Part shown: in pieces, positions 1-64,000 of the stretch | Numbering within the stretch: position 1 is the first letter of the stretch | Layout: each line of letters opens with the position of its first letter | Source: Deroplatys truncata | Lineage: Eukaryota; Arthropoda; Insecta; Mantodea; Mantidae | Length of the DNA stretch: 64,000 bases | Assembly (NCBI GenBank): GCA_030765065.1 | Contig: CM060990.1 | Span: 12,275,501-12,339,500, forward strand | Direction: 5' to 3' | Notes under the pieces: model-generated | What the model was told of the DNA's origin: nothing | The model's database searches: none | Seen by the model: the letters and a program-made list of their open reading frames with translations, nothing else | Made by a program: the position numbers and the translations under genes

Positions 1-717
1 GTCTCATACAAGCTATTTGCAATTTCGCTTTAAGTTGCTTTTTAATTCATCTAAGCAATGTAATATTTTTTATAAACCCTCCAGTCAAAAGAAGAATTAA
101 ACACACGTTATTAGCCGTAATAGTTATATACGCGTAATAATCGCGCATATACGATAACGAACAGTTGCGCGCGAGTCAATTACATTAATCATTCAAAAAA
201 TACTTAAATGTTTTCATCGACAGACTGCGCCGTTTCATTAGAAGTGAGATATTCATGGTAGATGAATAATTTGGGTGAGATATCTCTAGGAGCGCGAGTC
301 AATTACATTAATTAATAAAAATATTTAATTGTATTCATCGATCGTTTTTTCGTAAAGGGTTCTCGTGTTAACGTCTCATACAAGCTATTTGCAATTTCGC
401 TTTAAGTTGCTTTTTAATTCATCTAAGCAATGTAATATTTTTTATAAACCCTCCAGTCAAAAGAAGAATTAAACACACGTTATTAGCCGTAATAGTTATA
501 TACGCGTAATAATCGCGCATATACGATAACGAACAGTTGCGCGCAAATCAATTACATTATTCCATCAAAAAAACTTAATTGTTTTTAATCGATAGAGTGC
601 GCCGTTTCATTAGAAGTGAGATATTCAGGGTAGATGAATAATTTGGGTGAGATATCTCTAGGAGCGCGAGTCAATTACATTAATTATTCATTGTATTCAT
701 CGATCAGCGAGAGTCTT
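1..717. repeat. 372-bp tandem duplication, AT-rich
   Basis: The block beginning GTCTCATACAAGCTATTTGC at position 1 recurs at 373, giving a 372-bp period. The first 170 bases of the two copies are almost identical; the rest carries scattered substitutions and small indels. Inside each copy the motif GCGCGAGTCAATTACATTAA or a close variant occurs twice (near 172 and 293 in copy one), so an older internal duplication is also present. The array may continue left of the window. No coding potential is visible. Confidence 0.9.
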
Positions 718-839
718 ATTTATTTTTTATTTATTTCATAATCAATTCCTCCGGAGCCGACATGAACGCACCTCGCATGTTAATTCGACTTTATTTTTTT
801 TTTCCGGAATCATATTTCGCAGAATTATATAGAGTTAAG

Positions 840-1127
840 ATGGCCGTCTTGCGTACACCTCGAATTTAAATATGGTGAATTCACAACTTTCGGATATGAC
901 CACCAGGGGCGCTGTGAGCAAACACTCGCTGGAGTTTCACTCATATTACCACTTGGTGCGCTAGTGTAGCTGGCGAACTGAAACGCAAGTGGAGGGGATG
1001 CAGAAGTCGACTTGCCAGTCCAAATATCGAGTCAGTCATTCGTGTGAAACGTCTCGCTGTGGAAGGTTGCGGTCGAGGTTCCACCGCAATTATCACGCGC
1101 TAACGAGTGTTACGTCAAGTCTGTCCT
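840..1127. other. spacer between repeat copies, no gene seen
   Basis: This less AT-rich spacer separates the 372-bp duplication from its diverged third copy. It contains CCACCAGGGGCGCTG at 900-914, one G short of the CTCF core consensus, but no convincing reading frame. It may be part of a longer interspersed repeat; I cannot assign it. Confidence 0.4.
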
Positions 1128-1340
1128 TTCATCTATGTGTTGTAATATTCTTATAAATCCAAAATATATTTTCCCTCAAAAGTAGAATTAAATAAATGTT
1201 ATTACTCGTAATAATTATACACATGCTACCACACATATACGATAACGAACAGTTGCGTGCGAGTCAATTAATCATTCAAAAATACTTAATTGTTTTCATC
1301 GACAGATTAGCCGTGTTTCATTAGACGTGTAATTTATTGA
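1128..1340. repeat. diverged third copy of the 372-bp unit
   Basis: The run from the TGTAATATT motif (1140) through ACGATAACGAACAGTTGCG (about 1239) to the CATTAGACGTGT stretch matches positions 60-250 and 432-615 in order, with many substitutions and small deletions. It is older than the pair at 1-717 and separated from it by about 410 bp. This suggests the family is dispersed as well as tandem. Confidence 0.75.
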
Positions 1341-1689
1341 CAATAGTAGGTTATAAATGGCGGTTTAGGGACAGGTGTGCGCGATTCAATCAAAAATACT
1401 TAATTGCTCGACGAACAGAGTTTAATTGCATTAGTAGTAATATGATAGCGATTCTTTTTTCAATAACACACATTACCTAATTGATTGACACAATTATGTA
1501 CTCAAACGATTTGCCGATGTGCGGCAGGCATCGAGAATCGCATTCCCACACCGCCAACGTCACGCACCGAGAACCCTCACATATAACCCCTCACCCCGAG
1601 CGGCACATCCCCTACCCCAAGCCAATCACACGGCAGGGATTTAGACAAGTCACAATGAGGGGGGCGGGAATGTAGTCACCGTATAGGAA

Positions 1690-1945
1690 CAATACACACT
1701 CTCCCACCTATCCACAGGGAACCAACCAGAACACAAAGGGGAGGGAGGACACGCGTATGGGGGAGGGAGGGGGCGGGTCACCGGCACGTGACCACAGGGG
1801 GAGGGGGGGAGGACCTGCCGGCACAGACCCTGTCGGCATTAGATCAGCACACAAAGGGAAGGGGGCGGAGCTAGCGGCACGCGACCGGGCGGCAAATAGT
1901 AGCACACAAAGGGAGGGGGCGGGGCTTGGAGTCAGAACAATAGGT
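1690..1945. repeat. GC-box-rich purine-skewed block with short repeats
   Basis: Strongly G-rich on the plus strand in an otherwise AT-rich region. It contains several GGGCGG/GGGGCGGGG boxes, and the motif CACACAAAGGGA recurs at 1848 and 1903 (55-bp spacing), with a related ACACAAAGGGG at 1731. GC boxes can mark promoters, but no gene follows: the next 1.8 kb is satellite. I therefore call it low-complexity repeat. Confidence 0.5.
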
Positions 1946-2007
1946 CATTAATTCCTTTGTTCTCACCAGAACAATAGCCCATTGTTCTCAAGTCGCTATT
2001 TATTTTC

Positions 2008-3835
2008 TACTCCTGTTGTTATACCTCCGGTTATGTCACACATTTCGTTTCGTTGAGAAAAAACATAGAACTGTCACTCTGACTAGCTATCAAACTGTAC
2101 ATGCCATTTTGGTAGTTCTGGCTACTTCTGTTGTTACTGTTCCTCCAGTTCTGCCACAACTTCACCTCCATGAGCCAAACTGTCACTCTGGCTTGTTATC
2201 AAACTGTACATGCCATTTTGGTAGTTCTGGCTACTTCTGTTGTTACTGTTCCTCCAGTTCTGCCACAACTTCACCTCCATGAACTAAACTGTCACTCTGG
2301 CTTGTTATCAAACTGTACATGCCATTTTGGTAGTTCTAGCTACTTCTGTTGTTACTGTTCCTCCAGTTCTACCACAACGTCACCTCCATGAGCCAAACAG
2401 TCACTCTGGCTTGTTATCAAACTGTACATGCCATTTTGGTAGTTCTAGCTACTTCTGTTGTTACTGTTCCTCCAGTTCTACCACAACGTCACCTCCATGA
2501 GCCAAACAGTCACTCTGGCTTGTTATCAAACTGTACATGCCATTTTGGTAGTTCTGGCTACTTCTGTTGTTACTGTTCCTCCAGTTCTGCCACAACTTCA
2601 CCTCCATGAGCCAAACTGTCACTCTGGCTTGTTATCAAACTGTACATGCCATTTTGGTAGTTCTAGCTACTTCTGTTGTTACTGTTCCTCCAGTTCTACC
2701 ACAACGTCACCTCCATGAGCCAAACAGTCACTCTGGCTTGCTATCAAACTGTACATGCCATTTTGGTAGTTCTAGCTACTTCTGTTGTTACTGTTCCTCC
2801 AGTTCTACCACAACGTCACCTCCATGAGCCAAACAGTCACTCTGGCTTGTTATCAAACTGTACATGCCATTTTGGTAGTTCTGGCTACTTCTGTTGTTAC
2901 TGTTCCTCCAGTTCTGCCACAACGTCACCTCCATGAGCCAAACTGTCACTCTGGCTTGTTATCAAACTGTACATGCCATTTTGGTAGTTCTAGCTACTTC
3001 TGTTGTTACTGTTCCTCCAGTTCTGCCACAACGTCACCTCCATGAGCCAAACTGTCACTCTGGCTTGTTATCAAACTGTTCATGCCATTTTGGCTTTAAG
3101 CTGGACATTAGGTTGGTAGTTCTCATCTGTTCTGTTGTTACTGTTCCTCCAGTTCTGCCACACAAGTCACTCCAATGAGTAGAACTGTCACTCTGACTTC
3201 TTACCACACTACCCATGCTACTGGTTGTAAGCTGTACATTAGGATGGTAGTTCTGATCAGTTCTATTGTTACTGTTCCTCCAGTTCTGCCACACAAGTCA
3301 CTCCCATGAGTAGAACTGTCACTCTGACTTGTTACCACACTACTCATGCTAATGGTTGTAAGGTGGACATTAGGTTGGTAGTTCTGATCAGTCCGTTGTT
3401 ACTGTTCCTGCAGTTCTGCCACACAAGTCACTCCCATGAGTAGAACTGTCACTCTGACTTGTTACCACACTACCCATGCTACTGGTTGTAAGCTGCACAT
3501 TAGGTTGGTAGTTCTGAGCAGTCCTGTTGTTACTGTTCCTGCAGTTCTGCCACACAAGTCACTCCCATGAGTAGAACTGTCACTCTGACTTGTTACCACA
3601 CTACCCATGCTACTGGTTGTAAGCTGCACATTAGGTTGGTAGTTCTGAGCAGTCCTGTTGTTACTGTTCCTGCAGTTCTGCCACACAAGTCACTCCCATT
3701 AGTAGAACTCTCACTCTGACTTGTTACCACACTACCCATGCTACTGGTTGTAAGCTGGACATTAGGATGGTAGTTCTGATCAGTCCGTTGTTACTGTTCC
3801 TCCAGTTCTGCCACACAAGTCACTCCCATGAGCAA
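2008..3835. repeat. satellite array, 109-bp unit changing to 131-bp unit
   Basis: About nine 109-bp copies (landmark TGTTACTGTTCCTCCAGTTCT) run from about 2010 to 3090, followed by about six copies of a 130-131-bp form, in which the landmark AGTTCTGCCACACAAGTCA recurs at 3151, 3282, 3412, 3543, 3674 and 3804. The long form differs mainly by an extra segment of about 22 bp around TAAGCTGGACATTAGGTTGG. Neither 109 nor 131 is divisible by three, so frames shift with each copy and the short open frames here (about 86 codons) are not genes. Confidence 0.95.
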
Positions 3836-3839
3836 AAGC

Positions 3840-4090
3840 TGTCTTATCAAATGTTCATGGGGCCTGGAGTTTAAGAGCTTGTTGCTGTATTGAGAGGAAG
3901 TTGTTTAGTGGGTACCAGAGAAGAACGCCCTTGCAGATAAGCTACCTCTAACCTTTGCATCTGTTCATATTTGATTACATAAATAACATTATAAAAATAC
4001 AAAACCAACAGTTTTTGGTTTGTCTTAGTAACACCATCTCTGCCAGTTACTTCATTTCCTTAAAATGTTAAAAAGGAAAAAAGCTTGTCA
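3840..4090. other. unassigned spacer
   Basis: AT-rich single-copy-looking sequence between the satellite and the first SINE fragment. No gene or repeat structure recognised. Confidence 0.4.
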
Positions 4091-4094
4091 TAAG

Positions 4095-4365
4095 TGTGAC
4101 GTATGATTCACGACAGGGAACGGAGCGGACTCCTCGACCCAACGTGGATCTTCTGGAACGGATGAGGCGAAGAATCGCAGGAGGCTATAGGCCGGGCGAC
4201 AGAGACGCGCAGAGGTCCCGAACGATTCCAAGCTTGAAGACTCGGCAGGCTGCTCGGGGTAAGCTTTCCTCTGGCGGACGGGGGAGAACTCGACCCACCT
4301 GAGGCGGCTCAGAGAATGCCGTCATCTGCCCGAAACCAATCGACAGTGTGAAACCCTTAAGCCTA
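4095..4365 (-). mobile_element. SINE body fragment lacking its tRNA head
   Basis: This GC-richer block aligns in order with 19545-19880: shared stretches include GGAACGGATGAGG, ACGCGCAGAG, a CGACCCA block and ATCTGCCCGA. Read on the minus strand, its TCGGGCAGATGA motif matches the TCGGACAGATGACCCAGATG block downstream of the tRNA heads at 28675 and 21335. That places it as the body and 3' part of the same SINE superfamily. The 206-base open frame over it is incidental. Confidence 0.7.
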
Positions 4366-4369
4366 TCTG

Positions 4370-4950
4370 AAACATGGCCGTTTTGAAGCTACCTGACCGA
4401 TCTAGGACGCTAATGACGGTGCTAGTGCTGCCACAGTCACCCTTCGCTGACTAGCCTCTCAGTACAGTTGCACTTTTGGCAAAGAAACATGGAAAATATG
4501 CCGTCCTGGCGTTCATATTGCTACATGCAGGTGTTGCATGTCCTCTTCTAAATTTCATGTTTCAAACTAACCCAGTTTTAAATTGTGAATTTCAACAGTA
4601 AAGGTTTTGAGATTAGGCAGCCAAGGATTACCAACTGTCTTCTGGAATATACTCTCCATGTTTCAAGCAAACGCACTATACTTCCTTAATAGTACTGGTA
4701 CTGCGCAGAAGAATCGTCCGTTCTCAGATTTGAGCTGGTTTCGATTGCCTGGGTATAAAAGTGTCAGAGAAGCTAACGTGCCTATGTAAATGGTGGTAAT
4801 CATTAAAAAAGTTAAAAATTAATGTTCAAAACCTTTAGATCTGTAGTTATACCCCAATTAATTTCGGCAACAATGAAAGCTTTATGTATACAATTAAATA
4901 TTACTCTGCATGCAAATTAAAATTATTTTAAACGCTTTTAATGTTTGTAT
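4370..4950. other. unassigned spacer
   Basis: No recognisable gene, RNA or repeat. Short open frames only. Confidence 0.4.
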
Positions 4951-4952
4951 TT

Positions 4953-5141
4953 ACCGAGCGGGATGACTCGGGCGGCAACGTCTGTGGCCCTCATTCAGGA
5001 GGTAGTGGCTTCGACTCCCACGGCCGACCATCCTAACATTGGGTATTTTCGGGGGCTTCCCCGAGTCGCTAGGCGAATGATGGTAATGTTCATTACATTC
5101 CCCGAATTTCATGTCGGGGAGGCCGGGACGACTGACTTAGT
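4953..5141 (+). mobile_element. tRNA-headed SINE, 5' part
   Basis: Begins ACCGAGCGGGATGACTCGGG (an A-box-like region), followed by a B-box-like GGCTTCGACTCCC at 5007-5019, the spacing of an RNA polymerase III internal promoter. Next comes the family core CCGAGTCGCTAGGCGAATG at 5061-5079. The same head and core occur on the opposite strand at 27060-27203 and 20390-20545. The A box is degraded, so activity is unlikely. No poly-A or simple-sequence tail is evident. Confidence 0.8.
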
Positions 5142-5159
5142 TCAACTTTATCTTATTAG

Positions 5160-5440
5160 GTAACACCATATTACGAATACTACCAGCGCTCCACACTGTT
5201 AGACACTAAAAACTCGTACGCGAAGTCGCTGCCGCCATTTCATTGTTTGTTAGATGACGTTCATGTATTTTGTCTCTGGTGTTGTAATTTTCAAGACCTT
5301 CGCCGTAAGATCTCGTGGTGTAACAGGTAAGATATCTGGTTATTCTTTGCTATACATCGATACCTTAGATAATATGCTTTTCACAACCGCTATTTATTTA
5401 AATTTAATTCTTGTTAATCCTACCACTTCTAACGTTCCCG
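5160..5440. other. unassigned spacer
   Basis: AT-rich sequence between a SINE and the pogo-like transposon. The open frame running from 5254 into the transposon terminus shows no recognisable domain and crosses an element boundary, so it is not called as a gene. Confidence 0.4.
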
Positions 5441-5443
5441 ATC

Positions 5444-6171
5444 GGGGCAAGTTGACGATCTCGTCATTTTGCCCCAAGAGCTTTTCACTGCTTTCTTTTT
5501 GTGTTTATATGCATTTTATTTCGTTTTGTGATTTTCTTGAGCTACATGATCCCCAAGCTGTTCCATAACGCGGCGTATGGACACACACATAATATTTTAA
5601 TTCTCTCTTTTGGGCCATTTTAGTAATTTCTGGCGATTTTGAATTTTCAGATATGGTTAGGAACTATAAAAAAGGTCCTCTAAATGGTGGGACAGAAATT
5701 ATATGGCTGCTGCTTTGTTAGAGGTCAATGAGGGAGGAATGAGTTGCTTGGGTGCAGCAAAAGCCCGAACTTCCGACTCCAATGACGTCAGCCCAGACTT
5801 CCAAAGAAATAGGGCAATGTCCTGCTTGTGATGAGATCTATGTTGATCCTCCATCAGAAGACTGGATAGAATGTTGTAAATGCCACATGTTGGCACGAGA
5901 ACTGCTCAAACTTTGAAGGAGGAATATTTGTTTGTGACTTTTGTTAATGAAAAACCACAAATTATGAGTTATATCAATTTATTATAAAGTAAAATGTTCA
6001 ACATATTAACCATTTAATTGTCTGCTATTCAACATCAGATACGTAACAATGTATAACATAATTACTGTACTGTTATGCTTTCTAATAATAAAAATGTATT
6101 CAACTTGTATCAGCATTGTCATCTTGCCCCTTGGTTAAAGTCATTTTGCCCCGATACCGGGGCAAGATGAC
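5444..6171 (+). mobile_element. internally deleted pogo/Tigger-like DNA transposon
   Basis: The ends carry copies of a 13-bp motif: GGGGCAAGTTGAC at 5444-5456 and its inverted partner GTCATCTTGCCCC at 6118-6130 (12 of 13 match). Further copies lie at 5463-5475 (inverted), 6140-6152 (inverted) and 6159-6171 (direct), so each end holds a short hairpin made from the same motif. The element could end at 6130 or 6171; no clean TA duplication was found. Between the ends lies a shrunken transposase reading frame (5653-5947) retaining the N-terminal helix-turn-helix and C-terminal zinc finger but not the catalytic domain. That is the structure expected of a non-autonomous deletion derivative. Confidence 0.75.
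5653..5947 (+). pseudogene. pogo-like transposase remnant, catalytic core deleted
   Basis: The start MVRNYKK (5653) is typical of pogo/Tigger transposases. After a frameshift, the frame at about 5683-5765 reads KWWDRNYMAAALLEV, then NEGGMSCLGAAKA, matching the pipsqueak-type DNA-binding helix-turn-helix at the N-terminus of these proteins. Within about 20 codons another frame gives GQCPACDEIYVDPPSEDWIE then CCKCH (5812-5883). A further one-base shift gives WHENCSNFEGGIFVCDFC and a stop at 5945-5947. This is the cysteine/histidine zinc-binding C-terminus often carried by insect pogo-like transposases. The DDE domain that should separate the two, about 300 residues, is absent, so the deletion point lies near 5770-5800. 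With at least two frameshifts it cannot make active enzyme. Confidence 0.75.
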
Positions 6172-6329
6172 AATTTTGCCGATTTTTTTAGATGGACAAA
6201 ATAATTCTGATTATATCAAAATAAAATTTTATCCAACTACGTACAGCACACGAAAATGCCATCCTAATAATACATGCAAAGGAAAAGAAATTACCTTAAA
6301 AATGAATTTATTAAAAATGGTTAACTATT

Positions 6330-6622
6330 ACCATGGTCAAATAGCCCCGGTCTCCCCTCCGTCAATTTCAATTCACCTTTCATTTGCTTGGCTCTTTCAG
6401 GGCTGCGGCGTTGCATGCAGGGAAAAAGTGATCTATGTAACACTTCGTCCCCAGGAATGGCGGCGGTCTGCGAGTCCCATTCCTCACAGGGGATGTGTGA
6501 GCCAGCAGGGGAGAAAGGAGATTGTGTACCAGCTGCCATCCAGCGAGTTTCAATTTGGAAAAGAAGTAGGGACCCTGCCATCTGCCCTCCGCCCTCTGTC
6601 TCCCCTCACTAACATGCTCTCT
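6330..6622 (+). mobile_element. SINE body and tail without tRNA head
   Basis: Aligns with the reverse complement of 26760-27000: the block GTTGCATGCAGGGAAAAAGT, the following CTATGTAACACTTCGTCCCC and GGAATGGCGGCGGT, and the terminal CCGCCCTCTGTCTCCCCTCA all have counterparts there in the same order. The tRNA-like part present in that copy is missing, so this is 5'-truncated. An open frame of 190 codons starting at 6116 runs from the pogo terminus through this SINE and is fortuitous. Confidence 0.8.
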
Positions 6623-6724
6623 CTCACACGGCGGCTTAGGCAGAACAGATATTCGTGGGTGGAGATGCCAGGTCTCTTCCGCTCCTAGTCCTGCCGTCTG
6701 TATTTTATATTACGTGAAATGATC

Positions 6725-9700
6725 CATGTTACCTACTTCTAGACACTATCAGCAAAACTTGGTGGGTGATTGTTATAATGCTAACATTCCCGGCTTTACT
6801 ACCTCCACACGTTACCTACTTCTAGACACTATCAGCAAAACTTGGTGGGTGATTGTTATAATGCTAACATTCCCGGCTTTACTTCCTGCACATGTTACCT
6901 ACTTCTAGACACTATCAGCAAAACTTGGTGGGTGATTGTTATAATGCTAACATTCCGGGCTTTACTTCCTCCACATGTTAGGTAAGCTAGTGCTGTACGA
7001 AGCCAATACCTAGTTGTGATTGATATAATGCTAACATTCCCGGCTTTACTTCCCCTACATGTTAGGTAAGATAGTGTTGTACTCTAGTCAATACTTAGTT
7101 GGTAATTGTTATAATTCTAACATCCCTGGCTTTACTTCCCCCACATGTAAGGTAAGCTGGTGCTGTACTCTAGCCAATACTTAGTTGGTAATTGTTATAA
7201 TGCTAGCATTCCCGGCTTAACTTCCCCCACATGTTAGGGAAGACAGTACTGTACTCTAGCCAACACTTAGTTGGTAATTGTTATAATGCTAACATCCCCG
7301 GCTTTACTTGCTCCACATGTTAGGGAAGACAGTGCTGTACTCTAGCCAATACTTAGTTGGTAATTGTTATAATGCTAACATCCCCGGCTTTACTTCCTCC
7401 ACATGTTAGGGAGGACAGTGCTGTACTACAGCCAATACTTAGTTGGTGTTTGTTATAGTGCTAACATCCCCGGCTTTACTACCTCCACATGTTAGGTAAG
7501 CTAGTGCTGTGCTCTAGCCAATACTTAGTTGGTCATTGTTATAATGCTAACATTCCCGGCTTTACTTCCTCCACATGTTAGGGAAGACAGTGCTGTACTC
7601 TAGCCCATACTTAGTTGTGATTGTTATAATGCTAACATTCCCGGGTTTACATCCTCCACATGTTAGGGAAGACAGTGCTGTACTCTAGCCAACACTTAGT
7701 TGGTCATTGTTATAATGCTAACATCCCCGGCTTTACTTCCTCCACATGTTAGGGAAGACAGTGCTGTACTCTAGCCAATACTTAGTTGGTGATTGCTATA
7801 ATGCTAACTTTCCCGGCTTTACTTTCTCCACTTGTTAGGGAAGACAGTGCTGTACTCTAGCCAACACATAGTTGGTTATTGTTATAATGCTAACATCCCC
7901 GGCTTTACTTCCTCCACATGTTAGGGAAGACAGTGCTGTACTCTAGCCAATACTTAGTTGGTAATTGTTATAATGCTAAAATCCCCGGCTTTACTACCTC
8001 CACATGTTACGTAAGACAGTGCTGTACTCTAGCCAACACTTAGTTGGTCATTGTTATAATGCTAACATCCCCGGCTTTACTACCTCCACATGTTACGTAA
8101 GACAGTGCTGTACTCTAGCCAACACTTAGTTGGTAGTTGTTATAAGGTTGACATTCCCGGCTTTACTTCCTCCACATGTTAGGGAAGACAGTGCTGTACT
8201 CTTGCCAATACTTAGTTGGTAATTGTTATAATGCTAACATCCCCGGCTTTACTTCTTCCACATGTTAGGGAAGACAGTGCTGTACTACAGCCAATACTTA
8301 GTTGGTGTTTGTTATAGTGCTAACATCCTCGGCTTTACTTCCCCCACATGATAGGTAAGCTAGTGCTGTACTCTAGCAAATACTTAGTTGGTAATTGTTA
8401 TAATGCTAACATTCCCGGCCTTCCTTTCTCCACATGTTAGGTAAAGCTAGTGCTGTACTCTAGCCAATACTTAGTTGGTGATTGTTATAATGCTAACATT
8501 CCCGGCTTTACTTCCCCCACATGTTAGAGAAGACAGTGCTGTACTCTAGCCAATACTTAGTTGGTGATTGTTATAGTGCTAACATCCTCGGCTTTACTTC
8601 CCCCACATGTTAGGTAAGCTAGTGCTGTACTCTAGCAAATACTTAGTTGGTAATTGTTATAATGCTAACATTCCCGGCTTTCCTTTCTCCACATGTTAGG
8701 TAAGCTAGTGCTGTACTCTAGCCAATACCTAGTTGGTGATTGTTATAATGCTAACATTCCCGGCTTTACTTCCTCCACATGTTAGGTAAGCTAGTGCTGT
8801 ACTCTAGCAAATACTTAGTTGGTAATTGTTCTAATGCTAACACTCCCGGTTATACTTACTTCACATGTTAGGTAAGCTAGTGCTGTACTCTAGCAAATAC
8901 TTAGTTGGTAATTGTTCTAATGCTAACATTCCCGGCTTTCCTTTCTCCACATGTTAGGGAAGACAGTGCTGTACTCTAGCCAATACTTAGTTGTAATTGT
9001 TATAATGCTAACATTCCCGGCTTTCCTTTCTCCACATGTTAGGGAAGACAGTGCTGTACTCTAGCAAATACTTAGTTGGTGATTGTTATAATGCTAACAT
9101 TCCCGGCTTTACTTCCTCCACATGTTAGGGAAGACAGTGCTGTACTCCAGCAAATACTTAGTTGGTAATTGTTCTAATGCTAACATTCCCGGCTTTCCTT
9201 TCTCCACATGTTAGGGAAGACAGTGCTGTACTCTAGCCAATACTTAGTTGTAATTGTTATAATGCTAACATTCCCGGCTTTCATTTCTCCACATGTTAGG
9301 TAAGCTAGTGCTGTACTCTAGCCAATACCTAGTTGGTAATTGTTATAATGCTAACATTCCCGGCTTTCCTTTCTCCACATGTTAGGGAAGACAGTGCTGT
9401 ACTCTAGCCAATACTTAGTTGTAATTGTTATAATGCTAACATTCCCGGCTTTCCTTTCTCCACATGTTAGGGAAGACAGTGCTGTACTCTAGCAAATACT
9501 TAGTTGGTGATTGTTATAATGCTAACATTCCCGGCTTTACTTCCTCCACATGTTAGGGAAGACAGTGCTGTACTCCAGCAAATACTTAGTTGGTAATTGT
9601 TCTAATGCTAACATTCCCGGCTTTCCTTTCTCCACATGTTAGGGAAGACAGTGCTGTACTCTAGCCAATACTTAGTTGTAATTGTTATAATGCTAACATT

Positions 9701-9840
9701 CCCGGCTTTCATTTCTTCACATGTTAGGTAAGCTAGTGCTGTACTCTAGCCAATACTTAGTTGGTGATTGTTATAATGCTAACATTCCCGGCTTTACTTC
9801 CCCCACATGTTAGGGAAGACAGTGCTGTACTCTAGCCAAA
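6725..9840. repeat. 86-bp satellite array, about 36 copies
   Basis: The first three copies have an 83-bp period (GTTACCTACTTCTAGACACT at 6728, 6811, 6894). From about 6975 onward the landmark CACATGTTAGG recurs at about 86 bp (for example 7229, 7315, 7401). Every unit keeps TTATAATGCTAACATTCCCG followed by GGCTTTACTTCC. Two subvariants alternate, one with TTAGGTAAGCTAGTGCTGTA and one with TTAGGGAAGACAGTGCTGTA, and groups such as 8930-9300 and 9370-9720 repeat the same variant order, hinting at higher-order units. No open frame persists. Confidence 0.95.
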
Positions 9841-9844
9841 ACTT

Positions 9845-11945
9845 CCTGATGCTTTACGTCCTGCCTAAATAAGACTCAAAATGTTGGCTAGAAATTATTT
9901 CTCGTGGAGCTACTTCGTTTTGCTATATTTATTCCTACATGCTCATACTATGCAGGACTCCAACTGTTACATCTCGTTTTGAAATTCTCTACGGCCTTCC
10001 TGTGGCAGGAAGATAAAGTAGATATCTACTATATTGTACTAACAAATTCGGAAGCGAGTGTTCACTTCAAATACACGTTTTGAGGTCCCGGAGCATTTTT
10101 GAAAAAGGTTTCTTTGTGTGTGTGAGCATCAGAAGTCTAAAACCAATAAGTTTTACATTTAAGTTTTGCATGTTCCAAGGATATGATGGCACGAAGGTGT
10201 TCACGAAATTCCATCACCCAAACTGCCCTTATGTGGAAGAGTTTTGGTTATTTTTTATTTTTTTTAAACGGCTCTAACAAGTTTATAAAAATAAAAAGAG
10301 TTTGTGATATTAACATACAAATAAACTGTATATGTTGAATAGTCTGTGAACACCTCCATACATAATGGGTATTACTTAACTGTAATGATTGGCAAACCAC
10401 AGGAAATGGGCAAAGGCATATTGCAGGAATGACGTATGAGGTCATTCAAAAACTCACCTTCCCCAAAACAACTTTTTTCCTATCGTCAACCGTTCTCCAA
10501 ATATTTTATACCATAATACTTTTATATTCTGTAACGTTAAGCATGTTTGTTAGAAATAGTGTGATGATTCGCGACTGTTTATATTTTACCTCCATGGTCT
10601 CAAGACAAACAAGAACGAGTTGTAACAACTCACTGTCTTGTATATAAGCATGTAGAAATTATCAATTTCACTGAAGTTGAAATAGTTTCCATCCTAACAT
10701 TTTATCATCATGATGAACGTAAAGAAATGGAAGAATCGTGTTTCATATGAATAATACCTGTGAAATTGTAATGAAAAAGAAAGTCATGTGAGTGTACAAC
10801 ATTATATGCTTTTGGTTTGATGAGATTATGCGAATGAAAAAAAGAAGAATTACGTACTTTAGAGGATCCCCGTTCAGATGTACTTACACGTGTGAACATA
10901 AAACATAGGGCGCGAAATATTTCCGAAACCCTAAGAAAAAAGGAGTATTTGGAACTTTTTTAGAACTAGATTTTTATACAGTAAGATTTTGACTATACCT
11001 TGTGGTTTTCAGGTTACATGAAATTCACTAACAGGCTTTGTAGGCTGTTCCCAGAAAATTCAAGATATACATTTTATTTGCCATTCTAATATTCGATACA
11101 CTTGTTGAGTCGTCTTTGAGAAAATCAATAGGTAGATTGTAGAGAAATAAAAAAAGTCTCACTGATAAGCTGCATTGTAAAGACCATTTTAGGTGCCGAT
11201 AAATGTCTAAAATATGATTTCTGAGAACATTTTTTTAATTACATACCCATTTCCATAAACAGTGCAACATGCAAACACTAAACTTTACAACAATTTTTAT
11301 CAAATGTGGGACAATGAGGAGTACAAATTTCGAGAAACGTGCACATTCGCTTCTAGTAAGCTCGTTCAGATTCATTGGGATAAATTCTTTCACTTAAAAC
11401 TGCCCCTAAAGAATAAGTATGAATATTAGTTCAAAGACAAATTGAATATATTTTCCTCAATTTCCCCTTGTATGAACTTCTATGTTAGTATGTATGTGCA
11501 TATGTATATAACACATAACATTATTACTTTAACACTAATGTTTTGCTGAATCTTTTCCTTCCTAGTACCTAAGATCTTTAACCGGGTAGTTTTTCCTTAG
11601 ACCCCATTAATTGACAGCCCCTAAACTGGCCATCGGCGCAAAACGAATACACGGTATTCAAGCGTACCTCTGCATTATTTAGGAAAGTATGGATTTTAAA
11701 GTTTGAAGCTAAGAGGAAAATTTGCTCCGCATAAGCAGACACCTATGAAACAAAATCCCAAGGGACATCACCCTACAAAACTATCCTTATTCACAGTATG
11801 AACACTCAAAAAGGAAGTACTTGTAATACTTTAATATTAAATGTGTTTAAAAATGCTTAACATCAATATTAATGTGTACAAGTTTTAGCCTCCGTGTTAT
11901 TCTTTGAAATGTATTCATCGCATCCTACACCGTCTGTTCCTGCCA
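9845..11945. other. unassigned AT-rich region, no gene seen
   Basis: About 2.1 kb with no tandem structure, no recognisable protein motif and only short open frames (at most about 70 codons). I see no splice-linked coding pattern, but a weakly conserved exon or long noncoding RNA cannot be excluded by reading alone. Confidence 0.4.
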
Positions 11946-11949
11946 ACAA

Positions 11950-12570
11950 GCTCCAGCATCCCCGGTGCGGAGCTCACTTGGAGAAGAGTTACCGCAGCGA
12001 CGCTAGGGAAGGAGCCTTTAGAGAGCGGCAGCCACCGCCCAGCCTAACTCAGTTATAGGTACAGGAAATGAGAGGGATGGGAGTCGTGGTAGAAGATGAA
12101 CCAACCCCAGCATCCCCGGTGCGGAGCTCACTTGGAGAAGAGTTGCCGCAGCGACGCTAGGGAAGGAGCCTTTAGAGAGCGGCAGCCACCGCCCAGCCTA
12201 ACCCAGTTATAGGTACAGGAAATGAGAGGGATGGGAGTCGTGGTAGAAGATGAACCAACCCTACATCCCCGGTGCGGAGCTCACTTGGAGAAGAGTTGCC
12301 GCAGCGACGCTAGGGAAGGAGCCTTTAGAGAGCGGCAGCCACCGCCCAGCCTAACCCAGTTATAGGTACAGGAAATGAGAGGGATGGGAGTCGTGGTAGA
12401 AGATGAACCAACCCCAGCATCCCCGGTGCGGAGCTCACTTGGAGAAGAGTTGCCGCAGCGACGCTAGGGAAGGAGCCTTTAGAGAGCGGCAGCCACCGCC
12501 CAGCCTAACCCAGTTATAGGTACAGGAAATGAGAGGGATGGGAGTCGTGGTAGAAGATGAACCGACCCCA
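11950..12570 (-). repeat. 154-bp tandem repeat derived from a SINE body, 4 copies
   Basis: The motif CCCGGTGCGGAGCTCACTTG occurs at 11961, 12115, 12268 and 12422, a 153-154-bp period, with copies nearly identical. Each unit ends GAGTCGTGGTAGAAGATGAA, then CCAACCCCAGCAT. The last unit runs without a break into CCCCAGCATTCGCCTGTCGACC, the conserved SINE core on the minus strand (compare 27068-27090, CCCAGCATTCGCCTAGCGACC). The repeat unit therefore includes the SINE body next to the core and has been amplified inside the element. Confidence 0.85.
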
Positions 12571-12695
12571 GCATTCGCCTGTCGACCCGGGGAGACCACG
12601 AAAAACTCATGGATCAGAGTGGGCGGACGATGGGCTTTGAACCCGGGCCCCTCCGCATGGGGGTTACAGGAGTGGCCGTCTGATTCACTTCGCTC
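12571..12695 (-). mobile_element. tRNA-like head of the tandem-amplified SINE
   Basis: On the minus strand this gives a B-box-like GGGTTCAAAGCCC and the core TCGACAGGCGAATGCTGGGG. A degraded A-box region lies near 12665-12690. It is contiguous with the 154-bp repeats at 11950-12570, together forming an element of about 740 bp. Confidence 0.65.
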
Positions 12696-12699
12696 GGTT

Positions 12700-14865
12700 T
12701 CACATGACTATGTCTATCCCCTATCGTTTACTAGGGCATACACAAAGTATACTTACGAAAGTTTATTTTTCTGTCTTCTTCACTTTAATTGATATAAACT
12801 TTTGCAGAAATGCTAAATTACACGTTTCCTAATAGATACAAAGAGAACAGCGATGGTCAAATGCTTAAGAATAGGTAAATATATACTGGCCTCAAAATTC
12901 CACTCTTTCAATGCAATCGCGAAAAACAACTAAATGTCGACAGGACTATAGGAGAATGACAAAGTATTGAACAATGTTAAGCATTATTAACGTATATTTC
13001 GGAAATGGCTGATGCAATAAATGATGCGTTTCAAAGAGATGTACGTTTTCGTGTATCAAGGTTTACCTGCTTGCAAGTAAATGTCACTTCACATGCTATT
13101 CCCACAAAATCCAAGCTATAAGTTTTATTTGTCATATATGATACTTTAATCCAAATCGTTAGGGCAACTTTTGAGTAAACCATGTAAAGAGTAGTTTGGG
13201 GTTAGGGGATTTTCTGAAAAATCGTCGTGTCGCATCTTTAGGAGTAAAGAGATTTAAGTACGAAGTTTGGTATTTATCCAAATTTTCGTTTTTGAGTTCT
13301 AATTTCACAGACAAACACAGTCAGACACTAAGACATACATGTACATATTTTTTTAATTTTTTTTACTCAGGGGAATCCAAACAGGTATTTCCGGTGAAAT
13401 TTCAATATGGAATATTTTCTCTACCCACTATGTACACTGTCGTGCATCGCCATAGTGTTTTCCTCTCTGTACGGTTTCCACCCTAAGCTAACCAGCTGTT
13501 GACTCCACCCAGCCGGCATCAGTTCTCTATGTGAGTGGCCTGAAAAACAAGTTGTGGACATATACACTAACATATGAACGATGTTTAGAATCTATGTGAA
13601 ATGAAGGGGTGGTTCGGATACCACCTCTAAGAAAGAGTTTCGCTGCGATTGGTACACAAGGAAAGGCTGAACCAATACAATATAGTTCAACCTTCTAGAG
13701 GAAGGATGAAGAATTATTTGCACTTAAGGTTGAACTGAACGAAATTTACATATATGAGAGCTTTCATCGGCGACATGGAGACGGGGGTTGAAGTTAAATG
13801 TTACCCTTAGGCAGTTGGACCATACTTTGGGGGAGGTAAAATACTCTGCCAAGCCAGTGGCTAGAATTCTGCTTGAAAAACAGAGGTGGTCACGACTGAT
13901 AGGGCCCGGGGCTAGGTTTTGTGAGTACCAATATAAACAGCTCCGTTCCATTATGGGCGACATTATATGCACTCCAGTATGCGTGGTACAGAAAGTAAAA
14001 ATGCTTTTTCTATTTATTCATTTGGGGAGCCACAAAACGTGTATTTCCGTGTATATATAATTTGTTTGAAGAATCTGAAAACAAAATAGTATTAAGAAAA
14101 TTCCTTTTGATGGAGGTCTTACACAACTGTAGAATTGACAGTTTTGAGCCCTCAGATTACAAAAATTCATTGAGAATGAAGGACTTGGACACGACACAAG
14201 AACAAAAACAATAATAACCGATTGTGTGCAGGCATTAAGGAGAAAAAGGGAACACTGACCAGTCTCGTCCCAGTTTGGGACATGAATTCATAAGGATAAT
14301 TAAATCTGCTCCCCTGACAATAGCCACCCCTACACCCATTAGAATTCCTTTCCGGACTAATTATTAAATAGGAAAGGGATTTTCTCCGAAGCATGCGCGT
14401 AAACGATATACAAGGTACTCCTATTTCTCAGTTGAATAGCGAAATTTCTGATGTTTGAAAAGTTATTCTTATGTGAAATTGTCAGTTTTATAAAAGTCCT
14501 TATATACTAAATGTAAATGCAAGAAAATAGCTAAATAAAGGCTCATAGGTCAGGAAAATCATAAAATAATGACTGATATCGCAAAACGCCGTATAAATAG
14601 AAAATGGCACAAATGACCAAACATGACTTAATTAAAATATACATTTTCATAATCTGGGTTCCATGATAAGGATTTATGCACACGTTAGCAATGTCCATGA
14701 TGCAATAGTTAAAAGATGACGTCATCAGATATCTGACATGCAACCACACATTTGGTCATTTTGTCCAGTGGAGCGGTGCGCGAGAGAAATATGACGCTTG
14801 TTCGATTTGTTGTGTTCTAATGTGCGTGATAGAAAGGTTTGCATATATGACGCTTCTTCGATTAA
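12700..14865. other. unassigned region, no gene seen
   Basis: AT-rich, non-repetitive. Overlapping open frames of 82-96 codons at 13196-13486 and, on opposite strands, 13724-14060 show no domain I recognise and look like chance. Confidence 0.4.
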
Positions 14866-14867
14866 TT

Positions 14868-17800
14868 TGTAGCAATGTTTGCAGTAGTGACGTCTGCAGC
14901 ACAGTACTCCCTGCTGGCAATGTTTGCCAGTATTGACGTCTCCAGCACAGTACTCCCTGCTGGCAATGTTTGCCAGTATTGACGTCTCCAGCACAGTACT
15001 CCCTGCTAGCAAGTGTTTGCCAGTAGTGACGTCTCCAGCACAGTACTTCCTGCTGGCAATGTTTACCAGTAGTGACATCTCCATCACAGTACTCCCTGCT
15101 GGCAATGTTTGCCAGTAGTGACATCTCCAGCACAGTACTCCCTGCTGGCAATGTTTACCAGTAGTGACGTCTGCAGCACAGTACTCCCTGCTGGCAATGT
15201 TTGCAGTAGTGACGTCTGCAGCACAGTACTCCCTGCTGGCAATGTTTGCAGTAGTGACGTCTGCAGCTCAGTACTCCCTGCTGGCAATGTTTGCAGTAGT
15301 GACGTCTGCAGCACAGTACTCCCTGCTGGCAATGTTTGCCAGTAGTGACGTCTGCAGCACAGTACTCCCTGCTGGCAATGTTTGCAGTAGTGACGTCTGC
15401 AGCACAGGACTCCCTGCTGGCAATGTTTGCAGTAGTGACGTCTGCAGCACAGTACTCCCTGCTGGCAATGTTTACTAGTAGTGACGTCTGCAGCACAGTA
15501 CTCCATGCTAGCAATGTTTACCAGTAGTGACGTCTGAAGCACAGCACTCCCTGCTAGCAATGTTTACCAGTAGTGACATCTCCATCACAGTACTCCCTGC
15601 TGGCAATGTTTGCCAGTAGTGACATCTCCAGCACAGTACTCCCTGCTAGCAATGTTTGCCAGTAGTGACATCTCCATCACAGTACTCCCTGCTGGCAATG
15701 TTTGCCAGTAGTGACATCTCCATCACAGTACTCCCTGCTGCCAATGTTTGTCAGTAGTGACGTCTCCAGCACAGTACTCCCTGCTAGCAATGTTTGCCAG
15801 TAGTGACATCTCCATCACAGTACTCCCTGCTGGCAAGTGTTTGCCACTAGTGACATCTCCAGCTCAGTACTCCCTGCTGGCAATGTTTGCAGTAGTGACG
15901 TCTGCAGCACAGTACTCCCTGCTGGCAATGTTTGCCAGTAGTGACGTCTGCAGCACAATACTCCCTGCTGGCAATGTTTGCAGTAGTGACGTCTGCAGCA
16001 CAGTACTCCCTGCTGGCAATGTTTGCAGTAGTGACGTCTGCAGCACAGTACTCCCTGCTGGCAATGTTTGCCAGTAGTGACGTCTGCAGCACAGTACTCC
16101 CTGCTGGCAATGTTTGCCAGTAGTGACGTCTGCAGCACACTACTCCCTGCTGGCAATGTTTGCAGTAGTGACGTCTGCAGCACAGTACTCCCTGCTGGCA
16201 ATGTTTGCAGTAGTGACGTCTCCAGCACAGTACTCCCTGCTGGCAATGCTTGCCAGTCGTGACGTCTGAAGCACAGTACTCCCAGCTAGCGAGTGTTTGC
16301 CAGTAGTGACGTCTCCAGCACAGTACTCCCAGCTAGCGAGTGTTTGCCAGTAGTGACGTCTCCAGCACAATACTCCCAGCTAGCGAGTGTTTGTCATTAG
16401 TGACGTCTCCAGCACAATACTCCCAGCTAGCGAGTGTTTGTCATTAGTGACGTCTCCAGCACAATACTCCCAGCTAGCGAGTGTTTGCCAGTAGTGACGT
16501 CTCCAGCACAATACTCCCAGCTAGCGAGTGTTTGCCAGTGGTGACGTCTCCAGCACAATACTCCCAGCTAGCGAGTGTTTGTCATTAGTGACGTCTCCAG
16601 CACAATACTCCCTGCTATCGAGTGTTTGCCAGTAGTGACGTCTCTAGCACAATACTCCCAGCTAGCGAGTGTTTGCCAGTAGTGACGTCTCCAGCACAAT
16701 ACTCCCAGCTAGCGAGTGTTTGTCATTAGTGACGTCTCCAGCACAATACTCCCAGCTAGCGAGTGTTTGCCAATAGTGACGTCTCCAGCACAATACTCCC
16801 AGCTAGCAAGTGTTTGTCATTAGTGACGTCTCCAGCACAATACTCCCTGCTAGCAAGTGTTTGCCAGTAGTGACGTCTCCAGCACAATACTCCCTGCTAG
16901 CAAGTGTTTGCCAGTAGTGACGTCTCCAGCACAATACTCCCTGCTAGCAAGTGTTTGCCAGTAGTGACGTCTCTAGCACAATACTCCCAGCTAGCGAGTG
17001 TTTGTCATTAGTGACGTCTCCAGCACAATACTCCCTGCTAGCAAGTGTTTGCCAGTAGTGACGTCTCCAGCACAATACTCCCAGCTAGCGAGTGTTTGTC
17101 ATTAGTGACTTCTCCAGCACAATACCCCCAGCTAGCGAGTGTTTGTCATTAGTGACGTCTAGAGCACAATACTCCCAGCTAGCGAGTGTATGTCATTAGT
17201 GACGTCTCCAGCACAATACTCCCAGCTAGCGAGTGTTTGTCATTAGTGACGTCTCCAGCACAATACTCCCAGCTAGCGAGTGTTTGCCAGTAGTGACGTC
17301 TCCAGCACAATACTCCCAGCTAGCGAGTGTTTGTCATTAGTGACGTCTCCAGCACAATACTCCCAGCTAGCGAGTGTTTGTCATTAGTGATGTCTCCAGC
17401 ACAATACTCCCAGCTAGCGAGTGTTTGCCAGTAGTGACGTCTCCAGCACAATACTCCCTGCTAGCAAGTGTTTGTCATTAGTGACGTCTCCAGCACAATA
17501 CTCCCAGCTAGCGAGTGTTTGTCATTAGTGACGTCTCCAGCACAATACTCCCAGCTAGCGAGTGTTTGTCATTAGTGACGTCTCCTGCACAATACTCCCA
17601 GCTAGCGAGTGTTTGTCATTAGTGACGTCTCCAGCACAATACTCCCAGCTAGCGAGTGTTTGCCAGTAGTGACGTCTCCAGCACAATACTCACTGCTAGC
17701 AAGTGTTTGTCATTAGTGACGTCTCCAGCACAATACTCCCAGCTAGCGAGTGTTTGTCATTAGTGACGTCTCCAGCACAATACTCCCAGCTAGCGAGTGT

Positions 17801-18340
17801 TTGTCATTAGTGACGTCTCCAGCACAATACTCCCAGCTAGCGAGTGTTTGCCAGTAGTGACGTCTCCAGCACAATACTCCCTGCTAGCAAGTGTTTGTCA
17901 TTAGTGACGTCTCCAGCACAATACTCCCAGCTAGCGAGTGTTTGTCATTAGTGACGTCTCCAGCACAATACTCCCAGCTAGCGAGTGTTTGCCAGTAGTG
18001 ACGTCTCCAGCACAATACTCCCTGCTAGCAAGTGTTTGTCATTAGTGACGTCTCCAGCATAATACTCCCAGCTAGCGAGTGTTTGTCATTAGTGACGTCT
18101 CCAGCACAATACTCCCAGCTAGCGAGTGTTTGTCATTAGTGACGTCTCCAGCACAATACTCCCAGCTAGCGAGTGTTTGCCAGTAGTGACGTCTCCAGCC
18201 TAATACTCCCTGCTAGCAAGTGTTTGTCATTAGTGACGTCTCCAGCACAATACTCCCAGCTAGCGAGTGTTTGTCATTAGTGACGTCTCCAGCACAATAC
18301 TCCCAGCTAGCGAGTGTTTGTCATTAGTGACGTCTCCATC
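14868..18340. repeat. 45-47-bp satellite array with TGACGTC core, about 74 copies
   Basis: Unit: AGTGACGTCTCCAGCACAAT followed by ACTCCCAGCTAGCGAGTGTTTGTCATT or a close variant. The left part (14868 to about 16250) uses CTGCTGGCAATGTTTG(C)CAG and has 45/46-bp units, many with CTGCAG. The right part (about 16250-18340) uses CAGCTAGCGAGTGTTTGTCATT or ...GCCAGT with 47-bp units. Within the right part the variant CTGCTAGCAAG recurs at about 17454, 17691, 17877, 18017 and 18207, spacings of three to five units, so higher-order organisation exists. Open frames of up to 158 codons on both strands come only from the lack of stops in the unit. Confidence 0.97.
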
Positions 18341-18554
18341 ACATCGCACATTGAGAGAAAGTTTAGTGAAGGGGCCTTAACCTCAAGTTTGTGCCATGCA
18401 TAACCTCAAGGTCAATGCTGCAAGAGAAAGTCAGTACATTCACCTCGGAAAACATCACTTCGCCGTATTACCCACTGCTGTTAAAACGTTTCTTTTCAGG
18501 TCTCAAGTTACGACTTTACTCACCCGTTCTCAATTAACTTTGGTCACTGTTTTC

Positions 18555-18557
<3 letters not shown>

Positions 18558-18598
<41 letters not shown>
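18558..18598. repeat. (TA)n microsatellite
   Basis: An uninterrupted run of about 20 TA dinucleotides. Confidence 0.98.
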
Positions 18599-18599
<1 letters not shown>

Positions 18600-18601
<2 letters not shown>

Positions 18602-19540
18602 GGGCAACATTAGATTTCGCATTTGTTGCGAATCTGTATGAAACTAGTAGGTGCTGTGTTTCTATTTTTATGAAATATATATACAAAGGTTACTATGGCG
18701 TGTGTGAAGTTTACTGGTTGCAATACAGCCAGGTTAAACTGTTTTAAAGGTCAAAGAACATGACTAAAATTACTTGCAACTTGTTCGTCTCTTGTATTCA
18801 TGAAATATGTTTCAAGAGATGTATTCCAAACGACACAATGTTCACTAATCACTACAAACAGGATTTTAATGTAAATGCATGTTTTTCCTCTGGTGTCTAA
18901 AGGTATTCCCATTTAGTATGTGAATTAATTAGCAAATGTCGAAGAATTTAAACAATATGTTATGTTAGATATAATGCATACCTTGTTTTGTTAATGAGTA
19001 TAATATTTCAGCAGTTTGAAAATTGTGCTGCATATTTGTTGTTTTATATGTATATTATAAATATATTTTATTTCATTCATTTTAACTTCATAGTTGATTT
19101 ACAAATACGATAGTTCTGAATAATATGTGCCATTGAGTCAGTTTTGAAAAACTTGGCAACACTGATGTTAGCCCATACGCAACCCAATTAACAGCTCACG
19201 TCACTCCGGTGAATGCTCACCTTATCTGGTCATAGCCGCTCCCTCGCGGTTAAGGATTTATAGGAATTGAGTTCAAGTGTGATGATCATACTTATACGTA
19301 ATATTAAATTAAGTTTAAACCGTGTTGTTTAGTATCTCTTTACATCTTTAAAAATATAACCTAGTAATTTACACAAAAGAAAACAGTTCAAAACATTCCA
19401 CCCTTAATAGTTTTAAAAATTCAATTCTGAAAATATCCCTGCAGGTCACAAAATTGAATGGTGCGGTGCTTGTATATGGTGAAGGCCCTGTCTTTGTGTA
19501 CTCAGGCAAAAGTAGGAGCGAGTGAGATAGGATAGAACTA
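18600..19540. other. unassigned AT-rich region
   Basis: No gene, RNA or repeat recognised. Very AT-rich, with a short less AT-rich patch at 19190-19260. Confidence 0.4.
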
Positions 19541-19544
19541 GTTA

Positions 19545-19885
19545 ACGGAGAGGACACCTGCAACTTGGACCTCAAGAGGAACGGATGAGGTGAGGGAACC
19601 GCAGGAGACGTGCGAGTTGCACAACGAGGTCGGTGCAAGTCGACGGAAACGCGCAGAGTTACCTAATAGTTCCAGGCTTGATCACCCGGCCACGGGAGGG
19701 TCGCTTGGAGACGTCCCTCATATGGGACCGGGGAAACACGACCCAGCAATGGAGGCTCGACGTGCTTCCCTCTAGCAAGGCTGGAAAGAACTTCCTAATC
19801 GCAATGCTCTGCACCATCTGCCCGACACCGACCGAACCACAGCACCGGAATCAAGAAGGGGAAATGAAATGAAAGCAAATGGGGT
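19545..19885 (-). mobile_element. SINE body fragment, second copy of the 4095 type
   Basis: Shares an ordered series of blocks with 4095-4365 (GAACGGATGAGG, CGCAGGAG, ACGCGCAGAG, TTCCAGGCTTGA, CGACCCA, CATCTGCCCGACACCGACCG). The last block read on the minus strand, CGGTCGGTGTCGGGCAGATG, matches 28898-28920 in the SINE at 28675. The tRNA head is not present. A GAAATGAAATGAAAG stretch at the right edge resembles the pre-core region of the complete copies. Confidence 0.75.
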
Positions 19886-19889
19886 GTAT

Positions 19890-20234
19890 ATCCTAACTCT
19901 TCAATATAAAGCTACATTTTGATGAGTTACATAATTCATATGGTGGCTTAATCAACTTTATTATTACAAAAATTCCCTTTAATTTGTATTTTATGTCAAT
20001 ATGTGTCTTAATAGGTTTTATGGAGAGTGTTATGTGCATGAATGCCGACACATTAAAGGGATTATAAAAGCATGAAATTCCGCTCCATACTGACCACTTA
20101 CACATCTGCATGTCTGTATGGGAGCGCTAGGTTTCTGTGTTGTTTGCATTGTTCACGAGGGAACCATTGCTGTGTGTGGTATTAGGTGTTGTGAACGGGA
20201 TAGGACAAAATGTGTGCATTATTAAGCATCCAAA
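19890..20234. other. unassigned spacer
   Basis: Between two minus-strand SINE pieces; AT-rich with no recognisable content. Confidence 0.35.
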
Positions 20235-20545
20235 TTTAAACCTTCTTCTTCTTCCGAGGATTACCCCCTCTCTGGAGGATTTACAAACTAATTCCTTGGG
20301 GCAGTAGCCTGTCGAGGAGCAAGCAGGATCAGTCCAATCCCTGGTGACGGTGAAGAAGACAGAAATGAAGCCTAGTGACAAAACTTCGCGGATATCAAAT
20401 TATCCAACCCAGCATTGGCCTAGCGACCACGGAAAACCGCGGAGAACCCTTCTGTCAGATTGGTCGGCCACGGAGGATTGAGCCCAGAACCTCCCGAATG
20501 CGGATCACAGACGTTACCGCTTGAGCCATTCCGCTAAGTCCAATG
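20235..20545 (-). mobile_element. tRNA-headed SINE
   Basis: Minus-strand head near 20520-20545 (GGACTTAGCGGAATGGCTCA, A-box-like), B-box-like region around 20470-20485 (GGGCTCAATCC), then the core GTCGCTAGGCCAATGCTGGG at about 20400-20420. The body contains GTAGCCTGTCGAGGAGC (plus strand, about 20307-20323), which pairs with GGCCCGTCGAGGAGCAGACA in the SINE at 42865, so the two belong to one subfamily. Confidence 0.8.
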
Positions 20546-21330
20546 TAAGTTAAGCAGCGAAAATTAATGTCTCAAATGCCTCAGAATTTAATACATTTTT
20601 GTCGAAATTTTGAGCTTGTGGAATAAAGGAAGGGGCTATCGAGGACTATGTCAGATTGTAAGCTATATTAGGTAACTTTTTATTAAACTGTTTCAAATAC
20701 AGTGAGCAAAATGAAATCACATACATTCAACACTTAACGACAGAGAGGAGCGATAATGTTGAATGTATAAGCAATGAAATGCTCAACTACTGTTCGCTTT
20801 GCTTCTTAAGGAAATTATATGTTGTCACATAGCGTTTAGAAATGCACATAACACAAGCTGTTCAGCTTGAAATTCCTCACTTTTGTGAGAATTGTTTCCC
20901 CCGATAGTCTGTTTTGAAGCTTTCGTTAGCTTTTAACAATTTTCTTAAGCTTTGAAATAAATGGATGTAGCTTTTCCACTAGTTTCTGTATGTACAATGA
21001 TCTTTGATCAGTGCGACTGAGGAACTTTGATGTGCCGTGTCTGGAATTTTCCTCGAGGCTGACTAATCTCCAGGAGGGAAGCAGTGATGAGTTACAATTG
21101 GCTGGTATAAAGTGAGTGGCTGTTAAGTGATGAAAGGTAGCGGCGAATGTTTGCCAGTGCTGCCGTCAATCATCCGACATTGGTAGATTAAACACGAGCA
21201 ATAGAACAACAGTGGTGTACATGTCATGGGTCCAATAGGTAGTGTTTTCACAGTTTGAGAAGTAGAAAACGTTATTTAATGCTGCTTATAACAAAGACGA
21301 TGAGGGGAAGTTCCGATAATAAATTGCGCT
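20546..21330. other. unassigned region
   Basis: No gene or repeat recognised. Confidence 0.35.
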
Positions 21331-21334
21331 CAAA

Positions 21335-21645
21335 TAAGTCCTACCCCAAAAAGGTGAGACACGCGAAACTTGGAATTCGGGAGGTTCCGGGTTCGATTCC
21401 CGTCTACCGCCTACTCGAACTTTGGCGTTTTCGTGGTTTTCCCTACTCGGTAGGCGAATGCAGGAGTGGCTTCTCATCCACCACGATTTCCATTCTATGA
21501 TTTCCATTTCATTCAGTTTCCTTTTCAAGTTTCAGGTGAGTTCCAAGGATTCGTGTCGTATGGCAATGCCGGACAGATGGCGCAGATGCTTGCGCACAGG
21601 AAAAAGTATTCCCCGTATACGCCAAAGGACTGATTGGTTGTCAAG
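21335..21645 (+). mobile_element. tRNA-headed SINE
   Basis: Good B box GGGTTCGATTCCCG at 21389-21402; the A-box region upstream is largely lost. Core CTCGGTAGGCGAATGCAGGA near 21448-21467. The body contains CCGGACAGATGGCGCAGATG (about 21568-21587) shared with TCGGACAGATGACCCAGATG at about 28911-28930. It is immediately upstream of the 123-bp tandem array. Confidence 0.8.
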
Positions 21646-21770
21646 TCGTTCATTTCTCTCTCTGCACAGCTCCGGTAGCGGGAGGGGTCTTTGAAAGGGC
21701 AACAGTTAGGGACTTCATCGCGTCTCTGTAGTATGTCCTCCTGCAGTCTGCAACGGTTTCATCACTTCAT

Positions 21771-22235
21771 CCCTTCCTCCTCGGGGAGGTAGCCGCGACA
21801 GTTCTCCAGTAGGTAGCAGTGCCCGTGCTGTCCCTCTCCATTGTATACCCTATACTCTGTACTGTAACCTCCTGTGTGGTTTCCTCACGTCGTCCCTTCC
21901 TCCTCGGTGTGGTAGCCGCGACAGTTCTCCAGTAGGTAGCAGTGCGCATGGTGTCCCTCTCCGTTGTATACCCTATACTCTGTACTGTAACCTCCCCTGT
22001 GGTTTCCTCACGTCGTCCCTTCCTCCTCGGGGTGGTAGCCGCGACGGTTCTCCAGTAGGTCGCGGTGCGTATGCTGTCCCTCTCCGTTGCATACCCTATA
22101 CTCTGTACTGTGACCTCCTGTGTGGTTTGCTCACTTCATCCCTTCCTCCTCGGGATGGTAGCCGCGACAGTTCTCCAGTAGGTCGCAGTGCGCGTGGTGT
22201 CCCCTTCCGTTGTATACCCTATACGCGACATTTGT
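21771..22235. repeat. 123-bp tandem repeat, about 4 copies
   Basis: CCCTTCCTCCTCGG recurs at 21771, 21894, 22017 and 22140, exactly 123 bp apart. Each unit includes GTAGCCGCGACAGTTCTCCA and TGTATACCCTATACTCTGTA. As 123 is divisible by three, short periodic open frames appear on the minus strand. The array starts about 130 bp after a SINE; whether the unit derives from the SINE tail is not clear. Confidence 0.93.
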
Positions 22236-22239
22236 CTTT

Positions 22240-23235
22240 GTACGATACGAGAATAGCCTGCAACAGGTCTTATCCAACAACTCTCCCATCCGATTGCTAA
22301 GTACATACACCACCTATTGCACCGCGGAGGTAAGTTTGCCAGATAGGCTATCAAATATATCAAAACGTCTGTTCTTAGAGAATGGTCGAGAACACGCTGA
22401 CCATCATGAATAAAGCGCTGCTCTGACAAATGTTTGTTTTACTGCACCGAATAGAGTTGGTAAATTTTACAGAGGGGATGTGACTGTGTCCCACATTTTG
22501 AAAATCGAACAAGGAATAAACAAGGGATTCGTGATGCTACTAACAGAATGATTTATTTTCTAAACTATGTTAAGCATAGTTCTATTACTTTATGAAATAG
22601 AGTGAAGGTTATTATCATTGGACCATCGTCACTGAAGCTGCAAAGCCTAAGATATAAATTTAGTTCTTGCAGAAAGTTGAGCAAGAGGGGCCTAGCTCCA
22701 TATCTTAAGAATGAGTAACTTCTAGGATTTAGAAAAATTAAACCAAAATATAAGTAGAAATGAGAAACATGTAGTTAATAAGATAGGAGAAATTCATAAT
22801 TTATTTTGGCCTACTAGCATAATTATTGTTTTACAGGTCAGTGAGAACATGTAACATCATAACATCATGTATTTGATTTTGGGGTAGTCCTAAGCGGTTC
22901 CTCTTATTTATTTACAACTCGTTAATGTGATATTAATGGCGAAGAAACGCACCTAATAAGTGTGTGACAGCAAAAGAAGAAATGAAAAAAGAAATGGTAT
23001 ATGCAGTACACAGTTTGACGTGAACTGTGAATGGATATTATTGCTGATTAGAACATTCACTGTCATCAGATTGGCTGAGCAGGAAAACTTTCTTTGTGGA
23101 AATTTTCTTTTTATCTTGTTCTTTGCCGAGATTTTGTTCCAAGGTGATAAAGCCCAGAGACTTTAGGTGGTGTTTTGTAGAGTAATTTTAAAAGTAATCT
23201 GAATTGTTCTAAGGAAGAAAACCCAGTTCTTGAGA
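22240..23235. other. unassigned region
   Basis: No gene recognised; AT-rich with only short open frames. Confidence 0.35.
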
Positions 23236-23239
23236 CAGC

Positions 23240-23530
23240 TGGCTGTTTCTTAAGAACCAAGGGGCATTTGTAGCAGTTCGAATACTTTATTTTGTAACAG
23301 CTGTAGGTGATGACCGTTTGTCCTGCTGATGCCCACACAGGGGCATAATGTGTCATGAGTCGGCGTACTAGTGATTTATATAACAACATTGAGCATTTCA
23401 GTCCAAGGTTAGAGTGTCTTTTAACCGAAGGATTTGGTGATTCGAGAGGTAGCAAGTGATACCGTGCGAGTAATATGCGCATTCCAAAACAAATTTGTGT
23501 CTAGTGGAACCTCAAGGTGCTTGTTGATTC
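23240..23530 (-). pseudogene. Jockey-type non-LTR retrotransposon reverse transcriptase, C-terminal remnant
   Basis: One minus-strand frame from about 23524 reads NKHLEVPLDTNLFWNAHITR then TVSLATSRITKSFG. This corresponds to the conserved segment after the catalytic motifs of Jockey-like reverse transcriptases (lysine, leucine-glycine-valine-type strand, then tryptophan and HI). After a frameshift near 23430 the next frame gives LGLKCSMLLYKSLVRRLMTH then YAPVWASA, the equally typical 'LLYKS-RP-TY-PVW' block. The catalytic fingers and palm, ORF1 and the 3' end are not seen, and homology fades beyond about 23250. It is a short, frameshifted relic. Confidence 0.75.
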
Positions 23531-23559
23531 AGCGGATATAATGATGGTGAACAGTGATA

Positions 23560-26370
23560 AGGTTTTAATGAAAAGATTTTACGTGCAGTCCTACTGGTAT
23601 TCAGCAATATGCGCCAAGCGGTGAACCATTCTGCCAGCAAAAAAGGAGAATCCTGAAGACGATTGCATGCCATTTTTAAGGTAGAATTTTAGTAAAATAT
23701 CAGTTTGTGATTCATGTATATAGACATATAGGCGGAGTTTATCTCTGGAAGATCACACGTGAAGATATCGAACAACAGGAAGCCCTAAATCGGTTGAAGT
23801 GTTCAGCTTCAAGTTCTACTGAACAGAGAAGTGTAGGTTGCTTGCTTTTACCAAAGAGCCGTGTTACTCTGAAGACGGGGTAGTGCTGGTTCTTGTAATG
23901 CACTTCATACCTCTGTATCGCTAATAGAGTAAGCAAGGTTTCGTATAATCACAGAAAACCTCCTGTCTTCAGAGTATCTGTATGCATGTTACTGTTGAAA
24001 CATGGACTCAAAATCAGTAAGTGATCGAAATATTTGCTGAGTCTTTTAGTTCTGCGTAAAATTTTGATTGTATATGATTACGAATGCTTTGTACAAGAAT
24101 TTGAACGTTTTCTATGTTTTGTAAGTAGATTGGTGGCATTATTAGTTTTGGCTCCTCGGGATTATCAGAGGAATCTAATATGTTAGATGTCTGAAATCTG
24201 TTTTGGATGGGAACTGTAGTAATAAATAAATTAATTGCGTTGGCATTAGTGCATTTGACGGATATCAGGCATAGCGCATATATCAGAAAATTCTGTGCCC
24301 TTCATTAAGGTAATAATTGACCGACTGCTGGAGGTAGAATCCTTATTTCCCTTCGGTAATGATAATTTTGTTTGCTCAGCAGGATGTTGTAAAGCCTGGT
24401 TTGTTGAACGATCGCCATCTTTTTACGCACTTTCGATTGTTTGTTATTTGGGTTGGCGTAGCTACTGCGCATGTTTCGTATATGAAGTTGATTCGTTACC
24501 ATTTGAAGAAAAATTGGTACTTTCAGCTTCATTTTAGGTATATTCAACTTCTGGATGTAGGCAACTGTTATTTGGCTGTTCACTGATGTGCACACTGCTA
24601 TTATAGATGGAAATTTGTGAGCTCCCAGTGTCCATGCCTACAGCAGAACTTCAGGGCCAGCGCTTTTTTATTTTACACGATATCGTGGTATTTATCAAAA
24701 AATAACTTTCAAGAACACTAACCACAACCCACAGCACGAAAGACAGTCGTAGAACAGAAGCTGCTGTATCCAAATTATTCCCTTTTCAAATGCATATGAT
24801 ATGGAAGTCATGACCTCCTAAAGCCCCAGTAAGAGCTCTGACGACACTTCTATCGGCACTGAACAAAGAAGATGGTACTTGCATAACAAATTGGATTGAG
24901 TTAATCCGTTCCTATTGGAGCAAGGGTACAGAAAAGGGCACAGAAAGGAAGAACCTAAAATCAAAAGGAACATGTATAAGCACGCTACCAACTAAGAAGC
25001 AACGTATTTACCTACAGAAGAGACAGTGCATCACACAATGTTAAATCTCAAGAGAAAGGTATCACCTGGATCAGCAGAGGCGATACAAAAGATAAAAGTA
25101 CAATTAGCTTAGATATTAACGAAATTGAGCAACATCTACATCAGTTTAGGAAGATTTTCTAGAATTTAAAAAATCTTCAATTAATGACATGCAGAAGAAA
25201 GAAACAAAAACCTTATCTTAATTGCTAAATCTTATTAGGTAATCTAAGTTTTGAATAATCTGATGATGTGTATGGGAAAGTAATTTGTAATCGTTTGGGG
25301 ATGCTTAGTCAGGAATTGTGCAAGGACATAAATACGGTTTGGAAGGGAGAATCAATTCAAAATGCTCTAAACGGATACATGGAACTTACTGACACCTCTA
25401 ACTCCAGATAACTAAGTGCTGTTTCTATGCAGATATTCGCAACTTCGGGAAAATATCACGTCATCTCGTAGTCAGTTGTCAACACTTCGCTCATCTTGTT
25501 TGTGAGCTTATTCTGGACTCTTGTCCGCTTCTTTCTATGTTTTCTTTTGGGGGGAGGACAGGAAACAATTTAGAAAAGAATTAAGAAGGGGTTTGGTTAG
25601 AGAGAAAGGAAAGTGGGAGTGGGGAAGTTTCTGTTCTGCGGTGATTCTATTTATTATTTACTTGTGGGGATATTAAATCCGGCACCGCAAACACGATACA
25701 GAGATTTGTGGGTGGTTCATATGAGATGGCCAGAGCCGAATGAGGATATAGGGTTTCGCTGGCATGGTCAGCGGCCTTGCATCAGCGTACCGCACTTATG
25801 GCGAATTTGGACATTGACTGTGGAGAAGTTAGCTCTCTTCGTCGGGTTCAAGAATCTCTTCCAAGTGATTGACCATGTTGTTAGTGGAAGTGCTGGAATC
25901 ATTAATGTACTCACAGATCTTCTGCAGCTTCGTCTTAACAAATCGGTGCAGTTCGTATGTGACTATGTGGTGGCGTTAATATCTCCTACGGCGCGGTGTA
26001 GTGCGTTTTCTCACGTCGCAATGCGAGCACAGAGGGTTTGTAGTGTGGGCAGTGTGGTCTGGAGTTCCTTGATGCATGCGATGAGGTTGTTGATGTTATG
26101 TAGGAGTGTGCGGCAGTTGTGCGCTGGGGTGTGCTTGCGGGCGGAGCCCTGGTGGATTGCCGTCGATGGACTGTGTTGGTTGTAGTCGGAAGCTGCGGCT
26201 ATTTTCGGGGCTTCCTTGGACACGCCACCAGGTTGGGCATCTCTGTTCTTACCGATGAATTAACTGCCTCCTCAGGTAGCCGTTATGATGCTAACTTGGA
26301 GGTTATCATACAGAAATGGCGTACTTCGGTCTCGACTGATAGTGGATAGCGATTCCAAGGCCAATTATTA
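23560..26370. other. unassigned region, no supported gene
   Basis: About 2.8 kb. A plus-strand open frame of 190 codons (25613-26185) and an overlapping minus-strand frame (26011-26223) show no domain I recognise; the minus frame has a hydrophilic N-terminus and helix-like TLLHNINNLIACIKELQTTL, loosely like retrotransposon ORF1 proteins, but this is not enough for a call. A 12-bp inverted pair, TACTCTGAAGAC at about 23865 and GTCTTCAGAGTA at about 23964, is also present. Confidence 0.35.
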
Positions 26371-26375
26371 TTTGA

Positions 26376-26377
<2 letters not shown>

Positions 26378-26426
<49 letters not shown>
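26378..26426. repeat. (AT)n microsatellite
   Basis: Uninterrupted run of about 24 AT dinucleotides. Confidence 0.98.
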
Positions 26427-26427
<1 letters not shown>

Positions 26428-26749
26428 CACGAGGAAAGCCAAAACAATTAGATTTCCTAACGAGTAATTTCCAGGTTTGGGACGAGGATGAATTTCTAAT
26501 CGATATAACATTGTTGAAAGTTGCACTGGTTCCTTTAACTTGTATTACATTTCTGCTACATGATGCCTCCAACATATTTAAGACATAATTTGCATATAGC
26601 TTTATGTTTGCTTAAATCCAATGTGACTGACATAAACTCGATACTCGTGCGTCTAACCGATTTTGCAAGTAACCTTATATTCCAAAATGTCCTATTTTCC
26701 TTCTAGGACTAGGACTACCTCGGAGGGGGACCTAGCAGCTCGACCTACA

Positions 26750-27203
26750 AGATCTTTTGTGCCTGAAGCCCCTTAGAGTGCCCCCTGGAGGGAGGGGTGA
26801 GGTGAGAGAAGACAGAGGGCGGCCGGACCAAAAGGCACGTCAGGACAGAGGTCAGGGTCCCTACCTTTTACAGATTGAAAGTCGCCGTATGGCAGTTGGT
26901 GCAACCGGTTCCTACATTCCGGGGAACAAAGTGTTGCATAGAGGACCCTTTTCCCCTGCCGTGCAACACTTTCAACCCTGAAACAGACCAAGCAGGTGAA
27001 AGGTGAAGCGAAATGAGAATGGAGGTGAAATGGAGGCACAGAAAATTCGTAGGGTGTAATGAACCTTCCCAGCATTCGCCTAGCGACCCGGGGAAACTCC
27101 GAAAAACACCATGGGTCAGAAAGGTCTGCCGCGGGAATCGAACCGATAAGCTCCCGAATGCAGGCCACAGACGTTGCCACCGGAGCCATCCCGCTCGGTA
27201 TTT
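26750..27203 (-). mobile_element. near full-length tRNA-headed SINE, about 450 bp
   Basis: On the minus strand: head ACCGAGCGGGATGGCTCCGG, the same first bases as the plus-strand copy at 4953, B box GGTTCGATTCCC at 27133-27144, core GGTCGCTAGGCGAATGCTGG at about 27069-27088, a GA-rich pre-body, then a body that pairs with 6330-6622, ending in a CCGCCCTCTGTC region near 26815 and a C/T-rich tail. It is the most complete copy and defines the family order: tRNA head, core, body, tail. Open frames of 125-138 codons across it are incidental. Confidence 0.88.
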
Positions 27204-27254
27204 TTCTGCTAACCTATAGGAAACCGAAAGCAAAAACCCATACAAGTTAATACC

Positions 27255-28670
27255 CCGAAATCACCCAACATGGATATATTAACAACGAAATGCTAATTAG
27301 CATAGGGGGTTTTCCCTACATCACTCCCTTTGTAGCGATGCCGAAGTGAATGCTCAACTCATAGGAATACGCTTCTCGGAGAGGAATCAGCAAATTGGGA
27401 ACGAAAACTGCATTTTCCATCACACTTATGGCGTGTAATAATTTGTAGCAGAATCACAACCTCTTCCTCAGTTTATGGTCTTTTTTAACTCAACACACTT
27501 GTCGAAATGGTTTCTTAAATGTAACCGTCACAAGTTTCAAGGTAGTGGAGTAAGCGCTACAGCTAATTCCTTCGTGCATCGAACACCTGGCAGAAATAAA
27601 ATGAGTACGACACTTGTACATCACGTAAACCATTTCATTCCTGCACTAATCGGTTTCGAGTGATAGCAACACTAATGCGTGTTAACGTATATTAGAATCC
27701 AGCATTCTCCACTACCAGCGCGTTCCTACATTATATGCATAAACCTGAATTATATTGAGAGTGAAATCCCGCATGACCCAATGCTCCGAAATGCCCTAAC
27801 CTATTTTTAAACTACGCTACACGTATAGCTATCCTATTTTACACTACCTATAAGAACTATATTGACGGTAAATGATTCTTTTTCAAACATACCGAAACGC
27901 ACTTAACCCATTCGAATGCGAAACTAACTGCATAGGAAAGTGCCGCTACCCAGCCTATTCAAATCATGTTAACAACGAGCATGCTTTATTACGTTCCAGC
28001 ATTCGATACGATCCACATTAATCACGAAATTCCTCAAACTAATTTATTACGAACTTTAGATTTTATTACATAGAGAAATCAGACGGCGAGCTCAAAAAAA
28101 TTACAGCAGAAAGTTTATTTTAAAGATCTAACGTTACAAGTTTTCGCCTAGGTGGCGTAAAACCACGCATGAAAATGTTGCCAACCGTGTCAAATTATTA
28201 ACAAACTCTAGGTTAACTACCCTATAGTTTCCTTGCGTTCGTAATACGGAGCACTCCGTTTAACCAACAGGTAGCAATAACTACAAGTTAGAAAACCTGA
28301 GCTTTTAACCGGAGATCGTAATATAAGTCCGTAGCCAATTTTCTGATTGTGTTTCTATTAGCCGAATGTATTCCCTTCTAAACCATTGTTTAGCGTTATA
28401 TTTAGATTAAAAAGATGACAGTTCACTAGAGGGCGCGACATTTCTTTTGAAGTGAACCTTGGCAAATCTTTAATTCCCTAATGCACAGGAAACAGAATTC
28501 ACGCGTTACACGTGTAGATAGAGAAAATAATACTTTCCTTATTTGCTTGCTTGCCATTACATAATCCATCAGCTAATTGTGATAAACAAGCTTTATATAA
28601 CTCATGAGAAATCCCCTTTCAGTCTCACCCCCGGCAGCTGTCATTTACATGCAGTTGTAATGTGGCGCAA
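27255..28670. other. unassigned region
   Basis: AT-rich, no tandem structure or recognisable protein. Nothing supported. Confidence 0.35.
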
Positions 28671-28674
28671 TATG

Positions 28675-28985
28675 TCAATAAACGAGAAACAGAGTTACGC
28701 CACCGCGGTAATGTGCGAGGCTCCATTCGGGAGGTACTGCATTCGATTTTTGGGGCCGGACACTCTGAAATGGGGTTTTTCGTAGCTTTCCTTGGTTGGC
28801 TAGGGGTGACTTCTCTTGTATCACGAATTCCCTTGCCCTCATTTCTTAGCATTTCGCTTGCTCTATCAGGTTTCAGGTATTCTTAGTGGCCGTGCAGTGA
28901 CGGTCGGTGTCGGACAGATGACCCAGATGCTTGCTCGTTGGAAAGTTTTCTAGCCCCTGCCTGATGGCAGCCTTCTCTAAGCAGC
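28675..28985 (+). mobile_element. degraded tRNA-headed SINE
   Basis: Degenerate head (ACGCCACCGCGGTAATGTGC) and B-box region (GCATTCGATTTTTGG at about 28739), core-like GTTGGCTAGGGGTGACTTCT, then the well-kept body GTGACGGTCGGTGTCGGACA and GATGACCCAGATGCTTGCTC shared with 21335-21645 and, inverted, with 19545-19885. This copy links the tRNA head to the body pieces found alone elsewhere. Confidence 0.75.
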
Positions 28986-28989
28986 CCGC

Positions 28990-30515
28990 AGGTGTTAGGA
29001 TCTCTGCGCGCTATTGTCGTCCGGCTGCTTGCGAATTATAGCCTGCTGCGGTTGGGTCAGGGTGTGAGGTGTCCCCTCTGTTCGCTAGCCATTCAAAGCT
29101 ACAACATGAGGTATATATGGCTCTTCTTGAGTTTTTACTAGAATGTATAAATCTGCAGCTACAAATTACTGAAGTGATAAAAGTAGTAATATGTTAAAAA
29201 AATTGCTTGCATATCCGACCAGAAAAATATTATTTAATTGTTTTTCTTCTAAAGAAGAGGTTCTTGGGAATTGTTCTGATTTTATCCTCCAGACACAGAT
29301 GTATCCTCGAAACAGATTCTATTACGCAATAATTAAAAAATAAAGAAAATCTCCTATTTCTAGAAACTTTGGAACAGTTCTTCGGTAAATGTGTCAGTCC
29401 GAACCAGACATATTTGGAAGCAAAGCAATGCGTTACTAGCAGCAAACGATATCTCTTCAGAATGAAGTTCCAGTATTAAAAAATGCATGTTTCTTCAAGT
29501 TAGCGCAGAAGAAGATTCATTTCGAAAACTTGTACCGGGAGGAAATTTTGCCAGCTTGATAAAATACATAACCCTGTTTCGGCTCTAGTACCTGTGTGGT
29601 TGATGGGCTGAATATTTAGTAATCGTTGATCGGTTCAAGGTGCCTGGTGTACCTCAAGATAGAAACAGAACGTGCAATTCTCCTGCAGGTGATCAATCCC
29701 TTCTGACAAGATAAGAAATGTGACAGAAAAGGGGTATTTAGGGGATATTGAACAATGAGATATATTGTAAATAATGAGAGTTTAGAAGTTACGCAAATAG
29801 ATTAGGAATTCATTTACTATTCTTCATTAGCCCTCAAGCGTTAGACATTCATTACTCTGGGCTTCAACCATATGGCGCAATCTGTACTTCCAGCATCCAA
29901 CCCTCATCAAACGTATAAACTGCTCTCCCACAAAGCAGGTTCTTGTTACCTCCACAATTTATCAATAATCTGAATTTCAAATTGTGCATTTGTGTTAGTA
30001 CGATAAACTCAGGAATGCCCATATTCAACTGTGAGCTATCCTCAGTGGAATTTCCTCCCAGAACGACTGACGACAGGAGTTTCCCTTTGTATGAAAGCAG
30101 CAAAATCGTCACTTCCTTTCACAACCCCGAGTCCTTTCGGCTTAATTACCTGATGATGGTTGGACGTCAGGACTTGTCACGCGGCAGCCGCGCCTACTGA
30201 TTTATGATTCATCATTTTGTTGCTTCTATATAATTTCCGGTACAGACTCATAACAACAATCGAAATTTATTTTACTCTTTTGGTAATAATTTGCAAAGAT
30301 AAGTGTCGCCTAAAGCTTCAGTATTTACATGGACATCTGTTGATTACCGCAAAACTGATCCCAATACAAGGAATGTAAGACAATACTGGAGCAGAGATTG
30401 TGTCGGTAATTGGGTGCTGGATAACGAACAAATTGTATCATAGCTAAACCAGCAGACAGTGTAACAGAAATAAGTGGACGGGTTTGCAGTTGTGGAAGTG
30501 TATTCTATGGCATAT
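28990..30515. other. unassigned region
   Basis: No gene or repeat recognised. Opposite-strand open frames at 29864-30200 have no recognisable domain. Confidence 0.35.
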
Positions 30516-30522
30516 TATACAC

Positions 30523-30768
30523 GATCATCCATATATCGTGTCCGCGGTTGAGGAGCGGTCGCGCTCGGCCTTTAAGCTCTCGCTTCCCGCTTCTCGTCTG
30601 CCGATTAATACGGTAACAAATGAGAACACCAGTTGCTGCTGAAACACACTATGTTGCGAGACCTTGAGTAATCCAGTTATCGCCACAGACCGCTCTCTTC
30701 CTCCCAGTCCCTGTTGCCGAGCGGAACCCCGTCTCAGCTGCGGAGACACGATATATTATGGATGATCC
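30523..30768. mobile_element. small terminal-inverted-repeat element (MITE-like), about 246 bp
   Basis: GATCATCCATATATCGTGTC at 30523-30542 is mirrored by CACGATATATTATGGATGATC at 30748-30768; the right arm read inverted has two extra bases (AA) after CCAT. The match continues inward into CCGCGG versus CTCCGCAG. The interior is GC-rich (GAGCGGTCGCGCTCGGCC) and non-coding, unlike its AT-rich surroundings, which fits insertion of a foreign short element. Flanking target duplication is unclear, so the superfamily cannot be assigned. Confidence 0.7.
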
Positions 30769-30827
30769 AGTATATTTTCTTACGTGTACTTGCGGTATGA
30801 TGTTCAAAAGCAACTTGGAACATAAAA

Positions 30828-30888
30828 TTATTTTATTATTATTGTTGTTATTATTATTATCATTATTATTATTATAATTATTATTTTC
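30828..30888. repeat. imperfect (TTA)n microsatellite
   Basis: TTATTATT-type trinucleotide run with a few interruptions. Confidence 0.9.
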
Positions 30889-30894
30889 TCTGGC

Positions 30895-32145
30895 TACATT
30901 GGAGAGATGAGGCTTGGAAGATTTTGAACATTCTACAGCTGACGAAGTCTTTTAAAGTAAATCCCCAAGTTTTGCAGTCTTAAAAAGGTAATAACAAGGC
31001 CTGTAAAGTTTTGTATGCTACCCTCCAAAGCCAAAAAAGGCATTTGTTTATTTATTTTTAAATAGTTGTTAGCTCTCAGCCTAAGTGAAGTGGAGGCCTT
31101 GCTGAGGAAAGTTAAAGTAGTTTGCATGTAAGCGCGGTTTAGTAACTCACAGAACCTGCTAAAGTGCAAAATAACATTAGTCTGCGTGCAGTTCGTTGTT
31201 TAGAAACAATGAGGGTTTCTGAATCAGAATTTCGTGCTGATTAAAAAAAACGAAACCCGTTTTCCTGTACCACGTCATAGTTTTTCACAATTCAAAATGT
31301 TGTTTTTAATATTTTTCATAATATAGTAAACCACAACTTTCTCTGTGGATAACTTTGTTTAAACCTTATTTTCAGAGCACGACAGTTAGCGATTTCAACG
31401 TTACTACTTAAAATATGAAATAACTGCTTTCTTCTGTATGGAATAAAGCCTTGTATTGCCATATCCGCCCTTTTAGCAGCTTAAAATATTTTTGTGTTAG
31501 ACGCCTGTTATATTCTTAAGTATCCTCATCTGTCTGCAGTCTCATCTATAAACAAGGAAATATTTACCCTTTTAGATGCCTGCCATTGAAACAGGCCACG
31601 AGGGAGCTAAACGACAGGATCGTGTATACTTGGTCTTCTGTGGTTCATTGTAGTCTTAAAGAAAGCGTATCCGGCAGTTGTAACTTTTTCGGAAGAGTAC
31701 ACACCAATTGTGATATTTCACAGAAATGTCGAAACGTGGCTGTGTAAACGATCCAAATTTGTTTTGTTACACATGTGAGTCATATATCTTAGTAAAACAG
31801 AGACAGAACGGGACACTTATTTTGAGTACCTTGGCATTTAGCTAGGAGTTCAGCAGAAATCATGGTGTCCTCATTAAGTGCGTCGTAGTTGTGTAGAAGG
31901 GTTGAGGGTTGGAAAATTGGAAGCAGGAAGTCGTTCTCTTTTGGTATCCCTATGATATGTTTTTGTACGTTAAGATAACTGGACATTTGCAAAAAGTAAG
32001 AAAGATATGGTGTATCCTAATATTCCTTCTGCCACGGACCAGTGACCACTCAATCAAATATGATGCCATGTACACTGAAACTGAATCTCCAGAAGATGAT
32101 ACCTGTGAATCAGAAGGTTGTGGTGATAAATATTTAATTTCATGA
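30895..32145. other. unassigned region upstream of the decayed protein copy
   Basis: AT-rich. The last part, with an open frame from 31909 ending KYDAMYTETESPEDDTCESE, may be the 5' part of the pseudogene that follows, but I cannot confirm that. Confidence 0.35.
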
Positions 32146-32149
32146 TACA

Positions 32150-33010
32150 GGTATCGTGAGAAGGAACTTGTATAGGTATCTTCCCGAGAAATCTCTGCCG
32201 TCTTTAAAAGTTGATGACATAAACTATAATTCCAAAGAATGGACGTTGTTTATAGATTCATCTCAGAAAACACTTAAAGGCGCTTTGCTTCATAATGGAA
32301 ATGTCCATCCTTTCATTTCCCCATGACCCAACCTGTTATTTCAAGTACACATGAAAGCTTAAGCCTTTAGGTTGAAAACTGCAGGATGAAAACCATGAGT
32401 AATCTGTCTGTGGAGACTTCAGGATTACTGAACTCTCGTATTACTAGGTCAGCAGAGTTAGGTCAGAACACTGGGGAAGGGAACAGTGAGCCTTTAATGC
32501 ATTCCTCAAAAGTGTTGTTGCCACCTCTATATGTAAAATTAGGTTTAATGAAACAGCTTGTGAAAGCTCTAGATAAAGAGAGCGAGTGCTTTTAATATAT
32601 TCGTGTTAAACGTCTCTTAATAATCCATGAAAACAATCAAGGTTGGTATATTTATCGGCCCACAAATTCAAATTCAATGGTCGACAGGCAGTTCGACTAA
32701 AGGATCCGATCCCTGAACTGAGTTAAAAAATGTTGCTTTTAATTTCCTTGGAAATAGAAAGGACCCAAATCATGTTAACATAGTGAAAGTGATATTAGAA
32801 AGTTTTAAAAAGATCGTTCATAATGTAAGCACCAAAGTACATTTTCTTCACTCCCATTTATATTATTTTCCTCATAGTCTAGAAGATTTTACTGAGCAAC
32901 AAGGTGAAAAATATTGAAATGAGTAGCAAGAGAAGTGGAGTGTTAACATGGTAGCTGACTTTTGCTGGATATTAAAAAGGTTCTGCTCTTAACAGCAACG
33001 GAGATCAAAA
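32150..33010 (+). pseudogene. decayed copy of a dispersed arthropod hypothetical protein (likely transposon-associated)
   Basis: Translated fragments in changing plus frames follow the order of an uncharacterised protein family that I recall as occurring in many copies in arthropod genomes. SKEWTLFIDSSQKTLKGALL with HNGNVHPF lies at about 32235-32315, GDFRIT and LVLLGQQS at about 32407-32445, SKVLLPPLYVKLGLMKQLVK then ALDKESECF at about 32505-32595, FIGPQIQIQW near 32655, NFLGNRKDPNHVNIVKVILE near 32738, KVHFLHSHLYYFPHSLEDFT near 32835, and WSVNMVADFCWILKR near 32940. Several stops and frameshifts interrupt it, and the segment between 32350 and 32500 is shorter than expected. The family's biochemical role is unknown to me. 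It is clearly non-functional here. Confidence 0.75.
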
Positions 33011-33014
33011 GGAA

Positions 33015-34790
33015 CCAAATTTGAAGTGCAGTATTGAGGTAACGTTATAAAAGTGATTGTTAGTAGCTAATATCAAACTGTAGCACAGGTTTTCTCAAAG
33101 TCTTGAAGAAAATAATTTTCTGGACATTTCACAAAGCTATAACTTCATTTTTGGGTAGTAAATGATTGTCATTTTAATCATATCTTTATGTTTTGTATGA
33201 AAACCTGATGTGTAGGGGAAAATGTGAGATTATTTCGAACTCAGCACAAAAAGCAAAACGTAATAAAAGATTAAGATATGTCCTTTTGGATTAGGAAAGT
33301 GTAAGGGTCATCGCTTTAAACAAGTTATGTTGTTGATCAGAATACCGTTTATCCTTTAATTTGGTGAACGGGAATAACTGGAATCGATGTTGTTAATTGC
33401 AATTTTCTCGAATGCCCAAATTGCTTCACTATATACGCAAGTTTATGGAGGCATCCACGTATTCTGTCTCTTTTACCTTCTGTTCGATGACGGTCTTTAC
33501 CGCGTTTCATACCGACGCCAGGTTTCTTGATTTCTGCTTATCGTAGGCTCCCTTAAAATTGTGCTAATAAATGGCGTGCATCGCTTTGGCAATGATGCAC
33601 AGCATATGGGGGTTCAAGTGGGGTTATTTGGGACCTAGCGTTCTCTATTTCGGTCCTAATATCTGTTAAAACCAAAGGTTCGCTTAATGCTTGTGACCTT
33701 TCCATCCTGGGAACAACTTGTGGTGCAACAGGAAGGTATTCCCTTGATTGCATGTTTTTGTTTTCAAATAATACCTATTACTTAACTGGTATCTTATATA
33801 ATCATCTGAATTGTAAGGATATACCGGGAATCGAACCTTTTCATCGGAGCAAAACATGCACACGAATTCATCACTTCAATGAACCGTGGACTACCTCAAC
33901 GAATCTGCTTACTAGGAACCGTCGCCTTAGACAGGATGCAAGACATCAACCACCAAAAAATGCTGGTACATAACCGAACAAACCTCTAATATCGTGGTTT
34001 TGAAAACTTCTATTATATTTCTGAGGCTAATACTTCTGGAAACGATTGCAGACTTAGATCCGACACGTGGAATGGAACGTGTTCGTTCATACCTGAGTGC
34101 CCTCGACACGAGATCGTCACCTTGACCTGCAACAGTTACGTAACAAGATAAGGTTAAATATCGAAAACAGAATGTGAATAATCTGTTTAGAATACTATCA
34201 AATCAAGAATGTTTACCAGACGGCACACTTCCCGCAATCGAAGATTCTTGCTATTCCTGAAAGGTAGCTGAATAAGTGTTGAAGCCCTTTAGGGTTCAAA
34301 CCAGGTAGTGATTTATCATCACCATCATCGTCGTCGAGGACGTTGTAATTATTCATCCTTTAAAATGTTATTACATTTTAGTTTTATCACTCTTTTTATG
34401 TTCAAAGGTTCCTTATTTTTGGCTAATAATACTGTGCAAAGAAATAAAGCACTGTAAACGCCATATTTTAGAGATACGATTTGCATACAAAATGTGTTTG
34501 TAGAAAAAATATACTTGTCTCTGGGCAGGAGTTTGTGTGTGTGGGCGCGCATATGGTATAAAATATTTCTATGCCAAACACAATAACCCTGAACTAATAC
34601 CTGTAAATGCATTTTCTTTCCCATAAGCTCATATCTAATCGTCGATATATCGACAGCTTTATTGGACATTCGAGTTAGCAATCTATATATGCCGATATTT
34701 ATCTTGATTAACATTAAGTGAAACGAAATTCACACTTTGCTATGAACAATCTATTCAGCAGAGTGCTACGCCATCCATTACCATAACTCC
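33015..34790. other. unassigned region
   Basis: AT-rich. A 66-codon minus-strand frame at 33553-33753 and a 121-codon frame at 34349-34714 have no recognised domain. No gene supported. Confidence 0.35.
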
Positions 34791-34794
34791 TAGC

Positions 34795-34812
34795 AGTAGT
34801 GGTAGCAGTAGC

Positions 34813-34858
<46 letters not shown>

Positions 34859-37005
34859 ATCGTAGTGGTAATAGTAGTTGTAGTAGCAGTAGTAACAGTA
34901 GCGCAAATAGCAGCAGTAGCAATAGTAGTAGCAATCGTAATGATAATAGTAGTAGTAGTTGTAGTAGCAGTAGTGGTAATAGTACTAATAGTAACAGTAG
35001 TGGCAATAGTACTAATAGTAACAGCAGTTGTAATATTACTAATAGTAACAGTAGTGATAATAGTACTAATAGTAATAGTAGTGATAATAGTACTAATAGT
35101 AACAGTAGTGATAATAGTACTAATAGTAACAGTAGTGGTAATAGTAGTAACAGTAGTACAATTTGTAGTAGCAGTAGTAGTAACAGTAGTGGCAATAGTA
35201 CTAATAGTAACAGTAGTGGCAATAGTACTAATAGTAGCAGCACTTGTAATATTACTAATATAAATAGTAGTGGTAATATTACTAATAGTAACAGTAGTGA
35301 TAATAGTACTAATAGTAACAGTAGTGGCAATAGTACTAATAGTAGCAGCACTTGTAATATTACTAATATAAATAGTAGTGGTAATATTACTAATAGTAAC
35401 AGTAGTGATAATAGTACTAATAGTAACAGTAGTGGTAATAGTACTAATAGTACAGTAGTGACAATAGTACTAATAGTAACAGTAGTGGTAATAGTACTAA
35501 TAGTAACAGTAGTGGTAATATTACTAATAGTAACAGTAGTGGTAATAGTACTAATAGTAACAGTAGTGATAATAGTACTAATAGTAACAGTAGTGGTAAT
35601 AGTACTAATAGTAACAGCAGTTGTAATATTACTAATAGTAATAGTAGTGGTAATATTACTAATAGTAACAGTAGTGATAATAGTACTAATAGTAACAGTA
35701 GTGGTAATAGTACTAATAGTAACAGTAGTGATAATAGTACTAATAGTAACAGTAGTGATAATAGTACTAATAGTAACAGTAGTGGTAATAGTACTAATAG
35801 TAACAGTAGTGGTAATAGTACTAATAGTAATAGTAGTGGTAATATTACTAATAGTAACAGTAGTGATAATAGTACTAATAGTAACAGTAGTGATAATAGT
35901 ACTAATAGTAACAGTAGTGGTAATAGTACTAATAGTAACAGTAGTGATAATAGTACTAATAGTAACAGTAGTGGTAATAGTACTAATAGTAACAGTAGTG
36001 ATAATAGTACTAATAGTAACAGTAGTGATAATAGTACTAATAGTAACAGTAGTGGTAATAGTACTAATAGTAACAGTAGTGATAATAGTACTAATAGTAA
36101 CAGTAGTGGTAATAGTAGTAACAGTAGTACAATTTGTAGTAGCAGTAGTAGTAACAGTAGTGGTAATCGTACTAATAGTAACAGCAGTTGTAATATTACT
36201 AATAGTAATAGTAGTGATAATAGTACTAATAGTAACAGTAGTGGTAATAGTAGTAACAGTAGTACAATTTGTAGTAGCAGTAGTAGTAACAGTAGTGGTA
36301 ATCGTACTAATAGTAACAGCAGTTGTAATATTACTAATAGTAATAGTAGTGGTAATATTACTAATAGTAACAGTAGTGGTAATAGTACTAATAGTAACAG
36401 TAGTGGTAATAGTACTAATAGTAACAGTAGTGGTAATAGTACTAATAGTAATAGTAGTGGTAATATTACTAATAGTAACAGTAGTGGTAATATTACTAAT
36501 AGTAATAGTAGTGGTAATATTACTAATAGTAACAGTAGTGATAATAGTACTAATAGTAACAGTAGTGATAATAGTACTAATAGTAACAGTAGTGGTAATA
36601 GTAGTAACAGTAGTACAATTTGTAGTAGCAGTAGTAGTAACAGTAGTGGTAATCGTACTAATAGTAACAGCAGTTGTAATATTACTAATAGTAATAGTAG
36701 TGGTAATATTACTAATAGTAACAGTAGTGATAATAGTACTAATAGTAACAGTAGTGGTAATAGTAGTAACAGCAGTACAATTTGTAGTAGCAGTAGTAGT
36801 AACAATAGTGGTAATAGTACTAATAGTAACAGTAGTGGTAATTGTATTAATAGTAACAGTAGTGGTAATAGCACTAACAGTAATAGTAGTAGCAGTATTA
36901 GTTGTAGTAGCAGTAGTAGCAACCGTAATGATAACAGTAGTAGTAGCAGTAATAGTAGTAGTTGTAGTAGTAGTGACAGTAATAGTAGTAGGAGTACTAG
37001 TTCGA
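34795..37005. repeat. TAG-based minisatellite, 27-bp units with longer repeats
   Basis: Starts as pure (AGT)n (about 34800-34860) and becomes a 27-bp minisatellite, AGTAACAGTAGTGGTAATAG followed by TACTAAT, with variants GATAATAG and GGTAATATT. A longer unit containing AGTACAATTTGTAGTAGCAG recurs near 35155, 36126, 36262, 36612 and 36776, showing higher-order copying. Since the unit is a multiple of three with no stops in most frames, open frames of 490-770 codons appear on both strands with poly-Leu/Val/Ile or Thr composition; these are not genes. Confidence 0.95.
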
Positions 37006-37006
37006 C

Positions 37007-37206
37007 AATCTGCTCTTAGTTCTCTTCCTTGGTGATGAATATAATGTGTTATATGTCCAATAGACGAATATTTCATGCCGCCAATGCCGGTAAGATACTC
37101 AGCCTCAAGGCGTAGCCGAGAGATTGAGGGCCCTCAGCCTCAAAGCGTAGCCGAAAGGATGTTTTTAGAAGGAAAGCCGTGTAGCAAAGAGAAGTAAGAG
37201 CAGATT
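37007..37206. mobile_element. 200-bp terminal-inverted-repeat element inside the TAG array
   Basis: AATCTGCTCTTAGTTCTCTT at 37007-37026 is mirrored by the right end, which read inverted begins AATCTGCTCTTACTTCTCTT (37206-37187); 19 of 21 positions pair. The interior has a direct repeat, CTCAGCCTCAAGGCGTAGCC near 37098 and CTCAGCCTCAAAGCGTAGCC near 37134, and is unlike the TAG repeats on both sides. This is a MITE-like insertion that splits the array at 37005/37210. A small target duplication cannot be told apart from the surrounding repeats. Confidence 0.75.
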
Positions 37207-37209
37207 TGC

Positions 37210-37238
37210 CGTATTAGTTGTAGTAGCAGTAGTAGCAA

Positions 37239-37303
<65 letters not shown>

Positions 37304-37536
37304 ACCGTAATTATAACAGTAGTAGTAGTTGTAGCAGTAGTAGTAACAGTAGTGGAAATGGTACTAATAGTAACAGTAACAGTAGTGGTAATAGTAGTAG
37401 TATTAGTTGTAATAGTAGCAGTAGTAGTGGTTGTTGTAGTAGTAATAGTTAGCAGTAGTGGTAATAATAGCAGTAGCGTAGTAGTAACAGTAGTAATAGT
37501 AACAGCAGTATTGGTAGTTGTAGTTGTCGTAGTTAC

Positions 37537-37573
<37 letters not shown>

Positions 37574-37574
37574 A

Positions 37575-37609
<35 letters not shown>

Positions 37610-37690
37610 ATGGTAACAGTATTAGTAGTAGCAGTAGTAGTAATAGTAACAGCATTAGTAGTAGTAGTTGTAGTAGTAATAGTTGTTATA
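37210..37690. repeat. TAG microsatellite at the 3' end of the R1-like element
   Basis: Runs of AGTAGTAGT with interspersed AGTAACAGT and AGTTGTAGT. It ends at 37690, where the minus-strand 3' untranslated region of the R1-like element begins (AGCTTTTTGGGGGGAGCAAG on the plus strand). Confidence 0.93.
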
Positions 37691-39258
37691 GCTTTTTGGG
37701 GGGAGCAAGGGAAAAATCTCAGAAAGGCACCCATAGGGTGAGTTGGATTCCACCAACAAAAAACCCCTGCAAGCTGTAATCGATTTCCTCTTGGAACTGC
37801 CTTGAAGTATTACTTCAAGTAGAGGAGGCTGTAGATGGTCTACATACCGATTCACACTGTCGGGGCTGCACCTCCCGTTCATCCCTCTCCTTGGCCTTAA
37901 GGGTACAGGTTATAAATTGAACAATAATTTGCTAGTTTTCCTTATTCTCCAGCACTGTCATAATAACATTGTTCGAGGTCACAACCTGACCTAATTTTTT
38001 ATAACTCTGATGACCTATGTCATTCCACTTTGAGCAATGTAAAACGGTATGGTCAGGAGTGACTGTCTGTGCGCAGCACGGACCAAGGTAAATAAGATTT
38101 AAAACGACGTGGTCGATCAGAAATTGTGTCACATAATAATCCAGATTATCATGCTTCCTAGATATCTCTTGGACCACTGAGCCGTCCTCTCTTCCTGGTT
38201 CCAATCTACCTTCCACCGTCTGATAGTTTTCTCCCTGGCCAACAGTTTTTATCTGCACGTATGCGCGTTCCTGAACAAGGAGATGGAAAGGTATGGTTCC
38301 TGCTGGAACTTGTATAACCTTCTGTAGGCACTAAAGATGCGTAGCGCAACCTTACGATGCACTCGCTCCTATATATTGCTTTATCCATGCAGGTGTTCCC
38401 AGCGGGCGCACCATAACATAATAGAGTTAGCCACGCTACCTAGGATTTTCCTTGTTTCAGGTTGGCACCGCCTATATTAGGCATTAAGCGACTCAAGGCA
38501 GCAATCACTTTCTCCGCCTTGCCAACCGTGTATTTCACGTGGACACCCATATTCATATCATGGCCAAACTGAAGACCAAGATATCTCAATTGCCTTTGAG
38601 ACCTCAATGCCACACCACCAATATTTACATTAACTTCCCTTAGGGATCGTCTTCCCTCCAAAATCACAATTTCTGTCTTCTGTAGAGCCAACTGCAATCC
38701 CTTCTTCAACATCCAGATTTCAATTTGGTGTGTAGACCATTCGATTTTATCCTCAACCTATTCTCCGGATTCTCCATGCACTAGGAGGTCCAGTACATCG
38801 GCGCATCCTATAGATGTTGTGCCCATCGGCAACTACACTCTGAATACATCATAACAGATGTTCCACAGGGTAGGTCCCAAAACTGAACCTTGTGGTACTC
38901 CGCACGTCATATCCAGATGCTTGGTATCACCTACCAAGATCATCCTATTGTTCAGATAACTACATATAATTTTGATCAGGTATGGTGCGAATTGGCGCCG
39001 CCTGAGCTCAACGATTATTCCCTTCCACGGTGCTGAATTAAAAGCAGTTTTAACATCCAGGGTCACCAGTGCCACATATATGTTAGTAAATGCCTTAGCA
39101 TCTGTCACAAAATGTAGTACACCTTGGATTGCATCAATTGTCTACACCCCCCGAAAGCCAAATTGTTTAGGTGAAAAATTTTCTCCTTCCTTTATTTCCT
39201 TGACTAATCGCATGTTGACTATATGATCCATAGGTTTGCCAAGAACATCAAGTAGACA
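37690..39258 (-). mobile_element. R1-clade non-LTR retrotransposon, 5'-truncated, inserted in TAG repeats
   Basis: The minus strand carries the C-terminal two-thirds of an R1-type ORF2 (39235 to about 37920) followed by about 200 bp of 3' untranslated sequence, ending directly at TAG/CTA repeat (37690). The other end stops at about 39258, again directly at TAG repeat of the same polarity. The 5' part (ORF1, endonuclease and the start of the reverse transcriptase) is missing, as expected of 5' truncation during target-primed reverse transcription. The 3' untranslated part shares CAGGGGTTTT, GGTG and ATCCAACTC landmarks with the segment at 41045-41100. Confidence 0.85.
37920..39235 (-). pseudogene. 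R1-type ORF2 reverse transcriptase remnant
   Basis: Minus-strand translation in one frame from about 39212: MRLVKEIKEGENFSPKQFGF, an in-frame stop (39142-39144), then AIQGVLHFVTDAKAF, the catalytic strand VTLDVKTAFNSAPWKGII (motif A), GVPQGSVLGPTLWNICYD (motif B), a stop at 38833-38835, and GCADVLDLLVHGESGE. The expected aspartate pair of motif C (F/YADD) is lost through a short in-frame deletion. After a stop at 38758-38760, LALQKTEIVILEGRRSLREV and LRSQRQLRYLGLQFGHDMNM follow (38712-38560). A frameshift near 38455 leads to LGSVANSIMLWCARWEH, and further shifts to a region ending HDNLDYYVTQFL and CAQTVTPDHTVLHCSKW, the zinc-binding C-terminus of the clade. It is inactive. Confidence 0.85.
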
Positions 39259-40600
39259 GATACTAGTTGTAGTGGTAACAGCCGTAGAAGTAGTAGTAAT
39301 AGTAACAGCAATAGTAGCTCTAGTGGCAACAGTAGTAGGGGTAGTAGCAAAAGTAGTAGTTGTAGTAGTAGCAGTAGTAATAATAGTAATAGTAGTAGGA
39401 GTAGTAGTAATAGTTGTAGTAGCCGCAGTAGTAGTAGTACTAGCAGTAGTTGTAGTAGTAATAGTAACAGCCCTAGTAGTTGTAGTGGAAACAGTAGTAG
39501 GAGTAGTAGTAATAGTTGTAGCACCAGTAATAGTAATAGTAACAGTGGTAGTAGAAGGTGTTTAGTAGTAGTAGTAGTAGCAGTAGTTGTAGTAGTAGTA
39601 GTAGTAGTAGCAGTAGTTGTAGTAGTAGTAGTAATAGTAACCGCCCTAGTAGTCGTAGTGGAAACAGTAGTAGGAGTAGTAGTAATAGTTGTAGCAGCAG
39701 TAATAGTAATAGTAACAGCAGTAGTAGCAGTAGTTGTAGTAGTAGCAGTAGTAGTAATAGTAACAACAGTAGTAGCTGTAGTGGCAACAGTAGTAGGGAT
39801 AGTAGCAACGGTAGTAGTAGTAGCAGTAGTAATAAGAGTAACAGTAGTAGGAGTATAGAAATAGTTGTAGTAGCAGTAGTAGTAGTACTAGCAGTAGTTG
39901 TAGTAGTAGTAGTAATAGTAACAGCCCTAGTAGTTGTAGTGGAAACAGTAGTAGGAGTAGTAGTAATAGTAACAGCCCTAGTAGTTGTAGTGGAAACAGT
40001 AGTAGGAGTAGTAGTAATAGTTGTAGCAGCAGTAATAGTAATAGTAACAGTGGTAGTAGAAGGTGTTTAGTAGTAGTAGTAGCAGTAGTAGTAGCAGTAG
40101 TTGTTGTAGTAGTAGTAGTAATAGTAACCGCCCTAGTAGTCGTAGTGGAAACAGTAGTAGGAGTAGTAGTAATAGTTGTAGCAGCAGTAATAGTAATAGT
40201 AACAGCAGTAGTAGCAGTAGTTGTAGTAGTAGCAGTAGTAGTAATAGTAACAGCAGTAGTAGCTGTAGTGGCAACAGTAGTAGGGATAGTAGCAACGGTA
40301 GTAGTAGTAGTAGTAGTAATAATAATAGTAACAGTAGTAGGAGTAGTAGTAATAGTCGTAGTAGCAGTAGTAGTAGTAGTACTAGCAGTAGTTGTAGCAG
40401 TAATAGTAACAGCCCTAGTAGTTGTAGTGGAAACAGTAGTAGGAGTAGTAGTAATAGTTGTAGTAGCAGTAGTAGTACTAGCAGTAGTTGTAGCAGTAAT
40501 AGTAACAGCCCTAGTAGTTGTAGTGGAAACAGTAGTAGGAGTAGTAGTAATAGTTGTAGCAGCAGTAATAGTAATAGTAACAGTGGTAGTAGAAGGTGTT

Positions 40601-40645
<45 letters not shown>

Positions 40646-40749
40646 CAGTAGTTGTAGTAGTAGTAATAGTTGTAGTAGTAATAGTAGTAGTAGTAGTAAT
40701 AGTTGTAGCAGCAGTAATAGTAATAGTAACAGTGGTAGTAGAAGGTGTT

Positions 40750-40792
<43 letters not shown>

Positions 40793-40803
40793 TGTAGTAG
40801 TAA

Positions 40804-40837
<34 letters not shown>

Positions 40838-40890
40838 TGTAGTAGTAATAGTAGCAGCAGTAGTAGCTGTAGTGGTAACAGTAGTAGGGG
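39258..40890. repeat. TAG-based microsatellite/minisatellite
   Basis: AGT-rich with interspersed AGTAACAGT, AGTTGTAGT and CCTAGTAGTTGTAGTGGAAA units. The landmark GAAGGTGTTTAGTAGTAGTA recurs near 39554, 40059, 40592 and 40741, so units of about 505, 533 and 149 bp have been copied. Open frames of 100-229 codons rich in Ser, Val or Leu on both strands are artefacts of the repeat. Confidence 0.93.
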
Positions 40891-41044
40891 TAGTAGTAAC
40901 GGTAACAGTAGTAGTTGTAATAGTAACAGTAGCAGTAGTAGTAGTTGTTTTTAAATATTACAAAGCCTAGTAGTAACGGTAACAGTAGTAGTTGTAATAG
41001 TAACAGTAGCAGTAGTAGTAGTTGTTTTTAAATATTACAAAGCC
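40891..41044. repeat. perfect 77-bp tandem duplication at an R1-like 3' junction
   Basis: Positions 40891-40967 and 40968-41044 are identical over 77 bases. Each copy holds about 55 bp of TAG repeat plus GTTTTTAAATATTACAAAGCC, the terminal sequence of the adjoining R1-like 3' end, so the repeat-element junction itself was duplicated. Confidence 0.95.
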
Positions 41045-41110
41045 GCCTCATAGCAGGCGAGTTGGATACACACCACCTAAAACCCCTGATATGCCCAGAA
41101 GGCAGCAATA
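41045..41110 (-). mobile_element. second R1-like 3' end abutting TAG repeats
   Basis: On the minus strand: CAGGGGTTTTAGGTGGTGTG then TATCCAACTCGCC, GAGGCGGCTTTGTAATATTT and TAG/CTA repeat. The element at 37690-37790 has CAGGGGTTTTTTGTTGGTGG then AATCCAACTCACC in the same order and distance from TAG repeat. No reverse transcriptase sequence is recognised to the right, so the copy is short or diverged; its right boundary is uncertain. Confidence 0.65.
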
Positions 41111-42860
41111 GTGTGCACGTGTGGTAAGTTCAAGCGGAGTCAAATATACAATGTGTTAGGCGAGCGATACCGACTTGGACGCTAGTTTCGTATCAACGTC
41201 CTTACGTAACTACGGAAGCAGACATTGCTGATGGCAAGCTTTCGCTCCTCGTGAGAAATGTGGGTGGTTGTCTCAATGGTTTCCGAGATTCTAGACGCTA
41301 CTCAAGTGTTTTTCTCTATCATGTGAAGGAACTTTGTTGTTCAACTGCTGAATGGAAACGTCCACAACGTCACGATCGAAATGAAAGAATAGGTTCCAAG
41401 TCACAGAACGATTGAGACGCGCTTTGTCTGCAAAATTAGATGTAGTGTCCTTACCGACATCCGGCCGACAACAAACAAGATAAGAGTGATTGGAAAGATT
41501 AATGTACACATGCATGTAGGTAATGCTAAGTTTACTCCATTGCGCCACACTAAATAAACTCAATAATCGGGATACTTTTCTAAATATTCTTTTTTTCTAT
41601 AAATGCAGCCTAGGAGCAAGCAATAACTGATGCTTATGAGACGCTATACTTATTATTAGAACAGCCATTCACCCAAAATGAGAGCATTTTATTGGATTTA
41701 GGGGAAACATCACGCAAATAAGTACCTTGAAGCTTTCAGTGTTGTTTCTAAGAACGAGGTTGTAGCTATTGAAGCAGAATTACTATTACAGGATGTTACA
41801 AAACAAATTGTGGTTTCTATTTGTTAAATTTCTAACGAAACATTAGGTTCTGAGCATAAAAAGTTTGTCTCTTGTCCAGCGACATAATTCCTTTATCCGT
41901 TTTCATTGCACAGAAGAAATAAACCATATGCACCAAGGAAACGAGCACGATTCAGAGATGTAGTCTTAATGTCTTTTCAGATTGTTTCAATTCCCTTTTA
42001 GCAACTCATATCTACGGAGACTAAATAAAATCGCCGGGATGTTGCTCAACTGAGCTGAGAGTAACCCGACATTTCACCGATGGGAATAAGAGAACAACAC
42101 GAAATAAACTTTATCCAAGCAATACACCTCAACCAAGATTCGAACACCGGCACACGTAAACCTAGCCTCAATAATTTTGCCTTCAGATACTCAAATTTGC
42201 CGAAATAAGACCCAGTACTTCTGAAATTAATGAATAGTTTTGTCCCTGCGCAGTTCTCATTAAGTAAAAGTATTGTGCATTGTAATACGCATCTCTGTGT
42301 ACGTACGTTGATATTGTGCAATTTGAACAACTGATGATTCCTCTGTTATATTCAACCTTCCTTTTCAGTCTGCTCAAGAGTTTGGGAATCGATTTGATTC
42401 TTGAAATCGTGGAGAGGACCAGCTTCAGCCAGGGGAATGTTTTGTCAACATTACTTTGTTTCCATGCCGTGCTCGATAGTCCTACAGAGTTTGCTTTTTG
42501 ACAGACGATATAAGTCCAGAAAAACATATCTCCTAATTTATTATCGAAAGGTATGACTAATGCTGTAATACCATAAGTAAATCAATAAATAAGTAAACAA
42601 ATTAATACAGAGTTAAAACGGAACCGTATTATTGAGTTTGATTTTGCTTTGTTTGTTTCAAAATAGTGTAAAATTATCGTTATCCTTATTGCCAAATGAA
42701 AACATACTCATGGTTTATCGGAACACTTCATTTTTTCTTGCTTTGTCAGAATATCTTTCATATTTTCTGCTGCGTTTTCTCATATATGTCCGTTATTTGC
42801 GCATGAACCATTATGATTCATTCATTCATTATCTGTTTACCCTCCTCTTATGTACGACTT
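41110..42860. other. unassigned region
   Basis: AT-rich, without recognised genes or tandem repeats. Open frames of 90-115 codons at 41291-41563, 42183-42527 and 42632-42979 show no domain; the last runs into the SINE that follows. Confidence 0.35.
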
Positions 42861-42864
42861 ACAC

Positions 42865-43207
42865 CCCCCAGGACTTACAGGCGGGTGCCTGGGGTCAGAG
42901 GCCCGTCGAGGAGCAGACACTCATGGATCAGACAGAACATCCAGGATGGGTGATCAGCTCGATGCCTGGTATGCGATGAAGGAAGTAGATGAAACGAAAT
43001 TTTGGTGAAATGGATGAGAGGAAAGGTGATGATGGAGCAGTTGGTGGAATGAATGGCGCGGGAAACCGGAGAACCCGGAGAAAACCCGCTCAGACGCCGC
43101 TTCGTACACCACAAATCCCACATGCAGGTCCCTGGGATTGAACCCGGGCCGCCTCGGTGGGAGGCGAGCGGTCTAACCACACGGCCATGGCCACGGCGCC
43201 GCCTACC
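42865..43207 (-). mobile_element. tRNA-headed SINE with intact-looking Pol III promoter boxes
   Basis: Minus-strand A-box-like GTGGTTAGACCGC (43181-43169) and B box GGTTCAATCCC (43144-43134), separated by about 25 bases as in tRNA genes. A GCGGGTTTTCTCCGGGTTCT core region near 43070-43090 and a body containing the GGCCCGTCGAGGAGCAGACA block (plus strand, about 42900-42919) follow. The boxes are closer to consensus than in the other copies here, but nothing shows it is active. Confidence 0.85.
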
Positions 43208-43209
43208 AT

Positions 43210-44712
43210 TATGACTCAACTTTTAACATTGAACTATTCTTAAAATATTCTTAAATGTACTCCGTCACATAACAGAACAACAAATAGTGACATGAATGCT
43301 AATTATGATTCACAATACATGCTGATGTATGAAATGACGAACGGATTTGCTGCTCATTATTGCATCCTTGTTAAACAGAACGATACGATGTGACATTTCA
43401 TTCTGAAATAAGAAATCGGCAAAAGAAATTAGGTTGTTCCTATACATTCAACTCAAAAAAGAAGAGGAGAAAGAAGTAGGAACAACATTAGGCAAGTTGT
43501 TACTAATTTATGAGAGATCTAGCATTTGTAAACAGTGCCTATCAAATGCTGTAAAAGTGGAGTTTGTATCGATTCTGAGCAATGTTTGCCAGGCAGTGTA
43601 ATAATGTAAACTGTAAAATCTCTGACCAATATTTTCTGCACAATGTTTTTCTTTCACAAACAAAGACATACTTGTAATTTATTTAGAAGTTTCAAAACTT
43701 AAAATAAAAAGTCCATTCGTGGGAATTAAAAGCAACCTTAACGTTCTTAAACTATAACGAATCTCAAATGCCACTAATTTTTTGGGAGAGGAGGATCGAT
43801 AACTGCAACGAGAGGGAGCACTTGAGATCAGCGTAAGCTCAAGTCTGTCATAGTCTTGTGTTACCGAATTTCCTTTGGTTTCTTACTCTATGCTAGATCA
43901 TTGCACTGAACTTTCATTTTGGAGCCGTGAAAAGCATATTGCAGATTACCATAACAATCCATACCGCGACTATTACTCAGTGGGGGACCCAGATCCGTCA
44001 GGGTATAATCCAGAAAAAAGCATTTAGATGTAGGGATACCAAAATGTGTTGTAGGTTTCGTAACTTGAAGGTGAAATGCAGACAGAACCATTTAAGTTGA
44101 GGCTGTACAATATCTCCAAAACTAAGCGTTATAGGAAGAAACGCCTTGAATAAAAGTTGCTTGATATTCTGGGGGTAAGTAAATGGCCGTAATTGTAGGT
44201 TCCATATAAACAAAAATTAAATTCACCCTAAAAAGACCCACATAACGTCCTCCAAACAAAACACGACTAATGGCAATCACTTACCCCCAGAAAATCCAAC
44301 TTCTATCAAAAAGCCTTCCTTTCTATTCGAAAGGAGATATTTTAGAAACTCAACTTAAATGCCCCTGTCTGTACGATAAACAAACACCAGAGTAATGCTG
44401 AACAAAACAAAGGAGGCACAACGAGATTAGATTGCCAGCAAACGTCCTATAGGCAAATAGAACGAATATCAGAATAAAAACACGTTAATAAATAAGCAAG
44501 GAACTGATTGCCAGCAGAGGAAACAAAAATCCTCAACATATGCCAAGATTATAGCGCCACAAATGCCAGTAGGATCAAGGTAGTTCAGTATCAGTAAAGA
44601 AAGGGATAAGGTTACATTTTCAGATCAGAGTAATTTCTAGTATTTTTAAAAACTTGGAAGTATTCTGACACGAAGGCGAGGGAGTGCAGAGGGGTGCGGG
44701 ATGTCCAGCCCA
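43210..44712. other. unassigned region
   Basis: AT-rich with short open frames only. No recognisable gene. Confidence 0.35.
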
Positions 44713-45899
44713 CTGTAAAACATGGAGGTGGTGTGCGGTTTGTAGCAGTTTCTGTATAACATGGAGGTGGTGTGCGGTTTGTAGCAGTTTCTGTATAACA
44801 TGGAGGTGGTGTGCGGTTTGTAGCAGTTTCTGTAAAACATGGAGGTGGTGTGCGGTTTGTAGCAGTTTCTGTATAACATGGAGGTGGTGTGCGGTTTGTA
44901 GCAGTTTCTGTATAACATGGAGGTGGTGTGCGGTTTGTAGCAGTTTCTGTAAAACATGGAGGTGGTGTGCGGTTTGTAGCAGTTTCTGTATAACATGGAG
45001 GTGGTGTGCGGTTTGTAGCAGTTTCTGTATAACATGGAGGTGGTGTGCGGTTTGTAGCAGTTTCTGTATAACATGGAGGTGGTGTGGGGTTTGTAGCAGT
45101 TTCTGTATAACATGGAGGTGGTGTGGGGTTTGTAACAGTTTCTGTATAACATGGAGGTGGTGTGGGGTTTGTAACAGTTTCTGTATAACATGGAGGTGGT
45201 GTGCGGTTTGTAGCAGTTTCTGTATAACATGGAGGTGGTGTGGGGTTGGTAGCAGTTTCTGTATAACATGGAGGTGGTGTGGGGTTTGTAACAGTTTCTG
45301 TATAACATGGAGGTGGTGTGGGGTTTGTAACAGTTTCTGTATAACATGGAGGTGGTGTGAGGTTTGTAACAGTTTCTGTATAACATGGAGGTGGTGAGCG
45401 GTTTGTAGCAGTTTCTGTATAACATGGAGGTGATGTGGGGTTTGTAGCAGTTTCTGTATAACACGGAGGTGGTGTGGGGTTTGTAGCAGTTTCTGTATAA
45501 CATGGAGGTGGTGTGGGGTTTGTAGCAGTTTCTGTATAACATGGAGGTGGTGTGGGGTTTGTAACAGTTTCTGTATAACACGGAGGTGGTGTGGGGTTTG
45601 TAGCAGTTTCTGTATAACACGGAGGTGGTGTGGGGTTTGTAGCAGTTTCTGTATAACACGGAGGTGGTGTGCGGTTTGTAGCAGTTTCTGTATAACATGG
45701 AGGTGGTGTGGGGTTTGTAACAGTTTCTGTATAACATGGAGGTGGTGTGGGGTTTGTAGCAGTTTCTGTATAACATGGAGGTGGTGTGGGGTTTGTAACA
45801 GTTTCTGTATAACATGGAGGTGGTGAGCGGTTTGTAGCAGTTTCTGTATAACATGGAGGTGGTGTGGGGTTTGTAACAGTTTCTGTATAACATGGAGGT

Positions 45900-48800
45900 G
45901 GTGTGGGGTTTGTAACAGTTTCTGTATAACATGGAGGTGGTGTGGGGTTTGTAACAGTTTCTGTATAACATGGAGGTGGTGTGGGGTTTGTAACAGTTTC
46001 TGTATAACATGGAGGTGGTGAGCGGTTTGTAGCAGTTTCTGTATAACATGGAGGTGGTGTGGGGTTTGTAACAGTTTCTGTATAACATGGAGGTGGTGTG
46101 CGGTTTGTAGCAGTTTCTGTATAACATGGAGGTGGTGTGGGGTTTGTAGCAGCTTCTGTATAACATGGAGGTGGTGAGCGATTTGAAGCAGTTTCTGTAT
46201 AACATGGAGGTGGTTTGGGGTTTGTAGCAGTTTCTGTATAACATGGAGGGGTGTGCGGTTTGAAACAGTTTCTGTATAACATGAAGGTGGTGTGGGGTTT
46301 GTAGCAGTTTCTGTATAACATGGAGGGGTGTGCGGTTTGAAACAGTTTCTGTATAACATGAAGGTGGTGTGGGGTTTGTAGCAGATTCTGTATAACATGG
46401 AGGTGGTGTGGGGTTTGTAACAGTTTCTGTATAACATGGAGGTGGTGTGGGATTTGTAGCAGTTTCTGTATAACATACAGGTGGTGTGAGGTTTGTAACA
46501 GTTTCTGTATAACATGGAGGTGGTGTGGGATTTGTAGCAGTTTCTGTATAACATAGAGGTGATGTGGGGTTTGTAACAGTTTCTGTATAACATAGAGGTG
46601 GTGTGGGATTTGTAGCAGTTTCTGTATAACATACAGGTGGTGTGAGGTTTGTAACAGTTTCTGCATAACATGGAGGTGGTGGGCGGTTTGTAGCAGTTGC
46701 TGTATAACATGGAGGTGGTGTGCGGTTTGTAACAGTTTCTGTATAACATGGAGGTGGTGTGGGGTTTGTAGCACATTCTGTATAACAGGGAGGTGGTGTG
46801 GGGTTTGTAGCAGATTCTGTATAACATGGAGGTGGTGTCCGGTTTGTAACAGTTTCTGTATAACATGGAGGTGGCGTGGGGTAGGTAGCAGATTCTGTAT
46901 AACATGGAGGTGGTGTGCGGTTTGTAACAGTTTCTGTATAACATGGAGGTGGTGTGGGGTTTGTAGCAGTTTCTGTATAACATGGAGGTGGTGTGCGGTT
47001 TGTAACAGTTTCTGTATAACATGGAGGTGGGTGGGGTTTGTAGCAGATTCTGTATAACATGGAGGTAGTGTGGGATTTGTAGCAGTTTCTGTATAACATA
47101 GAGGTGGTGTGGGACTTGTAGCAGTTTCTGTATAACATGGAGGTGGTGTGGGATTTGTAGCAACTTCTGTATAACATGGAGGTGGTGTGGGGTTTGTAAC
47201 AGTTTCTGTATAACATGGAGGTGGTGTGGAATTTGTAGCAGGTTATGTATAAGATAGAGGTGGTGTGCGATTTGTAGCAGGTTCTGTATAACATGGAGGT
47301 GGTGTGGGGTTTGTAACAGTTTCTGTATAACATGGAGGTGGTGTGGGATTTGTAGCAGTTTCTGTATAACATGGAGGTGGTGTGGGATTTGTAACAGTTT
47401 CTGTATAACATAGAGGTGTTGTGGGATTTGTAGCAGTTTCTGTATAACATGGAGGTGGTGTGGGATTTGTAGCAGTTTCTGTATAACATGGAGGTGGTGT
47501 GAGCTTTGTAACAGTTTCTGTATAACATAGAGGTGGTATGGGATTTGTAGCAGGTTCTGTATAAGATAGAGGTGGTGTGCGATTTGTAGCAGGTTCTGTA
47601 GAACATGGAGGTGGTGTGGGATTTGTAGCAGTTTCTGTATAACATGGAGGTGGTGTGGGATTTGTAGCAGTTTCTGTATAACATGGAGGTGGTGTGGGAT
47701 TTGTAGCAGTTTCTATATAACATGGAGGTGGTGTGGGATATGTAGCAGTTTCTGTATAACATGGAGGTGGTGTGGGGTTTGTAACAGTTTCTGTATAACA
47801 TGGAGGTGGTGTGGGATTTGTAGCAGATTCTGTATAACATTGAGGTGGTGTGGGATTTGTAGCAGTTTCTGTATAACATGGAAGTGGTGTGGGATTTGTA
47901 GCAGTTTCTGTATAACATGCAGGGGGTCTGGGATTTGCAGCAGTTTCTGTATAACATAGAGGTGGTGTGGGGTTTGTAACAGTTTCTGTATAACATGGAG
48001 GTGGTGTGGGATTTGTAGCAGGTTCTGTATAAGATAGAGCTGGTGTGCGATTTGTAGCAGGTTCTGTATAACATGAAGGTGGTGTGGGGTTTGTAACAGT
48101 TTCTGTATAACATAGAGGTGGTGTGGGATTTGTAGCAGTTACTGTATAACATGGAGGTGGTGTGAGATTTGTAACAGTTTCTGTATAACATGGAGGTGTT
48201 GTAAAGTTTGTAACAGTTTCTGTATAACATTGAGGTAGTCTGGGGTTTGTAGCAGTTTCTGTATAACATGGAGGTGGTGTGGGATTTGTAGCAGTTTCTG
48301 TGTAACATACAGGTGGTGTGGGGTTTGTAGCAGTTTCTGTATAACACAGAGGTGCTGTTAGATTTGAAGCAGTTTCTGTATAACATGGAGGTGGTGTGGG
48401 GTTTGTAGCAGTTTCTGTATAAAATTCAGGTGGTGTGGGATTTTTACGAGCTTCTGCATAACATGGAGGTGGTGTGGGGTTTGTAGCAGTTTCGGTATAA
48501 CATAGAGGTGGTGTGGGATTTGAGGCAGTTTGTGTATAACATGGAGATGGTGTGGGATTTGTAGCAGTTTCTGTATAACATGGAGGTGGTGTGAGATTTG
48601 TAGCAGTTTCTGCATAACATGGAGATGGTGTGGGATTTGTGGCAGTTTCTGTATAACATGGAAGTCGTGTGGGATCTGTAGCAACTACTGTATAACATGG
48701 AGGTGGTGTGGGGTTCGTAGCAGTTTCTATATAACATGGAGGTGGTGTGGGAATTGTAGCCGTTTCTGTATAACATGGAGGTGGTGTGGGATATGTAGCG

Positions 48801-51800
48801 GTTTCTGTATAACATGGAGGTGGTGTGGGGTTTGTAACAGTTTCTGTATAACACGGAGGTGGTGTGGGATTTGTAGCAGTTTCTGTATAACATAATGGTG
48901 GTGTGGGATTTGTAGCAGTTTCTGTATAACATAGAGGTGGTGTGGGATTTGTAGCAGTTTCTGTATAACATGGAGGTGGTGTGGGGTTTGTAACAGTTTC
49001 TGTTTAACATGGAGGGGGTGTGGGGTTTGTAACAGTTTCTGTATAACATGGAGGTGGTGTGGGGTTTGTAACAGTTTCTGTATAACATGGAGGTGGTGTG
49101 GGGTTTGTAACAGTTTCTGTATAACATGGAGGTGGTGAGCGGTTTGTAGCAGTTTCTGTATAACATGGAGGTGGTGTGGGGTTTGTAACAGTTTCTGTAT
49201 AACATGGAGGTGGTGTGCGGTTTGTAGCAGTTTCTGTATAACATGGAGGTGGTGTGGGGTTTGTAGCAGCTTCTGTATAACATGGAGGTGGTGAGCGATT
49301 TGAAGCAGTTTCTGTATAACATGGAGGTGGTTTGGGGTTTGTAGCAGTTTCTGTATAACATGGAGGGGTGTGCGGTTTGAAACAGTTTCTGTATAACATG
49401 AAGGTGGTGTGGGGTTTGTAGCAGTTTCTGTATAACATGGAGGGGTGTGCGGTTTGAAACAGTTTCTGTATAACATGAAGGTGGTGTGGGGTTTGTAGCA
49501 GATTCTGTATAACATGGAGGTGGTGTGGGGTTTGTAACAGTTTCTGTATAACATGGAGGTGGTGTGGGATTTGTAGCAGTTTCTGTATAACATACAGGTG
49601 GTGTGAGGTTTGTAACAGTTTCTGTATAACATGGAGGTGGTGTGGGATTTGTAGCAGTTTCTGTATAACATAGAGGTGATGTGGGGTTTGTAACAGTTTC
49701 TGTATAACATAGAGGTGGTGTGGGATTTGTAGCAGTTTCTGTATAACATACAGGTGGTGTGAGGTTTGTAACAGTTTCTGCATAACATGGAGGTGGTGGG
49801 CGGTTTGTAGCAGTTGCTGTATAACATGGAGGTGGTGTGCGGTTTGTAACAGTTTCTGTATAACATGGAGGTGGTGTGGGGTTTGTAGCACATTCTGTAT
49901 AACAGGGAGGTGGTGTGGGGTTTGTAGCAGATTCTGTATAACATGGAGGTGGTGTCCGGTTTGTAACAGTTTCTGTATAACATGGAGGTGGCGTGGGGTA
50001 GGTAGCAGATTCTGTATAACATGGAGGTGGTGTGCGGTTTGTAACAGTTTCTGTATAACATGGAGGTGGTGTGGGGTTTGTAGCAGTTTCTGTATAACAT
50101 GGAGGTGGTGTGCGGTTTGTAACAGTTTCTGTATAACATGGAGGTGGGTGGGGTTTGTAGCAGATTCTGTATAACATGGAGGTAGTGTGGGATTTGTAGC
50201 AGTTTCTGTATAACATAGAGGTGGTGTGGGACTTGTAGCAGTTTCTGTATAACATGGAGGTGGTGTGGGATTTGTAGCAACTTCTGTATAACATGGAGGT
50301 GGTGTGGGGTTTGTAACAGTTTCTGTATAACATGGAGGTGGTGTGGAATTTGTAGCAGGTTATGTATAAGATAGAGGTGGTGTGCGATTTGTAGCAGGTT
50401 CTGTATAACATGGAGGTGGTGTGGGGTTTGTAACAGTTTCTGTATAACATGGAGGTGGTGTGGGATTTGTAGCAGTTTCTGTATAACATGGAGGTGGTGT
50501 GGGATTTGTAACAGTTTCTGTATAACATAGAGGTGTTGTGGGATTTGTAGCAGTTTCTGTATAACATGGAGGTGGTGTGGGATTTGTAGCAGTTTCTGTA
50601 TAACATGGAGGTGGTGTGAGCTTTGTAACAGTTTCTGTATAACATAGAGGTGGTATGGGATTTGTAGCAGGTTCTGTATAAGATAGAGGTGGTGTGCGAT
50701 TTGTAGCAGGTTCTGTAGAACATGGAGGTGGTGTGGGATTTGTAGCAGTTTCTGTATAACATGGAGGTGGTGTGGGATTTGTAGCAGTTTCTGTATAACA
50801 TGGAGGTGGTGTGGGATTTGTAGCAGTTTCTATATAACATGGAGGTGGTGTGGGATATGTAGCAGTTTCTGTATAACATGGAGGTGGTGTGGGGTTTGTA
50901 ACAGTTTCTGTATAACATGGAGGTGGTGTGGGATTTGTAGCAGATTCTGTATAACATTGAGGTGGTGTGGGATTTGTAGCAGTTTCTGTATAACATGGAA
51001 GTGGTGTGGGATTTGTAGCAGTTTCTGTATAACATGCAGGGGGTCTGGGATTTGCAGCAGTTTCTGTATAACATAGAGGTGGTGTGGGGTTTGTAACAGT
51101 TTCTGTATAACATGGAGGTGGTGTGGGATTTGTAGCAGGTTCTGTATAAGATAGAGCTGGTGTGCGATTTGTAGCAGGTTCTGTATAACATGAAGGTGGT
51201 GTGGGGTTTGTAACAGTTTCTGTATAACATAGAGGTGGTGTGGGATTTGTAGCAGTTACTGTATAACATGGAGGTGGTGTGAGATTTGTAACAGTTTCTG
51301 TATAACATGGAGGTGTTGTAAAGTTTGTAACAGTTTCTGTATAACATTGAGGTAGTCTGGGGTTTGTAGCAGTTTCTGTATAACATGGAGGTGGTGTGGG
51401 ATTTGTAGCAGTTTCTGTGTAACATACAGGTGGTGTGGGGTTTGTAGCAGTTTCTGTATAACACAGAGGTGCTGTTAGATTTGAAGCAGTTTCTGTATAA
51501 CATGGAGGTGGTGTGGGGTTTGTAGCAGTTTCTGTATAAAATTCAGGTGGTGTGGGATTTTTACGAGCTTCTGCATAACATGGAGGTGGTGTGGGGTTTG
51601 TAGCAGTTTCGGTATAACATAGAGGTGGTGTGGGATTTGAGGCAGTTTGTGTATAACATGGAGATGGTGTGGGATTTGTAGCAGTTTCTGTATAACATGG
51701 AGGTGGTGTGAGATTTGTAGCAGTTTCTGCATAACATGGAGATGGTGTGGGATTTGTGGCAGTTTCTGTATAACATGGAAGTCGTGTGGGATCTGTAGCA

Positions 51801-52133
51801 ACTACTGTATAACATGGAGGTGGTGTGGGGTTCGTAGCAGTTTCTATATAACATGGAGGTGGTGTGGGAATTGTAGCCGTTTCTGTATAACATGGAGGTG
51901 GTGTGGGATATGTAGCGGTTTCTGTATAACATGGAGGTGGTGTGGGGTTTGTAACAGTTTCTGTATAACACGGAGGTGGTGTGGGATTTGTAGCAGTTTC
52001 TGTATAACATAATGGTGGTGTGGGATTTGTAGCAGTTTCTGTATAACATAGAGGTGGTGTGGGATTTGTAGCAGTTTCTGTATAACATGGAGGTGGTGTG
52101 GGGTTTGTAACAGTTTCTGTTTAACATGGAGGG
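45900..52133. repeat. 3,117-bp segmental tandem duplication within the 39-bp array
   Basis: Two adjacent blocks, about 45900-49016 and 49017-52133, carry the same order of unit variants at an offset of 3,117 bp, equal to 80 units of 39 minus 3. Three 38-bp units in each block explain the shortfall. Rare markers match at this offset, such as the CACATTCTGTATAACAGGGA unit (46772 and 49889), the 38-bp units, and TGTTAGATTTGAAGCAG (48356 and 51473). I saw no differences in the marker units compared, so the duplication is recent or an assembly duplication. A further partial copy, about 51240-51890, recurs at 52490-53140 (offset 1,248 bp, 32 units). Confidence 0.9.
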
Positions 52134-52239
52134 GGTGTGGGATTTGTAGCAGTTTCTGTTTAACATGGAGGTGGTGTGGGGTTTGTAACAGTTTCTGTAT
52201 AACATGGAGGTGGTGTGGGGTTTGTAGCAGTTTCTGTAT

Positions 52240-55200
52240 AACATGGAGGTGGTGTGGGATTTGTAGCAGTTTCTGTATAACATAGAGGTGGTGTGGGATT
52301 TGTAGCAGTTTCTGTATAACATGCAGGGGGTGTGGGATTTGTAGCAGTTTCTGTATAACATAGAGGTGGTGTGGGATTTGTAGCAGTTTCTGTATAAAAT
52401 GGAGGCGGTGTGGGATTTGTAGCAGTTTCTGAATAACATAGAGGTGGTGTGGGATTTGTAGCAGTTTCTGTATAACATAGAGGTGGTGTGGGATTTGTAG
52501 CAGTTACTGTATAACATGGAGGTGGTGTGAGATTTGTAACAGTTTCTGTATAACATGGAGGTGTTGTAAAGTTTGTAACAGTTTCTGTATAACATTGAGG
52601 TAGTCTGGGGTTTGTAGCAGTTTCTGTATAACATGGAGGTGGTGTGGGATTTGTAGCAGTTTCTGTGTAACATACAGGTGGTGTGGGGTTTGTAGCAGTT
52701 TCTGTATAACACAGAGGTGCTTTTAGATTTGAAGCAGTTTCTGTATAACATGGAGGTGGTGTGGGGTTTGTAGCAGTTTCTGTATAAAATTCAGGTGGTG
52801 TGGGATTTTTACGAGCTTCTGTATAACATGGAGGTGGTGTGGGGTTTGTAGCAGTTTCGGTATAACATAGAGGTGGTGTGGGATTTGAGGCAGTTTGTGT
52901 ATAACATGGAGATGGTGTGGGATTTGTAGCAGTTTCTGTATAACATGGAGGTGGTGTGAGATTTGTAGCAGTTTCTGTATAACATGGAGATGGTGTGGGA
53001 TTTGTGGCAGTTTCTGTATAACATGGAAGTCGTGTGGGATCTGTAGCAACTACTGTATAACATGGAGGTGGTGTGGGGTTCGTAGCAGTTTCTATATAAC
53101 ATGGAGGTGGTGTGGGAATTGTAGCCGTTTCTGTATAACATGGAGTTGGTGTGGAATTTGTAGCAGTTTCGGTATAACATGGAGTTGGTGTGGAATTTGT
53201 AGCATTTTCGGTATAAGATAGAGGTGGTGTGGGGTGTGTAGCGGTTTTTGTGTAACATGGAGGTGGTGTAGGACTTGTAGCAGTTTCTGTATAACATGGA
53301 GGTGGTGTGGGTTTTGTAGCAGTTTCTGTATAACATGGAGGTGGCGTGGGGTGTGTAGCGGTTTCTGTGTAACATGGAGGTGGTGTAGGACTTGTAGCAG
53401 TTTCTGTATAACATGGAGGTGGTGTGGGTTTTGTAGCATTTTCGGTATAACATACAGGTGGTGTGGGGTGTGTAGCAGTTTCTGTATAACATGGAGGTGG
53501 TGTGGGGTGTGTAGCGGTTTCTGTGTAACATGGAGGTGGTGTGGGATTTGTAGCAGTTTCTGTATAACATAGAGGTGGTGTGGGATTTTAGCAGTTTCTG
53601 TATAACATGCAGCGGGTGTGGGATTTGTAGCAGTTTCTGTATAACATAGAGGTGGTGTGGGATTTGTAGCAGTTTCTGTATACCATGGAGTAGGTGTGTG
53701 ATTTGTAGCAGTTTCTGAATAACATAGAGGTGGTGTGGGATTTGTAGCAGTTTCTGTATAACATAGAGGTGGTGTGGGATTTGTAGCAGTTACTGTATAA
53801 CATGGAGGTGTTGTAAGGTTTGTAACAGTTTCTGTAAAACATGGAGGTAGTCTGGGGTTTGTAGCAGCTTCTGTATAACATGGAGGTGGTGTGGGATTTG
53901 TAGCAGTTTCTGTATAACATGGAGGGTGTGTGGGATTTGAGCAGTTTCTGTTTAACATGGAGGTGGTGTGGGGTTTGTAACCGTTTCTGTATAAAATGGG
54001 GGTGGTGTGGGGTTTGTAGCAGTTTCTGTATAACATGGAGGTGGTGTGGGATTTGTGGCAGTTTCTGTATAACATAGGGGTGGTGTGGGATTTGTAGCAG
54101 TTTCTGTATAACATGCAGGGGGTGTGGGATTTGTAGCAGTTTCTGTATAACATAGAGGTGGTGTGGGATTTGTAGCAGTTTCTGTATAACATGGAGGTGG
54201 TGTGAGATTTGTAGCAGTTTCTGTATAACATGGAGATGGTGTGGGATTTGTAGCAGTTTCTGTATAACATTGAAGTCGCGTGGGATCTGTAGCAACTACT
54301 GTATAACATGGAGGTGGTGTGGGGTTCGTAGCAGTTTCTATATAACATGCAGGTGGTGTGGGAATTGTAGCCGTTTCTGTATAACACGGAGTTGGTGTAG
54401 AATTTGTAGCAGTTTCGGTATAACATGGAGTTGGTGTGGGTTTTGTAGCAGTTTCTGTATAACATGGAGGTGGTGTGGGGTGTGTAGCGGTTTCTGTGTA
54501 ACATGGAGGTGGTGTAGGACTTGTAGCAGTTTCTGTATAACATGGAGGTGGTGTGGGTTTTGTAGCAGTTTCTGTATAACATGGAGGTGGTGGGGGTGTG
54601 TAGCGGTTTCTGTGTAACATGGAGGTGGTGTAGGACTTGTAGCAGTTTCTGTATAACATGGAGGTGGTGTGGGTTTTGTAGCATTTTCGGTATAACACAG
54701 AGGTGGTGTGGGGTGTGTAGCAGTTTCTGTATAACATGGTGGTGTTGTGGGGTGTGTAGCGGTTTCTGTGTAACATGGAGGTGGTGTAGGACTTGTAGCA
54801 GTTTCTGTATAACATGGAGGTGGTGTGGGTTCTGTAGCAGTTTCTGTATAACATGGAGGTGATGTGGGATTTGTAACAGTTTCTGTACAACATGGCGGTG
54901 GTGTGGGATTTGAAGCAGTTTCTGTTTATAATGGAGGTGGTGTGGGGTTTGTAACAATTTCTGTATAACATGGAGGTGGTGTGGGGTTTGTAGCAGTTTC
55001 TGTATAACATGGAGGTGGTGTGGCATTTGTAGCAGTTTCTGTATAACATAGAGGTGGTGTGGGATTTGTAGCAGTTTCTGTATAACATGCAGGGGGTGTG
55101 GGATTTGTAGCAGTTTCTGTATAACATAGAGGTGGTGTGGGATTTGTAGCAGTTTCTGTATAAAATGGAGGGGGTGTGGGATTTGTAGCAGTTTCTGTAT

Positions 55201-58200
55201 AACATGGAAGTAGTCTGGGGTTTGTAGCAGTTTCTGTGCAACATACAGGTGGTGTGGGGTTTGTAGCAGTTTCTGTATAACACAGAGGTGCTGTGAGATT
55301 TGAAGCAGTTTCTGTATAACATGGAGATGGTGTGGGGTTTGTAGCAGTTTCTGTATAAAATTCAGGTGGTGTGGGATTTTATACCAGTTTCTGTATAACA
55401 TGGAGGTGGTGTGGGGTTTGTAGCAGATTCGGTATAACATAGAGGTGGTGTGGGATTTGAGGCAGTTTCTGTATAACATGGAGATGGTGTGGGATTTGTA
55501 GCAGTTTCTGTATAACATGGAGGTGGTGTGAGATTTGTAGGAGTTTCTGTTTCACATGGAGATGGTGTGGGATTTGTAGCAGTTTCTGTATAACATAGAA
55601 GTCGTGTGGGATCTGTAGCAACTACTGTATAACATGGAGTTTGTGTGGGGTTCGTAGCAGTTTCTGTATAACATGGAGGTGGTGTGGGATTGTAGCCGTT
55701 TCTGTATAACATGGAGTTGGTGTGGAATTTGTAGCAGTTTCGGTATAACATGGAGTTGGTGTGGAATTTGTAGCATTTTCGGTATAACATAGACGTGGTG
55801 TGGGGTGTGTAGCGGTTTCTGTGTAACATGGAGGTGGTGTAGGACTTGTAGCAGTTTCTGTATAACATGGAGGTGGTGTGGGTTTTGTAGCAGTTTCTGT
55901 ATAACATGGAGGTGGTGTGGGATTTGTAGCAGTTTCTGTATAACATAGAGGTGGTGTGGGATTTGTAGCAGTTTCTGTATAACATGCAGGGGGTGTGGGA
56001 TTTGTAGCAGTTTCTGTATAACATAGAGGTGGTGTGGGATTTGTAGCAGTTTCTGTATAAAATGGAGGCGGTGTGGGATTTGTAGCAGTTTCTGAATAAC
56101 ATAGAGGTGGTGTGGGATTTGTAGCAGTTTCTGTATAACATAGAGGTGGTGTGGGATTTGTAGCAGTTACTGTATAACATGGAGGTGGTGTGAGATTTGT
56201 AACAGTTTCTGTATAACATGGAGGTGTTGTAAAGTTTGTAACAGTTTCTGTATAACATTGAGGTAGTCTGGGGTTTGTAGCAGTTTCTGTATAACATGGA
56301 GGTGGTGTGGGATTTGTAGCAGTTTCTGTGTAACATACAGGTGGTGTGGGGTTTGTAGCAGTTTCGGTATAACATAGAGGTGGTGTGGGATTTGAGGCAG
56401 TTTGTGTATAACATGGAGATGGTGTGGGATTTGTAGCAGTTTCTGTATAACATGGAGGTGGTGTGAGATTTGTAGCAGTTTCTGTATAACATGGAGATGG
56501 TGTGGGATTTGTGGCAGTTTCTGTATAACATGGAAGTCGTGTGGGATCTGTAGCAACTACTGTATAACATGGAGGTGGTGTGGGGTTCGTAGCAGTTTCT
56601 ATATAACATGGAGGTGGTGTGGGAATTGTGGCCGTTTCTGTATAACATGGAGTTGGTGTGGAATTTGTAGCAGTTTCGGTATAACATGGAGTTGGTATGG
56701 AATTTGTAGCATTTTCGGTATAAGATAGAGGTGGTGTGGGGTGTGTAGCGGTTTTTGTGTAACATGGAGGTGGTGTAGGACTTGTAGCAGTTTCTGTATA
56801 ACATGGAGGTGGTGTGGGTTTTGTAGCAGTTTCTGTATAACATGGAGGTGGCGTGGGGTGTGTAGCGGTTTCTGTGTAACATGGAGGTGGTGTAGGACTT
56901 GTAGCAGTTTCTGTATAACATGGAGGTGGTGTGGGTTTTGTAGCATTTTCGGTATAACATACAGGTGGTGTGGGGTGTGTAGCAGTTTCTGTATAACATG
57001 GAGGTGGTGTGGGGTGTGTAGCGGTTTCTGTGTAACATGGAGGTGGTGTGGGATTTGTAGCAGTTTCTGTATAACATAGAGGTGGTGTGGGATTTTAGCA
57101 GTTTCTGTATAACATGCAGCGGGTGTGGGATTTGTAGCAGTTTCTGTATAACATAGAGGTGGTGTGGGATTTGTAGCAGTTTCTGTATACCATGGAGTAG
57201 GTGTGTGATTTGTAGCAGTTTCTGAATAACATAGAGGTGGTGTGGGATTTGTAGCAGTTTCTGTATAACATAGAGGTGGTGTGGGATTTGTAGCAGTTAC
57301 TGTATAACATGGAGGTGTTGTAAGGTTTGTAACAGTTTCTGTATAACATGGAGGTAGTCTGGGGTTTGTAGCAGCTTCTGTATAACATGGAGGTGGTGTG
57401 GGATTTGTAGCAGTTTCTGTATAACATGGAGGGGGTGTGGGATTTGAGCAGTTTCTGTTTAACATGGGGGTGGTGTGGGGTTTGTAACCGTTTCTGTATA
57501 ACATGGGGGTGGTGTGGGGTTTGTAGCAGTTTCTGTATAACATGGAGGTGGTGTGGGATTTGTGGCAGTTTCTGTATAACATAGGGGTGGTGTGGGATTT
57601 GTAGCAGTTTCTGTATAACATGCAGGGGGTGTGGGATTTGTAGCAGTTTCTGTATAACATAGAGGTGGTGTGGGATTTGTAGCAGTTTCTGTATAACATG
57701 GAGGTGGTGTGAGATTTGTAGCAGTTTCTGTATAACATGGAGATGGTGTGGGATTTGTAGCAGTTTCTGTATAACATTGAAGTCGCGTGGGATCTGTAGC
57801 AACTACTGTATAACATGGAGGTGGTGTGGGGTTCGTAGCAGTTTCTATATAACATGCAGGTGGTGTGGGAATTGTAGCCGTTTCTGTATAACACGGAGTT
57901 GGTGTAGAATTTGTAGCAGTTTCGGTATAACATGGAGTTGGTGTGGGTTTTGTAGCAGTTTCTGTATAACATGGAGGTGGTGTGGGGTGTGTAGCGGTTT
58001 CTGTGTAACATGGAGGTGGTGTAGGACTTGTAGCAGTTTCTGTATAACATGGAGGTGGTGTGGGTTTTGTAGCAGTTTCTGTATAACATGGAGGTGGTGG
58101 GGGTGTGTAGCGGTTTCTGTGTAACATGGAGGTGGTGTAGGACTTGTAGCAGTTTCTGTATAACATGGAGGTGGTGTGGGTTTTGTAGCATTTTCGGTAT

Positions 58201-59415
58201 AACACAGAGGTGGTGTGGGGTGTGTAGCAGTTTCTGTATAACATGGTGGTGTTGTGGGGTGTGTAGCGGTTTCTGTGTAACATGGAGGTGGTGTAGGACT
58301 TGTAGCAGTTTCTGTATAACATGGAGGTGGTGTGGGTTCTGTAGCAGTTTCTGTATAACATGGAGGTGATGTGGGATTTGTAACAGTTTCTGTACAACAT
58401 GGCGGTGGTGTGGGATTTGAAGCAGTTTCTGTTTATAATGGAGGTGGTGTGGGGTTTGTAACAATTTCTGTATAACATGGAGGTGGTGTGGGGTTTGTAG
58501 CAGTTTCTGTATAACATGGAGGTGGTGTGGGATTTGTAGCAGTTTCTGTATAACATAGAGGTGGTGTGGGATTTGTAGCAGTTTCTGTATAACATGCAGG
58601 GGGTGTGGGATTTGTAGCAGTTTCTGTATAACATAGAGGTGGTGTGGGATTTGTAGCAGTTTCTGTATAAAATGGAGGGGGTGTGGGATTTGTAGCAGTT
58701 TCTGTATAACATGGAAGTAGTCTGGGGTTTGTAGCAGTTTCTGTGCAACATACAGGTGGTGTGGGGTTTGTAGCAGTTTCTGTATAACACAGAGGTGCTG
58801 TGAGATTTGAAGCAGTTTCTGTATAACATGGAGATGGTGTGGGGTTTGTAGCAGTTTCTGTATAAAATTCAGGTGGTGTGGGATTTTATACCAGTTTCTG
58901 TATAACATGGAGGTGGTGTGGGGTTTGTAGCAGATTCGGTATAACATAGAGGTGGTGTGGGATTTGAGGCAGTTTCTGTATAACATGGAGATGGTGTGGG
59001 ATTTGTAGCAGTTTCTGTATAACATGGAGGTGGTGTGAGATTTGTAGGAGTTTCTGTTTCACATGGAGATGGTGTGGGATTTGTAGCAGTTTCTGTATAA
59101 CATAGAAGTCGTGTGGGATCTGTAGCAACTACTGTATAACATGGAGTTTGTGTGGGGTTCGTAGCAGTTTCTGTATAACATGGAGGTGGTGTGGGATTGT
59201 AGCCGTTTCTGTATAACATGGAGTTGGTGTGGAATTTGTAGCAGTTTCGGTATAACATGGAGTTGGTGTGGAATTTGTAGCATTTTCGGTATAACATAGA
59301 CGTGGTGTGGGGTGTGTAGCGGTTTCTGTGTAACATGGAGGTGGTGTAGGACTTGTAGCAGTTTCTGTATAACATGGAGGTGGTGTGGGTTTTGTAGCAG
59401 TTTCTGTATAACATG
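52240..59415. repeat. about 3.5-kb segmental tandem duplication within the 39-bp array
   Basis: Blocks of about 52240-55908 and 55909-59415 match at an offset of 3,507 bp (90 units minus 3) from about 52850 onward, and at 3,663 bp before that. The right block lacks 156 bp (four units) present around 52700-52850. A few single-base differences exist between blocks, for example near 53870 versus 57377, so this duplication looks somewhat older than the 3,117-bp one. Confidence 0.85.
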
Positions 59416-61439
59416 GAGGTGGTGTGGGGTTTGTAGCGGTTTCTGTGTAACATGGAGGTGGTGTAGGACTTGTAGCAGTTTCTGTATAACATGCAGGTGG
59501 TGTGGGTTTTGTAGCATTTTCGGTATAACATAGAGGTGGTGTGGGGTGAGTAGCAGTTTCTGTATAACATGGAGGTGCTGTGGGGTGTGTAGCGGTTTCT
59601 GTGTAACATAGAGTTGGTGTAGGACTTGTAGCAGTTTCTGTATAACATGGAGGTGGTGTGGGTTTTGTAGCAGTTTCTGTATAAAATGGAGGTGGTGTGG
59701 GATTTGTAGCAGTTTCTGTATAACATGGAGGTGGTGTAGTATTTGAGGCATTTTCTGTATAACATGGATGTGGTGAAGGATTTGTAGCAGGTTCTGTATA
59801 ACATGGAGGTGGTGTGGGGTTTGTAACAGTTTCTGTATAACATGGAGGTGGTGTGGGGTTTGTAGCAGTTTCTGTATAACATAGAGGTGGTGTGGGATTT
59901 GTAACAGTTTCTGGATAACATAGAGGTGGTGTGGGATTTGTAGCAGTTTCTGTATAACATGGAGGTGGTGTGGGATTTGTAGCAGATTCTGTATAACGTG
60001 GAGGTGGTGTGAGCTTTGTAACAGTTTCTGTATAATATAGAGGTGGAATGGGATTTGTAGCAGGTTCTGTATAAGATAGAGGTGGTGTGCGATTTGTAGC
60101 AGGTTCTGTAGAACATGGAGGTGGTGTGGAGTTTGTAGCAGTTTCGGTATAACACAGAGGTGGTGTGTGGTTTGTAGCAGTTTCTCTATAACACAGAGTT
60201 GGTGTGGGGTTTGTAGCAGCTTCTGTATAACATTGAGGTTGTGTGGGATTTGTAGCAGTTTCTGTATAACATGGAGGTGGTGTGGGGTTTGTAGCAGTTT
60301 CGGTATAACATAGAGGTGGTGTGGGATTTGTAGCAGTTTCTGTATAACAAGGAGGTGGTGTGGGATTTCTAGCAGCTTCTGAACAACATGGAGGTGGTGT
60401 GGTGTTTGTAACAGCTTCTGTATAACATGGAGGTGCTGTGGGATTTGTAGCACTTTCTGTATAACATGGAGTTGGTGTGGGGTTTGTAACAGACTCTGTA
60501 TAACATAGAGGTGGTGTGGGGTTTGTAGCAGTTTCTGTATAACATAGAGGTGGTGTGGAATTTGTAGCAGTTTCTGTATGACATGGAGGTGGTCTGGGGT
60601 TTGTAGCAGTTTCTGTATAACATGGAGGTGGTGTGGGATTTGTCGCAGTTTCTGTATAACATAGAGGTGGTGTGGGGGTTTGTAGCAGTTTCTATATAAC
60701 ACAGAGGTGGTGTGAGATTTGAAGCAGTTTATGTATAACATGGAGGTGGTGTGGGGTTTTGTAGCAGTTTCTGTATAAAATTCAGGTGGTGTTGGATTTT
60801 TACCAGTTTCTGTATAACACGGATGTGGTGTGGGATTTGTAACAGTTGCTGTATAATACGTAGGTGGTGTGGGATTTGTAGCAACTACTGTGTAACATAG
60901 AGGTGGTATGGGATTTGTAGCAGTTTCTGTATAACATGGAGGTGGTGTGGGATTTGTAGTAGTTTCTGTATAACATAGAGGTTGTGTGGGATTTGTAGCA
61001 GTTTTGTATAACACGTAGGTGGTGTGGGATTTGTAGCAGTTTCTGTATAACATGGAGGTGGTGTGGAATTTGTAGCAGTTTCTGTATAACATGGAGGTGG
61101 TGTGGAATTTGTAGCAGTTTCTGTATAACATGGAGGTAGTGTGGGATTTGTAGTAGTTTCTGTATAACATAGAGGTTGTGTGGGATTTGTAGCAGTTTTG
61201 TATAACACGTAGGTGGTGTGGGATTTGTAGCAGTTTCTGTATAACATGGAGGTGGTGTGGAATTTGTCGCAGTTTCTGTATAACATGGAGGTGGTGTGGG
61301 ATTTGTAGTAGTTTTTGTATAACATGGAGGTCGTGTGGGATTTGTAGCAGTTTCTGTATAACACGGAGGTGGTGTGGGATTTGTAACAATTTCGATATAA
61401 CATGGAGGTGGTGTGGGATTTTTAGCAGCTTCTGTATAA

Positions 61440-64000
61440 GTGTCTATGTGAAGATATTTTAAACATTATTTAAATAATAGTGCAGGAAAACTGGGATTAA
61501 TAGGACAATGTATACATCGTCTGCAATATCCGTCCTGAGCGATTTTCTCTCATCTCTCATGTATGTATTAAGTAAATCTATTTAGTGGTTGCTGTTTGGC
61601 ATCACATAAGCGTTGAGTTCGCTGGAAGTCTGGTTAGTCTAATACAAAGAATATTAAGGGCAGTTATTCACGGAAAAGGTAAGCCAACTAACTACTAAAT
61701 TAAGTAACATTTATGCTGTGTTAGCTAAAATAATTGATAAAAGTGGTATGTGCCTACACTTTTGTTATGCCCTCTAGGATTTGAACGGATAATGTATATT
61801 TTGGTTTCTGTAATAAGGATAAATTTGGGTTATAGTGCTTTAAATTATACTTCAAAGAGTAAAGAATAACTCATATTTTTCATAACATTCTATCCGGATT
61901 GAAAATTACAAATGATCTGTGTTTTAGTGTCTTCTGACATCTTAGGACTTCCTACTGAGCTCATACCTTTTCTGAAATTCGTAATGTAAGGCAATGCTTC
62001 AAAAGAGCGGGAAATCAGTCTAGCTGGAATGCGTCTTTGGTTTTCTTGTATTAGAAAGCCTATAGCTGTGTAAGTTATTCCACTTGTTACCTCGCGGTCT
62101 GCCGCTGAGTCGTCCAGTTGGACAAGACGAAGTCGTAGGTTATTATCTGATATTTCTGGTTCATGAATCGCACAGTAGCTGATGCGCGCATAGTTGTCTG
62201 CAAATTTATGGAGTACATGCCAAACAGTCCCTATAGCTGGACGTGGCTGTTACCTTGTATCCTGTAGCTGCCTCACAACGGCAAAATGCCGCACCTTTAA
62301 TTGAGAATAAGAACTTTGCGTTTAGTTTCTCGAAGTTCGCAGTAATGCAAAGTTTTCGGAATGCACAAGGCTGGGTACAATGGCTGCGACCGCAGGAGAA
62401 GGGTTTCTCGGAAGTTGAGACAAAGCTGAGGATATTCTCTGTATTCGGTAACCGTTACAACTCTTCCATAACTTTACCGTATACTGACCATTCCGACCTT
62501 CCAGATCGTTATGTTAGATTGTGGCGCAATAATCAACAGGGACTTAAAAATTTTCCACAAAAACGATCGGAGCTTTGTTAAATCCATGATGTTTGTTCCA
62601 CCTCTGGCCCGGCAGTGATCAACCTTCCAGCTACATCCTGTGTTCTTTATGAGCACATTCCATGCACGTCAACTCCGGGCTTAAACATCGATGCAGCTGT
62701 TTAGTTCTCTAACGTTCCACAAGGTTTGCAGATGATCTTTGATTCCAAAGTTGATACAAGGGAGGAATGCGTCCCTTTCGACCCAAGATTAATGTAATCA
62801 CAGACATATAAATGATTGCTGCAAAGAATCGAATCCATAGTGGTTACCAGATCTGTCTCAGACAAGATGGGGCGTTCCACGTCTTTTAGGTACGTCGTAC
62901 AGACTGCAGTTTCACAGGTTTGTGAGTAAGAACAAAAGACTGGGGGTAGTATTCATAGTCGATCTTGCTATTTCCAGTGGATTTACAGCAGGCTATAAGG
63001 GATTCGTAAATGGTTACAAACTATTCATTTTGTAAATATTTACGTGTTAAAACATTCAGTATTTGTATAAGCGATGGTATTCATCAAAGGAAGTAAGAAT
63101 TAATATCCTCCCAAGATGAATATAAGTCGATATATTTTCACACTTCATTTTTGAGGGTGCAGCATGTCCAAAATGCATTTATCGAAATTCTTACAAATAC
63201 GGGCGCCATTTAACTACCCACGTGTGTGATACACTGGGTACTCGTGTTATATTGCATACCTTCTGCTCCCACAACATCCCGTCCAAAGACGATCATCGTC
63301 ACATACATCTTCATGGTCCGTAGTCACTGATCCATAGGAACAAGTACCGAACGTAATCAAGAAGGTTAAACTGAGTCAAAATGAGTACTAGTGCACCTAA
63401 AATTTAGAATTAAATATCGCAGCAATCTAAAGCTTGCACCTGCGGACCAGTCTAAAAAGAGATCTCATCTAGTTTATGTCCAGGGTTAGGATTTTAGGTG
63501 AAAATTTCAGATGAAAAAAGGAAGGGAAAAGGTGCTCAAATAAGGTGGAAAAAGGGACAATAAAGTGCTGGTTTATTTAAGGGGATGCACAACTGAAATT
63601 GTTATTTTGTAAATTATCCATTCAATTGGGCTGAAATTTTAACCACATGTCAGGCTTCTTTAGATATATTTGTTTTGTGAATTCCAATCCAAAATATTAA
63701 TTAGTTCTCTAGTTATTAATTTTCAAAATATAAAATTATGGATATATGCAAAATGTAACACATGATGCATTTTTCAAAAAAAATCTTGTTGCTTCTATGT
63801 CAAGGAACTACAAATCTGTCATATAATTTTTTCTACCATTCTTAGTTTAAAAGAAAAACGTTTTGCAGTTTTGTACTTGCATTTTTTTAGATTTTTTGTA
63901 TACATTGTTATTTTCAAAAATTAGTAGCACAAAAACTATTCATTACATAGAAAAATTATATGACAGTTTTATTTATTTGGAGTCTTGAAATAAGCATAAA
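61440..64000. other. unassigned AT-rich region at the right edge
   Basis: No gene recognised; a 112-codon plus-strand frame at 62243-62581 has no domain I know. Near the edge an inverted pair, CTGTCATATAATTTTTTCTA at 63816-63835 and TAGAAAAATTATATGACAG at 63948-63966, could form a hairpin with a loop of about 112 bases. Confidence 0.4.

Follow-up and report, generated by a model that had tools for sequence, protein, structure and literature searches.

The window analysed here is a 64,000-nucleotide stretch of Deroplatys truncata DNA (contig CM060990.1, positions 12275501-12339500). It carries a decayed LINE copy lying between two arrays of a degenerate TAG repeat, with more than 1.6 kb of array on either side of the element (Table 1). 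The reading frames of this copy are broken, contain the reverse transcriptase (RT) motif GVPQGSVLGP and extend to the apparent C-terminal end of ORF2. Its 3' terminus consists of AAAAA at approximately position 37693, directly followed on the element strand by GCTATAACAACTATTACTACTACAACTACTACTAC, while homology to other copies starts at approximately 39262, where it is preceded by a degenerate CTA repeat of the same polarity. An earlier inspection of the letters alone, referred to below as the sequence-only reading, had the 3' untranslated region meet the TAG repeat at 37690 and the truncated 5' end meet repeat of the same polarity at about 39258, and both positions are right to within a few bases. 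Hairpins are predicted in the 3' UTR of single copies, but pairing across the family was no better than in shuffles, and a conserved 3' RNA structure was therefore dropped as evidence.

Table 1 Features of the LINE copy in the window and of its surroundings (window coordinates).
Feature	Coordinates	Strand	Basis and remarks
Decayed 5'-truncated LINE copy	37693..39262	-	part of RT to ORF2 end, then 3' UTR
3' UTR ending in A5	37693..37931	-	~239 bases; last ORF2-type frame stops at 37932-37934
3'-flanking putative target, degenerate (ACT)n on element strand (TAG on +)	34791..37692	-	TRF (array 34791-37683), trinucleotide profile
200-bp insert with inverted repeats, interrupting the 3'-flanking array	37007-37206		
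5'-flanking putative target, degenerate (ACT)n, same polarity	39263..40958	-	TRF 39284-40945, trinucleotide profile
59-bp 3'-end-only relative of the window LINE family, abutting the same array	41030..41088	-	blastn to family 3' ends
Tandem duplication, 2 x 77 bp	40891-40967 + 40968-41044	-	100% self-match over 77 bp

The sequence-only reading also saw a second 3' end at 41045. This end is real, with 75-77% identity to the family 3' terminus over 53-61 bp (in L010 and L023; individual loci are given by L numbers), but it belongs to a short fragment, upstream of which no match to the LINE family was found. The stretch 41040-41560 occurs at one place only in the genome, itself, and the DNA upstream of the fragment is therefore unique. 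The 77-bp duplication is made up of the last bases of the fragment plus the adjoining repeat. The same arrangement is found at three loci, the window, L013 and L026, each of which has a second family 3'-end fragment (about 60-115 bases) upstream of the same array and in the same orientation, and none of these three fragments has array DNA upstream of it. At L024 an extra 3' end lies about 1 kb away in the opposite orientation, with no tract after it. These extra fragments (41030-41088 and those at L013, L026 and L024) stand outside the count of 58 copies given below.

An endonuclease piece from L028 matches PF14529, the apurinic type (4.6e-12), and among PDB entries it finds TRAS1 alone (E=5.5e-4). 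With a profile built from two endonuclease pieces TRAS1 was reached at E=9e-11, the next match being R1Bm, with four R1 entries in all at E 0.012-0.021; no L1 endonuclease appeared at E<=1 with this profile, so that TRAS1 and the R1 entries are the sole LINE endonucleases listed. The RT belongs to PF00078, and its PDB matches are weak, none of them being a LINE. A frame of L010 that we took as ORF1 contains zf-CCHC (2.3e-7) and, by eye, further CCHC-like motifs. CCHC zinc knuckles in ORF1 are typical of the R1 clade, and they are common to Jockey and I. Judged by the endonuclease, the only domain that supports the assignment, the family is likely a member of the R1 clade, which the sequence-only reading had already named. 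No TTAGG arrays were seen by eye in the junctions inspected, unlike what is expected of the telomere-specific TRAS and SART. The copies examined are old and broken, and no intact enzyme was seen among them.

For quantification of the junctions the genome (4.29 Gb, 818 contigs) was searched with the 3' 711 bp of the element; longer copies elsewhere in the genome match further upstream than this query. The search gave 146 candidates, 40 of which were scored; all 40 were significant, and they include the window copy. Of the rest, 20 were fetched with long flanks and the other 19 as short stretches. A 30-base pattern with at most 3 mismatches was found at 50 places and its reversed control at none, and 18 of the 50 3' ends were new compared with the first 40, giving a total of 58 copies. 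All 58 were read at the 3' side, and the 5' junction was resolved in 44 and not in 14. A flank was scored as containing a tract when it had at least 5 in-phase AC dinucleotides per 30 bases, within 100 bases on the 3' side or 80 bases on the 5' side, and the background windows kept a distance of 500 bases or more from the 5' junction. The 5' count leaves out L009 and L014, which continue past other insertions, and L025, the start of which is possibly not its true end; L033 and L044 are included, and the ends of L016 and L023 were adjusted. L012, L040 and L086, which lie within 77 kb of one contig and have a flank in common, were counted singly. Long 5' arrays are present at L010, L013 and L028.

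An in-phase ACY tract of the same polarity was found in the 3' flank of 36 of the 58 copies, and one of opposite polarity in a single copy (L082). On the 5' side the tract is present at just under half of the resolved junctions (21/44), and the opposite polarity at none of the 44. When both sides of these 44 copies are considered, 16 have the tract on both, 10 on the 3' side only, 5 on the 5' side only and 13 on neither, i.e. 31/44 have it on at least one flank, and the opposite polarity is seen in 1 of 102 flanks altogether. The one-sided copies lean towards 3', and a 3' bias of the tracts is conceivable even if the difference between 10 and 5 is not significant (p=0.30). The ACT contents of the two flanks correlated only weakly (rho 0.34, p=0.19), a null result, in 16 of a hand-picked 20 copies. 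The copies mostly stand beside the same kind of simple repeat in a fixed polarity, as in a microsatellite-specific LINE of the Mino/Waldo kind. The sequence-only reading had expected a tabulation of genomic copies to give mostly repeat of one polarity rather than unrelated sequence or poly-A, and so it did, although 22 of the 58 miss the 3' threshold and 13 of the 44 miss both.

In background windows from all 20 long loci the tract was scored in 52/846 (3' measure) and 57/1055 (5' measure), and comparison of the copies with this background gave Fisher p values of 3e-25 (3') and 3e-14 (5'). Without the three loci with long 5' arrays the background was 15/776 and 12/967, respectively, and in the 64-kb stretch outside the TAG region the tract measure scored 4/716 windows for AC and 29/716 for GT. 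The 18 pattern-found copies alone gave 9/18 (3') and 4/11 (5'), the sample without the window copy and two of the three clustered copies gave 34/55 and 20/42, and a smaller set, in which L009, L014 and L025 were scored as having a non-repeat 5' side, gave 27/40 and 15/34. Among the 13 copies scored as tract-less on both sides, L020, L021 and L022 have all lost their 3' termini, six (L011, L023, L034, L036, L076 and L079) have short or related tracts below the threshold, L027, L078 and L091 look like ordinary sites, and L017 is a duplicated off-target copy described below. L037 and L044 have 3' ends that are cut short, yet they still end in the tract.

The usual terminus of the family is CCTGCCTT; a short A-rich run comes next, and the repeat begins after that run. 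The direct contact between 3' UTR and repeat claimed in the sequence-only reading holds for the window copy, after A5, whereas across the copies a short poly(A) usually intervenes. An A-run was found by script in 50 of the 58 copies, and the bases after its last A are 3-periodic in the order A-C-Y, with C at the second position in 29 of the 50. The repeat that follows varies from copy to copy and may be pure CTA, CCA, ACC, degenerate ACN and sometimes of the CTG or AAT types. Because of this intervening poly(A) we take the repeat to be target more probably than tail, and the differences of the repeat among copies also make it look like target sequence rather than a templated tail. A simple-sequence tail of the RTE type, with the repeat as the element's own 3' terminus, does not fit the usual end with its A-run and the variable repeat. 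The TAG/CTA target proposed in the sequence-only reading is supported in that both flanks exceed the background, but the range is wider and takes in ACC, CTG-like and degenerate ACN tracts. Short tracts seem to be enough as target, as seen at L036 and at the element-free site copies described below.

One copy, L017, has no array at all. It has a perfect 13-bp target duplication, ACTTGTCCCAAAA, directly after an A-run of A8-9, and two extra bases at the 5' junction. The site is CATCT|ACTTG, and from this sequence the cut would fall at CT|ACT, corresponding to AGT^AG on the nicked strand. Apart from L017, exact matches of at least 9 bp between the two flanks of a copy are either repeat-made or short (10 bp in L020; 11 bases at the junction in L022, the 3' end of which is cut short).

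Two further copies, L011 (with about 2.3 kb of element) and L092 (with about 0.1 kb), have flanks that are homologous on both sides; each lies in its own copy of another interspersed repeat, and the site within that repeat is the same. Because their element lengths are very different, they must represent separate insertion events. A search with this host repeat gave 194 candidates, of which 40 were scored, and 20 further copies were fetched at the site. In 17 of the 20, both flanks aligned above shuffled controls with no element between them (L096, L102 and L108 only just above the controls; L101, L103 and L105 fail on the left); these 17 are relatives of the L011/L092 site and not its orthologous empty allele. 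ACTACT is present at the site in 7 of the 17 (e.g. L095, GAAATTACTACTAATAATAACG), and AAT-type sequence or a single ACT in the remaining 10. L112 has a long ACT run at the site. This site can consequently have a correctly oriented ACT tract without the element. L085 and L090 are 77% identical over 167 bases just beyond their tracts, and the common flank suggests a second host repeat.

Taken together we consider it probable that an R1/TRAS-type LINE integrates into (ACY)n tracts in one orientation, with an endonuclease that nicks AGT^AGT. The long arrays could nevertheless be secondary and not what the element saw, if insertion took place at short ACT-like sites and the arrays grew later, a possibility that we take seriously without holding it to be the probable course. 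The filled L011 and L092 sites have ACT/ACC/CTG tracts longer than those of most element-free copies, which are of the short ACTACT or AAT type, so that the tracts probably also grew, either before or after insertion, and short tracts adjoin several copies. Against such growth, the element-free L112 already has its long ACT run, and the window array extends over more than 1.6 kb on each side. Later growth is compatible with integration into ACY tracts rather than opposed to it.

It appears improbable that the repeat is a product of the element, i.e. that reverse transcription closes with a CTA tail or slips into one and thereby makes or lengthens the 3' microsatellite. A proposal of this kind for the RTE elements of Lepidoptera provides a precedent (PMC2887409), and the 10 of 44 copies with the tract on the 3' side only are as such a tail would have them. 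Its best points are the second fragments in the window, L013 and L026, with non-array DNA upstream and the array downstream, together with L018, where 226 bp of the 5' flank are found again (77%) approximately 350 bp 3' of the element, beyond a tract; this stretch is, however, itself degenerate repeat, and the other flank-to-flank matches are, as mentioned above, repeat-made or short. The usual tail is poly(A) and not CTA, and the off-target copy L017 goes from A8-9 straight into its target duplication with no CTA. Furthermore, a 3' tail does not account for the tract on the 5' side of 21/44 copies, in 5 of them on that side only, or for ACTACT at 7/17 element-free copies of the L011/L092 site. 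Finally, mere coincidence, with an ordinary LINE that has no site preference in a genome rich in ACT microsatellites, can hardly be upheld: ACY tracts are indeed common (about 5-6% of background windows when every long locus is included, 1-2% when the three loci are left out), but the Fisher values above were obtained even against the higher background and all but one flank agree in polarity, and on these two grounds we reject it.

Integration into ACY tracts would proceed by target-primed reverse transcription. What is directly observed at the copies are the junctions with their polarity and phase, the split repeat, the poly(A), one off-target duplication and the tract at some element-free copies. 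The ORF2 endonuclease would nick the strand with the AGT repeat at its T^A step (AGT^AGT), and reverse transcription of the element RNA would start at its poly(A), primed by the nicked 3' end, giving the order element, poly(A), ACTACT on the element strand. The other strand would be joined upstream, mostly after 5' truncation, so that the microsatellite is split and its polarity kept. We infer the position of the nick and the use of the nicked end as primer from the junctions, and the endonuclease may well be what determines the choice of target. An asymmetric footprint like that of TRAS1 would favour tracts on the 3' side. Since short tracts seem sufficient, copies would also enter microsatellites inside other repeats. 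Counting against integration into ACY tracts are the 13 of 44 copies tract-less on both sides, the polarity of L082, the extra 3' end at L024, the non-array DNA upstream of the fragments in the window, L013 and L026, and the 10 of 17 element-free copies without ACTACT.

We regard it as doubtful, albeit worth stating, that a TRAS-like telomere-type endonuclease shifted from TTAGG to TAG, with the T^AG nick step retained and its other requirements loosened. If this were true, a telomere specialist would have turned into an element of trinucleotide microsatellites spread over the chromosomes, and its insertions would serve as anchors of long TAG arrays and set their polarity, the kilobase arrays of the window being examples.

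The family is of interest as a possible intermediate between LINEs confined to telomeres and dispersed ones, and as a warning that in such genomes retrotransposons may have hot spots in ACT microsatellites. With its three-base recognition unit, its tolerance of variants and its two landings at one host-repeat site, it offers many natural junctions from which the recognition rule can be read.

To our knowledge few targets of R1-clade elements have been described. Waldo, of the R1 clade, is microsatellite-specific, and the window family resembles both Waldo and Mino in being a likely R1-clade element found in simple repeats, although the repeat differs. The target of Mino, likewise of the R1 clade, is an AC repeat (PMC3124438). 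Microsatellite-targeting R1-clade elements are thus already known, and it is the ACT/ACY target that we did not find in print: in the titles, abstracts and passages searched, no retrotransposon targeting an ACT/CTA/TAG repeat was found, and the primary descriptions of R1-clade targets may name one. Dong, of the R4 lineage, has a TAA repeat at its 5' junction (PMC3774820). R4 belongs to those clades whose endonuclease is of the restriction-like type (PMC4640811), whereas that of the window family is of the apurinic type (PF14529). The RTE elements of Lepidoptera are similar to the window family in that LINE 3' ends lie regularly beside microsatellites, but there the repeat belongs to the element's own 3' UTR (PMC2887409), whereas in the window family poly(A) usually precedes the repeat and the tract is present at some element-free sites. 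R1 itself makes target duplications of 14 bases, and of 2-14 bases off target (PMC2718515); the window family has 13 bp in its one clean off-target copy, L017, and inside repeats a duplication cannot be defined.

The closest comparison is with the telomere elements of Bombyx. SART1Bm (R1 clade) likewise enters its repeat in one orientation and joins its poly(A) to the telomere repeat, but its target is TTAGG, of which at least 3 repeats were needed in the assay (PMC7265360), whereas the L017 site of the window family shows CTACT only. TRAS (R1 clade; Bombyx telomere repeat CCTAA/TTAGG) has the solved endonuclease nearest to that of the window family. According to PMC7265360, the TRAS1 enzyme nicks the T^A step in TT^AGG, GTTAG is essential, positions 7 bases upstream and 3 downstream matter, and swapping the endonuclease domains of TRAS1 and SART1 swaps their targets. 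The AGT^AG nick that we infer for the window family would use the same T^A step, followed by AG, but where TRAS has the telomere repeat as its target, the window family has a trinucleotide microsatellite on many contigs and is much laxer.

Among the copies of the LINE family that were read, only the genomic copy L010 (1-8781) reaches the apparent start of the 5' UTR, which is CAGGGGGCACACAG and is located immediately 3' of CTA repeat. Segments of approximately 900, 120, and 65 bp that are present in other LINE copies are missing from L010, which also carries other insertions. In the stretches of another copy, L009, that match these missing segments, no obvious GT-AG ends were found.

The LINE family has inserted twice into a separate host repeat (fetched copies L093-L112), which is interspersed, with 194 candidates in the genome (40 of them scored), and contains an internal ACT/AAT tract. 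At L018, 226 bp of the 5' flank is found again in the 3' flank with 77% identity, approximately 350 bp past the element. One copy, L082, has an AGT/TGG tract on the 3' side with a polarity opposite to the usual ACY when read on the element strand.

Tandem repeats are abundant across the window, and the GC skew is strong in the 39-bp satellite (see table).

Repeat features of the window; the TAG array is the degenerate (ACT)n on both sides of the element
Feature	Unit or length	Position	Details
Tandem-repeat block	372-bp unit	1-686	
Tandem-repeat block	109/131-bp units	2069-3843	
Tandem-repeat block	86-bp unit	6753-9844	
Tandem-repeat block	154-bp unit	11953-12574	
Tandem-repeat block	47-bp unit	14870-18343	
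Tandem-repeat block	123-bp unit	21755-22224	
Higher-order unit	27 bp	34814-36890	within TAG array; ~77 copies, 85% matches
MITE-like insert	200 bp	37007-37206	within TAG array; 20-bp terminal inverted repeats, 95% complementary
Satellite	39-bp unit	44713-61439	~429 copies across 16.7 kb
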